From assembly GCA_041287335.1 (NCBI GenBank), contig JBEULM010000022.1, forward strand, positions 1 through 59,733: a DNA stretch of 59,733 nt, in the 5' to 3' direction. Below the pieces are notes generated by a model that did not search any database, was not told where the DNA came from, and saw nothing but the letters and a program-made list of their open reading frames with translations. A program made the position numbers and the translations under genes. Position 1 is the stretch's first letter, and each line of letters begins with the position of its first letter. Source of the stretch: Hydrogenobacter sp. Its GTDB lineage: Bacteria; Aquificota; Aquificia; Aquificales; Aquificaceae. This document shows, piece after piece, positions 1 through 59,733 of this stretch.

Positions 1-1658
1 TTCTGGAAGCTAAAACCACCGCTCACTCTCCAGAATTCCGCAAGTTCTCTGGAAAGTATGAGATCAAGCCCGGTCCTTGATACCGTGTAGGTAGTGTAGT
101 CTATGCGCCTGTCATAGATAGAACCTGTAAGGTCCATAGGCTTATTCATAAACCACTTTCTCGTATAGGAGATTGAATTATCTTTGTAATTACTTCCGTA
201 AGATACAGAAATACCCGCTATATCACCCGTTCCCAAGAAATTACCTTTTCTTATAGAAACAAAACCTGCAACCTTTGTTACTTGGTTGTATCCCAAACCT
301 ACTGAGAACTGTCCAGTAAATCTCTCCCTGACCTTCACCTCAAAGTCCCACCTTCTGCCTTCTGAAGGTATGGGTTCTATGGAAACATCTTCGTAGTAAC
401 CCAGATTGAATATCCTAGTCTTGGAACGTTCAATTTCCTTTTCATTGGCAAGCTCGCCTTCCTGAACTCTCATCTCTCTCCTTATCACGTAATCACGTGT
501 TTCGTAGTTCCCTCTTATTTGCACCCTATTTATGTAAACAGGTTCTCCTTCATTGATCTTTAATGTAACGGTCACTCCCTTTTTCTCGCTATCTACCTTC
601 TCATCCTTGATAATGGAAACGTTCATAAATCCTATGGAAGAATACTTCTTTTTTATGTTATCCATTACCGCATTTATCACCTCATCCCTATAGTATCCTC
701 CCTTGTTCTTTTTTAGAAGCTTTTCAACAAGCTCATCATATGAGAAAAGCGTATTGCCCTCTATTTTGAGATTTTCTAACTTGTACCTCTTGCCCTCATT
801 TATGTCTATTTCTATGCTGTATTTGGAGTCCTTCTTTGTGACTTTGTAAGATACCTTCACATCAAAAAAACCTTCCGATCTGTAAAAGTCCTCAAGCCTC
901 GTTATATCATCCTTTAGAACATCTTCGCTAAAGGGTGGGTGCAGTCTAAGAGCAAAAAGACTCGGTGGTTTTGTCTCCATACGATCAAGGAGTCTTCCTG
1001 ACCTGAAGGTTCTGTTGCCTTTAAAAGTTATCGATGATACGTATTCGGGACTTCCTTCGGATATGTGATAAACAAGCTTGGAAGCACCTTTTTTGGGAAC
1101 AAGTTCGTAAGTGACTGTTACGTTTGGGTAACCTTCTTTGGCATAAGCTTCCATAATCTTCCTCTTTATGTACTCCATTTCCTCTCTGCTGAGGACCCTA
1201 CCGAGCTTCAGCCTTCTTTGTATTTCCACCTTTTCCTCAATTGCGGGAGATGAGGTATAGCCCTTTGTAAGCTCTTCCACATCTATCTTTCCCACCTCTG
1301 TTTCTATGCCTATCTTCTTTTCCAAATCTTCTGACTTTATCTTCCTGTTTCCCGCAAACTCTATCTTGTATATGATGGGAAGGTCCACAACGTCGTAATA
1401 AAGGGTTACACTGTCATCTTGCCTCTCTTCATAAACTTCTATCTTGTCAAAAAATCCCGTCCTATAGAGCCTCCTTATATCCTCTCTGACGAGATCCGGT
1501 GTGTAGGTAACGCCCTCTTTTGCCTTTATAAGAGCCTTTATTACCTCGTCAGGTACGTACTTTGCACCCCTTATTTCTACCTTATGTATAACCTGGGAAA
1601 AGGAAAGACTCACAAACAGTGCTGAAGACAGGATAGCCTTTTTAAACAAGCAAGACAT
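1..1658 (-). CDS. bamA: Outer-membrane assembly factor BamA (Omp85), 5' part
   Basis: This is the N-terminal part of BamA, the beta-barrel that inserts outer-membrane proteins. It continues beyond the left edge, so the end of the barrel is missing. Translation from the ATG at 1658 gives a hydrophobic signal sequence (start MSCLFKKAILSSALF, then SLSFSQ) followed by repeated POTRA-type units. Each carries the family pattern of a conserved glycine-rich strand (VEIRGAKYV, IEFAGNRKI, ITFKGNRTF, LKIEGNTLF, VQIRGNYET), which makes five POTRA domains, the usual BamA number. The barrel starts near SVGLGYNQV. A GAGGAGGG ribosome-binding site lies just upstream, inside the end of purM. The gene overlaps purM by 17 bases, so the two are probably translationally coupled. 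The product is expected in the outer membrane. Confidence 0.93.
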   Translation of the reverse strand, partial: MSCLFKKAILSSALFVSLSFSQVIHKVEIRGAKYVPDEVIKALIKAKEGVTYTPDLVREDIRRLYRTGFFDKIEVYEERQDDSVTLYYDVVDLPIIYKIEFAGNRKIKSEDLEKKIGIETEVGKIDVEELTKGYTSSPAIEEKVEIQRRLKLGRVLSREEMEYIKRKIMEAYAKEGYPNVTVTYELVPKKGASKLVYHISEGSPEYVSSITFKGNRTFRSGRLLDRMETKPPSLFALRLHPPFSEDVLKDDITRLEDFYRSEGFFDVKVSYKVTKKDSKYSIEIDINEGKRYKLENLKIEGNTLFSYDELVEKLLKKNKGGYYRDEVINAVMDNIKKKYSSIGFMNVSIIKDEKVDSEKKGVTVTLKINEGEPVYINRVQIRGNYETRDYVIRREMRVQEGELANEKEIERSKTRIFNLGYYEDVSIEPIPSEGRRWDFEVKVRERFTGQFSVGLGYNQVTKVAGFVSIRKGNFLGTGDIAGISVSYGSNYKDNSISYTRKWFMNKPMDLTGSIYDRRIDYTTYTVSRTGLDLILSRELAEFWRVSGGFSFQ

Positions 1659-2646
1659 CTCTTTTGCCCTCCTCTATGTGTCCACATACAAAGGCGTCTT
1701 TGATAAGGTCTATTACTTTCTGCACCTCTCGTTCTTCCACAATTATCACAAAACCCATTCCCATATTGAAAGTTCTGTACATTTCCTCTTCCTCTATATT
1801 ACCCAGCCTCCTAATCCAATCAAAGATCTCTTGCTTAGGTATTAAGGATTTTTTTACAATAGCCCTTTTACCTTCTGGTAGGATTCTTACCAGATTTCCT
1901 CTTATACCTCCTCCGGTTATGTGTGCCATTCCCTTTATTCTGACTTTGGTTTTAAGCTTTTTCACATCCTCCACGTATATACGCGTAGGCTCAAGTAAAA
2001 GTTCGTAAACGCGTTTTCCAAATTCACTCAGCCTATCATCGTAACCTATACCTTTTTGGGTAAGAACTTTTCTTATTAGAGAATAACCGTTTGAGTGAAA
2101 TCCAGATGAGGGAAGTCCTATGAGCAGATCCCCCTCTTTTATCTCCTCACCTGTTAAGAGATGACTTTTTTCGCATACCCCGACACAAAAACCTGCAAGG
2201 TCGTAAACACCATCGGGATAAAAATCTGGCATCTGCGCAGTTTCTCCACCTACCAGAGGTACACCTGCCCTTTTGCACCCTTCTACTATGCCATCAATTA
2301 CATTTTTGAGCACATCAAGATCTATCATGCCGGTAGCTATGTAATCAAGAAAGGCTATTGGATCAGCACCGGAGGTTAGCACATCGTTTACATTCATGGC
2401 GACAAGATCAATACCAATGGTGTCATGAATTCCTACAGCTTGCGCCACTTTGAGTTTTGTACCTACGCCATCTGTGGACATCATGATGACAGGATCTTTA
2501 TATCCCTCTATCTTCAAACCGCTTGAAAATCCTCCCCAAAGTAATACGCCACTTGAAAGTCCTTTCACCTTTTCCTTTATGTAGTTTACGAATTCTTCGG
2601 CTTTTTGCAGATCCACACCTGCATCTCTGTACGTGATCTTATCCAT
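1642..2646 (-). CDS. purM: Phosphoribosylformylglycinamidine cyclo-ligase (AIR synthetase)
   Basis: PurM closes the imidazole ring of aminoimidazole ribotide in de novo purine synthesis, using ATP, in the cytoplasm. The 334-residue product has the usual family length. Recognisable blocks are the N-terminal TYRDAGVDL, the DGVGTKLKVA nucleotide-binding segment, NVNDVLTSGADP, the LVGGETAQMPDFY signature and HITGGGIRGNL. The start codon overlaps the end of thpR by 8 bases and its end overlaps the bamA start, so thpR-purM-bamA read as one tightly packed transcription unit on the minus strand. No other purine genes are in the window, which fits the scattered pathways of Aquificales. Confidence 0.97.
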   Translation of the reverse strand: MDKITYRDAGVDLQKAEEFVNYIKEKVKGLSSGVLLWGGFSSGLKIEGYKDPVIMMSTDGVGTKLKVAQAVGIHDTIGIDLVAMNVNDVLTSGADPIAFLDYIATGMIDLDVLKNVIDGIVEGCKRAGVPLVGGETAQMPDFYPDGVYDLAGFCVGVCEKSHLLTGEEIKEGDLLIGLPSSGFHSNGYSLIRKVLTQKGIGYDDRLSEFGKRVYELLLEPTRIYVEDVKKLKTKVRIKGMAHITGGGIRGNLVRILPEGKRAIVKKSLIPKQEIFDWIRRLGNIEEEEMYRTFNMGMGFVIIVEEREVQKVIDLIKDAFVCGHIEEGKRDVLLV

Positions 2647-3196
2647 GAAAGTAAAACTCCTCCAAAATAGTGTACACTGGACCTACAGAACTTAGCGAGC
2701 TTTTAACTAAAGCTATGCGATCCACCGTATCCTCTCCGAAGTTAGTACTTTCGTATTGCTTCAAAAGATCTTTGAGCTTTCTGCGATCAAAATCCTTTAT
2801 CCTGCACACGGTTACATGTGGATGAAAGGGTTTACCCTCCTCCTTTATACCTGATCTCTTGTTAGCCTTAGTTATCTCCTTAGCGAGATTCTTTAAGTTG
2901 TTAGCACCATCACTCACACCTATCCACAGTACTCTCGCCCTTTCCAGAGAAGGGAAAACGCCCAAAGACTTGTACTTTACCTTTACAGGTTTGTATCTTT
3001 GTGCGATCTCCTGTATATTCTTGACTATGTCTATGAGTTTTCCCTCTTCAACGTCACCCAGAAATTGGAAAGTCATGTGAAGATTTTGAGGTTCTACCCA
3101 TTTGCCTCTTAAGAAGTGTTCCGTTTGTTTTTCAAGTTTTTCTACCTGCTCTTGCAACCTCTTTGTGGTAAAAAAACCTACGAAGGCTCTGATCAT
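2639..3196 (-). CDS. thpR: RNA 2',3'-cyclic phosphodiesterase (LigT/2H family)
   Basis: A 185-residue 2H-phosphoesterase. The two catalytic H-x-T/S-x motifs are visible as HMTF near residue 60 and HVTV near residue 146, at family-typical spacing. Members hydrolyse 2',3'-cyclic phosphodiester RNA ends and some show tRNA-ligase activity in vitro; the cellular substrate here is unknown. It heads the thpR-purM-bamA unit and overlaps purM by 8 bases. A TATAAT-like box lies about 10 bases upstream of the ATG, so the mRNA leader may be only a few bases long. Confidence 0.9.
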   Translation of the reverse strand: MIRAFVGFFTTKRLQEQVEKLEKQTEHFLRGKWVEPQNLHMTFQFLGDVEEGKLIDIVKNIQEIAQRYKPVKVKYKSLGVFPSLERARVLWIGVSDGANNLKNLAKEITKANKRSGIKEEGKPFHPHVTVCRIKDFDRRKLKDLLKQYESTNFGEDTVDRIALVKSSLSSVGPVYTILEEFYFHG

Positions 3197-3261
3197 TTAG
3201 AGGATGATTATAAACCAAAAGGGTTTGCCTTTTCCACTCTTTTGTTCTATCATTATTTGAT

Positions 3262-3588
3262 GTGAGGATAAGTGAGCTTACACAAAAGCAGAGGAAATTC
3301 TTAAGAGAAGTGCTTGGTTTTGAAAATCTCCCCGAAGATGAACATCTGGATCCTTTTCTCGGTTCAAGAGGCTTTATGCTTTACAGATGTAACTCCTGCG
3401 GAAAGCTTATCATTCATGATGGCTACGAATTTTGGAATTTGAGTGAGTGTTGTGATGACAATTCCAAATTAATGCCCGAAGGCGTTCTCTGTGAAGTATG
3501 CTATGCCAGGAGTTTTGAAAACCTTAAAGACTGGATACTTTTTAGACCCTCTTGGGTCAAAGATGTGGATTTTGGTAAAGGAGTGTAG
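3262..3588 (+). CDS. Orphan small protein with zinc-ribbon-like cysteines
   Basis: I do not recognise this 108-residue protein. It starts with GTG at 3262 and no good ribosome-binding site precedes it. The visible features are cysteine pairs CNSC (about residues 43-46), CC (62-63) and CEVC (76-79), a spacing that could bind one or two zinc ions, and a tryptophan-rich C-terminus (DWILFRPSW). No signal peptide or membrane segment is seen. It ends 3 bases before the YkuK-like gene and is probably co-transcribed with it and perhaps with the following tRNA-Leu. A nucleic-acid or metal-binding role is possible but is only inference. Confidence 0.6.
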   Translation: MRISELTQKQRKFLREVLGFENLPEDEHLDPFLGSRGFMLYRCNSCGKLIIHDGYEFWNLSECCDDNSKLMPEGVLCEVCYARSFENLKDWILFRPSWVKDVDFGKGV

Positions 3589-3591
3589 AGT

Positions 3592-4041
3592 ATGCCTCTA
3601 ATAAAGAACATAGAGGAGGTGAAGGAGTTCATAAAAGGCACATCTGAAAAGACAGCAATTTATGTAGGTTGCGATTCAAGGCAGGTAAGGGAAAAAACGG
3701 TTTTTGTTACTGTTGTGGTGGTACATATAGATTCGTGTAAAGGTGCAAAGATCTTTTGGCGTGTGGAAAGGGTGAGCAGGATAAGATCTTTAAGGCAGAG
3801 ACTTATGGAAGAAGTAAGCAGGGCTGTGTTTATGGCTCTTGAGATATCTGAGGTTATAGGAAACAGACCCTTTGAGGTGCATCTGGACATAAATCCCAAC
3901 CCCGAGCACAACTCAAGCGTCATACTGAAGGAAGCCATAGGTTACGTGTTAGCTCAAGGGTTAAAGCCCGTAGTTAAACCAAAATCCGTCGCAGCAACTA
4001 CTGTTGCCGACTACATAACGGGAATGAGCGCCATAGGATAG
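3592..4041 (+). CDS. YkuK-like predicted RNase H-fold protein (DUF458)
   Basis: A 149-residue protein that matches the YkuK/DUF458 family, predicted to adopt an RNase H-like fold. The conserved acidic positions expected for such a fold are visible as YVGCDSRQ near residue 24, VHLDINPNPEHNSS near residue 95 and VADYITG at the C-terminus. The family has no well-established cellular function. The gene follows the zinc-ribbon orphan with a 3-base gap and precedes tRNA-Leu(CAA) by 22 bases, suggesting a shared transcript. Assignment rests on remembered motifs and would need a profile search. Confidence 0.75.
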   Translation: MPLIKNIEEVKEFIKGTSEKTAIYVGCDSRQVREKTVFVTVVVVHIDSCKGAKIFWRVERVSRIRSLRQRLMEEVSRAVFMALEISEVIGNRPFEVHLDINPNPEHNSSVILKEAIGYVLAQGLKPVVKPKSVAATTVADYITGMSAIG

Positions 4042-4063
4042 TCTATACTATAATTATTAGAAA

Positions 4064-4147
4064 GCCGGAGTGGCGGAACTGGCAGACGCAGGGGATTCAA
4101 AATCCCCCGCCCGAAAGGGCGTGCGGGTTCAACTCCCGCCTCCGGCA
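4064..4147 (+). tRNA. tRNA-Leu (anticodon CAA)
   Basis: The 84-base sequence folds as a class II cloverleaf. The acceptor strands GCCGGAG and CTCCGGC pair, the anticodon stem GGGGA/TCCCC encloses the loop TTCAAAA with anticodon CAA, a long variable arm (CCGCCCGAAAGGGCGTGCGG region) follows, and GGTTCAACTCC forms the T arm. The discriminator is A, as required for leucine identity. CCA is not encoded. A TATAAT box at 4049-4054 lies 9 bases upstream and is a likely promoter element. queC begins 13 bases after the 3' end. Confidence 0.97.
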
Positions 4148-4160
4148 TAAATTAAAGATA

Positions 4161-4805
4161 ATGAAAGGTATAATAGTGCTTCTCTCTGGAGGAATGGATA
4201 GTGCTACACTCCTGTGGTTATCAAAGAAAGAGTTTAATAAAGTTTACGCTATCTCTTTTGATTACGGACAGAGGCATAAGGTAGAGCTAAAATACGCCAA
4301 AGAACTTGCCAAATTGGCAGAAGTTGAAGAACACTTTTTGGTTGAAGTGCCTCATTATAAGAGCGTAAAAGGTTGTGCTTTACTTGACAATGCTTTGTCA
4401 ATACCAAAGGGTGATTATCCCGTAAATGAGCCGCCCGTGACGACTGTTCCTATGAGAAATCTCACCTTCCTTTCTATAGCAGCTGCCTTTGCGGATACCT
4501 TAGAACTGGAGTATATCGGTATAGGTGTTCACGCCCTTGACACCCCTTACCCTGATTGCAGACCCGAGTTTGTAACTTCCGCAGAGGCTGCTATAAATGC
4601 CTCCTCCATCTTCGTAGCAAAAAGCAAGAGTAGAATACATATCTATACACCTTTTTTAGGTATGTCCAAAAGGGATATAGCTCTTCTGGGTAAGAGTTTG
4701 GGAGTACCCTTTGAAAAGACTTACTCGTGTTATATGGGAACAGAGCCACCTTGCGGTGAGTGTCCCACCTGCTTACAAAGAAAAGAAGCCCTCTCTTTTT
4801 TGTAG
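4161..4805 (+). CDS. queC: 7-cyano-7-deazaguanine synthase
   Basis: QueC converts 7-carboxy-7-deazaguanine to preQ0 with ATP and ammonia in the queuosine pathway. The 214-residue product carries the PP-loop SGGMDSATLL at residues 9-18 and the zinc-binding C-terminus with C-x8-C-x2-C-x2-C (CYMGTEPPCGECPTC), both diagnostic. It starts 13 bases after tRNA-Leu(CAA) without a clear ribosome-binding site, so its mRNA 5' end may be made by tRNA 3' processing. No other queuosine genes are in the window. Confidence 0.95.
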   Translation: MKGIIVLLSGGMDSATLLWLSKKEFNKVYAISFDYGQRHKVELKYAKELAKLAEVEEHFLVEVPHYKSVKGCALLDNALSIPKGDYPVNEPPVTTVPMRNLTFLSIAAAFADTLELEYIGIGVHALDTPYPDCRPEFVTSAEAAINASSIFVAKSKSRIHIYTPFLGMSKRDIALLGKSLGVPFEKTYSCYMGTEPPCGECPTCLQRKEALSFL

Positions 4806-4852
4806 AGATCACCTTGTTGTGATGTGTGAAAGGTATTATTATTACTTCCATT

Positions 4853-6025
4853 ATGGTTAAGGAGACATTAGATCAGAAGGAGCTACAGTTTCAGTTTGCC
4901 AAAAGATACTTTGAAGAGTTCATTGCCAAAAGGGAAAGTATTTCCTCCTACCTTAGACCAAAGGAGACTCCTTTACTCGTTATGGATCTTGACGGGATAA
5001 GGGAAAGATACGCAAATATAGAAAGGCATATGCCCAACTTCAGGATATACTATGCTGTAAAGGCAAACGATGATATAAACATAATAAAGACTTTAGCTCA
5101 AAGGGGTTCAGGCTTTGAGGTAGCTTCTTGTGAAGAACTCAAAAAAGTTCTGAGTGCACAAGTACAGCCTGAGAGGATCATATCAAGCAATCCTATAAAG
5201 CCTGAGGAGTTTATAGATTACGCCTATTCAGTAGGTGTAAATCGCTTTTCTGTTGATTCTTTTACTGAGGTGGAAAAGATAGCTAAGGTAGCAAATAGGG
5301 CCAGGGTTTATGTAAGGCTCGCTGTTCCTAACGAAGGTAGTGACTGGCCACTATCTAAAAAGTTCGGTGTTGATGTGGATACTGCACTTGAGATTCTTGA
5401 GTATGCAAGAGAAAAAGGGCTAGTACCTTACGGTATTACCTTCCACGTAGGCTCTCAGTGTAACAATTACAGGAACTGGTTTATAGCCATAAGGAAGTCA
5501 GCCGAACTATGGGAAAAGGCGAGGTATAGAGGTTTCAGGCTTCAGATGCTCAACGTAGGCGGTGGTATACCAGTCAAATATACTTACGAAGCGCTAAGGA
5601 TAGAGGATATAGCTTACTACATAAAGGGTCTTTTGCAAAAATTTTTCCCCAATCCACCTCACGAGCTACAGATAGAACCAGGTAGAGGGCTCGTAGGTGA
5701 CCAAGGTATTATGATAACGAGGATCATAGGCAAGGCAAAGAGAAACGACGAAAATTGGCTGTACATAGATGTTGGGGTATTCAACGGTTTGGCTGAAGCT
5801 CTCGGGGGCATAAGGTATCCCTTTTACTTAGAGAGGGAAGGAGAGCTAAAAGAGTGGATCGTGGGAGGTGTGTCCTGTGACAGCATGGATGTGATCGCCA
5901 GGATGGTAGCTCTTCCAGAACCACAGGTAGGAGACTACCTTTATATTCTCTCAACGGGTGCGTATACAACCGTCTACGCTTCAAACTTCAACGGTTTTCC
6001 GAAACCTAAGATAGTGTATTTGTGA
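4853..6025 (+). CDS. Ornithine decarboxylase-like type III PLP enzyme
   Basis: A fold-type III PLP decarboxylase of the ornithine/diaminopimelate decarboxylase superfamily. The PLP lysine is in YYAVKAN (about residue 65), the glycine loop is LNVGGGIP, the phosphate-binding EPGR is present, and the active-site cysteine block reads SCDSMD. The C-terminal GAYTTVYASNFNGF resembles ornithine decarboxylase rather than lysA, which has a second, clear copy elsewhere in the window. The likely role is polyamine synthesis, though related lysine or arginine specificities cannot be excluded. An in-frame GTG at 4826 would add nine residues; neither start has a Shine-Dalgarno sequence. The 3' end overlaps the PilT-like gene on the other strand by 20 bases. 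Confidence 0.82.
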   Translation: MVKETLDQKELQFQFAKRYFEEFIAKRESISSYLRPKETPLLVMDLDGIRERYANIERHMPNFRIYYAVKANDDINIIKTLAQRGSGFEVASCEELKKVLSAQVQPERIISSNPIKPEEFIDYAYSVGVNRFSVDSFTEVEKIAKVANRARVYVRLAVPNEGSDWPLSKKFGVDVDTALEILEYAREKGLVPYGITFHVGSQCNNYRNWFIAIRKSAELWEKARYRGFRLQMLNVGGGIPVKYTYEALRIEDIAYYIKGLLQKFFPNPPHELQIEPGRGLVGDQGIMITRIIGKAKRNDENWLYIDVGVFNGLAEALGGIRYPFYLEREGELKEWIVGGVSCDSMDVIARMVALPEPQVGDYLYILSTGAYTTVYASNFNGFPKPKIVYL

Positions 6026-6845
6026 TAATCACGTGAAGTTTTTCCTCTGGGGCTTGTTCCACTTTTATAACAGCTTTGACAATTCTTTTGTGCTTTTCAA
6101 AGCTCTTAAATACAGCCTCCTCATTCATGTAAGGAGAGTAAAATATTACTAAGGTGTTGAGTTGTGCCACCTTAACTATGTGAAATACATCTTCATCAGG
6201 TAGGATCTCTCCGTATGCAACGTATACTATATCGGGATTTATATAAGCTACATCCTTCAAGCCTTCCTCAAATGTCGGCGTATCTATGCCTACCTCTCTC
6301 TGTATTATTACAGACTTGTCGTGCCTCAAAAGGAAGGAAAGAGGTTTTTCAAGGATAAGTATGACTTTTTGATAGTTTCTGGATACGTACTGAAGGGCTG
6401 AATATACGAAAGTGCTTACCCTTACAGGATTTGTGCCAAACACAAGTAGTATACCACAAAAGTGTATTCTTACAAGCTGATCCAGATGCTGAACAGTTTT
6501 TGGATCGCTACACAACTTCTCTAAGGATGGTACCTCATAGGGTGTCTTTACTATTTTTACCACATAACTACCCCTTTGGGTTATGTAACTCACTCTCAAC
6601 CTTCCTACGTTATGTATTCCAAAAGAAAAGGTACCTTCGCTACCTAAAGGTCCTAAGGTGGGAGAGGTATAACTTCTCAAAGCCAAAAGTGTATCCCTTA
6701 CATCTTCAGAAGTAAGCACAGCATCCATAATTCTAATAAGCTTCCCATTTTTCCTATCAAGGGGCGGAGCCTTAGGAACGAGGTATATCTCCGTTATGTC
6801 AGGTGTGCCACTTATGTAGCTCAGGATCTGGGATACATAATTCAT
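6006..6845 (-). CDS. PilT-like protein with degenerate Walker A motif
   Basis: The 279-residue product aligns by eye with twitching-motility ATPases of the PilT/PilU group. It has the N-terminal PAS-like segment (APPLDRKNGKL, LTSEDVRDTLL), a core ending QREVGIDTPTF that matches the PilT QREVGRDT block, and PDIVYVAYGEI where PilT has its Walker B. However, the nucleotide-binding loop that should read GxxxxGK(S/T) is FGTNPVRVST (residues 136-145), with no glycine-lysine pair. PilT is about 340-370 residues, so the C-terminal part is also shortened. It is therefore probably not an active ATPase and may be a regulatory paralogue or a decaying gene; the intact reading frame argues against a simple pseudogene. 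Confidence 0.7.
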   Translation of the reverse strand: MNYVSQILSYISGTPDITEIYLVPKAPPLDRKNGKLIRIMDAVLTSEDVRDTLLALRSYTSPTLGPLGSEGTFSFGIHNVGRLRVSYITQRGSYVVKIVKTPYEVPSLEKLCSDPKTVQHLDQLVRIHFCGILLVFGTNPVRVSTFVYSALQYVSRNYQKVILILEKPLSFLLRHDKSVIIQREVGIDTPTFEEGLKDVAYINPDIVYVAYGEILPDEDVFHIVKVAQLNTLVIFYSPYMNEEAVFKSFEKHKRIVKAVIKVEQAPEEKLHVIITNTLS

Positions 6846-6922
6846 AGCCTTCCCCCGGCTAATTTGATTATGCTCATATCAACATCCACAGAATAAATTA
6901 TATTTCAAAAAAGGAGGACAGC

Positions 6923-7960
6923 ATGGCGGTAAAGGACATAATAGATGCACTAAAAGGCATAAGCATAGATAATACCAAGCTTTCGGATCTCATAAAGGAT
7001 ATTAAACTCATAGGTTCATCTCTTGAAGTGGTGTATAGACTTCCCAAAAAGGGTTTAGAAGAGGATATAAAGCAAAAAACGTACCAAGCCCTTGAGAGTG
7101 TGCCGGATGTAAAAAGTGTAAATATAAGGTTCATAGAGGGATCACCAGAACCTCCAACTGCCTTTGGACAGCCTGCCTTTACAAGAAGGCGAGTTGAAGG
7201 CGTTAAATACCTAATCGCAGTTGGCAGTGGAAAGGGTGGTGTTGGTAAATCAACCGTTGCTGCCAACTTGGCTGTAGCTCTTTTAAAGTCCGGTTACAGG
7301 GTTGGTCTCTTGGATGCGGACATATATGGTCCGAGCGTACCTACTCTTTTGGGCGTAAAGGGGGAGAGAATACATGTTGACGAAAGAAACAGGTTAATAC
7401 CTGTGGAAAAGTACGGTTTGAAGGTACTTTCAATAGGCTTTTTGCTTCCCTCCGAAGACACACCTGTCATCTGGAGAGGTCCCATGCTTATGAAGGCTCT
7501 CACCCAATTTCTCTTTGATGTGAATTGGGGAGAGCTTGATTTTCTAATATTGGACCTTCCACCCGGTACGGGAGATGTCCAGCTTACCCTCGCTCAAAAC
7601 GTTCACATGACTGGAGCGATTATCGTTACCACACCTCAGGATGTAGCCTTAGCCGATGTAAAAAAGGCAACAGCCATGTTTAAAGAAGTTGATGTACCTG
7701 TACTTGGTGTGATAGAAAACATGGCATATTTTGTATGTCCAGAAAGCGGTAAAAAATACTACGTGTTTGGTAAAGGTAAAGTCATGGAATTTGCAAGGGC
7801 TTATAACCTTCAGGTACTCGGTTCCATCCCCATGGATCCGGAGGTGGCTGAAACTTCCGACGTTGGTATGCCTGTGACACTTGCTCATCCGGAGTCAGAG
7901 GTATCCAAAGCGTTCTTTAGTATAGCCAAACTTATATCTGAGAGAATTTTAAGGAGGTAA
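6923..7960 (+). CDS. apbC: Mrp/ApbC-type iron-sulfur cluster carrier ATPase
   Basis: A 345-residue MRP-family P-loop protein (also called Mrp or NBP35-like) that carries and delivers [4Fe-4S] clusters. An N-terminal MIP18/DUF59-like domain (residues 1-85) precedes the ATPase core. The deviant Walker A GKGGVGKST is near residue 103, DADIYGPSVP is the switch I block and DLPPGTGD the Walker B region. The cluster-binding cysteine remains as the single FVCPESG; the usual CxxC is reduced to one cysteine, which is a departure from many homologues. A GGAGG ribosome-binding site precedes the ATG. The NifS-like gene starts 3 bases after its stop, so the two are one operon. Confidence 0.93.
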   Translation: MAVKDIIDALKGISIDNTKLSDLIKDIKLIGSSLEVVYRLPKKGLEEDIKQKTYQALESVPDVKSVNIRFIEGSPEPPTAFGQPAFTRRRVEGVKYLIAVGSGKGGVGKSTVAANLAVALLKSGYRVGLLDADIYGPSVPTLLGVKGERIHVDERNRLIPVEKYGLKVLSIGFLLPSEDTPVIWRGPMLMKALTQFLFDVNWGELDFLILDLPPGTGDVQLTLAQNVHMTGAIIVTTPQDVALADVKKATAMFKEVDVPVLGVIENMAYFVCPESGKKYYVFGKGKVMEFARAYNLQVLGSIPMDPEVAETSDVGMPVTLAHPESEVSKAFFSIAKLISERILRR

Positions 7961-7963
7961 GGT

Positions 7964-9184
7964 ATGTTTATAAAAAAGGTAGGTCAAAGGGTTGTTTATC
8001 TGGATCACATAGCTACTACGCCGGTTGCGCAGGAAGTTCTGGAGGCTATGCTTCCCTACTTTAGGGAGCACTTCGGAAATCCCACATCTCTGCACAGTTT
8101 TGGTCAAGTTACAAAAAAAGCCATAAACTCAGCGAGAGAAAAAATAGCTACCCTCATAAACGCTAACTCTCCTGAAGAGTTGATCTTCACTTCTGGCGGT
8201 ATAGAGGCTAACAATCTGGCGATAAAAGGTATAGCGGAAGCGTATGAGAAAAAAGGTAGACATATAGTTTCAACAGAGATAGAGCATCACTCCATACTTC
8301 ACCCTCTCAAAACTCTGGAAAGAAAAGGCTGGGAAGTTACCTACCTAAAGCCAGATAGGTATGGTCTAATACATCCAGATCAGGTCAGTGAGGCAGTAAG
8401 GCAGGATACTGTCCTTGTGAGCATAGGTCATTCAAACAGGGAGGTAGGTACCATTCAAGACATAAAAGGCTTGGTTCAGGCTGCAAAGGCAAAGAATCCC
8501 AAGGTTATATTCCATACAGATGCCGCACCAACGTTAGGTCACTACCCAGTTGATGTAAAAGATTGGGGTGTGGATGCCGCATCTTTCACCGCACACCTCA
8601 TGTATGGACCTAAAGGTGTGGGCGCTCTGTGGACCAAGAAGGGTGTCAAGATAAGACCTCTCATAGAAGGTGGCACTCAAGAAAGGGGGGTAAGAGCGGG
8701 AACGGAAAATGTACCGGGCATTGTGGGTTTTGGTGCTGCAGCTGAACTCACTATAAAGGAGATTCAGGACAGGATGACGAGACTCTCTCATTACAGAGAT
8801 AAGCTCAGAAAAGCTCTTGAGGAAAGGCTTGATTATATAGAGTTTACTGGACATCCCACTCAGAGGCTACCTCATCACCTTTCGCTTATAGTACATCTGA
8901 TTGAAGGTGAAGCTATGCTTTTGAGACTTGATCTCATGGGGATAGAAACTGCTTCCGGTTCCGCATGTGTTTCTCTCGCTCTTAAACAATCCCACGTGCT
9001 TTTTGCCATAGGTGTACCAAAAGAGGTGGCTAACGGTTCTCTGGTCTTTAGCTTTGGCAGAGACAACACCGAGGAAGATGTGGATTATGTTATAGAGGAG
9101 TTTCCCAAGATCATAAAGCTTCTCAGGCAGATATCACCCTTCACCCCGGAAAACTGGGAGCAATACGTAAAGAGTAAGAAGTGA
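7964..9184 (+). CDS. NifS/IscS-like protein lacking the PLP lysine
   Basis: A 406-residue class V aminotransferase-fold protein closely resembling group I cysteine desulfurases, which normally pull sulfur from cysteine for Fe-S and thio-cofactor synthesis. Conserved blocks are TSGGIEANNLAIKG, STEIEHHSILHP, HTDA (Asp186), GGTQERGVRAGTEN and the persulfide loop SGSACVS (Cys335). The PLP Schiff-base lysine is missing: the usual SxHKxYGPKG is TAHLMYGPKG, with Leu212 encoded by CTC at 8597-8599. The glutamine that normally follows the Asp (DAxQ) is Pro189. Classical desulfurase chemistry therefore looks impossible, while the persulfide cysteine is retained. It directly follows the Mrp-type carrier gene, suggesting a role in sulfur or cluster handling. 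Confidence 0.85.
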   Translation: MFIKKVGQRVVYLDHIATTPVAQEVLEAMLPYFREHFGNPTSLHSFGQVTKKAINSAREKIATLINANSPEELIFTSGGIEANNLAIKGIAEAYEKKGRHIVSTEIEHHSILHPLKTLERKGWEVTYLKPDRYGLIHPDQVSEAVRQDTVLVSIGHSNREVGTIQDIKGLVQAAKAKNPKVIFHTDAAPTLGHYPVDVKDWGVDAASFTAHLMYGPKGVGALWTKKGVKIRPLIEGGTQERGVRAGTENVPGIVGFGAAAELTIKEIQDRMTRLSHYRDKLRKALEERLDYIEFTGHPTQRLPHHLSLIVHLIEGEAMLLRLDLMGIETASGSACVSLALKQSHVLFAIGVPKEVANGSLVFSFGRDNTEEDVDYVIEEFPKIIKLLRQISPFTPENWEQYVKSKK

Positions 9185-9659
9185 TACAAGCATAAGGTTT
9201 GAGATTATTTTTTAGCTTACCTGCAAAGAGCTTTATAGGCTGTTCCAGTATCGGATGCATAAGGTTTTCGTCCAGCTCAAGGAGAGGAAAAAGCACGAAG
9301 TCCCTTTCAAGCATGTGCTGATGTGGAATTCTTAAGAAACTGAGCATTACTATGCATCGATCGTATAATAAAATATCCAGATCTATCTCTCTGGGACCCC
9401 AGCGATAGCGTTCCTTTCTTCCCACACGCCTTTCTATGTCCTTTATTACCTTCAAAAGTTTCAAGGGATCAAGTTCGGTATTAAACTTGAGAACTCCGTT
9501 TAAGAAGGTAGGTTGATCCTCAACCCCCCACGGGAGACTTTCGTATAAGGTGGATACAGCTTCTAAGTTCCCCCAATCTGCGAGTAGAGTTAAAGCCTTA
9601 AGTATGTTTTCTATTCTATCACCCCAATTACTTCCGAAGGATACGTAACAGACAGACAT
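9141..9659 (-). CDS. folK: HPPK, 6-hydroxymethyl-dihydropterin pyrophosphokinase
   Basis: FolK transfers pyrophosphate from ATP to 6-hydroxymethyl-7,8-dihydropterin in folate synthesis. The 172-residue product has the family start YVSFGSNWGDR, the loop ETLYESLPWG-like segment (STLYESLPWGVEDQPTFLN), ERRVGR-ERYRWGPREIDLDILLYD, and HQHMLERDFVLFPLLEL. These are the standard HPPK signatures in the right order. The last 44 bases overlap the 3' end of the NifS-like gene on the opposite strand. It is divergent from cutA, with 44 bases between the start codons. Confidence 0.93.
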   Translation of the reverse strand: MSVCYVSFGSNWGDRIENILKALTLLADWGNLEAVSTLYESLPWGVEDQPTFLNGVLKFNTELDPLKLLKVIKDIERRVGRKERYRWGPREIDLDILLYDRCIVMLSFLRIPHQHMLERDFVLFPLLELDENLMHPILEQPIKLFAGKLKNNLKPYACITSYSLRIAPSFPG

Positions 9660-9690
9660 AGGGTAAAAGATAAACCCCTTTTCTCCGCAG

Positions 9691-9696
9691 TATAAT
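9691..9696 (+). promoter_or_regulatory. -10 box of cutA (leaderless type)
   Basis: TATAAT followed by 7 bases and then the cutA ATG. Transcription would begin at or next to the start codon. No convincing -35 element is seen. Confidence 0.5.
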
Positions 9697-9703
9697 AATC
9701 AGT

Positions 9704-10033
9704 ATGAGGTATTACGTAGTTCTTATCACTACACCGATTGATAAAGCTAAGGATATAGCCGAACACCTAATAAGTGAAAAATTGGGAGCGTGCATAAATA
9801 TTGTCAATGAGGTAAATTCCATATACTGGTGGAAAGGTAATGTAGAAAAGGATAGAGAAGCCCTGCTTATAATTAAAACAGCTAAGGAAAAACTTCCTCA
9901 TCTCATAACCAGCGTAAAATCTATACATCCTTACACAGTACCAGAAATAATAGCCTTACCCATAGAATCAGGTAACGATGATTATCTCAGATGGATTGAC
10001 GAATCCCTTGGGATATCTCAAGGAAGTTCCTAA
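9704..10033 (+). CDS. cutA: CutA family divalent-ion tolerance protein
   Basis: A 109-residue cytosolic protein of the CutA family, which forms very stable trimers. The signature blocks are [48 protein letters not shown] and [17 protein letters not shown], covering the complete family length. CutA was named for copper tolerance, but its molecular role is not settled, so no copper function should be assumed from the other copper genes of this window. No ribosome-binding site precedes the ATG. The 3' end overlaps trpG by 47 bases on the opposite strand. Confidence 0.95.
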
Positions 10034-10577
10034 GTATATCCATACCCGCTTCTGAAAGCACCGATTCGGGATGAAACTGCACACCAAAGACTGGGTATTC
10101 CCTATGTTCAACACCCATGATCTCACCATCGTCAGATTCTGCGGTTATCTTCAGTACAGATGGAAGGCTTTCTCTATCAATGACTAAGGAGTGGTATCTC
10201 ACAGCCACAAAGGGGTTCTTTATACCCTTAAATATCCCCTCGCTCGTGTGGTATATTATGGATGTTTTGCCATGCATGAGATTTTTTGCTCTTACTATCT
10301 TTGCACCAAAGGCGTAACCTATGGCTTGATGTCCCAAGCATACACCCAGTATGGGAATCTCGTTGTAGAAGCGCCGTATCACGTCTACGGATATACCAGC
10401 TTCTTTCGGACTGCAAGGTCCGGGTGATATCACCACTGCGTCGGGTTTTGATTTCTCTATATCTTCAACTGTGATCTCATCGTTTCTTCTAACAGCTACA
10501 CTACAGCCAAGAATCTCAAAATACTGCACTAAATTGTAGGTGAAAGAGTCATAGTTATCAATAACAAGAAGTTTCAT
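9987..10577 (-). CDS. trpG: Glutamine amidotransferase of anthranilate/aminodeoxychorismate synthase
   Basis: A 196-residue class I glutamine amidotransferase that supplies ammonia to a chorismate-using partner. It shows [14 protein letters not shown] at the N-terminus, [13 protein letters not shown], the nucleophile elbow [10 protein letters not shown] with catalytic Cys near residue 81, RYHSLVID, and the His/Glu dyad in [12 protein letters not shown]. In many bacteria a single such subunit serves both tryptophan (TrpG) and folate (PabA) synthesis. It stands alone here, two genes from folK, so either role or both is possible. A TATAAT box at 10584-10589 lies 6 bases from the ATG. Confidence 0.92.
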
Positions 10578-10583
10578 CCTTAT

Positions 10584-10589
10584 ATTATA
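10584..10589 (-). promoter_or_regulatory. -10 box of trpG (leaderless type)
   Basis: On the minus strand, TATAAT ends 6 bases before the trpG ATG. No Shine-Dalgarno sequence at proper distance is present, so a leaderless transcript is likely. Confidence 0.5.
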
Positions 10590-10613
10590 ATTTCCTTTTT
10601 CACGTTTCTATTG

Positions 10614-10629
10614 TATGATAAAAATCATA
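10614..10629. repeat. Inverted repeat upstream of acs and trpG
   Basis: TATGAT-AAAA-ATCATA, a perfect 6-base inverted repeat with a 4-base spacer. It lies in the 261-base AT-rich divergent region between trpG and acs and could be an operator. AT-rich sequence produces such repeats easily by chance. Confidence 0.3.
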
Positions 10630-10779
10630 TAATTTTAAAAAATCAACAACTTCAGAAGAAAGCATTTAAAGTAAAAAGTCGGTGTTTTTGAATTTATGTC
10701 TTATCCATGAAAAATAAAGTTTTTTAGAATTATAAAGGAATAATCAGTATGATATGTATTATAAAAATTTAGAATTACA

Positions 10780-10808
10780 TTGCAAAAATCGGGAGTTTAA
10801 TTTATATT
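10780..10808 (+). promoter_or_regulatory. Sigma-70-type promoter of acs
   Basis: TTGCAA, a 17-base spacer, then TATATT, about 30 bases before the acs ATG. The gap ahead of acs holds nothing else that I can recognise apart from the inverted repeat. A GAAGGAGG ribosome-binding site at 10823-10830 follows. Confidence 0.6.
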
Positions 10809-10838
10809 TTCAAAAAACTACCTGAAGGAGGTCTAAAG

Positions 10839-12734
10839 ATGGTGGAAGAGAGATCCGAAACATTATTAAAGGTTGAGGAGAAGTATATGCCTCCGCAATC
10901 CATAGTAGAATCGGCATGGGTGAGGGATTACGAATCCCTATATCAGGAATCCATTAAGGATAAGGAATCCTTTTGGGCAAATGTAGCTGAGGAACTCCAC
11001 TGGTTTAAAAAGTGGGATAAGGTGCTTGAATGGAACTATCCGTACGCTAAATGGTTCGTAGGTGGGAAGATCAATATAACTTATAACTGCCTTGACAGAC
11101 ATGTAAAAAACGGCAAAAGGAATAAGGTAGCGTATATTGCTCTTGATGAGGACAACAGGGAAAAGAAGATAACTTATGGAGAGCTTCTTGAACTCGTAAA
11201 CCGTATAGCCAACGGGCTTAGATCTCTCGGAGTCAGAAAAGGGGACAGGGTGTCCATATACATGCCCAATACCATAGAAGCAGTTGCCTGCATGTTGGCA
11301 TGTGCAAGGATAGGGGCTATACACAGTCTTGTCTTTGCAGGTTTTAGTGAGGGAGCTTTGAAACTCAGGATAGAAGATGCAAAAGCAAAAGTTCTTATAA
11401 CCGCAAGTTATACAAAAAGAAGAGGCAGGAAGATAGACCTCCTTGCAACCGCACAAAGAGCTATAGACGGACTTGAATTTGTAGAGAAAGTCATAGTTTG
11501 GGACAGAGACGGAGATGTTCTAAATGGGGATAGTAAATTCTTTGTGAGTCTTGATCAGCTAATAAGTTCAGGCTCACCCAACTGTGATCCTGAGGTTATG
11601 GATGCCGAAGATCCTTTATACATACTCTACACATCTGGAACAACAGGTAAGCCAAAAGGTGTGCTTCACACTACTGGCGGTTACATGGTCGGTACATACT
11701 ACACTACCAAGGTAGTTTTTGACGCAAAAGAGAACGATATATATTGGTGTACCGCAGATATAGGCTGGGTAACAGGACATAGCTATATAGTTTACGGTCC
11801 GCTTGCTGTAGGTCTAACTTCGCTGATCGTTGAGGGAGCGCCAGATTATCCGGATCCTGGAAGGTGGTGGAGCTATGTGGAAAAATATAGAGTCAACGTA
11901 TTCTATACAGCGCCTACAGCTGTTAGGATGTTTATGAAGTACGGTGAGCAGTGGCCTGCCAAATATGATCTATCCTCTTTGAGAATCTTAGGATCTGTGG
12001 GCGAACCTATAAATCCGGAAGCATGGCACTGGTACTTTAAAAATATAGGAAGGGAAAGATGTGTAATAGTAGATACTTGGTGGCAAACGGAAACGGGTAT
12101 GCACATGATAACCACCATACCGTCATATCCTTCAAAGCCCGGAAAGGCAGGCAAGCCTTTCTTCGGTATAGAAGCTCTCATCGTGGACAGACACGGTAAT
12201 GTTCTCCCACCCAACACCATAGGCAATCTCGTCATAAAAACTCCTTGGCCAGCTATGCTCAGAACGTGCTGGGGCGAACCCGAAAGATACGAAAAATACT
12301 GGAACACGATACCTGGCTATTATCTGACGGGTGATTTGGCATCTTACGATGAAGAAGGGTATATAATGATCTTAGGTAGGGCTGATGATGTATTGAACGT
12401 AGCAGGACACAGGATAGGAACTATGGAAGTGGAAAGTGCCATAGTGGATTATCCGGCGGTTGCGGAAGCTGCTGTCATAGGCAAACCTCACGAGGTGAAA
12501 GGTGAATCCATAAAGGCTTTTGTCATACTCAAAAAGGGTTATGCACCTTCTGAAAAGCTCATTGAGGAGATAAAGCACCACGTAAAGCAAGTTTTGGGAG
12601 CTATAGCTGTACCTGACGAGATAGAGTTTGTAGAAAAACTTCCCAAAACGAGAAGCGGTAAGATAATGAGGAGGGTACTGAAAGCTCAAGAACTTGGACT
12701 TCCAGTTGGAGATATATCCACACTTGAGGATTGA
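10839..12734 (+). CDS. acs: Acetyl-CoA synthetase (AMP-forming)
   Basis: Acs activates acetate with ATP and CoA through an acetyl-adenylate. The 631-residue product is near the usual 640-650. The P-loop-like YTSGTTGKPKGVLH is near residue 265, the adenylate pocket shows DTWWQTETG, the hinge region reads YLTGDLASYDEEGYIMILGRADDVLNVAGHR, and the C-terminal PKTRSGKIMRR carries the lysine that is acetylated in related enzymes. It has its own promoter and a strong ribosome-binding site. In a CO2-fixing autotroph it probably recycles or assimilates acetate. The last 49 bases overlap the bactofilin gene on the other strand. Confidence 0.96.
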   Translation: MVEERSETLLKVEEKYMPPQSIVESAWVRDYESLYQESIKDKESFWANVAEELHWFKKWDKVLEWNYPYAKWFVGGKINITYNCLDRHVKNGKRNKVAYIALDEDNREKKITYGELLELVNRIANGLRSLGVRKGDRVSIYMPNTIEAVACMLACARIGAIHSLVFAGFSEGALKLRIEDAKAKVLITASYTKRRGRKIDLLATAQRAIDGLEFVEKVIVWDRDGDVLNGDSKFFVSLDQLISSGSPNCDPEVMDAEDPLYILYTSGTTGKPKGVLHTTGGYMVGTYYTTKVVFDAKENDIYWCTADIGWVTGHSYIVYGPLAVGLTSLIVEGAPDYPDPGRWWSYVEKYRVNVFYTAPTAVRMFMKYGEQWPAKYDLSSLRILGSVGEPINPEAWHWYFKNIGRERCVIVDTWWQTETGMHMITTIPSYPSKPGKAGKPFFGIEALIVDRHGNVLPPNTIGNLVIKTPWPAMLRTCWGEPERYEKYWNTIPGYYLTGDLASYDEEGYIMILGRADDVLNVAGHRIGTMEVESAIVDYPAVAEAAVIGKPHEVKGESIKAFVILKKGYAPSEKLIEEIKHHVKQVLGAIAVPDEIEFVEKLPKTRSGKIMRRVLKAQELGLPVGDISTLED

Positions 12735-13105
12735 ACTTCTTTGGGGGGTGACCCCCCTTCCATCTTACACTCACCATTATAAACAGCCCCTCTCTCTATT
12801 ACAAGCTCTTCTACATGTATATTCCCGTCAACCCTGCTTCCCGATTTTAGTTCAAGACTTTGTGCGCTTATATTACCCTGGACTCTTCCATACACGATCA
12901 CTTTTTCAAGGCTTATGTCTCCTTTCACGATCCCCCGCTCTCCGAGTATAAGCCCTCCTTTACCGCTTATGTTGCCCCTTATCTCACCATCTATCCTCAT
13001 AAGTCCTTCTGACACCGTCAGATTGCCGTCGAACAAACATCCTAAGCCTATGAGCGTTTTTATCTCCTGATTGGTAACCCTTACCTCTTCCCTTTTACCA
13101 AACAT
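12686..13105 (-). CDS. Bactofilin family cytoskeletal protein
   Basis: A 139-residue protein with a central beta-helical bactofilin (DUF583) domain. The repeating pattern appears as FDGNLTVSEGLMRIDGEIRGN, GGLILGERGIVKGDI, VIVYGRVQGNI and LELKSGSRVDGNIHVEELVIERGA, and a proline/serine-rich, probably disordered tail follows. Bactofilins polymerise without nucleotide and help organise the envelope or cell shape. The lytic transglycosylase gene in this window is not adjacent, so no specific partner can be named. A TATAAT box (13113-13118) lies 7 bases before the ATG, suggesting a leaderless message. The 3' end overlaps acs by 49 bases. Confidence 0.92.
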   Translation of the reverse strand: MFGKREEVRVTNQEIKTLIGLGCLFDGNLTVSEGLMRIDGEIRGNISGKGGLILGERGIVKGDISLEKVIVYGRVQGNISAQSLELKSGSRVDGNIHVEELVIERGAVYNGECKMEGGSPPKEVQSSSVDISPTGSPSS

Positions 13106-13112
13106 GTTTAGT

Positions 13113-13118
13113 ATTATA
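13113..13118 (-). promoter_or_regulatory. -10 box of the bactofilin gene (leaderless type)
   Basis: TATAAT on the minus strand, 7 bases before the ATG. It lies just beyond the terminator of the upstream copper-receptor operon, which supports an independent promoter here. Confidence 0.5.
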
Positions 13119-13132
13119 ACGCTAAAAAGGGA

Positions 13133-13153
13133 GAACCCTCCTTTGGAGGGTTC
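13133..13153 (-). terminator. Intrinsic terminator of the copper-receptor operon
   Basis: A perfect 9-base-pair hairpin (GAACCCTCC, 3-base loop, GGAGGGTTC) is followed on the minus strand by a T-rich stretch (CCTTTTTAG). It lies 23 bases after the stop codon of the TonB-dependent receptor gene. Confidence 0.85.
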
Positions 13154-13176
13154 GGAAGTGACACCATGTCGGGCTT

Positions 13177-15216
13177 TTAAAAGCTGTAAGAGGCATTCAC
13201 GTAAATAGTCCTTCCCGGTTCTGGCACCTTCACACCACTTCTGAAAGGATCCCTTTGATAGGACAGATAATCATAATATTTCTTGTCCAGAATATTGTCA
13301 ACTCCTGCTGTGACTGTAAAGCCTTTGTAGTTTAGTCCGGCTTTGAGGTTTACGATCCCGTATCCCGATGTTCTCTGTTCATTGAGATCCTTATCAACCC
13401 TGTACTGAGTTGCAGACAAAAGAGACTCTATCTCTCCAAAGTATGTACCTCTATCGTATCTTAGGGCGAGCCTCACTTTAAGGGGTGGTATCTCCGCAAC
13501 CCTTGAGCTGGTTATGTTCTTGTCCGGTTTTGTGTCTTTCCTCGCCTGTACGTAAGATAACCCCCCAAAGAAAAATATGCTGTCAGTCAGGGCAAGCCTT
13601 GAATCAAGCTCACCGCCGAAAAACTGCGCATTTACGTTTTCGTATGAGCGTGCGGTGTTATTCATAACACTCATAACCATATTGACTCTATTCTGATTAT
13701 GAACCGTTATATAATCCTGGACATAGCTGTAAAATATGGTTGCCTTGGTGAGTAACTTACCTGTAGCGTGTTTTACTCCAAGATCAATCTCCGTGTTTCT
13801 TGAAGGCTTCAAGTTAGGGTTTCCCACCCAATCAGTACCTGTCATTCTTTTCATGGCGAAGTATCTCTCCTGAGGATCAGGTACTCTGACTGAGTGACCA
13901 AGCCCCGCAAAAAGTTCCGTAGTTTTTGAAAGCTCATAAAAGAGCTGTATATTGCCCGATGGGTATGTATCCGTCCTTGATGTGCTCCTGGTGTTCTTAT
14001 AGGCGTAGTAAAGGTCCGTATTTGCCTTAGAAGGTTCCGCCTCAGTTTTTGTACTGTCAAGCCTGACACCTGCTATCAATCTTAGCTTGCCTGATAACCT
14101 TTTTCTATATTCACCGTAAGCTCCAAAACTGTCAGTATCTACATCGGGTATGATGAACTGAGTGCTTACACCACTCATCATCTTCATGTAATTGATCGCA
14201 TCCCAATTCCTTTTGTAGGCTTCAAAACCCAAAGTAAAATCTCCGAGATCACTTTCTATCTTGCCTCCGTAAGTTTTTGTTTTTGCATCCGTTGCCATAG
14301 ACCAGGACATCATACCAGAGCTTATCCTGTAGCGATCATCCATCCAGTGACTCACCTTTGTATAGTAAAACTGAAAGTTTAGACTTCTGAGAAGATCGGA
14401 TATATGGTCTATCTTGTAATTGAAGTTGAACCTATCCGTTTTGTCGTAAATAGCATCCATCAGAAGGTAAGGGTAAAGCACGTGCCTTGCGTCCTGTTTG
14501 GTATAAGAAAATTCTATCTCGTGATTTTCCAAAGGTCTAAAGCCGAACTTTGTCCAGTAAGTGTTTATCTCAAAGGCTTTTGAGTTTATAAATTGGGGTT
14601 TGTACCGGTTGGGGCTGGTTGAAGGGTAAACTTCGGTAAACCTCTTACCATCACCATCTTTGTAAGGTTTTGAGTACTTATAAGAATAACCCGCAAGCCC
14701 GTAGAACTTCTCATCGGCATATGAGACAACTGGAGAGAGATTTGTGAAGTTGAAAGAACCCAGTCCAGCGTTTAGCTTTAGATGAAAGCCTTTTTCAGGT
14801 TTCTTTGTGATGATATTTATAAGCCCAGCCATAGAACCTTGATGTTTTACGTCAAAGGGTCCTTTAATGATCTCTATCTTTTCTACTTCAGAAAAATCCA
14901 CATGGAAGGCAGGCGGATCCATTCTGTTCGGGCAAGCACCGTACACCCTTTCTCCATCTATAAGTACATTTATGTTATCTCTGTAAAAGCCTCTAAGGAC
15001 TATATCGTTTGCTATACCACCCTTCCTTATTTTCCAGATACCTTCTATCTTCTGCAAGGCTTCACCTACGTCTTTTGCAGAGCTTTCTCTAACTTCCCTT
15101 ATATCAAGACTCTCCTGAAAAGGTTCCCTTTTTGCCTTGACTTCTATTTCTTTTAGTAAAAGCTCCTGAGCGTAGCCTACAGATACTATAGCTGATATAA
15201 GAAATAGCCCTTTCAT
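13177..15216 (-). CDS. TonB-dependent copper receptor, OprC/NosA-like
   Basis: A 679-residue outer-membrane TonB-dependent receptor. A signal peptide (cut after VGYAQ) is followed by a plug domain (residues about 35-140, with VLIDGERVYG and IEIIKGPFDVKHQGSMAGLINI) and a 22-strand-type barrel ending in aromatic SYSF. Two metal-ligand motifs match those known for the copper receptor OprC: CxxxM at Cys95-Met99 in the plug and HxM at His290-Met292 in an extracellular loop. Substrate is thus probably copper rather than a siderophore. It follows the periplasmic DsrE-like gene by 13 bases and ends in a clear terminator, so the two form a two-gene operon. Confidence 0.88.
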   Translation of the reverse strand: MKGLFLISAIVSVGYAQELLLKEIEVKAKREPFQESLDIREVRESSAKDVGEALQKIEGIWKIRKGGIANDIVLRGFYRDNINVLIDGERVYGACPNRMDPPAFHVDFSEVEKIEIIKGPFDVKHQGSMAGLINIITKKPEKGFHLKLNAGLGSFNFTNLSPVVSYADEKFYGLAGYSYKYSKPYKDGDGKRFTEVYPSTSPNRYKPQFINSKAFEINTYWTKFGFRPLENHEIEFSYTKQDARHVLYPYLLMDAIYDKTDRFNFNYKIDHISDLLRSLNFQFYYTKVSHWMDDRYRISSGMMSWSMATDAKTKTYGGKIESDLGDFTLGFEAYKRNWDAINYMKMMSGVSTQFIIPDVDTDSFGAYGEYRKRLSGKLRLIAGVRLDSTKTEAEPSKANTDLYYAYKNTRSTSRTDTYPSGNIQLFYELSKTTELFAGLGHSVRVPDPQERYFAMKRMTGTDWVGNPNLKPSRNTEIDLGVKHATGKLLTKATIFYSYVQDYITVHNQNRVNMVMSVMNNTARSYENVNAQFFGGELDSRLALTDSIFFFGGLSYVQARKDTKPDKNITSSRVAEIPPLKVRLALRYDRGTYFGEIESLLSATQYRVDKDLNEQRTSGYGIVNLKAGLNYKGFTVTAGVDNILDKKYYDYLSYQRDPFRSGVKVPEPGRTIYVNASYSF

Positions 15217-15229
15217 AGCTCACCCCCCT

Positions 15230-15658
15230 TTAGAATGAGATCACTCTCGCCCTATCTTGGGATATGAGTGAAAATATGATGTCTGGGTTTGCCCACTGAG
15301 CGCCTTTTATAAGTTCCCTAACTCCCAGTTTCTTTGCGCATATAGGACACACGTAAACCTTTCCACCCTTTGACAAAAACTCTTTGAGCATTTTAACAGC
15401 CTGTACCTCTTTTGCTTTTGCATCCGCAAGTTTTACACCCTCGGAATTGATCCACACAACTGTTTCGTATCCCTTTCCCAAGGATATGTTGGCAAAATTA
15501 AGAGCCATCTCAGTGCTTATACCTCTGCCGTGTGTCAAATTCACCACAATAACAACTTCCTTCTGATGTGATTGGTTGTGGGAGCTTTCTTCATGCGCCT
15601 TTAAGGTATGGGGAAGAAAAAGTAAAAGGGTTGTCAATATTAGCGCTATTAGTCTCAT
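15230..15658 (-). CDS. Secreted DsrE-family protein
   Basis: A 142-residue protein with an N-terminal signal peptide (MRLIALILTTLLLFLPHTLKA) and then a His-rich stretch (HEESSHNQSHQ). The mature part has a DsrE/DsrF-like fold pattern: a first strand VVIVVNLTHG, an ALNFANISLGKGYE helix-strand unit, and a conserved-cysteine position in KVYVCPICAKKLGV. DsrE proteins are usually cytoplasmic sulfur carriers; this one is predicted to be periplasmic, and its CPIC and His motifs could bind metal instead. It is the first gene of the operon with the OprC-like copper receptor, pointing to copper handling. The ribosome-binding site is AAGGAGGTG. Confidence 0.8.
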   Translation of the reverse strand: MRLIALILTTLLLFLPHTLKAHEESSHNQSHQKEVVIVVNLTHGRGISTEMALNFANISLGKGYETVVWINSEGVKLADAKAKEVQAVKMLKEFLSKGGKVYVCPICAKKLGVRELIKGAQWANPDIIFSLISQDRARVISF

Positions 15659-15689
15659 AATTTCACCTCCTTTTAACGTTCATATTAAA

Positions 15690-15718
15690 ATAATATAACA
15701 AAATATGATAAAAGTCAA
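15690..15718 (-). promoter_or_regulatory. Sigma-70-type promoter of the DsrE-copper receptor operon
   Basis: On the minus strand TTGACT, a 17-base spacer, then TATTAT, about 30 bases before the ATG. A perfect ATATTA-AAA-TAATAT inverted repeat at 15682-15696 covers the -10 box and is a candidate operator. Confidence 0.7.
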
Positions 15719-15743
15719 TTATTTTATGGAAAAGGGAAAGTTC

Positions 15744-16991
15744 TCACTCCCCTTTGAATATGTAAGCGTAATCCTCCCTTTCCCTTATCACCCTGTAAGT
15801 TCCCTTTTCTACAAGTACTTCACAGGATCTGGGTCTTGCATTGTAATGGGATGACATAGCAAAGCCATAAGCTCCTGCAGAAAGCACTGCCAAGTAATCT
15901 CCTCTCTCCACCTTTTGTATCTCCCTGTCTAAAGCCAGAAAGTCCCCCGTTTCGCATACGGGACCTACCACATCCGTCTTTATGTAAGGAGCGTTCTTCT
16001 TTAGTACAGGCAGTATATGATGATATGCGTCGTACATAGCGGGTCGCACAAGGTCATTCATTCCAGCATCAACTATTACAAAGTGTTTGTGTCTCTTGTC
16101 TTTGAGAAACTGAACGCTTGTAAGAAGGATGCCTGCATTTCCCACAATGGATCTCCCAGGTTCCAGGATGAGCTTAGCCTGTACATCTCTAAGTACAGGA
16201 AGGATCGCATCTGCGAGATCTTGTGGTTCAGGACTTGATTGTTCAGGTTTGTACTTTATGCCAAGCCCTCCTCCTATATCCAGATACTTTATCTCAAAGC
16301 CAGACTTAATAAGCTGAATATAGAGATCAACCACCTTCTCTACAGCCTCTATGTATGGGGAAACATCAAGTATCTGAGATCCTATATGACAGTGTATGCC
16401 TACAATTTCAAGGTTTTTCAGCTTTCTTGCGTACTCGTATTCATCCTTCGCGTGCTTTATATCTATACCAAACTTGCTCTTTTTCATACCTGTAGATATA
16501 TATGGATGTGTTTTGGGATCTACATCAGGATTTACCCTTATGGCTATTCTGATCTTTTTTCCAAGATCCTTTGCAAGATCGTTTAGGACTTCAAGTTCCA
16601 TTCTGGACTCTACATTAAACATAAGTATATCTGACCTTATAGCGTACTCAAGTTCTTTGATGGTTTTGCCTACACCTGCGTAAACTATCTTATTTGGATC
16701 CACTCCCGCAAGCAGTGAAGCGTAAAGTTCACCTCCCGATACTATGTCCGCGCCTGCTCCTTCTTCCTTTGTAATCTTTATGATCTTTGGGTTGAAGTTG
16801 GCTTTCACTGCATAACACACAAGAGCATCAGGAAAAGCCTTTCTGTATGCTCTGATCCTGTCCCTTATGTAAGAAGCGCTGTAAACGTAAAGGGGTGTAC
16901 CAAACTCCTCCGCAAGGGCTTTTAAAGAGATGCCTTCAAGAAAAAGCTCTCCTTCCACGTATTCAAGATAAGGGTTGTACTCGTGAAGCAT
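15744..16991 (-). CDS. lysA: Diaminopimelate decarboxylase
   Basis: LysA makes lysine from meso-diaminopimelate. The 415-residue PLP enzyme shows the lysine motif VCYAVKANFNP, HCHIGSQI, YLDIGGGLGIKY, the phosphate-binding EPGRSIVGNAG, GPVCETGDFLA with the catalytic cysteine, and GAYGFAMSSHYNARPR, which is characteristic of LysA. It stands alone in the lysine pathway here. Its TATAAT box lies 6 bases before the ATG and is shared, as a palindrome, with the divergent lytic transglycosylase gene. Confidence 0.96.
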   Translation of the reverse strand: MLHEYNPYLEYVEGELFLEGISLKALAEEFGTPLYVYSASYIRDRIRAYRKAFPDALVCYAVKANFNPKIIKITKEEGAGADIVSGGELYASLLAGVDPNKIVYAGVGKTIKELEYAIRSDILMFNVESRMELEVLNDLAKDLGKKIRIAIRVNPDVDPKTHPYISTGMKKSKFGIDIKHAKDEYEYARKLKNLEIVGIHCHIGSQILDVSPYIEAVEKVVDLYIQLIKSGFEIKYLDIGGGLGIKYKPEQSSPEPQDLADAILPVLRDVQAKLILEPGRSIVGNAGILLTSVQFLKDKRHKHFVIVDAGMNDLVRPAMYDAYHHILPVLKKNAPYIKTDVVGPVCETGDFLALDREIQKVERGDYLAVLSAGAYGFAMSSHYNARPRSCEVLVEKGTYRVIREREDYAYIFKGE

Positions 16992-16993
16992 TT

Positions 16994-17003
16994 TATAATT
17001 ATA
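16994..17003. promoter_or_regulatory. Palindromic -10 box between lysA and the transglycosylase gene
   Basis: TATAATTATA is a perfect 10-base palindrome that provides a TATAAT on each strand. On the minus strand it ends 6 bases before the lysA ATG. On the plus strand it lies 13 bases before the ATG at 17013. The gap between these two start codons is only 21 bases. Confidence 0.5.
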
Positions 17004-17012
17004 ACCCGAAGG

Positions 17013-17432
17013 ATGATTATTTTAATATTGCTTATGTTAGCGAATCTCGGTTATGCCTTTTATGAATGCTTTTTTGATGCAGGAAAAAGATACAACGTAG
17101 ATCCTTATCTTCTTGCCTCAATAGCCAAAGTGGAAAGCGATTTTAATCCTTATGCTGTCAATAGAAACAGGAACGGAACTTTTGACTTTGGCATCATGCA
17201 GATAAACTCCTACTGGGTATACTACTACGGTATACCTATGAACTGGATAAAAAACCCGTGCTACAACATACACTTTGGTGCTATGGTTCTGAGAAAGTGT
17301 ATGGATACATACGAGAGGGATCTTAAGCTTGCTATAGACTGCTATAACAGAGGCTCAAGAGCCACAGGAAACAGCGATTACGTAATAAAAGTTTACAAAA
17401 GTTACAGCAGGATAAAGGCTATAGTAAGATAA
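17013..17432 (+). CDS. Lytic transglycosylase, SLT family (IagB-like)
   Basis: A small exported SLT-domain enzyme of 139 residues that should cleave peptidoglycan glycan strands. The N-terminus (MIILILLMLANLGYAF) is a signal sequence. The catalytic glutamate is in SIAKVESDFNP, followed by the family blocks GIMQINSYW and LAIDCYNRGS. The four cysteines could form disulfides in the periplasm. Small transglycosylases of this type often serve pilus or secretion machines. An in-frame GTG at 16983 would add ten residues with two arginines and would overlap the lysA start; I chose the ATG because the TATAATTATA box lies between them. Confidence 0.87.
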   Translation: MIILILLMLANLGYAFYECFFDAGKRYNVDPYLLASIAKVESDFNPYAVNRNRNGTFDFGIMQINSYWVYYYGIPMNWIKNPCYNIHFGAMVLRKCMDTYERDLKLAIDCYNRGSRATGNSDYVIKVYKSYSRIKAIVR

Positions 17433-17499
17433 AATTTCTCACAAAGTTATAAACTTTGAACCCTTATGGCAAAAGCTTGACAAAGTAAGATATATTGGC

Positions 17500-17528
17500 T
17501 TGAAGGTCCTTTGAGGCATTATTAAAAT
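17500..17528 (+). promoter_or_regulatory. Promoter of dnaE (leaderless type)
   Basis: TTGAAG, 17-base spacer, TAAAAT, then 7 bases to the dnaE ATG at 17536. There is no Shine-Dalgarno sequence, so transcription probably starts at or near the start codon. Confidence 0.55.
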
Positions 17529-17535
17529 TCCAAAC

Positions 17536-20500
17536 ATGGGTGATTTTGTGCATCTGCACCTCCATACCCAGTACTCTTTACTGGATGGAGCTATAAAAGT
17601 AAAGGATCTGGCGCTTAAAGCTAGGGAGTTGGGATACAGAGCAGTTGCCATAACGGATCATGGAAACCTTTTCGGTATTTTAGACTTTTACAAAAGTATG
17701 AAAAAAGAAGGGATTAAGCCCATCATAGGTATGGAAGCTTACTTCACAACGGGATCGCGTCACGACAGAAAGGGAAAAGGATCTGAGGACAACATAACAG
17801 ACAGATATAATCACCATCTCATTCTCATAGCTATGAACGATCGTGGACTTAAGAACCTCATGGAACTCTCAAGTATATCTTATAAAGAAGGTTTTTACTA
17901 TAAGCCGAGAATAGATTACGAGGTTTTGAGTAATTATTGTGATGGACTTATAGCTATAACGGCGTGTCTCAAAGGTGTACCTACCTATTATGCCTCAATG
18001 GGTGATGAAGAAAAAGCGTCTGAGTGGGTCAAAAAATTCAAAGATATATTCGGAGAAAATCTCTACCTTGAGATCCAATCCAACTCACTGCCAGAGCAAG
18101 AGGTAGCCAACAGAGTACTTATAAAAATAGCAAAACGTCTAAACGTTAAACTCGTAGCCACAAATGATTCTCACTACCTAAATCCAGATGACAGACTGGC
18201 TCACCAGGTACTCATGGCTATACAGATGAAGAGAACGCTCATGGAGATACAACAAGGAAATGGTATAAAGTGTGCTAACGAAGGTCTGCATTTTGCAACT
18301 CCTCAGGAGGTATGGAAAAAGTTTGATGGTAAGTTTGATGGTTGGGAAGAAGCGCTTTTGAACACACTTGAAGTATCTGAAAAGACTCAAGATAGCTTTG
18401 AGCTTTTAGAAAATAGAGGATACCTATTCCCAAAGTATGAAACTGGAGACAAAACTACCGGTGAATTTCTGAAGGATCTTGCTATAAAGGGTTTAAGACA
18501 GAGAATCTCTCAAGGGCTTGCTAAAGACACAAAGGAATACTGGGATAGACTTGAGTACGAGATTGAGACAGTCTCAGGAATGGGTTTTGAAGGTTATTTC
18601 CTAATAGTTCAGGATTTTATAAACTGGGCAAAGTCCCAGAACATACCGGTGGGACCGGGAAGAGGATCAGCGGCAGGTTCCCTGCTTGCCTTTGCCTTAG
18701 GTATAACCGACGTTGATCCCATAAAGCACGGGCTTCTATTTGAGAGGTTTTTAAATCCTGAAAGGATATCTATGCCGGATATAGATGTAGATTTTTGCAT
18801 GGAGAACCGCGACAGAGTGATAGAGTATGTGAAAGGGAAGTACGGTGAGGAAAATGTAGCTCAGATCATTACCTACAACGTCATGAAGGCAAAGCAAACA
18901 CTCAGGGATGTGGCGAGGGCTTTGGGGATACCTTACCAGACTGCCGATACCTTAGCAAAGCTAATACCACAAGGTGATGTACAAGGTACATGGCTCTCCC
19001 TTGAGGAGATGTATTCTGTACCTTTAAAAGAACTTCTGGACAAATATGGACATCACAGAAGGGATATAGAGGACAACGTAAGTAAGTTCAGAAGGATGTG
19101 TCAGGAAAATCCGGATATAAAGGCGCTTGTGGAGATAGCTTTAAAACTGGAGGGACTCACAAGGCATACATCTCTGCACGCTGCAGGAGTCGTTATTTCA
19201 CCAGTAGCCCTTCGCGAACGCATACCTCTCTATTACGATAAGGAGAAAGTGCTTGCAACCCAGTTTGATATGGTGAACTTGGAAGAGTTGGGGCTCATAA
19301 AGATGGACTTTTTGGGTCTTAAGACCCTGACTGAGCTAAAGAAAATGAGACAGCTCGTAGAAGAAAGGCATAAAATCAGCATAAACTATCTCAATTTACC
19401 TCTTGATGATCCTTCTGTTTACGAGCTTCTCAGGAAAGGAAACACTACGGGAGTCTTTCAACTTGAAAGCGTAGGTATGAAAAACCTTCTCAAAAGACTA
19501 GAGCCTGATAACTTTGACGACATAGTGGCGGTTCTCGCACTTTACAGACCCGGACCTCTAAAAAGCGGTCTCGTAGATAGTTACATAAACAGAAAGCACG
19601 GAAGAGAACCCGTAGATTACGTATTCCCAGAACTTGAGCCGGTTTTGAAGGATACCTACGGTATCATAGTTTATCAAGAGCAGGTTATGAAAATATCTCA
19701 GATACTTTGTGGATTCACTCCAGGTGAAGCTGACACCCTCCGAAAAGCCATAGGTAAGAAGAAGAAGGAAGTTATGCAGGAGATGAAGGAAAAGTTCATA
19801 AAGGGAGCTATTGAGAGGGGTTACACAGAAGAAAAGATAGTTAAGCTATGGAACGATATAGAAGAGTTCGCAAGCTATTCTTTTAACAAATCTCACTCTG
19901 TTGCGTACGGCTATATATCCTATTGGACAGCATACATGAAGACTCATTATCCTGAAGAATTTTTTGCTGTTAAATTATCTACGGAAAAAAGTGACAAGAA
20001 GTTTATAAACCTGGTGAAGGATGCGAAAAGTCTTGGTTTTAACATACTCCAGCCGGACATAAATGAGAGCCACGTGGACTTTTCCATAACTCCAGAGGGA
20101 CACATAAGATTTGGACTCGCCAGAATAAAGGGTGTTGGGGAAGATACAGCGAGATCAATAGTGGATGCAAGAAGAGGAAAGTGGAAAGGTGTGACAGACT
20201 TTTGGAAAAGCGTAGACCAAAGAAAGGTAAATAAGAGGGTGCTTGAGGCTCTTATAAAAGCTGGAGCTTTTGATTACACGGGAGAGAGTAGAGAAAAGCT
20301 TCTCTCCACAGTTGACCGGATATCAAAAGGCAGTATTTTACCTTCAGGTGATCTTTTCGGTACGAAAGAGTTTCATAAAGATGAAGCGGGAGACTCTCTC
20401 AAATACGAAAAAGAGGTTCTCGGCATATACATCTCCAAACATCCCATAGATCCAGTTGAGGAACTTCTTACCGGAAAAGTCAGATGGCTTGAGGAACTGG

Positions 20501-21012
20501 ATGAGTTAGAGGAAGGTAGTTACAACTTTGCCGGTGTTGTAACCGAACTAAAAGTTAAAAAAACTAAAAATGGCACTTATATGGCAACTTTTAATCTTAT
20601 TGATAAAACGGGTATAGCGCAAGCTGTAGCCTTTCCGGACGTTTATGAAAACTGTAAAGATCTTATAAAGGAAGACGCTCTTTTGGTTTTGAGATGTGAT
20701 GTTGAGTATGACGAAATACTTGAGGAAACCAAGATTATCGTTAAAGAGGCATACAAGCCAGAAGATTTCATAAAAGGAGAGAGTATGAATATCACCCTCG
20801 TATTTACAAAGGAGCTTTCGGATGATGAACTTTTAAAGCTTAAAAAATGCCTTATGGAGAGTATAAATGATCTTGAGGGTAGAGAGGTAATACTTGATCT
20901 GCGAATAAACGGTTATAGAACGGTACTTCAAGCCGATCCCCAGATAAAGTTAATTCCCAATGCAAAGCTAATAGAGGATCTAAAGAGATTCGGTGTCAAG
21001 CTGGTAGTTTAA
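17536..21012 (+). CDS. dnaE: DNA polymerase III alpha subunit
   Basis: The replicative polymerase catalytic subunit, 1158 residues, of the DnaE1 length class. The N-terminal PHP domain starts FVHLHLHTQYSLLDGA and keeps ITDHGNLFG and NDSHYL. The polymerase palm has GPGRGSAAGSLLAF and the catalytic PDIDVDF near residue 417, followed by the fingers (ETLRKAIGKKK-like segment DTLRKAIGKKKKE), a helix-hairpin-helix region (RIKGVGEDTARSI) and an OB-fold near residue 985 (YNFAGVVTELKVKKTKNG). The beta-clamp binding and C-terminal domains follow. The last 33 bases overlap the DUF309 gene. Confidence 0.97.
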   Translation: MGDFVHLHLHTQYSLLDGAIKVKDLALKARELGYRAVAITDHGNLFGILDFYKSMKKEGIKPIIGMEAYFTTGSRHDRKGKGSEDNITDRYNHHLILIAMNDRGLKNLMELSSISYKEGFYYKPRIDYEVLSNYCDGLIAITACLKGVPTYYASMGDEEKASEWVKKFKDIFGENLYLEIQSNSLPEQEVANRVLIKIAKRLNVKLVATNDSHYLNPDDRLAHQVLMAIQMKRTLMEIQQGNGIKCANEGLHFATPQEVWKKFDGKFDGWEEALLNTLEVSEKTQDSFELLENRGYLFPKYETGDKTTGEFLKDLAIKGLRQRISQGLAKDTKEYWDRLEYEIETVSGMGFEGYFLIVQDFINWAKSQNIPVGPGRGSAAGSLLAFALGITDVDPIKHGLLFERFLNPERISMPDIDVDFCMENRDRVIEYVKGKYGEENVAQIITYNVMKAKQTLRDVARALGIPYQTADTLAKLIPQGDVQGTWLSLEEMYSVPLKELLDKYGHHRRDIEDNVSKFRRMCQENPDIKALVEIALKLEGLTRHTSLHAAGVVISPVALRERIPLYYDKEKVLATQFDMVNLEELGLIKMDFLGLKTLTELKKMRQLVEERHKISINYLNLPLDDPSVYELLRKGNTTGVFQLESVGMKNLLKRLEPDNFDDIVAVLALYRPGPLKSGLVDSYINRKHGREPVDYVFPELEPVLKDTYGIIVYQEQVMKISQILCGFTPGEADTLRKAIGKKKKEVMQEMKEKFIKGAIERGYTEEKIVKLWNDIEEFASYSFNKSHSVAYGYISYWTAYMKTHYPEEFFAVKLSTEKSDKKFINLVKDAKSLGFNILQPDINESHVDFSITPEGHIRFGLARIKGVGEDTARSIVDARRGKWKGVTDFWKSVDQRKVNKRVLEALIKAGAFDYTGESREKLLSTVDRISKGSILPSGDLFGTKEFHKDEAGDSLKYEKEVLGIYISKHPIDPVEELLTGKVRWLEELDELEEGSYNFAGVVTELKVKKTKNGTYMATFNLIDKTGIAQAVAFPDVYENCKDLIKEDALLVLRCDVEYDEILEETKIIVKEAYKPEDFIKGESMNITLVFTKELSDDELLKLKKCLMESINDLEGREVILDLRINGYRTVLQADPQIKLIPNAKLIEDLKRFGVKLVV

Positions 21013-21363
21013 CATAAGGTTCGGGAGAGTCTTTATCTCTTCCCCACTCTCTAAGCACTCTATGGAGGAATTCACGAAAGAGAGCATGTAAGCTATATTC
21101 ACGTATCTGAAAGATCCTGAGCAACCTCCGAGCTGTTCTTTGACTTTTCTCAAAACTCTCAGCGCGCTATCCCTTCTTCCACAGGTGTAGTGGTGGTATG
21201 CTATAGCAAGCCTTATAAGTCCCTGATAGCAATTTCTTGCAAACTTATCTTCCTTAGGGAAAAGCCTCCATATGTCTTCAAGAACTTCGTGAGCTTCATA
21301 AAACTTCCCTTCATCCCAAAACTTCTTGGTTATAAGGAGCATATCTTCTTCTACACTCATCAC
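20980..21363 (-). CDS. DUF309 family protein
   Basis: A 127-residue all-helical protein with the DUF309 core: KFWDEGKFYEAHEVLEDIWR followed by RNCYQGLIRLAIAYHHYTCGRRDSALRVLRKV. The family has no firmly established function. It is the last gene of the long minus-strand unit that begins with the sHdr genes; its start overlaps the FUN14 gene by 4 bases and its 3' end overlaps dnaE by 33 bases. Its connection to sulfur oxidation is likely positional only. Confidence 0.88.
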   Translation of the reverse strand: MMSVEEDMLLITKKFWDEGKFYEAHEVLEDIWRLFPKEDKFARNCYQGLIRLAIAYHHYTCGRRDSALRVLRKVKEQLGGCSGSFRYVNIAYMLSFVNSSIECLESGEEIKTLPNLMLNYQLDTESL

Positions 21364-21650
21364 ATTTTAAATCCTAGATAAAAACCGCCTAAAAAAGCAC
21401 TTGAGAAAGCTACCTGCCTTACGATTCCGTGAATAAAACTGCCGAAGCTCTCAAACATGCCTTTAAATACGTCCAGAAAGGCAAACCAATGTATATCTAT
21501 AACTCCCTTGCTTTTTAACCAAAGTAGAGAAAGCACATAAAGACCCAAAAGCATAAGAAATATGTTAAGTACTCTCCTTACCGCAAAGCCTATAACAAAG
21601 CCGGCAAATCCTCCATAACCTAAATCAGCCACTAAACTTTCTGCATTCAT
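21360..21650 (-). CDS. FUN14-family membrane protein
   Basis: A 96-residue membrane protein with the FUN14 pattern: a glycine-rich first segment (GYGGFAGFVIGFAVRR), a hydrophobic helix (VLNIFLMLLGLYVLSLLWL) and a final glycine-rich helix (VAFSSAFLGGFYLGFKM). Bacterial members have no clear role. It overlaps lipS2 and the DUF309 gene by 4 bases each, so translation is coupled along this stretch. Confidence 0.85.
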   Translation of the reverse strand: MNAESLVADLGYGGFAGFVIGFAVRRVLNIFLMLLGLYVLSLLWLKSKGVIDIHWFAFLDVFKGMFESFGSFIHGIVRQVAFSSAFLGGFYLGFKM

Positions 21651-22762
21651 TGGTATCTAAAAACGCTCGGATTTAGTATATCTGGGTAATTGGTAAGCAT
21701 TTCGTAATCAAAAAGCTGTTTCCTTATCCTTTGAAGATCACTCCTTTCAGGCTTGAAGGGATAACTCTTTATATCGGTAACTGAACTATCACCGAAGGGT
21801 CTGTTACAAGCAACTTCCGTTGTCTTTCCTCTGCATCCTGAGGTCATAAAGGGTCTTCCACTCCAAAAGAGTTCTTCAAAGGTGTCATTGTCTATACCAA
21901 AGTCTATGACTTGACCCTTCTCGTTGAACTTCATGTCCTCATAGCGGGCGATCTGGTTGTCTATAAGATACCTTGCAAACTGGACTCTCCTGTATTGGGG
22001 TGCGGGGCAGGGCTTTTCCTTTTCCATCATAGAACCTTCCTCGGGCCAAAAGGAGAAAAGATGCGTTCTTGCTCCAAGGTCTCTAACCTTCTGTATAGTT
22101 TCTATCATTTCTTGCTCCGTCTCTCCAAGACCTACCACCAAATGACAACCCGCATATCCATCACCCATTACCTTACAAGCCCACTCAAGCACCTTCCAAA
22201 AAGTTTCCCACCTATGAGGGCTGTTCATGGGTCTTCCACGCAGTTTTTCAAAAACCTCCGGTGTAGCACAGTCTATAGCAATGGTAACCGTGTCTGCACC
22301 CAGCTTTTTGTAGTCCTCCATGTCTTCATAGGTAGTGCCGGTGGCATTTATAAGCAAAGAGACAAATATCTGGTCTCCAAGATCAGAAAGAACCCTTTTT
22401 AACACATACTTTGTGTCTCTTATTGCTCTTGGGTGGGTTATCTGAGCTATACAGAGCCTTTCCACATGCCCTACCTTCTTCGCCCTTCCTATGATTTCAT
22501 CCAACTTTACTGTAGGCCACTCAACCCTTATGAAGTTCTTTTTTGAGTATTCCATGTCCCTTGCCTTTTGAAGACCACAGTAAGCACACGTAGCATGACA
22601 TCCAGATGGGTAAGTAAGAAGCGTATTTATACAGCTAAGGCGTGTATTTCTATAAAATTGCCCAGGTACTATTCCCAGAGTCATGGCCGCTGCCATACTT
22701 ATTTGCAAATACTCAGGACTTTCTTTTTGTTCTGTCAAGTTTTCAAGCAAAATCTTATTCAT
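21647..22762 (-). CDS. lipS2: Radical SAM lipoate synthase subunit (LipS2-like)
   Basis: A 371-residue radical SAM protein. The cluster motif CHATCAYCG (CxxxCxxC) is near residue 55, and further downstream the protein keeps VVGLGETEQE and a cysteine-bearing C-terminal region (SGCRGKTTEVACNRP). The pairing with the other radical SAM gene (23370-24374) beside lipoate-binding proteins and sHdr genes matches the two-protein lipoate synthase LipS1/LipS2 known from archaea and sulfur oxidisers, which inserts both sulfurs into octanoyl groups. Which of the two is LipS1 and which LipS2 is my best guess. It overlaps rdgB by 4 bases. Confidence 0.75.
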   Translation of the reverse strand: MNKILLENLTEQKESPEYLQISMAAAMTLGIVPGQFYRNTRLSCINTLLTYPSGCHATCAYCGLQKARDMEYSKKNFIRVEWPTVKLDEIIGRAKKVGHVERLCIAQITHPRAIRDTKYVLKRVLSDLGDQIFVSLLINATGTTYEDMEDYKKLGADTVTIAIDCATPEVFEKLRGRPMNSPHRWETFWKVLEWACKVMGDGYAGCHLVVGLGETEQEMIETIQKVRDLGARTHLFSFWPEEGSMMEKEKPCPAPQYRRVQFARYLIDNQIARYEDMKFNEKGQVIDFGIDNDTFEELFWSGRPFMTSGCRGKTTEVACNRPFGDSSVTDIKSYPFKPERSDLQRIRKQLFDYEMLTNYPDILNPSVFRYQ

Positions 22763-23373
22763 GTTAGACCTCCATTTTTTATTATACTCATAAGATTTCT
22801 GACAGCCTTTCCTCTGTGGGATAATAAATCCTTCTCTTCAGGAGTTAGCTCAGCCATGCTTTTTTCTGAACCTTCTGGTTGAAAAATGGGATCGTAACCA
22901 AATCCTCCCGATCCTTTGGGTTCTGTCAGAATAACTCCATTGCATTCACCCTTTGACCAATATCCGCTATAGCCTAAGTTAAGTACCAAAAAGGCTACAA
23001 AAGTTGCTCTTCTATCTTTTACCTCCTTCATGAGTCTCAAAACTTTTCTTATATTCGCATCATCTTTCGTAGCGATTACCTCTTCCTTTCCCCCATACTC
23101 GTGAGAATAAAATCTGCTTGAGAAAATTCCAGGATATCCACCAAGAGCTGGTACCACAAGTCCCGAATCATCAGCAAGTGTAGGTTTGCGGTATCTTTCC
23201 CAATAAGCTTGTGCCTTCAAATAAGCATTCTCTAAAAAGCTGGAACTTCCCTCCTCAATTCGCAGATCCTCATCAGGTACTTCCGCATCAATACCGTAGA
23301 AACCCAAAAGCCTTTTCATCTCTTTCACTTTGCCGGCGTTCGTAGTAGCCAAAAGAACCTTCTTTAACTTCAT
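22759..23373 (-). CDS. rdgB: dITP/XTP pyrophosphatase (RdgB/HAM1 family)
   Basis: A 204-residue house-cleaning enzyme that hydrolyses non-canonical purine nucleoside triphosphates. Motifs are the N-terminal LLATTNAGKVKEM, TLADDSGLVVPALGGYPGIFSSRF, and the C-terminal GGFGYDPIFQPEGSEKSMAELTPEEK and SHRGKAV. I place the start at 23373, nine codons into the longest frame, because that ATG overlaps the lipS1 stop as ATGA. It lies between the two lipoate synthase genes and is coupled to both. Confidence 0.95.
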   Translation of the reverse strand: MKLKKVLLATTNAGKVKEMKRLLGFYGIDAEVPDEDLRIEEGSSSFLENAYLKAQAYWERYRKPTLADDSGLVVPALGGYPGIFSSRFYSHEYGGKEEVIATKDDANIRKVLRLMKEVKDRRATFVAFLVLNLGYSGYWSKGECNGVILTEPKGSGGFGYDPIFQPEGSEKSMAELTPEEKDLLSHRGKAVRNLMSIIKNGGLT

Positions 23374-24374
23374 TGAAACATGAATACTGTAGAGCAGCAA
23401 TTTTGAGAAATTACAGGTTTAAGTCCCATACTCCTTGCGTAGGAAAAAACCCCTTCCGCAGGGAAGGTTATACCGTTAACCCCCGCATAAAGCGCATATA
23501 TATCCAGCTTCACCCTGTCTTCACCAGCTGGACGTGCACATCCTATTACCACATGAGTTGTGGGTAGCTTCTTTCTTGCATAAAGAATCACCTTTGCGCT
23601 TTCTTCAGCTTTGGGAGGGGGGAGCAACTGAAACTTAGCCTTTCCGTAATAAGGCATTATTACGACAAGCACAAGGGCTGAAGGTTCAAAACCCGATATT
23701 ATGTCTATGGCTCTGTATTCGCCCAGTATCTTTCCGTAATGTAAACCTATGATGACGTGTGGAACCACGTTATGGTTGTGCTCTTTAAGATGTTTAAGAG
23801 ACATTTCGTAATCTTTTACACCTTTGTGTGGCATCTTATAGACTTCTGCTACCGTCCTGTCATCACCTATAATATCAAGAAGTACAGCGTCAACCCCCGC
23901 TTCCTTTAAACCTAAAGCGAGCCTTTGGTCTACTAAACCCACATGACATGTAACAAGCATACCAAGTTCTTCTTTGAGATACTTCATTGCCTTCAAATAA
24001 GGCAATAGTTCTACTACTCCATCTTTGTTTGATCCGCCCGAGATAAGAATACCATCTATACCCTTCTTTTTTAGCTCTTGTCCCACCTTCACAAGTTCCT
24101 CGGGAGTAGTTGCAGGTATCATATGCCACAGGATCTTGGATGCACAGTGATCGCACATAAGTTCACACTGCCTTCCCGTTATAGATACATCAACAAACTT
24201 AGGAGCCGAATCTACTTTAAAGTCATCAACTTCATAATGCTTAAAACCCGGGCTATGGAAGTAAATGGTATTTCCAAAATTCCTCTTTCTTATCTCAAAG
24301 CCTTCGTAAAGCTCCTCAAGGAGGGTGCCATCCAGTATAACACCCTCCCAAGAAGCACCGTCTATCAACCGCAC
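23370..24374 (-). CDS. lipS1: Radical SAM lipoate synthase subunit (LipS1-like)
   Basis: A 334-residue radical SAM protein with the cluster motif CELMCDHC (CxxxCxxC) near residue 69, after an N-terminal region FKHYEVDDFKV. Later blocks are GILISGGSNKDG, TCHVGLVD, AVLLDIIGD and HVIIGLHYG, giving a full TIM-barrel SAM domain. The C-terminal QNCCSTVFM has two adjacent cysteines. Its start overlaps the end of lbpA1 by 10 bases. With the partner gene at 21647-22762 it should build lipoyl groups on the LbpA proteins for sHdr. The LipS1/LipS2 naming of the pair is tentative, the assignment as a pair less so. Confidence 0.75.
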   Translation of the reverse strand: MRLIDGASWEGVILDGTLLEELYEGFEIRKRNFGNTIYFHSPGFKHYEVDDFKVDSAPKFVDVSITGRQCELMCDHCASKILWHMIPATTPEELVKVGQELKKKGIDGILISGGSNKDGVVELLPYLKAMKYLKEELGMLVTCHVGLVDQRLALGLKEAGVDAVLLDIIGDDRTVAEVYKMPHKGVKDYEMSLKHLKEHNHNVVPHVIIGLHYGKILGEYRAIDIISGFEPSALVLVVIMPYYGKAKFQLLPPPKAEESAKVILYARKKLPTTHVVIGCARPAGEDRVKLDIYALYAGVNGITFPAEGVFSYARSMGLKPVISQNCCSTVFMFQ

Positions 24375-24811
24375 TTTATACCCTTCTCGTTTATGACTTT
24401 AGTAAGCGCATCAACAGCTGACTGCCCTTTGAGTAACTGGTTTACTTCCTCAGGATTTGAAGGTTTAATCTTAGCTATCCATCCTGCACCGTAAGGATCA
24501 TCATTGACTAAAGCGGGATTTCCTTTCAGCGTTTCATTTATCTCTATTATTTCACCGCTCAGCGGAGAGGGGACAGGTCCTACCCATTTACCGCTCTCAA
24601 TTGTAGCCACGCTTTTGCGTCTTTCCACGCTTTTGCCTACCTTTTTGGGAGTGTAGGCAACCAACCTGCCTGCCATGGCTGTTGCCACAGAAGTCAGCCC
24701 TATGGTGAAGGTTCCATCACCGTTATCCTTCGCCCATGTGAAGGCATTCGCCTCCGGATCAACGTCATAAAGCAGCTCCTCGGGTATGTTACACCCATTA
24801 ACTAAAGCCAT
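24365..24811 (-). CDS. lbpA1: Lipoate-binding protein LbpA (GcvH-like), copy 1
   Basis: A 148-residue GcvH-like lipoyl carrier. The lipoylated lysine is expected in TIESGKWVGPV (near residue 78), flanked by GLTSVATAMAGRL and the downstream NDDPYGAGWIAKIKPS that is shared with glycine-cleavage H proteins. In sHdr organisms such proteins do not serve glycine cleavage but carry the sulfur intermediate for the sHdr complex. A second copy lies 0.7 kb upstream in the operon. A GGAGGTAAG-type ribosome-binding site precedes the start. Confidence 0.88.
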   Translation of the reverse strand: MALVNGCNIPEELLYDVDPEANAFTWAKDNGDGTFTIGLTSVATAMAGRLVAYTPKKVGKSVERRKSVATIESGKWVGPVPSPLSGEIIEINETLKGNPALVNDDPYGAGWIAKIKPSNPEEVNQLLKGQSAVDALTKVINEKGIKCG

Positions 24812-24837
24812 ATCACTTACCTCCCGTATATAAAATT

Positions 24838-25227
24838 TTAAAAGGTTAGCACTTTATCGGCTTCCATAGCTCTGAGAGCAAATTCACTTGCTGGAACCAC
24901 ACCGTCAAGCTCCTTAATGAGGTCCTCCTCTGTGAGTCCCAGCGAGTCTACAGCTTGCTTGCATGAATAGAACTTGACCCCAGCCTGTTTTGCATCCTTC
25001 ATAAAATCATAAACGGTTTTTGGCTTTTTACCGTTAGGTGATAGGCAGTTTGGTTCAGCTGGTACTATTCTTTGTGCCACACCTTTCCTTAGCAAGTTAG
25101 TACCGTCCATATTGAAAAATATCTCAACATCTGCCTCATTAGAAGCCATAAGTGCCGCTATGTAAAAGGGTGCGGCACATCTCCACGGGGTTTTAGGTCC
25201 GCTCGTCATCAAAATGATCACCTTCAT
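24838..25227 (-). CDS. DsrE-family sulfur carrier protein
   Basis: A 129-residue cytoplasmic DsrE-fold protein: strand KVIILMTSGP, helix PFYIAALMASNEADVEIFFNMDG, and the conserved cysteine in GVKFYSCKQAVDSLGL. It resembles the DsrE3-type carriers that accompany sHdr genes. Other cysteines lie at CAAPF and NCLSP. Its start overlaps the mini-thioredoxin gene by 4 bases and lbpA1 follows after 26 bases. It is expected to receive or donate sulfane sulfur on the cysteine; the exact partner is not visible. Confidence 0.82.
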   Translation of the reverse strand: MKVIILMTSGPKTPWRCAAPFYIAALMASNEADVEIFFNMDGTNLLRKGVAQRIVPAEPNCLSPNGKKPKTVYDFMKDAKQAGVKFYSCKQAVDSLGLTEEDLIKELDGVVPASEFALRAMEADKVLTF

Positions 25228-25481
25228 GATTCTAACACCTTCCTGGCTTCCGCCTCATCAGGTACCCCTACGAAGGTAAGCTTGCCATCTATTATGGTGG
25301 AAGGTACCGACCTCACTATGAGCTTTTTTGCCCACATCTTACCTTCCGGCTGAGCAACATCAAGTACATCATACTTAAATCCATACTCACTCTGGAGCTT
25401 TCTCCAGAGCATATCAGCATCAGGACAAGTCGCACACCACTGAGACACTAAAAGTATTACATGCTTGTCCTTTGCACCCAT
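25224..25481 (-). CDS. Minimal thioredoxin-fold protein with CATC motif
   Basis: An 85-residue thioredoxin-fold protein with VSQWCATCPDAD as its redox motif (CATC rather than CGPC), a cis-proline region VPSTIIDG and a short C-terminal helix. It is shorter than a classic thioredoxin and closer to glutaredoxin-size proteins. The start at 25481 gives a TGATG overlap with lbpA2; an upstream GTG-type frame extension of ten codons exists but is unlikely. Lying between lbpA2 and a dsrE gene, it may reduce or transfer persulfides or lipoyl disulfides for the sHdr pathway; this is inference. Confidence 0.82.
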   Translation of the reverse strand: MGAKDKHVILLVSQWCATCPDADMLWRKLQSEYGFKYDVLDVAQPEGKMWAKKLIVRSVPSTIIDGKLTFVGVPDEAEARKVLES

Positions 25482-25963
25482 CACGTGCACCTCATACAAA
25501 CTATGTCCCATTCGTCTATATACTTCCTCATTTCTTCAATAGCTTTCTGACCGCTGACTAAATCTTTAATGTCTCTCTCCAGATTGGTGGGTTTTAACCT
25601 TGCCACCCAACCCTCTCCATAGGGGTCATAGTTTATTATATCAGGTTGTTCAAGTACCTTCTCGTTTCTTTCTATTACTTCACCTTCTATTACCGCATTG
25701 ATAGGTCCAGCCCATTTGCCACTTTCAAGGGAAGCGACTGGCTTCCCCTTCTTTATAAGCTTTCCAGGCTCTTTTATCCTGGCATGCAACAATCTGCCTG
25801 CCCTTACCTGCCCCACATCCGTCAGTCCCATGGTAACTGTCCCATCTTCATTTATCTTAAACCACGTTTGTGTTTCTATATCGTAATATAAATCAAGGGG
25901 TACAACGCATCCGTTGTACTCCCATTCGTTACTTTCCTTTTCAGGAAGCCCTCCTAATGCCAT
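25481..25963 (-). CDS. lbpA2: Lipoate-binding protein LbpA (GcvH-like), copy 2
   Basis: A 160-residue GcvH-like protein. The lipoyl-lysine motif is SLESGKWAGPINAV, preceded by GLTDVGQVRAGRLL and followed by NYDPYGEGWVARLKP. It differs from copy 1 in a longer N-terminus and in a C-terminal CMRC pair, which copy 1 lacks (it ends in a single cysteine). It follows hdrB2 by 8 bases, the position where lbpA is found in many sHdr loci, so it is the likelier main partner of the complex. Confidence 0.9.
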   Translation of the reverse strand: MALGGLPEKESNEWEYNGCVVPLDLYYDIETQTWFKINEDGTVTMGLTDVGQVRAGRLLHARIKEPGKLIKKGKPVASLESGKWAGPINAVIEGEVIERNEKVLEQPDIINYDPYGEGWVARLKPTNLERDIKDLVSGQKAIEEMRKYIDEWDIVCMRCT

Positions 25964-25971
25964 TCCACCTC

Positions 25972-26931
25972 CTAAGCGAGACCTAATCTCTTGAGTACGG
26001 GAAGAGGATCAGAGAGATTATCTTTCAGTTTTACATCGTTGGCACTGTATCCGAAAGCTAACCCAAGAAGCTGAGTAAAGTACGCAGCAGGCACGTCCAC
26101 GTCGGGTACTCCCTTCATCATGAGTCTATGTCTATACATTTCAACGGAAGCGTGGCACAGAGGACACTCTGTAGCTATTATGTCAGCACCGTTCCTTTTT
26201 GCGGTCTGAAGTATCATCATCACGAACTTCTCAGAAACCATTTCGTCCGAAAGTGAGTGAGGTCCTCCACAGCATTGAGTGTGCATAGGTTCAAATTCTA
26301 CATTTGTAGCTCCGGCAGCTTCAAGTAAAGCATTCATATAGTAAGGATGTTCGTCATCATCCGCTGTGTCTCTCTTTCTGGGTCTTACCTCTTCTTCTTG
26401 TCCTCCTGCGTGAGCATAAGTCCTCGCATAAAAGTGGGGTCTTGTGTAAAGACAGCCATAATAATTAGCCACTTTTAATCCCCTCAAAGGTCTTTTCGTC
26501 TTCTCCTTTACTTTTTGAGGTCCCGCTTCGTGATAGAGCCATTCAAGTAAGTGGTAGGTGTGGGGTATCCTGTCAAGGGGATCAACTCCACCCTCTCTCA
26601 AAAGCGCATTCACCTTTTCATAAACGCTTCTATCTGTTTCCAAAAAGTATTCAGCTCTTTGAAGTGAGAAAGAACAACCGTTACACGGCGCTATTATAAC
26701 TTCATGTCCCTGTTTTCTTGCCAAGGACATATTCCTCGCATTCAAGAGCATAGTTCCCATAAAAGTCACGTTCTTGGATTCCATAGCACCACAGCAGTTG
26801 TAATCCTCAAGATAGTCAAGCTCAAGACCAAGTTCCCTGGCAACGATCCTCGTTGAAACATCATAAGCCCGTGATGCACCTTCCAAAGAGCATCCGGGAT
26901 AATAGGCTACTCTTTTACCTATCACACCCAT
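25972..26931 (-). CDS. hdrB2: sHdr subunit HdrB2 (CCG-domain)
   Basis: A 319-residue heterodisulfide-reductase-like B subunit with two CCG domains. The first has GCSLEG, NCCGAMES and APCNGC; the second has YGCLYTRPH, CCGGPHSLS and CPLCH. Such domains bind non-cubane [4Fe-4S] clusters that act on disulfides. It ends the conserved C1-B1-A-hyp-C2-B2 order of the sulfur-oxidising sHdr complex. It follows hdrC2 by 12 bases with an AAGGAGG ribosome-binding site. Confidence 0.93.
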   Translation of the reverse strand: MGVIGKRVAYYPGCSLEGASRAYDVSTRIVARELGLELDYLEDYNCCGAMESKNVTFMGTMLLNARNMSLARKQGHEVIIAPCNGCSFSLQRAEYFLETDRSVYEKVNALLREGGVDPLDRIPHTYHLLEWLYHEAGPQKVKEKTKRPLRGLKVANYYGCLYTRPHFYARTYAHAGGQEEEVRPRKRDTADDDEHPYYMNALLEAAGATNVEFEPMHTQCCGGPHSLSDEMVSEKFVMMILQTAKRNGADIIATECPLCHASVEMYRHRLMMKGVPDVDVPAAYFTQLLGLAFGYSANDVKLKDNLSDPLPVLKRLGLA

Positions 26932-26943
26932 TTTTTAACCTCC

Positions 26944-27705
26944 TTAATGCGCTAATGCTCCTTCTTCTTCCATAACTTTCCTGAGAACCTGCTTGAACCT
27001 GTTCCAGTTTTTAGTTCTTGGATGGAACAGCATATGTTTTGCGTTAAGCATGAGAAAACCTATATTCATGGACTTTATTGGTTTTAATGTAAGCTGTTTG
27101 AGCCATTCTGGTGTTTCTCCTACGAAGGGTATAGGTTTTTTGAGTATGGGATCTTTCACCACCTTGTAACCTTGCTTTTCTATCCACCCAAAGAGAAGCT
27201 CTCCATCCTCTATCCTTCCATACTCAAGTACCTGTTCAGTAAAGAACTTGTCAAACTTCTTGGATGGATACTCCTCAATGAGACCCTTCTTTGCCATAGT
27301 TCTCAGGATAACTTTTAAGACTTCTTCCACAAGTACGCCTTTGGGACATCTATGTGTACACTTATGACATGACACGCATCGCCACATAACGTCCGCACGC
27401 TTTTGTAGTTCGTCTATCATACCTAATCTTGCAAGGTATATGAAGTGTCTGGGGTTATACCTCTCATCCCAGTAATTGTGTACGGGACATGATGCTGTGC
27501 AGTAGGAACATTGATAACATTGGTTGATCGTTTTACCATCCGGAGAGTTTATTATCTCATTGGCAAAGTCAAGGTCATAATCGTTTATAACCCTTGGGAG
27601 TATTATAAGATTCCAATCCCCAGATACATCTATACCTTCAACTACAAGCCTTTCCTTCCTTAAAATTCTCTCCGGTTCTACAAGACTTCTTTCATGTATA
27701 GCCAT
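26944..27705 (-). CDS. hdrC2: sHdr subunit HdrC2 (two [4Fe-4S] clusters)
   Basis: A 253-residue HdrC-type iron-sulfur protein. Two ferredoxin motifs, CYQCSYCTASCP (near residue 82) and CVSCHKCTHRCP (near residue 115), bind two [4Fe-4S] clusters. A long C-terminal helical part follows. It should relay electrons between HdrB2 and HdrA. The gene follows the hyp gene by 3 bases. Confidence 0.93.
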   Translation of the reverse strand: MAIHERSLVEPERILRKERLVVEGIDVSGDWNLIILPRVINDYDLDFANEIINSPDGKTINQCYQCSYCTASCPVHNYWDERYNPRHFIYLARLGMIDELQKRADVMWRCVSCHKCTHRCPKGVLVEEVLKVILRTMAKKGLIEEYPSKKFDKFFTEQVLEYGRIEDGELLFGWIEKQGYKVVKDPILKKPIPFVGETPEWLKQLTLKPIKSMNIGFLMLNAKHMLFHPRTKNWNRFKQVLRKVMEEEGALAH

Positions 27706-27708
27706 ACC

Positions 27709-28455
27709 TTACACCTCCAAAAGGTCCTCTTTTCTTATAATGCCTAAAAGCCTCCTCGCCATTATGCCTGCGGGCGGGAAAAATCCTTTTGCGCTGTGCA
27801 TAGTGGAAAGGGTCATGTAGTCTACATAAGTGGCATATATCATGGCGAGGAATATGTCAACAAAAAGGTATCCCTTCACCTTTATACCAAAATCCGTTAA
27901 CTTTTCCTGTATCTGTTTGTATATGCTTTCAAACTCTTCGTAAGTTTCTCCATACATGCTCTTTTTTGGAGGTTCTTCTTTGAGGAAAACAACAGCACCA
28001 CTTTCGCTTTCTGGATCCCATATCCATCCAGTCCATAGGACATATTCTTCCGGAAAAGTAAAGTGGAGTATTTCGCTGGCTATATCCCTGGCAGAACTTT
28101 TGTCCACGCCTCTTATTTCCCTAACAAACCTTTCCACTCTCTCCTCCCAAGAGCCTGCCTTTCCATAGAGTAAGTCACTTATAGCCTTTTTTAATCTGTC
28201 AACACCCGTTTCTTCTATGATCTTTTTCCTCTTCCTTCTGCTCGCAAAGATCCTCTCAAGTATAGCGTTTAGTTCCTCTTCCGTGAGGGAAGGAAGCCTC
28301 TCTTTGCTCAAAAGTTGCTGAAAGAGGAGGGATTTGGCGAGAAGATCTTTATAAAGCTCTTGTACGAACTCCTCGCCTTCACCCAGTAACTTTATGAGGT
28401 AATCCCTAACTAAAAAATCGTCAAGAGTTGTGCCTTTGAATCTTTTCTCCATCAT
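27709..28455 (-). CDS. sHdr locus conserved hypothetical (Hyp)
   Basis: A 248-residue cytoplasmic protein, here in the position of the conserved hyp gene between hdrA and hdrC2 in sulfur-oxidising sHdr loci. It is mostly helical and charged in the first half, with no cysteine motif and no membrane segment. Segments such as ILHFTFPEEYVLWTGWIWDPESESGAVVFL may form a folded core. It overlaps hdrA by 4 bases (ATGA). The literature reports it as part of the locus but its function is not established. Confidence 0.85.
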   Translation of the reverse strand: MMEKRFKGTTLDDFLVRDYLIKLLGEGEEFVQELYKDLLAKSLLFQQLLSKERLPSLTEEELNAILERIFASRRKRKKIIEETGVDRLKKAISDLLYGKAGSWEERVERFVREIRGVDKSSARDIASEILHFTFPEEYVLWTGWIWDPESESGAVVFLKEEPPKKSMYGETYEEFESIYKQIQEKLTDFGIKVKGYLFVDIFLAMIYATYVDYMTLSTMHSAKGFFPPAGIMARRLLGIIRKEDLLEV

Positions 28456-29510
28456 ACACTAACCTTAGCTCCAAGAAAAGCTGCAGCTTCAGCTGCCGCC
28501 GCTTCACCTTCAGACAGTGAAGATTCTATGTCTATGGGACCTTTACAGGCACCTGCTATAAAGACACCCGGTTTGTTGGATATTATGTTAGAGCCAGATT
28601 CCTCCGAAGGTATGAGAAACTGACTGTCTGGGTCTTGCGAAAGTCCTAATATTTTTGCTACTTTCTTGGTGCCTTCTGAAGGCTCCATTCCAAGAACGAG
28701 AACAACCAGATCCATTGGTACTTCTGCTGGTCTTTGAACTATTGTATCTTCGTGCTTTACCCTTAATCTTCCGTCAGCGGGACTGTATGTGATCTCCGCT
28801 ATCCTACCTCTCACATATCTGACACCGTATTTCTCCTGAGGTGCCCAGTAAAATGGGTATTCCCATGTGCCGTATGTCCTCACATCCATGTAGTAACAAA
28901 AAACGTCCACATCTGGATAATGCTCCCTTATTTCAGAGCCTTGAAGACCAGAAAGGGCACATCCGTATCTACAGCAGTGTACGTTGGTAACACCAAGTTG
29001 TCTGTCCCTTGATCCTACACAGAAGACAAAGGCTACCCTCTTAGGAAGCTGTCCGTTGGAAGGTCTGTAAAGTTTTCCCTCTCTGGCAAACATCTGCTCA
29101 AGTTCAAGGTTTGTTATCACATCAGGATAAAGTCCATAACCAAGCTCTCCTTTTCTTCTTGCGTCAAAGTGCTGAAACCCAGTAGCAACTACTATAGCCG
29201 CCACTTCATGAGTCTCGCCATTAGAAAGTCTCACTTTAAAGTTTCCCGGTTCCCCTTCGCAAGCTTCAAGTTCTGTTTTGAACTTGATCTGTACATTAGG
29301 GTTCTCTTCTACCTCCCTGATGTACGGACCCAATACCTGACTGGGTTTTAGCCTTCTGGGGATGAGTGTGTGGTAGTCCTCCAGTATGGGTCTACCGCCT
29401 AACTTTTCCTCCTTTTCAACGAGGATGGTAGGCACGCCAAGCCTACCGAGTACCCTCGCTGCACCAAGACCCGCCGGTCCACCACCGACCACTAACACGC
29501 TCTTAGCCAT
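28452..29510 (-). CDS. hdrA: sHdr subunit HdrA (flavoprotein)
   Basis: A 352-residue HdrA-like flavoprotein. The FAD site is VVGGGPAGLGAARVL at the N-terminus with ILVEKEEKLGGR, and a second nucleotide-binding part (IVVATGFQHFD) follows. A cysteine set FCVGSRD, HCCRYGC can bind the [4Fe-4S] cluster of HdrA. It lacks the N- and C-terminal extra domains of methanogen HdrA, as expected for the short sHdr form. The start at 29510 is preferred over a TTG five codons earlier because GAGGAGG lies 8 bases upstream. Confidence 0.93.
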   Translation of the reverse strand: MAKSVLVVGGGPAGLGAARVLGRLGVPTILVEKEEKLGGRPILEDYHTLIPRRLKPSQVLGPYIREVEENPNVQIKFKTELEACEGEPGNFKVRLSNGETHEVAAIVVATGFQHFDARRKGELGYGLYPDVITNLELEQMFAREGKLYRPSNGQLPKRVAFVFCVGSRDRQLGVTNVHCCRYGCALSGLQGSEIREHYPDVDVFCYYMDVRTYGTWEYPFYWAPQEKYGVRYVRGRIAEITYSPADGRLRVKHEDTIVQRPAEVPMDLVVLVLGMEPSEGTKKVAKILGLSQDPDSQFLIPSEESGSNIISNKPGVFIAGACKGPIDIESSLSEGEAAAAEAAAFLGAKVSV

Positions 29511-29530
29511 GAAAGACCTCCTCAATTTAT

Positions 29531-30874
29531 TTAAGACTTAAACAGTGGCATAGCCGCAGTTGCTGAAGCTTTCGGTTTACCGGTAGATGTTCTGCTGTAA
29601 GGCTCATACAAGTCATAGGTCTTGAAGAACTCCATAAGCTCATCGTACTTTCCAGCCTTTTCAAGTTCAGCTATGTACTTGACATCCTCTTCCCACTCTT
29701 TTTTGAGTTCTCTCCAGTTGGTTATACCCATCTTCTCAAGGAGAGGCTCATAAGCTGAGCAGTTCCAGTAAAGTTGAACAACTTTGAAGGGATGCGCGCC
29801 GCATGCAAGAGCTGAGAACATTACATCAGACATAACTGCAACCGGATAATACATGCCATGTGCTTTTCCTATCCATTGGTTTTTCTCAAAGGTTGTAGTG
29901 CAACCAGTGTCGTGAGTGATTATTACGTCGGCTTTTACCTCTTCATATATAACCTTCAGCTTCCTTTGTATCGCAAAGGATCTTGTAAATTCTCTTTCCG
30001 TTAGTATATGTCTGAAACCAAATCCGCAGCAATCAAACCATGTGGAGTAATCCACCACTTGAGCGCCGAGAGCCTTTATTACAGCAGTAGATGCAGCAGG
30101 TCTTTGACCGTTAAACACTTCTGGGTCATAAGGATAGTCATCAGCTATCATCTTGTATGTATGGCAAGCGTTGTGTATGGCGACTCTTACGTTGGATACA
30201 TCTATGCCCTTAGCTTTCCCTTCTTTCTCGTAAAGTTCTTTGATCTTATATCTCATGGCGTGTACCCATTCGGAATAGTGGACAACTTCCTGAGGTATTA
30301 CTATCCTTCCGTCTTCTGTGAGCCTTCCCAGCTTTTTGAGGATGGGCTTTACAGCATCCCTGAGTTCCTTATTCATTATGAGCTGTTCCCTGGTTTCCTT
30401 ATAAGAGCCGAAAGATGTACCACAGTGTATTAGTGGATAGTATCCTGTCTTCCAAGCTTGATGCATATTTCTGAGCCAAACAGCTGCCAAAGCTACGGGA
30501 TTGGAAGTACCAGATCCGTGATAATTCCATGCGGTACAGGAGGTCTGATGAGGCTCATTCAGATAATCAAGACCGAACTTGTTCATTAGCCAAAAGACAG
30601 ACGCAGGGTATCCGGGTATATTACCGCATTGACCGCAAGATTTGTGATGCCAGAGCTTGTTGGTGGGAATGACCTTTATTCTACCAGTTCTTGTGTACAC
30701 ATGCACCGGCTGGTTTTCTTCCGTTATCCTGTGTATGAGTATTTCTCCTTTAGCCTCTAACTCTTCCATCATCTCAAAGATGTGGTCATAGTGAGCGTGA
30801 TACTCTTTGAGGGGAAAGGGTGGCTTCTCGGGGTACATAAGGATGCTTCCCTCTTTATGATGTCCGTGTGCCAT
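29531..30874 (-). CDS. hdrB1: sHdr subunit HdrB1 (CCG-domain)
   Basis: A 447-residue heterodisulfide-reductase-like B subunit, larger than HdrB2 because of N- and C-terminal extensions. Cysteine blocks include SCGQCGN, TSCTAWN, ACHTYK, FDCCGFGFRH and DTGCTTTF, the usual CCG-domain arrangement with altered spacing. A His-rich start (AHGHHKEG) is present. The ATG at 30874 is preceded by AAGGAGGTG at ideal distance; a GTG three codons upstream is rejected. It is the second gene of the hdrC1-B1-A unit. Confidence 0.92.
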   Translation of the reverse strand: MAHGHHKEGSILMYPEKPPFPLKEYHAHYDHIFEMMEELEAKGEILIHRITEENQPVHVYTRTGRIKVIPTNKLWHHKSCGQCGNIPGYPASVFWLMNKFGLDYLNEPHQTSCTAWNYHGSGTSNPVALAAVWLRNMHQAWKTGYYPLIHCGTSFGSYKETREQLIMNKELRDAVKPILKKLGRLTEDGRIVIPQEVVHYSEWVHAMRYKIKELYEKEGKAKGIDVSNVRVAIHNACHTYKMIADDYPYDPEVFNGQRPAASTAVIKALGAQVVDYSTWFDCCGFGFRHILTEREFTRSFAIQRKLKVIYEEVKADVIITHDTGCTTTFEKNQWIGKAHGMYYPVAVMSDVMFSALACGAHPFKVVQLYWNCSAYEPLLEKMGITNWRELKKEWEEDVKYIAELEKAGKYDELMEFFKTYDLYEPYSRTSTGKPKASATAAMPLFKS

Positions 30875-30922
30875 GATTAACACCTCCTTAAAGTTTTTTG
30901 GGTATCAAACCCGTTCATAAGC

Positions 30923-31648
30923 TTACTCTTCTTCATACATCTCAGCGTATCTCTCTTCGTTTTCTTCTACTATATCCATTATGACGTTGTAAAGGTTCGG
31001 GTCTAACTTTTCAAGCATCTCAAAGATCCCCGTTTCTCTCCATATGGTATACATCTCTATAGCGGTTTCCAGAGATACTTCCCAAGCTGTTTTAACAGAT
31101 TTACCCACATCAAAAGGTATAGCCATCCTCTTTGCTCTGAGGTTTTCCATATTATCCGCCATCTTGGGACCCCAGTCTGGGAAGAAGTCAGGCTGAAGCA
31201 TATCAGCCGATAGCTGGTTTCCTGTTGTCATAACTTTGAGAAGAACCCTTCCGTAAGGCTTGAGAAGGTCTTTCGTTGCCTCAAAAGCGTTTCTTACCGC
31301 TACTTCTCTCATTATGGCAACAAGACCACCTGGGTTGTTCACAAAAGGACAGCGGATCCAACAGGTAAAGCACTGAGAACAAGCCCATATGTATTCGTGC
31401 ATCATATCGTAGAGGACTTCCACATCCTCCTCAAGAAACCTCTGAACTATCTCACGCGGAGAGTAATCAAAGAACCTGTTGGAGGGACAAGATGCGGTGC
31501 ACACACCGCAGTTGAGACAGCCAAAAATATACTCTTTAAAGCGAAAGTCTGATTTTACTTCCTCAATAACTCTGACCTTTTCCTCCCACGGTACGCTTTT
31601 TGTCTTCTCTGATATGGGGAGGTTGTATCCGTATATATGTCCATCCAT
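30923..31648 (-). CDS. hdrC1: sHdr subunit HdrC1 (two [4Fe-4S] clusters)
   Basis: A 241-residue HdrC-type protein. Cluster motifs are CLNCGVCTASCP and CSQCFTCWIRCP, each binding one [4Fe-4S] cluster. The start at 31648 has AAGGAGGTAAAAGCT immediately upstream; the longer frame to 31696 is rejected for that reason. It heads the hdrC1-B1-A-hyp-C2-B2 unit. The 122 bases between it and the upstream dsrE gene hold a palindrome and may carry a separate promoter. Confidence 0.93.
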   Translation of the reverse strand: MDGHIYGYNLPISEKTKSVPWEEKVRVIEEVKSDFRFKEYIFGCLNCGVCTASCPSNRFFDYSPREIVQRFLEEDVEVLYDMMHEYIWACSQCFTCWIRCPFVNNPGGLVAIMREVAVRNAFEATKDLLKPYGRVLLKVMTTGNQLSADMLQPDFFPDWGPKMADNMENLRAKRMAIPFDVGKSVKTAWEVSLETAIEMYTIWRETGIFEMLEKLDPNLYNVIMDIVEENEERYAEMYEEE

Positions 31649-31728
31649 AGCTTTTACCTCCTTAAGCAGTTCTACATAAAAAGATAAAGAGACCACACTT
31701 CAAGTCAATTAATTTTTGCTTATGGATA

Positions 31729-31746
31729 TATAAGTATATACTTATA
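31729..31746. repeat. 18-base perfect palindrome ahead of hdrC1
   Basis: TATAAGTAT-ATACTTATA without spacer, 81 bases upstream of the hdrC1 ATG. It is AT-only apart from one G and one C, so it is not a terminator. Its position upstream of the sHdr genes makes it a candidate operator. No sHdr regulator gene is visible in the window. Confidence 0.45.
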
Positions 31747-31770
31747 ATACCCTTACAAAAGAGGGGGAGA

Positions 31771-32196
31771 TCAAAGGGTGATAACAGCATATTCACCGCT
31801 CATAAGCTTATCAAGAAAAGCAGCACCGCCTATTATTCCGTCACAAAGTTCAGGATTTACGTCCTCTTTTTTGTATATTTCCGTAAGATCAAGGGAGGGT
31901 ACACAGAGGTATATCTTTACACCCGCCTCCTTTGCCATCTTTATAAAGTCATAAACGGTTTGTTCAACACCAGGTCTAACCTTAACCTTTTTTGCGTTAT
32001 CTCTCATAAGAAGAAAGCCAGCCTCGGAAGTTATGACCATTTCTACTTCGTAATCCATGGTGGTGGCAGCGGTAGCGAGGAAAAAGGGAGCACCAGCTTG
32101 CGGATTTATAAGTTCACCGGTAGCCGGTTCGGCCCTCTCAAAGAAAGGAACAGTAAGGATGTAAAATATCAGCTTTTCGTAACCTTGAGCAGCCAT
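31771..32196 (-). CDS. DsrE-family protein of the tusA-dsrE2 set
   Basis: A 141-residue DsrE-fold protein: first strand KLIFYILTVP, a helix GAPFFLATAATTMDYEVEMVITSE, and the conserved cysteine in GVKIYLCVPSLDLTEI. It follows dsrE2 by 11 bases in the order tusA-dsrE2-dsrE. DsrE proteins bind sulfane sulfur on a cysteine or act as scaffolds; together with TusA this one probably hands sulfur to the sHdr complex. Confidence 0.85.
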   Translation of the reverse strand: MAAQGYEKLIFYILTVPFFERAEPATGELINPQAGAPFFLATAATTMDYEVEMVITSEAGFLLMRDNAKKVKVRPGVEQTVYDFIKMAKEAGVKIYLCVPSLDLTEIYKKEDVNPELCDGIIGGAAFLDKLMSGEYAVITL

Positions 32197-32207
32197 ATTT
32201 ATCCTCC

Positions 32208-32741
32208 TTATACGAAGATTATCATAGGTTTGTCCGCTTCAAGGACGTAATTCATAAAAGTCGCAGCTCCTGCAGGTGGTTCAAGACCATCTATAAGATC
32301 TTCGTATTTATAACCAAAGAGTTCCATAGTCATCTGACAAGGTATGAGCTTTACTTCAGCTTCCTTACACACTTCTATGAGTTCGGGTATGCTCGCAACA
32401 CCGTGTTCCTTTATAGTCTTTTTCATCATAAAGCTCATAAGATCCGTCATACCGGGTATAATACCCATAATTTGGGGAGGTCCTGGGAATATAGATGAAA
32501 TGGCATTTGTAACAGGATTTTGCATAGAAGGGGGGAAAGCCATAGGCATGGCTGGATTCCCTATGGGTGCGATTTTTAGCTCATTCATTTTTTTCTTATG
32601 AATAATGTTTAGCCCATAAAAAGTGAAAAATATTGCGGTTTCTATACCCAAAGAGGCTGCGGTGGAGGCAAGGATTAGAGGTGGATATGCCATGTCAAGT
32701 GTTCCCTTTGTAGCTATTATGGCAAGTCTTTCGGTAGCCAT
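32208..32741 (-). CDS. dsrE2: DsrE2-type sulfur-handling protein
   Basis: A 177-residue DsrE/F/H-like protein of the DsrE2 type. It begins LAIIATKGTLDMAYPPLILASTAASLGIE, has a long hydrophobic insertion rich in Met and Pro (about residues 62-105), and carries the conserved cysteine in VKLIPCQMTMELFGY. DsrE2 proteins often accompany tusA in sulfur oxidisers and the hydrophobic part may associate with the membrane. It follows tusA by 12 bases in one transcription unit. Confidence 0.9.
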   Translation of the reverse strand: MATERLAIIATKGTLDMAYPPLILASTAASLGIETAIFFTFYGLNIIHKKKMNELKIAPIGNPAMPMAFPPSMQNPVTNAISSIFPGPPQIMGIIPGMTDLMSFMMKKTIKEHGVASIPELIEVCKEAEVKLIPCQMTMELFGYKYEDLIDGLEPPAGAATFMNYVLEADKPMIIFV

Positions 32742-32753
32742 AGCTTTCCCTCC

Positions 32754-32990
32754 TTATTTTTTCTTAAGGTAGAAGATGATCTTACCTCCCTCTTCTACAG
32801 TCTCAAGAAGTTCGTGACCAGTTCTACTACAAAAGGCAGGTATGTCAGCTTTAGCACCCGGATCTGTGGTTATGACCTCAAGTATCTGACCCGATTGAAG
32901 TTCCTCAAGAGCTTTTTTAGTCTTCAAAACCGGCAAAGGACAGTTAAGACCCGAGGCATCAAGGACTTTGTCAGGTGTAATTGTAGCCAT
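32754..32990 (-). CDS. tusA: TusA sulfur carrier
   Basis: A 78-residue TusA/SirA-fold protein. The persulfide cysteine lies in the family motif LDASGLNCPLPVLKTKKAL near residue 15. TusA takes sulfane sulfur and passes it to other carriers; in sHdr organisms it is a cytoplasmic donor for sulfur oxidation. The ATG at 32990 has an AGGAGGTG ribosome-binding site upstream. It is the first gene of the tusA-dsrE2-dsrE unit with a strong promoter. Confidence 0.96.
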   Translation of the reverse strand: MATITPDKVLDASGLNCPLPVLKTKKALEELQSGQILEVITTDPGAKADIPAFCSRTGHELLETVEEGGKIIFYLKKK

Positions 32991-33032
32991 AATAAACACC
33001 TCCTACATGTTTAAATATATAGCAATAAGCAT

Positions 33033-33061
33033 ATAATATAGTAAGTCCTTTCCTTTTTCAA
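33033..33061 (-). promoter_or_regulatory. Sigma-70-type promoter of tusA
   Basis: On the minus strand TTGAAA, 17-base spacer, TATTAT, about 43 bases before the tusA ATG. It is divergent from the tRNA-Leu(UAA) unit, whose TATAAT is at 33121-33126. Confidence 0.72.
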
Positions 33062-33139
33062 TACTATAGTTTTTTTTTAAGTCAATATAAGATAACCTTA
33101 TATCGCTTTAGGTAATGAGTTATAATTTTAAGTCCGTAA

Positions 33140-33224
33140 GGGGGTGTGGCGGAACTGGCAGACGCAGGGGACTTAAAATCCCCTGGGGCAACCCCCCGTG
33201 AGGGTTCGATTCCCTCCACCCCCA
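33140..33224 (+). tRNA. tRNA-Leu (anticodon TAA)
   Basis: An 85-base class II cloverleaf. The acceptor GGGGGTG pairs with CACCCCC, the anticodon stem GGGGA/TCCCC encloses CTTAAAA with anticodon TAA, a long variable arm follows (GGGGCAACCCC), and GGGTTCGATTCCC forms the T arm. The discriminator is A. A TATAAT box lies at 33121-33126. The dcd ATG lies 11 bases beyond the 3' end. Confidence 0.97.
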
Positions 33225-33235
33225 TGTATAGAAAC

Positions 33236-33769
33236 ATGATACTTAGCGATGGTACTATAAAGGAGCTTCTGTTACGAGGTGAACTTGTCATAGAGCCTTA
33301 TGAAGAATCTCATATACAGGCATCTTCTGTAGATCTCACTCTTGGAAAGGAGATACTCCTTTACAAAGCTGATTGGATAGATGTCAGAAGCGAAAACATA
33401 CCAACCGAGAAGGTAACAATCTCTCAGGAAGGTTTTCTCATAGAGCCCAAAGCCTTTGTTCTTGCCACTACAAACGAGTATATAAAATTACCTGATAACA
33501 TAACAGCGTTTGTAGAGGGGCGCTCATCTCTGGGAAGATTGGGACTGTTTATTGAAAATGCAGGTTGGGTGGATGCAGGCTTTGAAGGTCAGATAACCCT
33601 TGAACTGTATAATGCAAATTCCTGTCCTATAAGGTTGTACGCTGGTATGAGAATATGTCAGATAGTCTTGGCAAAGCTTGACAGAAGAGCGGAAAATCCA
33701 TATCGTGGTAAATATCAAAAACAGGTTGGAGTAACTCCATCAAGAATATTTCTTGATTTCGGGAGATGA
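33236..33769 (+). CDS. dcd: dCTP deaminase
   Basis: A 177-residue dCTP deaminase, which makes dUTP for dTTP synthesis. It shows the N-terminal MILSDGTIKELL, the family block SSVDLTLG, VEGRSSLGRLGLFIENAGWVDAGFEGQITLEL and the C-terminal IGMRICQIV-like segment AGMRICQIVLAKL with YRGKYQKQVGVTPSR. The preferred start (33236) matches the usual N-terminus; the ATG at 33224 would use the last base of the tRNA. A frame reading through the tRNA from 33146 is not real. It overlaps holB by 4 bases. Confidence 0.95.
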   Translation: MILSDGTIKELLLRGELVIEPYEESHIQASSVDLTLGKEILLYKADWIDVRSENIPTEKVTISQEGFLIEPKAFVLATTNEYIKLPDNITAFVEGRSSLGRLGLFIENAGWVDAGFEGQITLELYNANSCPIRLYAGMRICQIVLAKLDRRAENPYRGKYQKQVGVTPSRIFLDFGR

Positions 33770-34710
33770 TTATGCAACACAGAGCCAATAAACTTCTTGA
33801 GAACATGTACAGACTCGGAAGAGTGCCTTCATCACTCCTCTTTTACGGCAAGGAAGGTATAGGTAAAAGGACTACAGCTTTTGCGTTCGCTAAAGCCCTC
33901 TTGTGTATGAGAGGCACCCTTCCTGCGTGCGACAGTTGTCCGTCGTGTCTTCACATGAACGAGTTTAATAGAAAGCCAGTTGAAGATCTGAAAGTGTATT
34001 CGGAGAAAGAAACTGGCAAAAAAGTCTTCCTTTATCTTCAGGGAGATCACCCTGACTTTATTTACCTTCAACCTGAAAAGGATGAGATCAAAATAGATCA
34101 GGTAAGAGGTGCAAGGGACTTTGTAAACTTAAAGCCTGCCTTATCCTCAAAAAAGGTGGTGCTAATAGCACCCGCTGAGAGTATGAATCCCTATTCTCAG
34201 AATGCTTTATTAAAAACTCTTGAAGAACCTCCCGAGGATACGCACTTTATCTTAGTGACAAATATAATTGATAAGATATTACCCACTATAAGATCGCGCA
34301 GTTATCCGGTGGAGTTCGGAGAGCTTCCTCAAGAGGAAATTCAAAAGATAACTGGTGTGCAAGATAAGGTATTGCTTTCCCTATGTGGGGGAAGTATTAC
34401 CAAAGCTAAGAAGCTATCTGAGAAGAGACATCTCCTAAATATGGCAGAGAGTGTACTTGCTGGCTCAACCCTTGAAGTTTACAAAGTTTCCCAAAAATTA
34501 GAAGAGTTGGATCACGAAGATCAGAAGCTTTTTATTTACATACTTGAGGTTCTATTGCACAGAAGACTCCTTGAAGATAAAGAGAATTACCAAGTTTACG
34601 AGTCCCTAATTGACAGAATCCTTCTCGTATCCGATAATTTAAAAAGAAGTGTAAAGTTGAGTTTATTCGTCTTTTATATAAATACGGTCTTAGCGGAGGT
34701 TAAAGCATGA
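33766..34710 (+). CDS. holB: DNA polymerase III delta' subunit
   Basis: A 314-residue clamp-loader subunit. The P-loop region LLFYGKEGIGKRTTAFAFA is present, followed by a zinc-binding set CDSCPSCLHMN, the DEIKIDQVR block, and the SRC-like NALLKTLEEPPEDTHFILVT with IRSRSYPVEF. These define delta' or the tau-like AAA+ family, and the length fits HolB. It overlaps dcd and the following orphan by 4 bases each, giving a coupled trio. Confidence 0.9.
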   Translation: MIMQHRANKLLENMYRLGRVPSSLLFYGKEGIGKRTTAFAFAKALLCMRGTLPACDSCPSCLHMNEFNRKPVEDLKVYSEKETGKKVFLYLQGDHPDFIYLQPEKDEIKIDQVRGARDFVNLKPALSSKKVVLIAPAESMNPYSQNALLKTLEEPPEDTHFILVTNIIDKILPTIRSRSYPVEFGELPQEEIQKITGVQDKVLLSLCGGSITKAKKLSEKRHLLNMAESVLAGSTLEVYKVSQKLEELDHEDQKLFIYILEVLLHRRLLEDKENYQVYESLIDRILLVSDNLKRSVKLSLFVFYINTVLAEVKA

Positions 34711-35351
34711 AGATACAGACAGTTTTGCAAAAGCCGGAAGAAAGTCACAAAAGGCTGGAAGTTTTCCAAAATTGGGAAGAGCTTACTTATACAGTGAAGG
34801 TATTCCCTTACGGGGAGTGTTACTTAGCTCTCGTGGAGATACCCGAAGAGGACTTTGAGAAACTCATAGGCATATTCCAAAGCAAGGAAGAAGCTATGGG
34901 AGCTTTTCTGAGCAATGCATTTGAATACGGGTGGGAAACAGTTCCAGAAAGCTACGCCATATACCATGCTCAATTTGATGGTGACAAGCTTTTGGCAGGG
35001 CTTCTTCCTAAAGATGAAAATCCTTCCATCTTTGACCACCTACATCTTGAAAACATGATAAAGGAAATGACAAAGTATCCGAGAATAGTCGTTTATTCAT
35101 ATAACGTGGTAACATACATAAAGGATATTTATCCTGAGGTGGATAACAAACTTTACGTTATAGCGAGAGAAATTTCCAGAATTAAGGGTGAGTCACCCGA
35201 GCTTGAGGAACTTGCGAAGCTTTACGGTGTGAAGCTTCAAAGTCTTGAAGATAAGCTTAGATTCATAGGAGAATTGATCGCCAAACCTTTGAGACTTGCA
35301 GGTGAGGAAATAGATCTGCCACCAGTCAGCAAACCTACATTAATTTGTTGA
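34707..35351 (+). CDS. Orphan protein coupled to holB
   Basis: I do not recognise this 214-residue soluble protein. It overlaps holB by 4 bases, so it is translated with it. There is no signal peptide, membrane segment or clear catalytic motif. It has a charged N-terminal part, and a middle YHAQFDGDKLLAGLLPKDENPSIF region, then a helical C-terminal part (ELEELAKLYGVKLQSLEDKLRF). Because it travels with a clamp-loader gene it may have a DNA-replication or nucleotide role, but nothing in the sequence shows that. The end overlaps hisG by 17 bases on the opposite strand. Confidence 0.6.
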   Translation: MKIQTVLQKPEESHKRLEVFQNWEELTYTVKVFPYGECYLALVEIPEEDFEKLIGIFQSKEEAMGAFLSNAFEYGWETVPESYAIYHAQFDGDKLLAGLLPKDENPSIFDHLHLENMIKEMTKYPRIVVYSYNVVTYIKDIYPEVDNKLYVIAREISRIKGESPELEELAKLYGVKLQSLEDKLRFIGELIAKPLRLAGEEIDLPPVSKPTLIC

Positions 35352-35943
35352 AAAAGTCCATAATCTCCTCCCTCTTGTTTCTATAGCTCGCTTTGTTACA
35401 GACAAGTCTTGCTGTTGATGTGGTGACTTCCTCTATGACGATAAGCTTGTTCTCCTTTAGAGTTCTACCGGTTTGCACTATATCAAGTATGTAATCGGAA
35501 AGTCCTATGGTTGGCGCGAGTTCCACAGAACCGCTTAAATAGATTATCTTACTTCTTATACCCTTTTGGGAGAAGAACCTGCGTGCTATCCGTGGATACT
35601 TAGTTGCCACTTTTACATAAGTTTCCTTAAAGTACTTTTCCTTACTTTCTTGCCTACCCGCTACTACTATTCTGCAAAAGCCTATACCGAGGTCTAAGAG
35701 TGTGTAAAGATTTGGCTCCCTTTCCAATATAACATCGTAACCTACTATACCCAAATCTGCTACGCCGTTTTCAACGTATACAGTTACGTCAGCGGGTTTT
35801 ACGAGAAGAAAGTTAAAGCCGTTAGCTTTAATGAGTAGTTTTCTTCCCTCTTCAAGATCTGCATGAAGGATCCCTTTCTCTTTTAAGAGCTTAATGCTCT
35901 CTTCAAAAAGCCTACCCTTTGGGATAGCTAATGTAAGGCTCAA
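35335..35943 (-). CDS. hisG: ATP phosphoribosyltransferase, short form
   Basis: HisG catalyses the first step of histidine synthesis. The 202-residue product is the short form, which needs the HisZ regulatory subunit, not present in this window. Motifs are LAIPKGRLFEESIKLL, PADVTVYVENGVADLGIVGYDVILE, CRIVVAGR, VATKYPRIARRFF and the phosphate-binding LDIVQTGRTLKENKL. It overlaps cstA by 4 bases and ends within the 3' end of the orphan next to holB. Confidence 0.95.
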   Translation of the reverse strand: MSLTLAIPKGRLFEESIKLLKEKGILHADLEEGRKLLIKANGFNFLLVKPADVTVYVENGVADLGIVGYDVILEREPNLYTLLDLGIGFCRIVVAGRQESKEKYFKETYVKVATKYPRIARRFFSQKGIRSKIIYLSGSVELAPTIGLSDYILDIVQTGRTLKENKLIVIEEVTTSTARLVCNKASYRNKREEIMDFFNKLM

Positions 35944-37961
35944 GCGTGGACCTCTTTAGGTTTTACTTTCCTGAACATAACGTATATGGAATTTAGGATT
36001 ATCAGCGACACAAGGGCAACGTATAAAGTGGCAAGAAAAGCGTTTACGTAATCGCCCCATATGACTCTGTAAGCTACCTGAAGAGAAGGTATGGTTGGTG
36101 GTAGAACACCTTGAGATGTCTTTTCCAGAAGCCAGTGAGCGTGCGCCAAAAAACCTATGTCTTTATCAGGATGAAACACCTTTAATATACCCGCGGTCAG
36201 CGTGTTTATTGACATAAGCACGGCGGGAAAGCCAGTAATCCATGCATACTTCGCTTTGCCAGCGTTCACCAAATAAACTGTTGCCACTGTGAGTGCTAAG
36301 GTGGCAAGCAATTGGTTAGCTATACCAAAGAGTGGCCAAAGAGTTTTTATACCTCCGTAAGGATCTACAACCCCGGCATACAGGAAGTATCCCCAACTTA
36401 TAACAGTAAGCAAGCTGGTAAGTATATTTATTTTAAGATCACCGTAGTTTTTAAAAGCTGGAACAAAGATACCCACAAGGTCCTGAAGTATGTATCTACC
36501 TACCCTTGTACCCGCATCTATGGTGGTAAGTATGAAAACAGCTTCAAATAGTATAGCAAAGTGATACCAGAAGGCGAGAAGGGACTCACCCGTTATTTTG
36601 GCAAAGATAAGAGCCATACCTATGGCAAATGCGGGCGCACCTCCTGTCCTTGAGAGTATTGTTTTTTCTTCTACCATCTTGGCTAAGTGTTTTAGCTCCT
36701 CAGGTGTTATATAAAATCCCCACGACGATATCTTCTGAGAAGCTTCAAAAACAGTCTTCCCTATTTCACTTACGGGACTGTTTATGGCAAAATATATGCC
36801 GGGTTCCATAGAGACAGCGGCTATCATAGCCATAATGGCGACAAGGGACTCCCCTATCATACCACCGTAACCTACGAGTCTGACGTGACTCTCTTTATCT
36901 ATAAGCTTGGGAGATGTACCCGAGGATATAAGAGAGTGAAAACCTGATACAGCTCCACATGCTATGGTTATGAAAAGAAAGGGAAAAAGATCCCCTTTAA
37001 GCACTGGTCCTGAGCCTGTGAGCGCAAACTGCGTAATAGCAGGCATTTTTATCTCAGGATTTACCAAAAACACACCTAAGGCTATAAGTATCACTGTACC
37101 AAGCTTTAAAAAAGTGCTTAAGTAATCCCTCGGTGCAAGTAAAAGCCAGACAGGAAGCACGGATGCGGAAAACCCATAAATTATAAGAGCTATTGCGAGT
37201 TGAGGCTCAGATAAAGTAAAAAACTTCGCTGTTGACGGATTTATCGCTATGAGCCTCCCAACATAAAGGGATAAAAGGAGTGTCATAACACCAAAAAGGG
37301 AAGCCTGAAGCACAGCACCTGGTCTTATTTGCCACATGTAAATACCCATGAACATAGCTATGGGTATGGTCATGAATACGGAGAAAGTCCCCCAGGGACT
37401 TTGAGCAAGAGCTTTTACCACAACAAGAGCTAAAACCGCCAAAAGTATAGTTAGTATGGTGTATATAACCATCAAAGCTACTACGCCACCCAGATTCCCA
37501 AGCTCTTCTTTTACGATCTGACCTAAACTTCTTCCACCTTTTCTCATAGAGATAATGAGTATGACCATGTCTTGAACGCATCCCGCTAATACAGCACCAA
37601 TGAGTATCCACAGTGTTCCGGGAAGGTACCCCATCTGTGCTGCAAGGACAGGACCTACAAGCGGTCCAGCACCCGATATAGATGCAAAGTGATGACCAAA
37701 AAGCACCCACTTATTTGTCGGAACATAATCCACTTTGTTGTAATATCTGTGGGCTGGCGTAGGGTTGTGATCGCTTACCTGAAAAACCTTATAAGCTATG
37801 AAGTAGCTGTAAAACCTGTATCCTATGAAGTATATACTAAGCGCAGCTACAAGTATCCAAAGTGCTCCTATCTTTTCTCCTTTACTGATGGCTATGACCG
37901 CAAAGGCGAAAGCGCCTGTCAGAGAAAATAAAGCCAGCAAAAAGTAGTCTCTGATCTTCAT
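35940..37961 (-). CDS. cstA: CstA-family transporter (carbon starvation protein)
   Basis: A 673-residue integral membrane protein with many transmembrane helices. CstA blocks are NPTPAHRYYNKVDYVPTNKWVLFGHHFASISGAGPLVGPVLAAQMGYLPG, MRKGGRSLGQI, HSLISSGTSPKLIDKESHVRLVGYGGMIGESLVAIMA and AGTRVGRYILQDLVG. Family members import pyruvate or peptides under carbon limitation. It overlaps the dienelactone hydrolase gene and hisG by 4 bases each. Confidence 0.93.
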   Translation of the reverse strand: MKIRDYFLLALFSLTGAFAFAVIAISKGEKIGALWILVAALSIYFIGYRFYSYFIAYKVFQVSDHNPTPAHRYYNKVDYVPTNKWVLFGHHFASISGAGPLVGPVLAAQMGYLPGTLWILIGAVLAGCVQDMVILIISMRKGGRSLGQIVKEELGNLGGVVALMVIYTILTILLAVLALVVVKALAQSPWGTFSVFMTIPIAMFMGIYMWQIRPGAVLQASLFGVMTLLLSLYVGRLIAINPSTAKFFTLSEPQLAIALIIYGFSASVLPVWLLLAPRDYLSTFLKLGTVILIALGVFLVNPEIKMPAITQFALTGSGPVLKGDLFPFLFITIACGAVSGFHSLISSGTSPKLIDKESHVRLVGYGGMIGESLVAIMAMIAAVSMEPGIYFAINSPVSEIGKTVFEASQKISSWGFYITPEELKHLAKMVEEKTILSRTGGAPAFAIGMALIFAKITGESLLAFWYHFAILFEAVFILTTIDAGTRVGRYILQDLVGIFVPAFKNYGDLKINILTSLLTVISWGYFLYAGVVDPYGGIKTLWPLFGIANQLLATLALTVATVYLVNAGKAKYAWITGFPAVLMSINTLTAGILKVFHPDKDIGFLAHAHWLLEKTSQGVLPPTIPSLQVAYRVIWGDYVNAFLATLYVALVSLIILNSIYVMFRKVKPKEVHA

Positions 37962-38662
37962 GTTAGGTGTCTCTTCATAAACTCCACAGTTTTATTCCAC
38001 ACATCAACAGCGTACTCTTCGTGATAAACTTCCGGCCTGGTATCATTGAAAAAGGCGTGATCCACACCGCAGTATATCAAAAACTGTGCTTTAACTCCAT
38101 GATTGTTACACTCTTCTATGGCTTTGGTAACTTCACTGATAGGTATGAAGGCATCTTTACCTGCATGCACCGCGAGGACCGGAGCTTTAATCTGGGAGAA
38201 GTCTATGGGGACTATGGAGTAAAGTCCGTAGTAAGGAACTAAAGCGTGGAATTCATCCGGAAATTTAGCTCCAAAGTACCACGTGCATGTACCACCACAG
38301 CAAAAACCAGTCATACCTATTCTGAAATCCTGAACCCTGCCAACGAAGCCTATGTCATTTTCCTTAAAGTAGTCTAAAGATGCCTTCAGCATAGCTTCAG
38401 CCTCAGAGAGTCTCTTACTGAAAAGCTCCTGCATAAGCTTTCCAGCATCCTCAGGATTGTTTGCTGTTCTCCCTTTGTAAAGATCTATTCCAAAGGCAAA
38501 AAAGCCCTCGCTCGCATATCTATCACACACGTCCTTTATGTGAGGTACTAATCCCCACCATTCGTGAATCACTATAACAAGCGGACCTTTTACAAACTCC
38601 GGCTCGGACAGGTAACCGCTTACTTCAATTCCATCTTTGGTAAATTTCAACTCTCTACCCAT
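37958..38662 (-). CDS. Dienelactone hydrolase family protein
   Basis: A 234-residue alpha/beta hydrolase of the dienelactone hydrolase family. The nucleophile elbow is GFCCGGT, a cysteine rather than serine, as in true DLH enzymes; the acid lies in HAGKDAFIP and the histidine in GVDHAFFNDTRPEVYHEEYA. The true substrate is unknown and aromatic degradation is not suggested by the neighbours. It overlaps cstA by 4 bases and is divergent from a TetR regulator with only 31 bases between the starts, so the regulator may control both DLH and cstA. Confidence 0.9.
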   Translation of the reverse strand: MGRELKFTKDGIEVSGYLSEPEFVKGPLVIVIHEWWGLVPHIKDVCDRYASEGFFAFGIDLYKGRTANNPEDAGKLMQELFSKRLSEAEAMLKASLDYFKENDIGFVGRVQDFRIGMTGFCCGGTCTWYFGAKFPDEFHALVPYYGLYSIVPIDFSQIKAPVLAVHAGKDAFIPISEVTKAIEECNNHGVKAQFLIYCGVDHAFFNDTRPEVYHEEYAVDVWNKTVEFMKRHLT

Positions 38663-38681
38663 CCTTTTACCTCCTGATCTA

Positions 38682-38687
38682 TATTAT
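38682..38687 (+). promoter_or_regulatory. -10 box of the TetR gene (leaderless type)
   Basis: TATTAT followed by 6 bases and the ATG at 38694. It overlaps the 31-base divergent region with the dienelactone hydrolase gene. Confidence 0.42.
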
Positions 38688-38693
38688 ATGATC

Positions 38694-39287
38694 ATGCAAA
38701 GGGTGGCTCTCAAAGAGAAGAGAAAGCTTGAGATTATAAGGGTTGCGTGCAAGCTCTTTTCCGAAAAAGGATATTACAACACTACAATTCCGGACATAGC
38801 ACAAGCATTAGGCATGAGTGTAGGAAATCTTTACAACTACTTTGAGTCAAAGGAAGAGCTTGCAAAGGAGATAATGCTTACTGTATCAAGATGGGTGGGG
38901 GAAAAGCTCAAAAAAGTTAATGAGATGAAGGTATCAGTTAAAGAGAAGATCTATGAGTTTACAAAAGCCTTTTTCGAAACTGCTCTGAGTGAACCTGAGC
39001 TAATTAATTACTTCCTGAGGGTTTTTTTGGTAAACAGAGAGATATTTAAGGAGGGTTGTGAAGGTTTTGCATGTGTTGGTGAGGTGATAACCGAAGTTAT
39101 GGTTCTCCTTTCCGATGGAGTGGAAAGGGGAGAACTCAGAAATCAGAACTTTTTCCCGGCATTTACCACAATTATGGGTCCCTTAGGAGGTATGGTTTTT
39201 CTTTACCATGAAGGTGTATTGGACAAACCACTTATGGAGTATACAGATGAGGTGGCTGAGAACATATGGAACGCCCTTAAGCTTTGA
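38694..39287 (+). CDS. TetR-family transcriptional regulator
   Basis: A 197-residue TetR-type repressor from the ATG at 38694. The helix-turn-helix domain (residues about 12-58) contains IIRVACKLFSEKGYYNTTIPDIAQALGMSVGNLYNYFESKEELAKEIM. The rest is the variable helical ligand-binding domain with two cysteines (GCEGFACVGE). It is divergent from the hydrolase-cstA-hisG unit and may repress it. An ATG six bases upstream (38688) is the other possible start. The 3' end overlaps hypX by 11 bases. Confidence 0.9.
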   Translation: MQRVALKEKRKLEIIRVACKLFSEKGYYNTTIPDIAQALGMSVGNLYNYFESKEELAKEIMLTVSRWVGEKLKKVNEMKVSVKEKIYEFTKAFFETALSEPELINYFLRVFLVNREIFKEGCEGFACVGEVITEVMVLLSDGVERGELRNQNFFPAFTTIMGPLGGMVFLYHEGVLDKPLMEYTDEVAENIWNALKL

Positions 39288-40965
39288 AGTTCAACCTTCT
39301 GTGTATAGCAAGGTATGGAGGTGTTCTGAAAGGTAGTATTCTCTTTACAAAGTAATAGCGTGCAATGTGGTAGCTCGTATCAAAACCGTAAAAGTTTAAT
39401 CTCATTTTTTCAAGTTCTTCTTCTCTGTATGCGGATAAAGGTTTTTTAAGCTCCTCTTTGATCCTATCCGTCCTTTTCTTCTTTATAAACTCTTCGTAAT
39501 CCGGTGAGGATACAAACTCATTCAACCACGCTTTTAGCCTTTCCCTGAACTCAGCGGGAGTCTTTCCAAAAACCCCGTCTATCAATCCTATTTTAAAAGC
39601 CATGCCTGAGCTTATAGGCATTCTGTTTTCCATTATTTCCTTACCCTTCTCCCAACCTACCCTTTTGGGTAAGGTGTATGTCCAAAACTCTGAACCGTAA
39701 AGATTCCCTATATTCTTGTAATGAGGATTTAAGACTACGCCTTCCCTTGCAAATACCAAGTCACATGTAAGAGCCAGAAAAACTCCTCCCGCACCAGCAT
39801 TTCCCTGCATGCCTGCTACCGTCAGCTTGTCCTCAGTTCTGAGTATCTCCTCACATACATCATCCATAGCGTTTATGTTTCTCCAAGATTCGTCAGGAGG
39901 GCTTTCTGCTTCCTCTATGGTATTTAGGTTCATACCGTTGGAGAAAAAATCCTCATGTCCGAGAAGCACTAAAGCTTTTATATGTCTCTTTTTGGCGTAT
40001 TTTAAGGTTTCCAAAAGCCTCTCACACTGTTCTGTGGACATAGCCCCATTATAGAAATTGAAAGTTATGTATCCTATACCTTTTTCCTCTTTGTAAATTA
40101 TCTCCCTGTAGGTTTCAGCATCCACCTTTTCCCACGGTTTTAAAGGTTCTTCTCTGACACCGTCCAGAAGGTGAGGTATTACCCTCACCGCCGGTAATTT
40201 TATTGATCCTTTTTCCTTTTTTCTCATGTGAGTGATCCATACAGCTCCGTCGGTTGTACCAACGCATAAAGCTTCATCCCTAACAGCTAATATACTTCCC
40301 GCTTTCCCCTTCAAGTAACTTTCTGGATATGCATTGAACAGGTAATACTCCTCATCTTTAAATGTGGCTAAAGATCCCGGTTGACTATCGGATGCATGGA
40401 TCTTTTTGAGTATTTCTTGGGTTGTATCTTTCCACCAATCTATTTTTCTAAGCTCCTGTTCCATAGGTGGGTTCCAAACTCCATGCTTCTGAGGTTCTTT
40501 TTTTATCTTCCCAATAGACAGGTTCTCAATAGCTTCAAATACGCACTCAACTGCTCCCTCTGTCACTTCATTCCTATAGATACTTGACTTTCTGGCGAAT
40601 CTCATGGGAAAAGTTCTACAAGCCCAAATATCGCCAGCATCATACTCAGAACTTGCCTCCAGTAGAGTAACCCCCCACTGCTTGAAGTCTTTAAGTATAG
40701 CCCAATCAAGGGCTGAAGGTCCACGATCACCTGCAGGTCCGGGATGGATTATCAGGGTTAGGTAATTTTTCCAAACCTCTTCCGGCACCTTTCTTTTAAG
40801 GAAGGGCGCTATCACAAGGTCAGGTTTGTAAAGATCCACCGCTTCTATCATAAGTTCTGGATGCACATCAAGTTCAATAGAGACTTCGTGTCCTGATTGA
40901 GTAAGTTCGCAGTATAGTCTTTGGGAAAGCGAGTTAAATCTGTGACAAAAAAATAGCACCTTCAT
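39277..40965 (-). CDS. hypX: Hydrogenase maturation factor HypX
   Basis: A 562-residue two-domain protein. The N-terminal half is formyltransferase-like with HPGPAGDRGPSALDWAI, and the C-terminal half is an enoyl-CoA-hydratase-like crotonase domain (LLGHEDFFSNGMNLNTIEE, GNAGAGGVFLALTCD, NPHYKNIGNLYGSE). This fusion defines HypX/HoxX, which makes the CO ligand of [NiFe] hydrogenase aerobically from formyl-tetrahydrofolate. Its presence fits growth on hydrogen with oxygen. It follows hypD by 9 bases. Confidence 0.93.
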   Translation of the reverse strand: MKVLFFCHRFNSLSQRLYCELTQSGHEVSIELDVHPELMIEAVDLYKPDLVIAPFLKRKVPEEVWKNYLTLIIHPGPAGDRGPSALDWAILKDFKQWGVTLLEASSEYDAGDIWACRTFPMRFARKSSIYRNEVTEGAVECVFEAIENLSIGKIKKEPQKHGVWNPPMEQELRKIDWWKDTTQEILKKIHASDSQPGSLATFKDEEYYLFNAYPESYLKGKAGSILAVRDEALCVGTTDGAVWITHMRKKEKGSIKLPAVRVIPHLLDGVREEPLKPWEKVDAETYREIIYKEEKGIGYITFNFYNGAMSTEQCERLLETLKYAKKRHIKALVLLGHEDFFSNGMNLNTIEEAESPPDESWRNINAMDDVCEEILRTEDKLTVAGMQGNAGAGGVFLALTCDLVFAREGVVLNPHYKNIGNLYGSEFWTYTLPKRVGWEKGKEIMENRMPISSGMAFKIGLIDGVFGKTPAEFRERLKAWLNEFVSSPDYEEFIKKKRTDRIKEELKKPLSAYREEELEKMRLNFYGFDTSYHIARYYFVKRILPFRTPPYLAIHRRLNFKA

Positions 40966-40974
40966 GACTTTCTC

Positions 40975-42108
40975 CTACATATTTTTATACTTAAAGTAAG
41001 CGGCGCAGGCACCTTCTGAGGATACCATACACGAACCTATTGGATTTGAGGGAGTACAGACATTTCCGAAGAGTTTACAGTCCGTTGGTAATGCCACACC
41101 TCTTATAACCTTTCCGCATATGCAGGCGGGATGCTCTTTAGGTTTTGGCAGATCAACACTGAATTTATTTTCCGCATCAAAATCTTTGTAAAACTTATTT
41201 ATTTTCAAAGCGCTGTAGGGAACTATTCCCAGTCCTCTCCACTCAAATTCCTTTCTAAGTTCAAAAACTTCGGAGACAAGTTTTTGTGCTTTTAAATTAC
41301 CTTCATAAGATACAAATCGCGTGTATTGGTTTTCCACAACCGCTCTCTTTTCAAGTATCTGCCTGATTATCATGTAAACCGACTGCATAACGTCAACTGG
41401 TTCAAAACCTGATATGACCACTGGCTTTTGAAATTCCTCGGCAAAATAGTGATAGGGTCTTGTGCCTATTATTACGCTGACGTGACCCGGACCTATAAAG
41501 GCATCTATTTTTACTTTGCCTATCTGCCTCATTTCAGGAGAATTAAGTATGTGTTGTATGGCTGCGGGCGTTATTACGTGATTAGAAACTACGGATAAGT
41601 TTTTCAATCCTAAAGCTTTCGCTTTCTTAATGAGTACTGCTGTCTGAGGAGTCGTGGTTTCAAAACCTATGGCAAAGAATATGACTTCTTTCTCAGGGTT
41701 TTCTTGAGCTATTTTGAGTGTATCAAGGCAAGAGTAAACCATTCGTACGTTGTAGCCTTCTGACCTTAAACTCAGTAAACTCTTCCTATTGGAACCTGGG
41801 ACTCTCAGCAAATCACCGTAGGTACACAGTACAGTATTGGGAAGTTTTGCCAGCTCTATAGCTAAATCTATTCTCTGCATGGGCATCACGCATACTGGAC
41901 AGCCTGGACCGTGAACGAACTTCACATACCCCTTTAAAAGCTCGTCTATACCGTACTTCATTATAGAATGGGTGTGTCCTCCGCAGAACTCCATTATGTA
42001 AACTTCGCTCCCGAACTTTTCTACATCCCTTTTTATCTTCAATTCAAGGACTTTAACCTTTTCTCCGTCTTTAAACTCACTCCTTATATCAACCTTCATA
42101 ACTTTCAT
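40975..42108 (-). CDS. hypD: Hydrogenase maturation factor HypD
   Basis: A 377-residue HypD, the iron-sulfur scaffold that with HypC assembles the Fe(CN)2CO group of [NiFe] hydrogenases. Signature blocks are EFCGGHTHSIMKYGID, HGPGCPVCVMP, FFAIGFETTTPQTA, GFGHVSVIIG-like FIGPGHVSVIIGTRPY and the C-terminal cysteine set CICGKVIRG, CKLFGNVCTPSNPIGSCMVSSEGACAAYFKY. The start overlaps the hypC end by 20 bases. The other hyp genes and the hydrogenase are outside the window. Confidence 0.96.
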   Translation of the reverse strand: MKVMKVDIRSEFKDGEKVKVLELKIKRDVEKFGSEVYIMEFCGGHTHSIMKYGIDELLKGYVKFVHGPGCPVCVMPMQRIDLAIELAKLPNTVLCTYGDLLRVPGSNRKSLLSLRSEGYNVRMVYSCLDTLKIAQENPEKEVIFFAIGFETTTPQTAVLIKKAKALGLKNLSVVSNHVITPAAIQHILNSPEMRQIGKVKIDAFIGPGHVSVIIGTRPYHYFAEEFQKPVVISGFEPVDVMQSVYMIIRQILEKRAVVENQYTRFVSYEGNLKAQKLVSEVFELRKEFEWRGLGIVPYSALKINKFYKDFDAENKFSVDLPKPKEHPACICGKVIRGVALPTDCKLFGNVCTPSNPIGSCMVSSEGACAAYFKYKNM

Positions 42109-42337
42109 AGCTCTCCTCCATATTTAGTATCTCTTCAAACAGCTCAAGGCTTTTGAGAGCTTCATCTTCGTCAAGTTTCTGTATAGCAAAACCAACATGT
42201 ATTAAGACCCAATCGTTTTCCTTGACGTCCTCCTGCATAAGCTCCAGAGATACAACCCTCTTTACGCCCATAGTATCAACGATCGCAGTCCCATCTTCTC
42301 TAACTTCAACTACCCTTGAAGGTATAGAAAGACACAT
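42089..42337 (-). CDS. hypC: Hydrogenase maturation chaperone HypC
   Basis: An 82-residue HypC. The ATG at 42337 gives the required MCLSIPSRVVEV N-terminus, with the functional Cys2, and GGAGG lies upstream. The longer frame to 42367 is therefore rejected. HypC binds HypD and carries the Fe ligand group to the hydrogenase large subunit. It overlaps hypD by 20 bases, and lies 61 bases after the end of the copper-efflux cluster. Confidence 0.95.
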   Translation of the reverse strand: MCLSIPSRVVEVREDGTAIVDTMGVKRVVSLELMQEDVKENDWVLIHVGFAIQKLDEDEALKSLELFEEILNMEESYESYEG

Positions 42338-42398
42338 TGCTAACCTCCTTAACGAATACTTATTCATAAATATAACCGGCTTGAACCCTTTGGCAAGA

Positions 42399-45300
42399 TC
42401 ACCTTTTTATCTCCTTAAAGCTGTAAAGGGCAGGTATCACAAAAAGCGCAGTTAAAAAAGCTGAAACTACTCCACCTACCATAGGAAGAGCTATTCGGGA
42501 TATTATTTCTGAACCCGTTCCATGAAGGTATATAGCTGGCAATAGACTGGCTACTATAGCGAGCATAGTCATGCTTTTTGGTCTTATCCTCATAACAGCA
42601 CCCTCGTATATGGCTTCTTTGAAAGCCTTTTCTTGTCTTCTCTCTAAAGTGTTCATTATATAGACTACCATTACTATACACATTTCTGAGGCTATACCCA
42701 AAAGAGCTAAAAATCCCGCTATACTTGCAAGGGACAGTCTGTAACCAAATACGTACATAAGTAGAAAACCACCAAGAAGTGAGGAGGGTAAGGTAAAAAG
42801 CACCAAAAGGGTTTCAAAAAGTTTCCCAAGACTCATATAAACCAGTAGTACTATGCTGAGAAGTACAAGAGGAATGATCACTTTTAAATCTTCCGTAGCT
42901 TTTTGCCAGTACTCAAACTCTCCACTCCACCTGTAGTAATAGCCAGGAGGTAAGTTTATATTCTCTTTTATTCTTTTATCACCCTCTTTAATGATCTTGC
43001 CTATGTCTGCATCCAGCTTAGGTGTTATATAAATGTAAGCTACCAAAAGACCGTTTTCCGACTTTATCTCCATAGGACTTTCAGTTTTTCTTACTTCAGC
43101 TACAGCTTTGAGAGGAACGAGCTTGTCTTTTATCGGAAGTAATAGGTTTTCAAGATCTTCTCTGTAATCCCTGGGAACTCCTAAGGTTATGCTGTAGCGT
43201 TCCCTACCTAAGATATAAAAAGAGATGGGACTGTTAGAAAGAAGCATCTCTACTGCGGAGGAAAGATCCTCAAGTGATAGACCGTAAAGTGCAAGCTTTT
43301 CCCTATCAGGAAGGATCTCCATATACGTTGCACTTGTAAGTCTCTCAGCGTATACACTCATAACATCTTCCATCCCTTTGAGTGCCGCCTCAAACTCAAG
43401 TGCTAAATGTGAAAGTTCTTGTATGTCACCTCCAAACACCTTTATGCCCAAAGGTGTCCTTATGCCTGTACTTATCATATCAATTCTTCCCTTTATTGGC
43501 ATGGTCCAGCTATTTACGACACCAGGAAGCTGCAAGGATCTGTCAAGATCCGAGATGAGCTTTTCGTATGTGATCCCTTTTCGCCACTGACTTTCTGGCT
43601 TTAAAGTGATCGTTGTCTCTATCATAGAAAGGGGTGCGGGATCCGTTGGGGTGTTTGCTCTTCCAACCTTTCCAAAAACGCTTTCTACCTCTGGAAAGCT
43701 CTTTATTATCTTATCTTGAATTGTAAGTAGCTTTTGGGCTTCCTGCACCGAAATACTTGGTGCTGTAGTAGGCATGTAAAGAAGTGTACCCTCCCTAAGG
43801 TCCGGCATAAATTCCCTTCCGAGATTCTTGTAAAGTATGTAACCTGCGGGTATGGAAACAAGGGCAAGGAGCAAAAAAAGAAACCTGAATTTAATGGCTA
43901 ATGAAAATAGAGGAGAGTACAGTTTTATAAGGGTTTTAACCAGAGGATTTTTCTCTTCAGGCAGAACTTTTCCCCTTCCTAAGTAATAAACCAGAAGTGG
44001 AAAAATCACAAGTGAGAGTAAGGAAGCTACGAGCATAGAAATAGTCTTCGTTATAACGAGAGGTCCAAAAAGTCTTCCAGCTTGCCCTTTCATGGCAAGC
44101 ATAGGGACAAAAGAGACAGCAACTACAAGAAGAGCAAAGAAAATAGGTTTCCCTACTTCACTTGCCGATTCCACCAAAGAAGTTTTTACGTCCTTCCCCT
44201 CCTCCCTCTTTCTTGAGTAAGCCTCTACAAGCACTATGCCTGCGTCCACCATTGTACCTATAGCTATAGCGATACCTCCCAGTGACATGATGTTAGAGTT
44301 GACTCCCATGTGGTTCATGAGAATGAACGTACCAAGCAGGGAAAGGGCAAGAAAAACAACAACTGCCAAGCTTAGACCGGGATTGAGCAAGAAAAGACTT
44401 ACAACCAAAATCACTATTGTGGATTCTTCTACGAGAACCCTCCACAGATGATTTATAGCCCTCTGTATCAATTCGGATCTATCGTAAACCGGTACTATCT
44501 TTACATCCTCTGGAAGACCATTTTTAATCTCTTCTAACTTTTCTTTTACTTCCTGTATGGTTTTATAAGCATCAGCACCGTAGCGCATAATCACTATACC
44601 ACCTACAGTATTTCCAAGACCGTTGTAATCTGCCGTTCCCATCCTCAAGGCGGGCGTCTCCACCACAGTAGCTATGTCTTTTATTCTTATGGGTACACCA
44701 TTTACTTCTTTCACTATAGAGTTCTCTATCTCTTTTTTGTCTTTCACATATCCCTTTACTCTTACGAGAAATTCTCTTCCGTTTATCTCTACATACTTGC
44801 CTCCCATCTCAAGATTTGAACCTTTTACAGCCTTTGCAACATCCTCAAGGGAGATACCATAATGCATGAGATGTTCAGGTCTTATAATAACTCTATACTC
44901 TTTTTCAAAGCCTCCTACAGAAGCCACTTCAGCCACGTTTGGCACGGAAAGTAAGGCATACCTTATGTAGAAGTTCTGAAGGCTCCAAAGCTCGTCAAGG
45001 CTTCTCCTTTCTGAATAGAGTACATACTGATAGACCCAGCCAAGACCGGTAGCGTCAGGACCAAGCTCTATCTTTGCCTGAGCTGGAAGCTGGCTCCTTA
45101 TAGAAGAGAGCTTTTCTAAGACCCTTGAGCGAGCCCAGTATATATCCGTGCCATCCTCAAATATGACATAGACCAGAGAGTAGTTAGGCATTGAGTAGCC
45201 CCTTACCGCCTTGACCCTTGGAAGACCCAGCATGGCGGAAGTCAGGGGATAGGTAAGTTGATCCTCTATAACTTGAGGTACTTGCCCCATCCATTCAGAG

Positions 45301-45446
45301 TAGATTATTACCTGCGTGTCAGTTAGGTCTGGTAGGGCATCTATGGGCACCTTCTTTAAAGAGTAAAAGCCATACAGTAGAAGGAAGGCCGAAAGAATAA
45401 TAACCACAAACCTGTATCTTAAAATGCTTTCCGTGAGCCTTTTCAT
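42399..45446 (-). CDS. cusA: CusA-type RND copper/silver efflux pump
   Basis: A 1015-residue RND inner-membrane pump of the heavy-metal type. It starts MKRLTESILRYRFVVIILSAF and has VPIDALPDLTDTQVIIYSEW, GGIAIAIGTMVDAGIVLVEAY (the charged helix 4 motif) and REFMPDLREGTLLYMP, PAPLSMIETTI and DMISTGIRTPLGIKVFG, where methionines match positions that relay Cu(I) in CusA. The start is set by the ATGA overlap with the copB stop. A frame reaching 45602 is antisense to copB and is not real. Together with CusB and CusC it should span the whole envelope. Confidence 0.95.
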   Translation of the reverse strand: MKRLTESILRYRFVVIILSAFLLLYGFYSLKKVPIDALPDLTDTQVIIYSEWMGQVPQVIEDQLTYPLTSAMLGLPRVKAVRGYSMPNYSLVYVIFEDGTDIYWARSRVLEKLSSIRSQLPAQAKIELGPDATGLGWVYQYVLYSERRSLDELWSLQNFYIRYALLSVPNVAEVASVGGFEKEYRVIIRPEHLMHYGISLEDVAKAVKGSNLEMGGKYVEINGREFLVRVKGYVKDKKEIENSIVKEVNGVPIRIKDIATVVETPALRMGTADYNGLGNTVGGIVIMRYGADAYKTIQEVKEKLEEIKNGLPEDVKIVPVYDRSELIQRAINHLWRVLVEESTIVILVVSLFLLNPGLSLAVVVFLALSLLGTFILMNHMGVNSNIMSLGGIAIAIGTMVDAGIVLVEAYSRKREEGKDVKTSLVESASEVGKPIFFALLVVAVSFVPMLAMKGQAGRLFGPLVITKTISMLVASLLSLVIFPLLVYYLGRGKVLPEEKNPLVKTLIKLYSPLFSLAIKFRFLFLLLALVSIPAGYILYKNLGREFMPDLREGTLLYMPTTAPSISVQEAQKLLTIQDKIIKSFPEVESVFGKVGRANTPTDPAPLSMIETTITLKPESQWRKGITYEKLISDLDRSLQLPGVVNSWTMPIKGRIDMISTGIRTPLGIKVFGGDIQELSHLALEFEAALKGMEDVMSVYAERLTSATYMEILPDREKLALYGLSLEDLSSAVEMLLSNSPISFYILGRERYSITLGVPRDYREDLENLLLPIKDKLVPLKAVAEVRKTESPMEIKSENGLLVAYIYITPKLDADIGKIIKEGDKRIKENINLPPGYYYRWSGEFEYWQKATEDLKVIIPLVLLSIVLLVYMSLGKLFETLLVLFTLPSSLLGGFLLMYVFGYRLSLASIAGFLALLGIASEMCIVMVVYIMNTLERRQEKAFKEAIYEGAVMRIRPKSMTMLAIVASLLPAIYLHGTGSEIISRIALPMVGGVVSAFLTALFVIPALYSFKEIKR

Positions 45447-47425
45447 TCTAAGAACCTCTTCATGAGCATGGCATTTATTGCAACAATTAAAGTGCTTGCA
45501 CTCATGAAAAGGGCACCTATTGCTGGCTTTAGGATTATGCCCCATGGAAAGGCTATGCCTGCGGCAAGGGGTATAGCCAATACGTTGTAGCCTACAGCCC
45601 AAAATAGGTTTTGAACCATCTTGCTAACTGTAATGCTTGATGTCTTTATCACCTTTACCACATCCCTTAGGTCACTTTTAACAAGCACAATGTCAGCACT
45701 TTCTATGGCTACATCTGTGCCAGAACCTATGGCTATACCTACATCGGCTTGGACGAGGGCTGGTGCATCGTTTATGCCATCTCCCACCATCGCTACCCTC
45801 ATACCCTTTGATTGAAGCTCTTTTATCTTTTGAGCCTTTTGATGGGGAAGTACCCTTGCGATATATTCTTCTATACCAAGCTCCTTAGCTAAGTGTCGTG
45901 CAACCACTTCAGAATCACCCGTTATCATCATAACCTTTTTACCCATGTTTTTAAGCTCTCTAACAGCCTCGTAGGCTTCAGGTCTTGGTTTGTCGGACAG
46001 AGCAATTGCTCCTATTAGCCTTCCATCTAATGCAACCAATACGGAAGATTTTCCTTGTGCCTCAAACTCATCAACCCTTTTTAAAACCTCCATATCTTTT
46101 ACTATCCCTAATTCCTCCATAAGCAAGAGCGTTCCAACTGCCACAGCTTTACCTTCGACTTCACCTAAGACCCCCTTGCCAGATACAGCCTTAAAGCCCT
46201 TTACCTCTGGTATGGAAATGCCTTCTCTTTGTGCAAACTCTCTTATAGCCTTGCCTATAACATGCTCCGAATACTTTTCAACAGCAGATGTTAGCCTTAT
46301 AAGTTCCTTCTCTGACATATTTACACAAAACAGCTCGGAGACGCCAAAAACACCTTCTGTCAGCGTGCCGGTTTTATCAAAGACTACCACATCAACCTTC
46401 CTGAGTAGCTCAAGGGCAATCCTTTTTCTTATCAATATGCCATTTTTTGCTAAGTAAGAAGTGGACATGGCAACCACAAGGGGTATGGCAAGCCCAAGGG
46501 CATGCGGGCAGGCTATTACCATAACGGAAACAGCTCTTTCAACGGCAAAGGATAAGTCTTTTGCTAAATAGACCCAAAGAGAGAAGGATATAAAGCCTAC
46601 AAATACAGCTATCAGGGTGAGATAGAAGGCAACTTTGTCTGCCATATCTTGAAGTCTTGTTTTTGATTCTTGTGTTTCCTTCACAAGCTTTATGACTTGA
46701 CCTACATAAGCTTCTTCTCCAGTCTTTTCAACCTTAACCTTGAGAGAACCTTCCATGTTTAAGGAACCGCCTATTACCTTATCCCCTAAACTTTTATAAA
46801 CAGGCTTTGATTCTCCTGTGAGCATAGCTTCGTTTAGATAACTTGAGCCTTCCACTACAACGCCATCAACGGGTACTTTTTCACCGGGTTTTACAAGGAC
46901 TATATCCCCGGGTGTAAGCTCGGAAACAGGAACTTCAATTATTTTATCCCCTTTCACAAGGTTTGCCTTTGTAGGCATAAGCCTCATAAGCTCCTCAAGA
47001 GCCTTTGAAGCCCCGAGTGTTGACCGCATCTCTATCCAATGTCCCCATAGCATCACTACAATAAGCGTAGAAAGCTCCCAGAAGAAGTCCATCTTCATCT
47101 GCAAGGTTGCATATAGGCTGTAAAGGAAAGCAACGCTTATTGCAAGAGCTACAAGACTGAACATTCCCGGCTTTTTCTTTTTAAGTTCCTCCAAAGAACC
47201 CTTTATAAAGAAGCTCCCTCCATAGACAAAGATAAAGGAAGAAAGTAAGAGAACAATTACCTTACTTCCGTAAAACTCAGGAATTTTGAAGCCTATAAGT
47301 CTTTGGAAACTTTCAGAAAAGGCAAGTATAGGTAAGGTCAGTATGCTTGAAACGATGGCTTTTTTCTTAATCTCCTCTATGTGGTCTTTGTGCCTAACAG
47401 GAACTTTATGATGGTGTGTATGCAT
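45443..47425 (-). CDS. copB: CopB-type copper P1B-ATPase
   Basis: A 660-residue P1B ATPase. The intramembrane motif is VIACPHALGLAIP, CPH rather than CPC, which marks the CopB (P1B-3) type. An N-terminal His-rich tail (MHTHHHKVPVRHKDH) replaces CxxC domains. Other motifs are TGES, DKTGTLTEG, the HP-type loop SEHVIGKAI, MITGDSE and GDGINDAPALVQADVGIAIG. It pumps copper out of the cytoplasm to the periplasm or to the CusABC pump. It overlaps cusA by 4 bases. Confidence 0.94.
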   Translation of the reverse strand: MHTHHHKVPVRHKDHIEEIKKKAIVSSILTLPILAFSESFQRLIGFKIPEFYGSKVIVLLLSSFIFVYGGSFFIKGSLEELKKKKPGMFSLVALAISVAFLYSLYATLQMKMDFFWELSTLIVVMLWGHWIEMRSTLGASKALEELMRLMPTKANLVKGDKIIEVPVSELTPGDIVLVKPGEKVPVDGVVVEGSSYLNEAMLTGESKPVYKSLGDKVIGGSLNMEGSLKVKVEKTGEEAYVGQVIKLVKETQESKTRLQDMADKVAFYLTLIAVFVGFISFSLWVYLAKDLSFAVERAVSVMVIACPHALGLAIPLVVAMSTSYLAKNGILIRKRIALELLRKVDVVVFDKTGTLTEGVFGVSELFCVNMSEKELIRLTSAVEKYSEHVIGKAIREFAQREGISIPEVKGFKAVSGKGVLGEVEGKAVAVGTLLLMEELGIVKDMEVLKRVDEFEAQGKSSVLVALDGRLIGAIALSDKPRPEAYEAVRELKNMGKKVMMITGDSEVVARHLAKELGIEEYIARVLPHQKAQKIKELQSKGMRVAMVGDGINDAPALVQADVGIAIGSGTDVAIESADIVLVKSDLRDVVKVIKTSSITVSKMVQNLFWAVGYNVLAIPLAAGIAFPWGIILKPAIGALFMSASTLIVAINAMLMKRFLE

Positions 47426-47428
47426 AGT

Positions 47429-47542
47429 TTAACCTTTTAGCAAGTATTTAAGAAAGGCTCCTATGCCAAGAAGTAGAAAAAGCACCACAAGCAGGTATAA
47501 AAGACCCATACCCCATCCCATTCCATGCATATCCCACATCAT
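47429..47542 (-). CDS. 37-residue membrane peptide of the copper cluster
   Basis: A short open frame with TAAAAGGAGGCG ribosome-binding site and two consecutive ATG codons. The peptide begins MMWDMHGMGWGMG, with five methionines and one histidine in the first twelve residues, and continues as one transmembrane helix (LLYLLVVLFLLLGIGAFL) ending in KYLLKG. It stops 3 bases before the copB start, so it is certainly in the transcript. Met/His-rich single-pass peptides occur beside copper ATPases, but the function here is inferred. It is too short for most gene finders. Confidence 0.7.
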   Translation of the reverse strand: MMWDMHGMGWGMGLLYLLVVLFLLLGIGAFLKYLLKG

Positions 47543-47557
47543 ATCTATCGCCTCCTT

Positions 47558-47986
47558 TTAATGCACATGCCCCATATCAAGGTGCTTTAAAAAGTCCTTA
47601 GTGATATCTTTAAGCTGATAAACCTTTCCCTTACCGGCAAACTTTTGGGCGGATAGCCTGCTTCTAAAAGGAGCAAGGTCCGGACCCATAGGACCCTCCT
47701 TTATAGGCACATAAAAAGCTTTTGTGCCATCTATCCACTTACCGCTTTCATAGTCCTTTACCCAAAGCTCTGCCACTCTGTTTTTATTTTCAAGGTAAAA
47801 CTGCAAAATATGCTTTGGAGACTCCGCATACTTGTAAGAACCATCCTTGAGCTTTACCTGAGAGGTGAGCTTTGGGTCAAAATTTACATCCATACCGCAG
47901 ACCACGCACCGCTCACCCCTGGGTGGTTCTTTAGGCTGAGCCAGTGCAAAAATAAAGCTAAATAGGAAAATTAATATGAGCCTCAT
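47558..47986 (-). CDS. NosL-family copper-binding protein
   Basis: A 142-residue exported protein with signal peptide MRLILIFLFSFIFALA and the NosL core: ERCVVCGMDVNFDP near residue 27 (the copper site) and KYAESPKHILQFY, AFYVPIKEGPMGPDLAPF. The lipobox cysteine of classical NosL is not clear, so it may be a soluble periplasmic form. NosL donates Cu(I) to nitrous-oxide reductase in other bacteria; here the neighbours suggest general copper trafficking. It overlaps the DUF2231 gene by 4 bases. Confidence 0.87.
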   Translation of the reverse strand: MRLILIFLFSFIFALAQPKEPPRGERCVVCGMDVNFDPKLTSQVKLKDGSYKYAESPKHILQFYLENKNRVAELWVKDYESGKWIDGTKAFYVPIKEGPMGPDLAPFRSRLSAQKFAGKGKVYQLKDITKDFLKHLDMGHVH

Positions 47987-48534
47987 TTTGCTACCTCCAC
48001 TGGTACACCTACTGAATATTCATAAACCAGCTTACCACCTAAGCTTCCTTGATACACTACACCTGCACACAAGAGAAGATAAATACCTATGAAAACATAC
48101 CGGAACACATTGCTATATCTTACGTGATACAACACCTTAAAGAGAAAACCCAAGGAAGAAAGAAAAAGGAGAACGAAGCCTATATTCTGATGAAGATGTA
48201 TAAGCTCCATAGCTCCTCTTTTAGGGATCATTTCCTCTATACTCTGATGTGCGGTGTAGCCTGTTACAACGGATAGAGATAGTACGAGAAGTGTCAGAAA
48301 GCTAAATAAAAGTACCAAGTACTCCGTTCCTTTCTTCTTTATTGTGTAGTATACCTCCGCAAGTAAGGTTGCGAATGGAAGGGATATGCCAAAATGAACG
48401 ATAGGTGGATGAAACTTTACAACAGCTGGATAAACCAAAGTTTGAAGATTCGCATATTCATTAGCTTGATGCGGTTCGTGAGCCAAAACAAGGTAAAAAG
48501 AAGATAGTAAAAGAACCATCAAAAGTCGCTTCAT
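47983..48534 (-). CDS. DUF2231-like membrane protein of the copper cluster
   Basis: A 183-residue membrane protein with a signal/first helix (KRLLMVLLLSSFYLVLAHEP), the HFGISLPFATLLAEV segment typical of DUF2231, and about four further helices. Conserved histidines (HPPIVHFG, HLHQNIGF) lie near the membrane face and could bind metal or haem. It overlaps both neighbours by 4 bases. The family is not characterised. Confidence 0.8.
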   Translation of the reverse strand: MKRLLMVLLLSSFYLVLAHEPHQANEYANLQTLVYPAVVKFHPPIVHFGISLPFATLLAEVYYTIKKKGTEYLVLLFSFLTLLVLSLSVVTGYTAHQSIEEMIPKRGAMELIHLHQNIGFVLLFLSSLGFLFKVLYHVRYSNVFRYVFIGIYLLLCAGVVYQGSLGGKLVYEYSVGVPVEVAK

Positions 48535-48866
48535 TTAAAAAGCTCCTCCATCTGCTTTTTCATCTGAGGGATATTTTCCAAAACCTTTTTCATAGTTTCC
48601 CTGTGCTGTAGCATCATGGACATAAGCCTTTCCATAAACCTTGGGTTTTCCATGAGTGTGTTCATCATCTGCTGTCTGCATTTCTGCATATGTTCCATCA
48701 TAGCTTTACGCATCTCGGGGTCTTCCATCATCATCTGCATCATCATAGGCATCATGGGCATCATATCCTGCTGTAGGCTCTCACCCTCGTGTTTATGCTC
48801 CTGCTGTGCAAAAACCCCTGAAAACACACCCACCGTCAAAAGGGCTGATGCAAGTAGCTTCTTCAT
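48531..48866 (-). CDS. Methionine-rich periplasmic copper-binding protein
   Basis: A 111-residue exported protein with signal MKKLLASALLTVGVFSGVFA and QQEHKHEG just after it. The mature part is an almost uninterrupted helix rich in methionine (MMPMMPMMMQMMMEDPEMRKAMMEHMQKC, then MENPRFMERLMSMM). Such MxM/MMxM patterns bind Cu(I) in the oxidising periplasm, as in CopK/PcoE-type and PCuAC-like carriers. It is the gene after cusB in the operon and overlaps the DUF2231 gene by 4 bases. The 126 bases before it carry no other sure gene. Confidence 0.85.
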   Translation of the reverse strand: MKKLLASALLTVGVFSGVFAQQEHKHEGESLQQDMMPMMPMMMQMMMEDPEMRKAMMEHMQKCRQQMMNTLMENPRFMERLMSMMLQHRETMKKVLENIPQMKKQMEELFK

Positions 48867-48895
48867 ATCAAACCTCCTTTATTAGAATTTTTTTT

Positions 48896-48991
48896 ATGGA
48901 CGTACTTTTTTACTTCCTTGGGCTTTTTGTATTCACAGGTGGTGTGCTTTACCTCCTTTTTGCTTACGGCAGGTTTATGAGCAGAAGGTAG
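48896..48991 (+). CDS. Possible 31-residue plus-strand membrane ORF
   Basis: An open frame starting MDVLFYFLGLFVFTGG and ending FAYGRFMSRR: one hydrophobic helix with positive charges at its C-terminus. It fills most of the 126-base gap between cusB and the Met-rich gene, on the opposite strand to both. No Shine-Dalgarno sequence or good promoter is seen, so it may be a chance frame. Confidence 0.25.
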   Translation: MDVLFYFLGLFVFTGGVLYLLFAYGRFMSRR

Positions 48992-48992
48992 C

Positions 48993-50363
48993 TCAGTGGT
49001 GATGTTCATAGGTCTTTACCTCCTCTTCATAGATCCCCTTAATCTGGGCTTCTGAGTCTAAAAGGAAGGTTCCCTTTACAACCACCCTTTCCCCTTCCTT
49101 CAAACCTTCAAGCACCTCGTAGTAGCCTTCTGCCCTTCTCCCAAGCCTTACAGCTCTTGGCTGATAAACGCCTGGCTCTAACTCCACAAAGACCACCTGC
49201 CTTTTGCCCGTATCTACCACCGCACTTTCTGGCACAGCAAGTACCTCTCCCAGCGGTTTTTCAAAGTAAACATCAACGAGCTGGTTTATCTTCAAAAAGG
49301 CATTTCTATTTGGAAGGCTTATTCTTACCTTCACCGTTCTTGCCATCTTATCAGCTTCAGGAAATACGTAATCTACTCTACCTGTATAGCTTTCCTGAAT
49401 TCCCTCAGGGCTTATGAGAACCTCCATCCCTTTCTTTACAGCGTACGCATCTTCCTGAGGGATTTCTGCAATTACCCATACACTTGATACGTTGGCTATC
49501 TTGTATGCTACATCTCCGGCTTTCAAAAAACCTCCGGGAGATACCTTTCTTTCAAGAATTACGCCCGAGTAAGGAGATCTTATCACCTCTCCTTCTCTGA
49601 GGTAAGATAGTTTTTCAAGTACTGCCTTTTCAAGATCTTTTCTTCCCAACTCTTTTGCAAGCCGAAGTTCTTCCTTAGTTACTTCTACATCAGGACTTAA
49701 AATCTTCATAAGAGGCGTGCCTTTTGAGATAAGCTCACCTTCAAATCTACCAAAGGTGTCCAGCACCCACGCATCACTGCGCAAAGTGATATCATAGGTT
49801 TTTGAAAGGTCATAAGATATGTACCCAACAGCATGGAAACTCTCCATAAGATCCTGCCTTCCTACTTCAACCGTCTGGATCCCTATCATTTGAAGCTTTT
49901 GTGGATCTACGCTTATGCCTTCAGTCCTTTTCCCCTCAGCCTGACTACCTTTGAAAGGAACGGAAAGTTCCTTTTTCAATACGTTTCCCTCAACCTCCGC
50001 CACCACCTGCCATGAACCTGCCATACTAATATTCACAACACCTTCATACCTACCCTTTTTTACCTCATTTAACACTACATCTTCTCTCATTTCACCCATC
50101 CCCGGCATAGGAGGCATGTAAAAGTAAAGGTTTGTAAGCTTCCTTTCAGGATTTATAAGTATGTAGAGTTTATTTTTACCTACTTTTAACTCCCCACCTT
50201 GAGAATAGAAACTAACATCAAGATTACGTTCTTTTAAGGAAAATAGGTAAGAGTATCCGGTGGGTATAGATGAGATTTCTTTCCCTTTATACGTGTAATA
50301 GATTATTCCTACTAAGGCAAGAAGCGCCGTAAGGAATATTAGAATAAATATAAATCTTTTCAT
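48993..50363 (-). CDS. cusB: CusB-like efflux membrane-fusion protein
   Basis: A 456-residue periplasmic adaptor of the RND copper pump. An N-terminal membrane anchor (IFILIFLTALLALVGIIYYTY) precedes the hairpin and barrel-sandwich parts (GVILERKVSPGGFLKAGDV, VWVIAEIPQEDAY). Copper-ligand candidates are MPPMPGMGEM near residue 85 and the C-terminal YEHHH. It overlaps cusC by 4 bases. CusB normally transfers Cu(I) from periplasmic chaperones to CusA. Confidence 0.93.
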   Translation of the reverse strand: MKRFIFILIFLTALLALVGIIYYTYKGKEISSIPTGYSYLFSLKERNLDVSFYSQGGELKVGKNKLYILINPERKLTNLYFYMPPMPGMGEMREDVVLNEVKKGRYEGVVNISMAGSWQVVAEVEGNVLKKELSVPFKGSQAEGKRTEGISVDPQKLQMIGIQTVEVGRQDLMESFHAVGYISYDLSKTYDITLRSDAWVLDTFGRFEGELISKGTPLMKILSPDVEVTKEELRLAKELGRKDLEKAVLEKLSYLREGEVIRSPYSGVILERKVSPGGFLKAGDVAYKIANVSSVWVIAEIPQEDAYAVKKGMEVLISPEGIQESYTGRVDYVFPEADKMARTVKVRISLPNRNAFLKINQLVDVYFEKPLGEVLAVPESAVVDTGKRQVVFVELEPGVYQPRAVRLGRRAEGYYEVLEGLKEGERVVVKGTFLLDSEAQIKGIYEEEVKTYEHHH

Positions 50364-51538
50364 AACAGCGCCTCCAACTGAGGTAGTATCTTTTTAGTAG
50401 CAAGTTCAAGATCAAGTTCGTTTATCTCAAGATCCCATATTTCTCTGTACAATCTCAAAAGTTCTCTAAAATCAACTTTTTTATATTTGTAAGAGAGTTT
50501 GAGAGCTTCAAGCTCCTGCCTTTTTTCCTTTATAAGTTCATCAGTAAGTTTCAATAGTTCCTTTTTGCTCTCATATTCTATCCTCAGAGTGTTTAAGTTT
50601 TTTTTAAGATTCAGCAATATATCGTTAAGTTCCTGCTTTTTAGCTTCCATTTCTTCAACTTTCTCTAAAACTGCCATGTCTTCTTTATTTTTCTTCCATA
50701 TAGGAAGAGTGAAACCAAGCCTCACGCTAAACATATCGCTCATTGAGGGTCTTGCCATGTATTCAACCATAAGCTCAATGTCGGGAAGGTATTCAACACT
50801 CCTTTTACGCATTTGTAACTCAAGGCTTTTTAATTGCGCTCGCACTCTCTTTACGTATGGACTTTTTTCTATATCCACTTTTTCAAAATCCGGCTCTTGA
50901 AAATGGACTTCCTCCCCCTTTAGCGTAAAATTTTTTCCTACAAGGTAGTTTATCTCTTCCTTTAATTTATCCCTTTCCTCTTTTAAAACTTCCATTTCTT
51001 TATGCACTTTTAACCTTTCGCCCGTTAGAGAGAGGATGTCAGAAAGTGTCGCATTGCCGTACCTGTAATTTTCCTTAGCTATACTTTCTAAGCTTTCTAC
51101 TTCTCGCTCTATGGAACTTAAAACTTTCTCCTTTTTAAGGGTATAAAACCACTCTAAGTACTTGACCTTTATATCTCTGATTATCTCTTTTTTGAGCAGA
51201 TTTTCATCCTCCAACACCACTTCCCTTTCACCTGCTATAGCTCTCTTTTCAAGTTCCCTCTTTATTGGTAATATGTACATCTGTGAAAAACCCACAGTGA
51301 AACTGCTCATAGGCTCTTTTGAATTAGGATAAGGTCTATTGAGTGGTAGATTACTAAAACCTACAAAAACGGTAGGATTGGGAAGAGAAGAAGAGTAAGC
51401 CTCTCTGTACTTAAAAGACTCCTTTATATTTTTGTACTCTTTTATTCTTGGAGAATTTTCAAGAGCATAGGAAATCAGTGTCTCAAGCTCCCCGCCCCAA
51501 GAAAAACTGAAGATCAGTAGGCAGATGAAAAGGAACAT
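50360..51538 (-). CDS. cusC: CusC/TolC-like outer-membrane efflux protein
   Basis: A 392-residue TolC-family protein with a signal peptide (MFLFICLLIFSFSWGG) and the long helical-barrel pattern, with a Pro-Asn start PRIKEYKN and SLPNPTVFVGF, then heptad-like coiled stretches (EKKEVLSSIEREVESLESIAKENYRYG) in two repeats. It is the first gene of the copper operon and overlaps cusB by 4 bases. A TATCAT box at 51545-51550 lies 6 bases before the ATG. Confidence 0.9.
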   Translation of the reverse strand: MFLFICLLIFSFSWGGELETLISYALENSPRIKEYKNIKESFKYREAYSSSLPNPTVFVGFSNLPLNRPYPNSKEPMSSFTVGFSQMYILPIKRELEKRAIAGEREVVLEDENLLKKEIIRDIKVKYLEWFYTLKKEKVLSSIEREVESLESIAKENYRYGNATLSDILSLTGERLKVHKEMEVLKEERDKLKEEINYLVGKNFTLKGEEVHFQEPDFEKVDIEKSPYVKRVRAQLKSLELQMRKRSVEYLPDIELMVEYMARPSMSDMFSVRLGFTLPIWKKNKEDMAVLEKVEEMEAKKQELNDILLNLKKNLNTLRIEYESKKELLKLTDELIKEKRQELEALKLSYKYKKVDFRELLRLYREIWDLEINELDLELATKKILPQLEALL

Positions 51539-51544
51539 ATAAAA

Positions 51545-51550
51545 ATGATA
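51545..51550 (-). promoter_or_regulatory. -10-like box of the copper-efflux operon (leaderless type)
   Basis: TATCAT on the minus strand, 6 bases before the cusC ATG, with no ribosome-binding site between. The box deviates by one base from TATAAT. Confidence 0.35.
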
Positions 51551-51570
51551 CGCGTATTCATTATGTTATT

Positions 51571-51852
51571 TCAAGAAGTTAATTTCACAACACTTTTGTA
51601 TATATATAACAGCACTTTTTTGTTAACATTATCCTCTTTTATAACACAAATGTGCGTTACTCCATCGCAAGGCTTGTCGTTTACTTCACCGGAAAGCCTG
51701 TTTATGTAATACACCTTGTCCTCTCTGTGAGCTTCTTCGGAAAAGCTCCCTATATCTTTAATGGAGAGTTCAAAGTTTGCACCTCTGTACCCATAAATCA
51801 ATCCTAACACGAAGGATAATGCTCTGTTGCCTTTGGTTTCTATCTTTATCAC
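51571..51852 (-). CDS. Orphan protein coupled to ftsZ
   Basis: I do not recognise this 93-residue protein. It overlaps the ftsZ stop by 4 bases, so it is translated with ftsZ, and it ends the murB-ddl-ftsQAZ unit. It is hydrophilic, has two cysteines (PCDGVTHIC), and no membrane segment or signal. The C-terminal half (GVTHICVIKEDN, KVLLYIYKS) looks like a small alpha/beta fold. A divisome role is possible from position only. Confidence 0.6.
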   Translation of the reverse strand: MIKIETKGNRALSFVLGLIYGYRGANFELSIKDIGSFSEEAHREDKVYYINRLSGEVNDKPCDGVTHICVIKEDNVNKKVLLYIYKSVVKLTS

Positions 51853-52931
51853 AGCTTTCTCTTCCTCCTTAAGTAAGCTGGAATGTCCTCTATTTCGGGC
51901 TGTACAGGTTCTATGATGACTTCTGGGACTACCTTCTTTACATCCTTAGGTTCGGGCTTCTTTATCACTTTAAACTGGGTTTGTGACTGCACATTTTCAA
52001 AATCCGTAGCCACTACAGCGACACGCATAAAATTTTCTTTCCCCTCTTCTAAGACCGCACCGAATATGATAAGAGCATCATCGTGAGCCGATTCTCTGAC
52101 TCTGCCTATGGCTTCTTCAACATCCCTGAAAGGTATATCTTCACTCACCCAGAGTGTTATGAGAAGCCTTCTTGCACCTTCTACAGTGTTACCCTCAAGG
52201 AGAGGACTTGATATGGCTTGCTCTACAGCGTAATCTCTCCTTCCATCCCCTTTCCCTTCTCCCATACCTATGAGGGCTAATCCACCCTTTTCCATGACAG
52301 TTCTAACATCCGCAAAGTCTACATTTATAAGAGCTGGCGTTACCACTATGCTGGTTATACCTCTTACAGCCTTTGATAATACATCGTCTACCATTTTAAA
52401 AGCGTCCCTTATGCTGAAGTTCCTGTCTGCCATCTCAGCGAGCTTTTGGTTATTTATCACTATATACGTATCAACCACTTCTTTTAGCCTTTCCAGACCT
52501 TCAAGAGCGACCTGCATCCTTCTTGGACCTTCAAAAAGGAAGGGTTTTGTAACAACAGCTACAGTCAAAATTCCCATCTCCTTCGCTGTTTCGGCTATTA
52601 TAGGAGCTGCTCCTGTTCCCGTACCTCCTCCAAGACCTACCGCAAGAAACAGCATGTCTGTGTTTCTGAGAACATCCTTTACTTTATCTATATCTTCAAG
52701 GGCAGCTTGCTCTCCTATCTCCGGTTTGGCTCCTGCCCCCAGTCCTTTGGTTACTTTCTCCCCTATCTGTATCTTGTTGGGAACCGAAAGAGAAGTAAGA
52801 TGCTGTATGTCTGTATTTAGCGCAAAGAGATCAACACCCTCTATGCCATCTTTATACATGCGATTTACAGCGTTGGAGCCTCCTCCACCTATACCAAAAA
52901 CCTTGATACGCGTAGGATTAAAACTTTCCAT
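51849..52931 (-). CDS. ftsZ: Cell division protein FtsZ
   Basis: The 360-residue tubulin-like GTPase that forms the Z ring. Motifs are KVFGIGGGGSNAVNRM, FALNTDIQHL, the tubulin signature GLGGGTGTGAAPIIA, and NFSIRDAFKMVDDV in the T7 region. The C-terminal conserved peptide DIPAYLRRKRK at the end binds FtsA and other partners, so the tail is intact and short. It follows ftsA by 10 bases. Confidence 0.97.
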   Translation of the reverse strand: MESFNPTRIKVFGIGGGGSNAVNRMYKDGIEGVDLFALNTDIQHLTSLSVPNKIQIGEKVTKGLGAGAKPEIGEQAALEDIDKVKDVLRNTDMLFLAVGLGGGTGTGAAPIIAETAKEMGILTVAVVTKPFLFEGPRRMQVALEGLERLKEVVDTYIVINNQKLAEMADRNFSIRDAFKMVDDVLSKAVRGITSIVVTPALINVDFADVRTVMEKGGLALIGMGEGKGDGRRDYAVEQAISSPLLEGNTVEGARRLLITLWVSEDIPFRDVEEAIGRVRESAHDDALIIFGAVLEEGKENFMRVAVVATDFENVQSQTQFKVIKKPEPKDVKKVVPEVIIEPVQPEIEDIPAYLRRKRKL

Positions 52932-52941
52932 ACTTTACCTC

Positions 52942-54201
52942 CTACATTACATCTTTAAAAAAAGCTTTTATTCTTGTCAATATAGACAAGAGATCTATCC
53001 CTCCCTTGTCCGTATTCTTATCCTGCGTATGGTGTAAGATCTTTGCGTTTAAGAGTTGTTCCTGATAAGCGAGTTTTAAAAGACCTACCGATGTAGAATA
53101 AGCTGGATCTTGGACCTTTTCTTTGAGTCCTATGATGCCTGTAGGGTAACCTACCCTTACGGGAAGGTCAAAGTACCTTTCCAAAAACTCCCTTATGCCT
53201 GCCAGTTTTGCGCACCCTCCTGTAACCACCACACCCGCATTTGCAGAATCCAAATTTGCACCATACGAGTTTATAAGCTCCATCACCTTATCCATAATTT
53301 CTTCCAGTCTTATCTGTATAACTTCGGCTAACTGCTTTTTGCCTACCATGGCCTCTTTATCTTCTCCTCTGGGTTTTATTTTAATCCTCTCCGTTTCGTT
53401 AACAAGGTCAGCTATAGCAAAACCATACTCTATCTTTATCTTTTCAGCTTGTTCGCTCGTGATCTTCATAAAGTGTGCTATATCTTTAGTTATGTTTATA
53501 CCACCCATGGGAACGCTTCCTGTTATAATAGGCGAACCATCCGTATACAGCACAAAGTCGGTGAGACCTGCGCCTATATCCATGAGAAGTACACCCTCCT
53601 CCTTCTCTTCTGCGGTCAGTACAGCTTCCGATGATGCCATAGAAGATAAAAATCTGCCCGTAATTTTTAGTCCACTTGAAGCTATAGCTTTTTCAAGATT
53701 TCTAAGCATACCGCTACCGACCTTTACCACGTGAACCTCAGCAGAAAGCCTAGAACCTAAAAGCCCAACCGGATCTATAACACCTTCCTGATCATCCAGC
53801 AGAAACCTTCTTGGAATAGCGCTTATGACCTCGTATCCTTCCTCTTTGGCTCTGGTGAGCGCTCTCTCTATGAGCCTCTCTATATGTGTCTGATCTATCT
53901 CGGTAGGTTGTGGTGCTACGCTTACAGTGTCTTTTTCATTTTGGCTTTTTACATTAGGGCCGGATATGCCCATAACCACGGTATCTATATGTATACCAGA
54001 CATTTCCTGAGCTTCTTTGAGAGCTGTGAGTATAGTGTGAACCGCAAGGTCAAGTCTCGTTATGTATCCTCTGTCTATACCTTTTGAAGGCACCTCCCCT
54101 ATGCCTATTATCTGTATGTCCCCGTAACTGTCTATCTCACCTACAAGTACGGTAACCTTACCCGTTCCCACATCAAGAGAAGTTAACACTTTCATATTCA
54201 C
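52942..54201 (-). CDS. ftsA: Cell division protein FtsA
   Basis: A 419-residue actin-like protein that tethers FtsZ to the membrane. It begins VLTSLDVGTGKVTVLVGE, has the SHS2 domain region DTVVMGISGPNV, the phosphate loop LLMDIGAGLTDFVLYTDG and VVTGGCAKLAGIREFL. The C-terminal amphipathic membrane helix (LLSILTRIKAFFKDVM) is present. It overlaps ftsQ by 4 bases. Confidence 0.96.
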   Translation of the reverse strand: MNMKVLTSLDVGTGKVTVLVGEIDSYGDIQIIGIGEVPSKGIDRGYITRLDLAVHTILTALKEAQEMSGIHIDTVVMGISGPNVKSQNEKDTVSVAPQPTEIDQTHIERLIERALTRAKEEGYEVISAIPRRFLLDDQEGVIDPVGLLGSRLSAEVHVVKVGSGMLRNLEKAIASSGLKITGRFLSSMASSEAVLTAEEKEEGVLLMDIGAGLTDFVLYTDGSPIITGSVPMGGINITKDIAHFMKITSEQAEKIKIEYGFAIADLVNETERIKIKPRGEDKEAMVGKKQLAEVIQIRLEEIMDKVMELINSYGANLDSANAGVVVTGGCAKLAGIREFLERYFDLPVRVGYPTGIIGLKEKVQDPAYSTSVGLLKLAYQEQLLNAKILHHTQDKNTDKGGIDLLSILTRIKAFFKDVM

Positions 54202-54917
54202 TCCCCGCTTTTTATTATCGCCATACCTTCCGTTGTCAGATCAATTTCTTTCGCCTCCATACTTATATTATAGATACTTTCAAATCTTTTTAAAGCTACG
54301 TCATCTATTTGCTGTAAGGGAGGAAGGAGTATTTTACTGCCATTAGTGGTATATATGAGTGTGTTCATATCCGTCAGATAAATGCTGTTTACCTGCGAGG
54401 TTTTACATATATCAACGAGCTTCTTTAATGCCGAAAAGTAATTTTTTATAAGGTTCTGATTAGCATAAATATAAGGCTTTTGAGGTGCGTAGTATTGGGA
54501 CAGGAAAGGCACCCCTTTATCATCAAAAAAGAGTATTTTTTTGTCCTCAATTACTGTTAAAAAGGGTTTTCTTTCCTTTACGCGTATTTTTAAGATTACT
54601 CCTTGTGTTTGAAAGTACCTATCTATCTTTACTTCCTCTACAGAATTACCTGTAAGAGCATTCAGCACTGTAAGGAGTCTTTTTTCGTTCACGAAAAGCC
54701 AGTTGTTTTTAAGCTCACCTACAGCTTTAGAAAACACATAGGTCGGTATGGCTACGTTCCCTTCTACTTGTATAGCCTTTATCTTAAAGTAGGGTAGAGT
54801 GTCTATTAAAACAGGCATAAAAAAACCCCCTAATGCCATGGAGGATATCCAGACGAATGCAAGGACATAACCTATTCCGGCGTGCCTTCTCCCCGCCTTT
54901 TTCCCCTCTTTTTTCAT
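54198..54917 (-). CDS. ftsQ: Cell division protein FtsQ
   Basis: A 239-residue bitopic protein of the FtsQ/DivIB family. One transmembrane helix (YVLAFVWISSMALGGFFMPV) is followed by a POTRA domain (FKIKAIQVEGNVAIPTYVFSKAV) and the beta domain (ILKIRVKERKPFLTV, FFDDKGVPFL). Family sequence conservation is low; the operon position between ddl and ftsA makes the call firm. It is 4 bases from ddl. Confidence 0.9.
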   Translation of the reverse strand: MKKEGKKAGRRHAGIGYVLAFVWISSMALGGFFMPVLIDTLPYFKIKAIQVEGNVAIPTYVFSKAVGELKNNWLFVNEKRLLTVLNALTGNSVEEVKIDRYFQTQGVILKIRVKERKPFLTVIEDKKILFFDDKGVPFLSQYYAPQKPYIYANQNLIKNYFSALKKLVDICKTSQVNSIYLTDMNTLIYTTNGSKILLPPLQQIDDVALKRFESIYNISMEAKEIDLTTEGMAIIKSGE

Positions 54918-54921
54918 CGCA

Positions 54922-55788
54922 TTAAGATAATAACATATGTATCATCTCCTTAAAATCAATACCTTTTTTCCTGCATGCCATAGGAAAGAGGCTAAGTTCT
55001 GTCATGCCAGGTATGGTGTTAGCTTCTAAAACGTATGGTTTACCATCTTCCGATACTCTGAAATCTATTCGCGATATGTCTTTGAGTTCCAAATATCTGT
55101 GTACAGCAAGGGCTAAATCTTGAAGTTTTTTGGCAAGTTCTTCTTCCTCAATGAAGATATACTCGGACATACCCTTTGTATATTTACTTTCATAGTCGTA
55201 AAGTCCCTTTCTGGAACGCACCTCTATGGGAGGAAGCGCCTCATTTTTCAATATACCCACCGTTACATCTCTACCCTTTATATACTCTTCTATGAGGACT
55301 TTTTCGGAAATACTTAACACCTCATCAACTGCCTTTTCAAGTTCATGTCTCTCCTTAACAAGAAAAAGCCCAACGCTAGAGCCTTGATCGGCAGGTTTTA
55401 CTACAGCGGGAAAAGTGTTCCAGTTGATACTTTCCCCACTGCGTACAGTCACCCATCTGGGTACAGGTATGCCATGAAAGGTGAGTATTTTTTTTGTAAG
55501 GTCTTTGTCCATAGCTACGGCGCTACCTAATACGCCTGAGCCTACGTAGGGTATTCCCAGAATGTCTAAAAAACCTTGAATCCTTCCATCCTCTCCGTAA
55601 GTACCATGAAGAGCTATGAAAACTTTGTCAGGTCTTAATTCAAGGAGCTTTGTACAGAGTTCTCCATCAATATCAAGCGCGATGGCTTCATATCCGAGTT
55701 CCTTAAGAGCGTTCAAAACAGCTTCTCCTGAACGCAATGATATCTCTCTCTCTTGGGATTTACCTCCCATGAGTACTACAACTCTCAA
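54922..55788 (-). CDS. ddl: D-alanine-D-alanine ligase
   Basis: A 288-residue ATP-grasp ligase making D-Ala-D-Ala for peptidoglycan. It shows VVVLMGGKSQEREISLRSG, ALHGTYGEDGRIQGFLDILGIPYVGSGVLGSA, MDKDLTKKIL, VKPADQGSSVGLF, the EEYIKGRDVTVGIL block and DFRVSEDGKPYVLEANTIPGMTELS. It overlaps murB by 29 bases. Confidence 0.96.
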   Translation of the reverse strand: MRVVVLMGGKSQEREISLRSGEAVLNALKELGYEAIALDIDGELCTKLLELRPDKVFIALHGTYGEDGRIQGFLDILGIPYVGSGVLGSAVAMDKDLTKKILTFHGIPVPRWVTVRSGESINWNTFPAVVKPADQGSSVGLFLVKERHELEKAVDEVLSISEKVLIEEYIKGRDVTVGILKNEALPPIEVRSRKGLYDYESKYTKGMSEYIFIEEEELAKKLQDLALAVHRYLELKDISRIDFRVSEDGKPYVLEANTIPGMTELSLFPMACRKKGIDFKEMIHMLLS

Positions 55789-56638
55789 TTACCTTTACCT
55801 CCTCTTGAAGTTCTATACCGAACTCTTCATAAACCCTTCTTTTTGCTTCATGCAATATTTTAATCACATCACCAACTTTACCGTTGCCAAGGTTCACCAG
55901 AAAATTGGCATGGACCTGAGAAAAGGCTACGTCTCCTATCTTGTAACCTTTCATGCCTACCTTTTCAAGAAGTTCACCTGCGTAAGCTTTAGGTGGATTT
56001 TTAAACGTAGAGCCTGAAGTCGGCATGTTTATAGGTTGCGTAAGCTTTCTCTTTTCCTTTATGAGGTTATACTCAGCCTTCACATCAAAATTCGCTTTAA
56101 AAAACTCAAACTCTACCTTCAAAACTACACCCATCTCGGGAAAAGGAGAACTTCTGTAAGAAAAGCTAACGTCTTTTATATCGATCTTATGCAGTCGCCC
56201 TTCCCAATCCATAACCAGAACACTTTTTATATAATGGGACATCTCACATCCAAAAGCTCCTGCATTCATAGCTACAGCGCCACCTACAGTAGCAGGAAAG
56301 CCTACAAGTCTGTATATACCATCAAGATTTAGATCTAAAGCTACTTTGACAAGTTCAGAAAGAGGTAAACCGCACCCAGCTTCTACAAGAACCTTATTAT
56401 CCTCCTGGTAGATCTTTATATCCCTAAAGTTTTTTGTGCTTATTACAAACCCTTCGAAGTTCCCAAATATTGTGTTAGAACCTCTTCCAAGAATAAATAT
56501 GGGAAGCCCTTTATCTTGAGCCATTTTCACCGCAAGGACTAACTCGCTATATGTGTTGGGAAAACACAAAAAACCTGCCCTACCTCCTATTTTTATGGTA
56601 GTATACTGAGCTAAGGACACATCCCTTTCTATATGCAT
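55760..56638 (-). CDS. murB: UDP-N-acetylenolpyruvylglucosamine reductase
   Basis: A 292-residue FAD enzyme that reduces UDP-GlcNAc enolpyruvate to UDP-MurNAc. Motifs are TTIKIGGRAG, LGRGSNTIF, LVGFPATVGGAVAMNAGAFG, the catalytic serine in TSGSTFKNP and VHANFLVNLG. The final EVKVIE carries the conserved glutamate. The type II MurB length fits. A TATAAT sits directly against the ATG, so the transcription start must lie elsewhere or within the first codons. It begins the murB-ddl-ftsQAZ unit. Confidence 0.95.
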   Translation of the reverse strand: MHIERDVSLAQYTTIKIGGRAGFLCFPNTYSELVLAVKMAQDKGLPIFILGRGSNTIFGNFEGFVISTKNFRDIKIYQEDNKVLVEAGCGLPLSELVKVALDLNLDGIYRLVGFPATVGGAVAMNAGAFGCEMSHYIKSVLVMDWEGRLHKIDIKDVSFSYRSSPFPEMGVVLKVEFEFFKANFDVKAEYNLIKEKRKLTQPINMPTSGSTFKNPPKAYAGELLEKVGMKGYKIGDVAFSQVHANFLVNLGNGKVGDVIKILHEAKRRVYEEFGIELQEEVKVIESCSTHGR

Positions 56639-56657
56639 ATTATAATTTTAAGGCGTG

Positions 56658-56663
56658 TATAAT
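56658..56663 (+). promoter_or_regulatory. -10 box of the DUF1232 gene (leaderless type)
   Basis: TATAAT followed by 7 bases and the ATG at 56671. It lies in the 32-base gap that separates this gene from the divergent murB. Confidence 0.5.
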
Positions 56664-56670
56664 AAGTGGT

Positions 56671-57048
56671 ATGTGGGACGAGAAAAAGGAAAAAACCCTT
56701 AAAAGATACTACAGGGATGTGGAGATGAAACAACTCAGGAAACTCTTTTTTGAGAAGATATCCTCTGTACCTCCAACTATGGAGTATGTTAGAAATCTTA
56801 TTCTTGATGTTAAGCTCCTTTTCAGAATGGTAAGTGACCCAAATTTTGAACTCAAAGAGGAAACGAGAAAAGATTTCACATCAGCCTTGCTTTACTTCAT
56901 AGAGGATAAAGATGCCATTCCCGACTGGATACCGCTTATAGGTCTTTGGGATGATTATCGGTTAGTTAGATATGTGAAAGAAAAGCACCGTGATGAGATA
57001 AACAGATACTTCTCCCAAATTAGACACTTTGTCGCCAATTACTTCTGA
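56671..57048 (+). CDS. DUF1232 (YkvA-like) protein
   Basis: A 125-residue protein. The DUF1232 core is visible at the C-terminal half as TSALLYFIEDKDAIPDWIPLIGLWDDYRLVRYV; here the hydrophobic segment is short and charged enough that membrane insertion is doubtful. The N-terminal half is charged and helical. The family is uncharacterised. It overlaps the permease gene by one base (TGATG). Confidence 0.85.
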   Translation: MWDEKKEKTLKRYYRDVEMKQLRKLFFEKISSVPPTMEYVRNLILDVKLLFRMVSDPNFELKEETRKDFTSALLYFIEDKDAIPDWIPLIGLWDDYRLVRYVKEKHRDEINRYFSQIRHFVANYF

Positions 57049-58019
57049 TGATTAGGTTTATCTTTGTAAGATTGATTCAGGCCGTCCCCACTTTGCTGGG
57101 TGTAACTTTTCTATCCTTTATCATAATAAAAATGGCACCGGGTGATTACTTAGATCAACTCAGGTTAAATCCTCAAATATCACCGGAAACCATAGAGCTT
57201 CTGAAAAAGCAGTACGGTCTTGACAAGCCTGCCATAGTTCAGTATATAAAGTGGCTGAAGTCCGCTCTTGTTTTTGATCTGGGCTACTCCTTTCAGTATC
57301 ATGCTCCTGTGACGGAGCTTATAAAGGAGAGAATAGGTAACACTTTACTTTTAACGCTTACCTCCGGCGTGCTTTCGTGGATATTTGCTATACTTCTGGG
57401 TTTTCTCGCAGGCTTTAAAGAAGATACATGGATTGACAGATTGATAAAAGTTTACGCTTACACCTTCATGTCCTTTCCCTCCTTTTTCTTGGCTTTTATA
57501 CTCCTTTTGATAGCATCCAAAACAGGAATTCTTCCTGTAGGTGGGATGCACAGTGTAGGCTTTGAACACATGAACCTTTTTGAGAAAGTGATTGACCTCT
57601 CAAAACATATGCTTATACCGGTTTTCACTTTAACCTTTGTATCAACAGCCAGCATGGTAAGGCTTGTCAGGAGTAGTGTCATTGAAGTGCTTCACAGTCC
57701 TATAGTAATTTTTTTAAGGGCAAAGGGCGTCTCTCACTGGGTTATGATAAAACACATCTTTAAAAACGTGATGAATCCTTTTACCACATTGATAGGTTAT
57801 GAAATAGCTGGGCTTCTTTCCGGTGCGGCGCTTATTGAGATTATAGTAGGCTGGCCAGGACTTGGACTTTTAATGCTTGATGCGGTTTTATCCCAAGATC
57901 TCTTTCTCGTCATGGGGGGTCTTTATATAGGAACAATTATGCTTCTTTTAGGTAATTTAGTAGCTGACATACTACTTGCTTTAATAGATCCACGCATAAG
58001 GGAGAGAGAACTCTCCTGA
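57048..58019 (+). CDS. ABC transporter permease, OppB/DppB type
   Basis: A 323-residue inner-membrane permease of the peptide/nickel importer type. The N-terminal FVRLIQAVPTLLGVTFLSFIIIKMAPGD is characteristic, and the EAA loop reads RAKGVSHWVMIKHIFKNVMNPF near residue 220. About six transmembrane helices are seen. Usual partners (second permease, ATPases, binding protein) do not follow; the next feature is the CRISPR array. Substrate is therefore unknown (peptide, nickel or other). Confidence 0.92.
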   Translation: MIRFIFVRLIQAVPTLLGVTFLSFIIIKMAPGDYLDQLRLNPQISPETIELLKKQYGLDKPAIVQYIKWLKSALVFDLGYSFQYHAPVTELIKERIGNTLLLTLTSGVLSWIFAILLGFLAGFKEDTWIDRLIKVYAYTFMSFPSFFLAFILLLIASKTGILPVGGMHSVGFEHMNLFEKVIDLSKHMLIPVFTLTFVSTASMVRLVRSSVIEVLHSPIVIFLRAKGVSHWVMIKHIFKNVMNPFTTLIGYEIAGLLSGAALIEIIVGWPGLGLLMLDAVLSQDLFLVMGGLYIGTIMLLLGNLVADILLALIDPRIRERELS

Positions 58020-58138
58020 TTAAGGAATAAAATTGAAACGGTCAAAGAAGCTTCCAGGCCTTTCTCTCATCGCAGAAAAATATTATTGCAGATGTACCAA
58101 CACACGATAATTCCTTTCCATCACCGTCATAACATTAG
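58020..58138. other. Gap between permease gene and CRISPR array, no gene seen
   Basis: This 119-base stretch has no ORF with a credible start, no strong promoter and no convincing terminator. It is on the trailer side of the CRISPR array. Confidence 0.6.
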
Positions 58139-58333
58139 GTTCAAATTCCACACGGTACATTAACAACCTCTTGCATCAGCAAAAGCTGTTCTACCTCTTT
58201 TAATTTAAATTCCACACGGTACATTAACAACATCACAAAAAGCAGTACAGCGAGCGCAGGAAAAAACAATTTAAATTCCACACGGTACATTAACAACGCA
58301 GTCAAGGCTGACTTTGCAACAAATGCTGTGTCG

Positions 58334-58346
58334 ATTTAAATTCCAC
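58334..58346 (-). repeat. Truncated CRISPR repeat
   Basis: Only 13 bases of the repeat (ATTTAAATTCCAC) remain at the position expected for a fourth unit. The following bases (GCTGTTGG) do not match the repeat. Confidence 0.85.
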
Positions 58347-58433
58347 GCTGTTGGTACTCTGTCTTCCATATTTGTTGCAAGTGCTTTAATGCTGGATATA
58401 AAAAGAAAGTTTTTTAAAGTAGGGCTTCAAAAA

Positions 58434-58462
58434 GCTTAAATTGGGCATGCCACATCAACAAC
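58434..58462 (-). repeat. Strongly diverged CRISPR repeat
   Basis: A 29-base segment beginning GCTTAAATTG and ending ACATCAACAAC matches the repeat at 21 of 29 positions without gaps. A 37-base spacer-like segment separates it from the near-intact repeat at 58500, so it is a fossil unit of the array. Confidence 0.7.
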
Positions 58463-59733
58463 ACAAATATAACACAAATATAAAAGAACTATACCCTATA
58501 TTCAAATTCCACACGGTACATTAACAACCTTACCGGCAAATCATACTCAATGGCATAGAGCCTGTGTTTAAATTCCACACGGTACATTAACAACAGAGAA
58601 AACTCCTTTGCTATACCATACGGTAAAAGTATAGTTTAAATTCCACACGGTACATTAACAACGGATATAAACCCTTCCATAGATGCAACCGTTTACAAGT
58701 TTAAATTCCACACGGTACATTAACAACTTATTAAGAACCTGTGAAATAGTATCACATCCACAAGGTTTAAATTCCACACGGTACATTAACAACTTTAAAG
58801 GCAAGCCCAGCCAAGCCACCAGACAACAGCAGTTTAAATTCCACACGGTACATTAACAACAATGTTTTAATCAACAGTGTGTCTGAAGCTTTCCCGAGTT
58901 TAAATTCCACACGGTACATTAACAACTCCTTTGAGAGGATGGTGAAAAAAAATAAGTTTAACAACCGCCGGTTTAAATTCCACACGGTACATTAACAACA
59001 AACCTGAGGGGGAGGGGGGAGGTAAAATAAAGGTAAGTTTAAATTCCACACGGTACATTAACAACCTATATATACCAAGCTCTTTACTCTTACGGAAAAC
59101 AGGTTTAAATTCCACACGGTACATTAACAACAAAAGTGGGAAGTAATAGATGAGACAATCATAAATAAGGTTTAAATTCCACACGGTACATTAACAACCC
59201 TCCCAATAGTATAAGGTGGTTCAGAATACTTAAAGTGTTTAAATTCCACACGGTACATTAACAACAACCTAACAGGAATTTTCAGGGGAGGGATAAAGTA
59301 TGTTTAAATTCCACACGGTACATTAACAACTCTTCCTAACCTCCTCATAGAGTATGAAAAAACTTTGGTTTAAATTCCACACGGTACATTAACAACTCCG
59401 TGTATGTGGTTGGAGATGCTGCATCATTCGTGACAACGTTTAAATTCCACACGGTACATTAACAACGCAATTATAAGCCAGTATAAGCCACTGTTAGTTT
59501 CTTGTTTAAATTCCACACGGTACATTAACAACTACCTGCTTTCTGGCAGGATAATGTCAGAAAAACTTAAAGAGTTTAAATTCCACACGGTACATTAACA
59601 ACGTTACCCTCACCACCGCAAGGGGTGGCGGTCTTGCGGGTTTAAATTCCACACGGTACATTAACAACACAGCCTCGTTGTCCCGATGAATACGGGAGAA
59701 AGCTAGTTTAAATTCCACACGGTACATTAACAA

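Follow-up and report, generated by a model that had tools for sequence, protein, structure and literature searches.

The iscS* locus

The window, i.e. the whole stretch of 59,733 nucleotides of Hydrogenobacter sp. DNA that was analysed, harbours a homologue of the cysteine desulfurases IscS and NifS, here termed iscS*. IscS* was aligned with E. coli IscS (from NC_000913), and residues marked as E. coli follow the numbering of that protein. The following features were assigned in the window:

6923..7960, plus strand: mrp/apbC, P-loop NTPase Fe-S carrier, 3 bp 5' of iscS* and likely co-transcribed with it
7964..9184, plus strand: iscS*, Lys-less IscS/NifS homologue (pseudo-desulfurase) of 406 aa, from ORF and translation
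8201..8203, plus strand: Ile80 for E. coli Thr76 (PLP phosphate side), Ile in 70/70 orthologues
8438..8440, plus strand: Arg159 for E. coli Asn155 (substrate pocket), Arg in 70/70 orthologues
8528..8530, plus strand: Pro189 (CCA) for E. coli Gln183 (PLP phenolate oxygen), Pro in 54/70 and Ala in 16/70 orthologues
8597..8599, plus strand: Leu212 (CTC) at the position of the PLP Schiff-base lysine (E. coli Lys206), from alignment
8966..8968, plus strand: Cys335 (TGT), equivalent to E. coli Cys328, the persulfide/ligand cysteine, in ASGSACVS, Cys in 70/70 orthologues
9044..9046, plus strand: Val361 for E. coli Arg354 (binds the substrate carboxylate), Val in 70/70 orthologues
9122..9181, plus strand: C-terminal LRxxSPFxPENWExYVKxx, equivalent to the IscU-binding helix of IscS, from alignment (interface according to PMC2854127)

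In the translation of the ORF (7964-9184, plus strand), part of IscS* reads ...DAAPTLGHYPVDVKDWGVDAASFTAHLMYGPKG.... Profile searches assign the protein to Aminotran_5 of Pfam (1e-81) and to the NifS/IscS models of NCBIfam (1e-142 to 1e-113), in the latter case under the equivalog cut-offs; the best NCBIfam model, NifS, yields 474 bits compared to a cut-off of 531 bits. The AF2 model of IscS* displays the Type I fold, with TM values of 0.85-0.95 to NifS/IscS structures, and loop 332-341 has a pLDDT below 50, in keeping with a flexible Cys loop.

The minus strand at 6006-6845 of the window encodes a diverged PilT-like ATPase in which Walker A is erased (GTNPVRVS where GPTGSGKS is expected). It gives no Pfam match, yet it is kept beside mrp-iscS* in many Aquificaceae and, as judged by its motifs, is a second dead enzyme adjoining these genes.

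Loss of the desulfurase active site

Residues were counted in 70 full-length orthologues, 50 from Aquificaceae (f1) and 20 from the nearest sister family (f2), which is probably Hydrogenothermaceae; both are families of hot-spring bacteria. The sequence-only reading had placed Leu212 at the PLP lysine site and had proposed to examine whether this change is conserved in a clade. Leu212 does align with E. coli Lys206, and the position is occupied by Leu in 50/50 Aquificaceae (CTC or CTT) and by Tyr in 20/20 f2 orthologues, while a partial Aquificaceae copy (L023) carries Phe. Likewise, Pro189 and Cys335 align with E. coli Gln183 and Cys328, confirming the claimed loss of a conserved glutamine and retention of the persulfide cysteine. 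The assertion that the substrate and phosphate-side blocks remain, however, did not stand up, as the exchanges at Thr76, Asn155 and Arg354 are each fixed in all 70 orthologues. Invariant in the same set are His104, Asp180, His205 and Thr243 (E. coli numbering) together with the Cys loop.

A replacement Schiff-base lysine near Leu212 was not found in the alignment; the next lysines are Lys217 (in GPKG) and Lys226, both of which are common to Lys-bearing enzymes. Measured against group I desulfurases, IscS* thus lacks the PLP lysine as well as Thr76, Asn155, Gln183 and Arg354. E. coli IscS is reported to be left with little or no activity when any of His104, Asp180, Gln183, Lys206 and Cys328 is mutated (PMC9978102). 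Given the loss of PLP- and substrate-binding residues and these mutant data, IscS* should not be a normal desulfurase. Going by its sequence, it is unable to form an internal aldimine, and the annotation of iscS* as 'cysteine desulfurase' across both families is probably wrong in functional terms.

One of the Aquificaceae orthologues originates from Aquifex (genome G001, presumably Aquifex aeolicus VF5) and is 83% identical to the IscS* studied here. The same Aquifex protein is 405/405 identical to PDB 9WFY, which belongs to a set of seven entries named 'cysteine desulfurase' (9WFY, 9WFE, 9WFB, 9WF8, 9WEW, 9WER and 9WEP). The six others carry 2, 3, 4, 5, 6 and 9 changes toward canonical residues, in the order R159N + L212K, then V361R, P189Q, I80T and I16A, and finally G155M, A188V and T209S. 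This series appears to be an attempt to restore activity. Hence, from 9WFY and the six step-wise active-site variants, others have noticed the dead active site. Literature searches returned no paper describing these entries and nothing on an Aquificota pseudo-IscS, and the entries were not among the top 50 Foldseek PDB matches (PDB copy to April 2026).

Distribution, selection and origin

In a phylum-wide search of 136 genomes, an iscS* orthologue was detected in nearly all f1 and f2 genomes and was not found in families f3-f5. Pairwise dN/dS within and near the genus amounts to 0.011-0.034, values that are only approximate since synonymous sites are saturated. To judge from the aligned orthologues, strong purifying selection evidently maintains the fold of IscS* along with its Cys335 loop and C-terminal docking helix.

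In an ML tree, a branch supported at 100/100 separates the Lys-less proteins, including a highly diverged Lys-less paralogue, from the others. IscS of A. fulgidus, in turn, groups with E. coli IscS, and its joining the Lys-less clade is rejected with p-AU 0.0125, a tentative result in that the archaeal side of the tree consists of this one long-branch sequence. Tree and AU test therefore suggest that the lysine was probably lost a single time ahead of the divergence of f1 and f2, and independently in Archaeoglobus, which disfavours a common origin of iscS* with A. fulgidus IscS.

An Aquificaceae-type iscS* locus, 88% identical, is also present in RFFP01000016.1 (L009), which is titled 'Acidobacteria bacterium isolate J001' and is probably a mislabelled MAG.

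Desulfurases and scaffolds in the genomes

Within the phylum, IscU (PF01592) is confined to f1 and f2, where 98 genomes have it, and the SUF scaffold (PF01458) to 29 genomes of f3-f5; the two distributions do not overlap, a pattern that is confounded with phylogeny. The Hydrogenobacter genome (99.98% complete) contains one IscU and one A-type carrier; neither a SUF scaffold nor HscB was found in it. Family f1 also includes G033 (genus g4, 99% complete), in which IscU is present and IscS* or any NifS-like gene was undetected; this absence may reflect an assembly gap or a true loss.

The sequence-only reading had further recommended searching for a second, intact desulfurase. Among the eight strongest of its 10 PF00266 matches (the remaining two score under the family cut-off), no Lys-bearing desulfurase is recognisable in this genome, and the sole other NifS-like gene (contig C47) is Lys-less too. 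This gene (L103, 1678-2769, minus strand, 364 aa) reads DSLSLLGPLG at the site and is very diverged; it adjoins apparent aldehyde:ferredoxin oxidoreductase and homocitrate-synthase family genes, and similar copies are present in G028, G035 and G050. As to the other candidates, C47:40381, C18, C23, C40 and C63 look like GcvPB, DegT-type aminotransferase, aspartate aminotransferase, BioF/KBL-type and GcvPA, and C46:11512 is a class-V aminotransferase without Cys loop. A non-homologous or unrecognised C-S lyase may nevertheless be present.

Among 42 high-quality Aquificaceae genomes, 6 possess a Lys-type copy and 36 do not, with iscS* and iscU in 35 of these 36; a canonical desulfurase is apparently absent in most Aquificaceae. 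Lys-type desulfurases are also present in most f2 genomes. In view of these copies, found in most f2 and in at least 6 high-quality Aquificaceae genomes, the pathway need not be desulfurase-free everywhere. The Lys-bearing NifS-like copies found in some Aquificota, however, are without the C-terminal segment for IscU binding (13/13), so they are not obvious substitute partners of IscU. For SufS-type desulfurases, nothing above cut-off was obtained in the 136 genomes, and a clear SufS-like match was seen only in genome G126.

Gene neighbourhood and the IscU partner

That iscS* adjoins an Fe-S carrier gene had been recognised from the window itself, and the arrangement is a general one: iscS* stands directly 3' of mrp/apbC in 41/41 stretches examined. 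In f2, it is followed by iscU, the PP-loop gene, tusA, nfu and aroE in 14/20 stretches. In Aquificaceae, the set is split into two loci, mrp-iscS* and iscU-PPloop-tusA-DUF1858-nfu-aroE, the second of which is located in the present genome as follows:

contig C30, 8106-11160: iscU-PPloop-tusA-DUF1858-nfu-aroE block
contig C30, 8121-8489: IscU

The PP-loop gene stands between iscU and tusA in both families. Its product (L150, 8573-9613, plus strand) combines a ThiI/MnmA-like HUP domain with a C-terminal NFACT-R_2 and is probably a tRNA-thiolation-like enzyme.

The window also contains, at 21647-33000, a gene cluster for sulfur oxidation of the sHdr/LbpA type, which includes DsrE-like proteins and, at 32760-32990 on the minus strand, a TusA match. 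More than 12 kb separate it from iscS*, to which it is unlinked in relatives. A role of iscS* tied to this cluster was hence discarded, the conserved linkage being to mrp and iscU instead.

The IscU-docking surface, as defined by the E. coli IscS-IscU complex (PMC2854127), is kept in IscS* at Glu309-Glu311, Leu380-Arg381, Ser384-Pro385, Trp387 and Tyr/Phe390 (E. coli numbering). In E. coli, deletion of IscS 376-404 abolishes IscU binding (PMC2854127). IscU, for its part, retains Cys37, Asp39, Cys63, His105, Cys106 and the docking residue Lys103 in 37/37 sequences. Positions that dock TusA in E. coli are changed in IscS* (W45 to Q/V/I, E49 to K, D52 mostly to N). Since the two genes are linked in operons and co-occur, and since the docking helix is retained, the partner of IscS* is most likely IscU rather than an unspecified acceptor of sulfur oxidation.

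Possible function of IscS*

Sulfur entry into bacterial Fe-S clusters is commonly regarded as depending universally on cysteine desulfurase. Against this background, the explanation we favour, with moderate confidence, is that IscS* is a catalytically dead IscS acting as structural partner of IscU in desulfurase-independent Fe-S assembly. The earlier proposal of a repurposed desulfurase thereby survives in part: a conserved and selected derivative keeping the cysteine is found, its partner can be sharpened to IscU, and the suggested link to sulfur oxidation falls away with the position of the sHdr genes outside the conserved neighbourhood. Mechanistically, an IscS* dimer would bind two IscU, and the flexible loop would bring Cys335 to the IscU site, where it would transiently ligate iron or the nascent [2Fe-2S] cluster, by analogy with the crystal structure of A. 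fulgidus IscS-IscU. The sulfur source, again by analogy, would be sulfide instead of cysteine; the finished cluster would pass from IscU to Mrp, Nfu and the A-type carrier, and Arg159 and Val361 might remodel or plug the empty PLP pocket.

Precedents for such chemistry exist: without IscS, E. coli can assemble clusters anaerobically on IscU using H2S (PMC13015791), and in Methanococcus maripaludis the sulfur comes from sulfide and not from cysteine (PMC7585200, PMC10500019). With the catalytic residues lost but the cysteine and the docking site kept, the f1 and f2 bacteria probably build their Fe-S clusters from a sulfur source other than cysteine via IscS, and arrival of sulfur at IscU as sulfide or relayed persulfide is the best reading. 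Points against the favoured explanation are the separate loci of mrp-iscS* and the iscU block in Aquificaceae, the Lys-type copies of most f2 and some Aquificaceae genomes, G033 with IscU but undetected IscS*, and the tusA gene of the conserved block, which suits a relay of persulfide no less than a route by sulfide.

In both families, tusA shares its block with the PP-loop gene and iscU, which makes such a relay, a more specific form of the persulfide carrier suggested in the sequence-only reading, the main rival. Here, Cys335 would take sulfane sulfur, fed by external thiosulfate, sulfur or sulfide, from TusA, DsrE or rhodanese and hand it to IscU or the PP-loop protein, so that IscS* would serve as a hub without desulfurase chemistry. 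The invariant Cys loop and the sHdr, DsrE and TusA sulfur-transfer genes of the organism (window 21.6-33.0 kb) are in line with this, but the E. coli TusA-docking residues are not kept, which a cognate TusA may compensate, and the A. fulgidus route is simpler in that it requires no persulfide. Overall, we regard the relay as rather unlikely. Less probable still is residual or unusual enzymology, with PLP bound non-covalently for weak desulfurase or another PLP reaction, or with a different ligand near Arg159. The invariance of His104, Asp180, His205 and Thr243 would suit such an activity, E. coli IscS K206A is reported to turn over very slowly (PMC9978102), and the new pocket residues are themselves fixed, suggesting a positive role. 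With the Thr at the phosphate, the Gln at the ring, the Arg for the carboxylate and the Asn for the substrate all gone, however, binding of PLP and cysteine is unlikely, and even the smallest engineered PDB variant already has two changes.

Decay into a functionless paralogue, to which the loss of several catalytic residues might point, is contradicted by a dN/dS of about 0.01-0.03, a near-universal presence in two families, 97-63% identity kept and fixed adjacency to mrp, and deserves practically no credence. Equally negligible is a canonical desulfurase misread through a sequencing or assembly error at 8597-8599, for conservation of Leu, Phe or Tyr in every orthologue from many independent assemblies excludes such an error, as the alignment does a shifted Schiff-base lysine (two of the objections raised in the sequence-only reading itself), and the Aquifex orthologue with the same change is represented by PDB 9WFY.

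If IscS* is the dead structural partner of IscU, a broader but tentative proposal follows, which we are slightly more inclined to doubt than to accept: most Aquificaceae might make all of their Fe-S clusters and thiolated tRNAs without cysteine desulfurase, on an IscU held by a pseudo-desulfurase from the common f1/f2 ancestor. Should this be true, a culturable bacterial lineage would offer a model for sulfide-fed cluster assembly. Dead desulfurase homologues tied to IscU would, moreover, separate the role of IscS as scaffold partner from its enzymatic role.

Comparison with known IscS systems

E. coli IscS and human NFS1 share with IscS* the fold, the Cys loop, the IscU-docking helix and the partner IscU. 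In contrast to both, IscS* has neither the PLP lysine nor Thr76, Asn155, Gln183 and Arg354, and its genome is without HscB. The MIS system (MisS-MisU) and M. acetivorans IscS1 resemble IscS* as two-component IscS-IscU sets without the full ISC accessory set, and Methanosarcina acetivorans IscS1 is also devoid of the lysine (PMC7585200). An equivalent pairing of IscS and IscU homologues without HscB is found here, with both genes adjacent in 14/20 f2 stretches. Unlike MIS, IscS* is bacterial and linked to mrp, PP-loop, tusA and nfu genes, with IscU as the only Fe-S scaffold found in f1/f2.

The closest likeness is to A. fulgidus IscS (IscS2; PDB 4EB5, 4EB7, 4HVK, 4R5F). According to PMC7585200 and PMC9769115, this protein (Lys to Asp) has no desulfurase activity and, in the IscS-IscU crystal structure, its Cys is a ligand to the IscU [2Fe-2S] cluster; PMC7585200 cites Marinoni 2012, Yamanaka 2013 and Pagnier 2014 for this. 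Both proteins have the Type I fold at ~42% identity (TM 0.87-0.95 to the IscS* model), have lost the PLP lysine, keep the cysteine loop and are partnered with IscU, the IscU site being kept in IscS* and IscU being encoded in its genome. The Gln and the substrate Arg are also lost in A. fulgidus (Ser, Leu), as in IscS*. The exchanges differ in that A. fulgidus has Lys to Asp and His to Asn, whereas IscS* has Lys to Leu/Tyr, His kept, Asn to Arg and Thr to Ile. Common descent is not borne out (p-AU 0.0125, tentative with one archaeal sequence). By every other sequence criterion tested, IscS* matches A. fulgidus IscS, and it would hence represent a new, bacterial counterpart of this inactive type of IscS.
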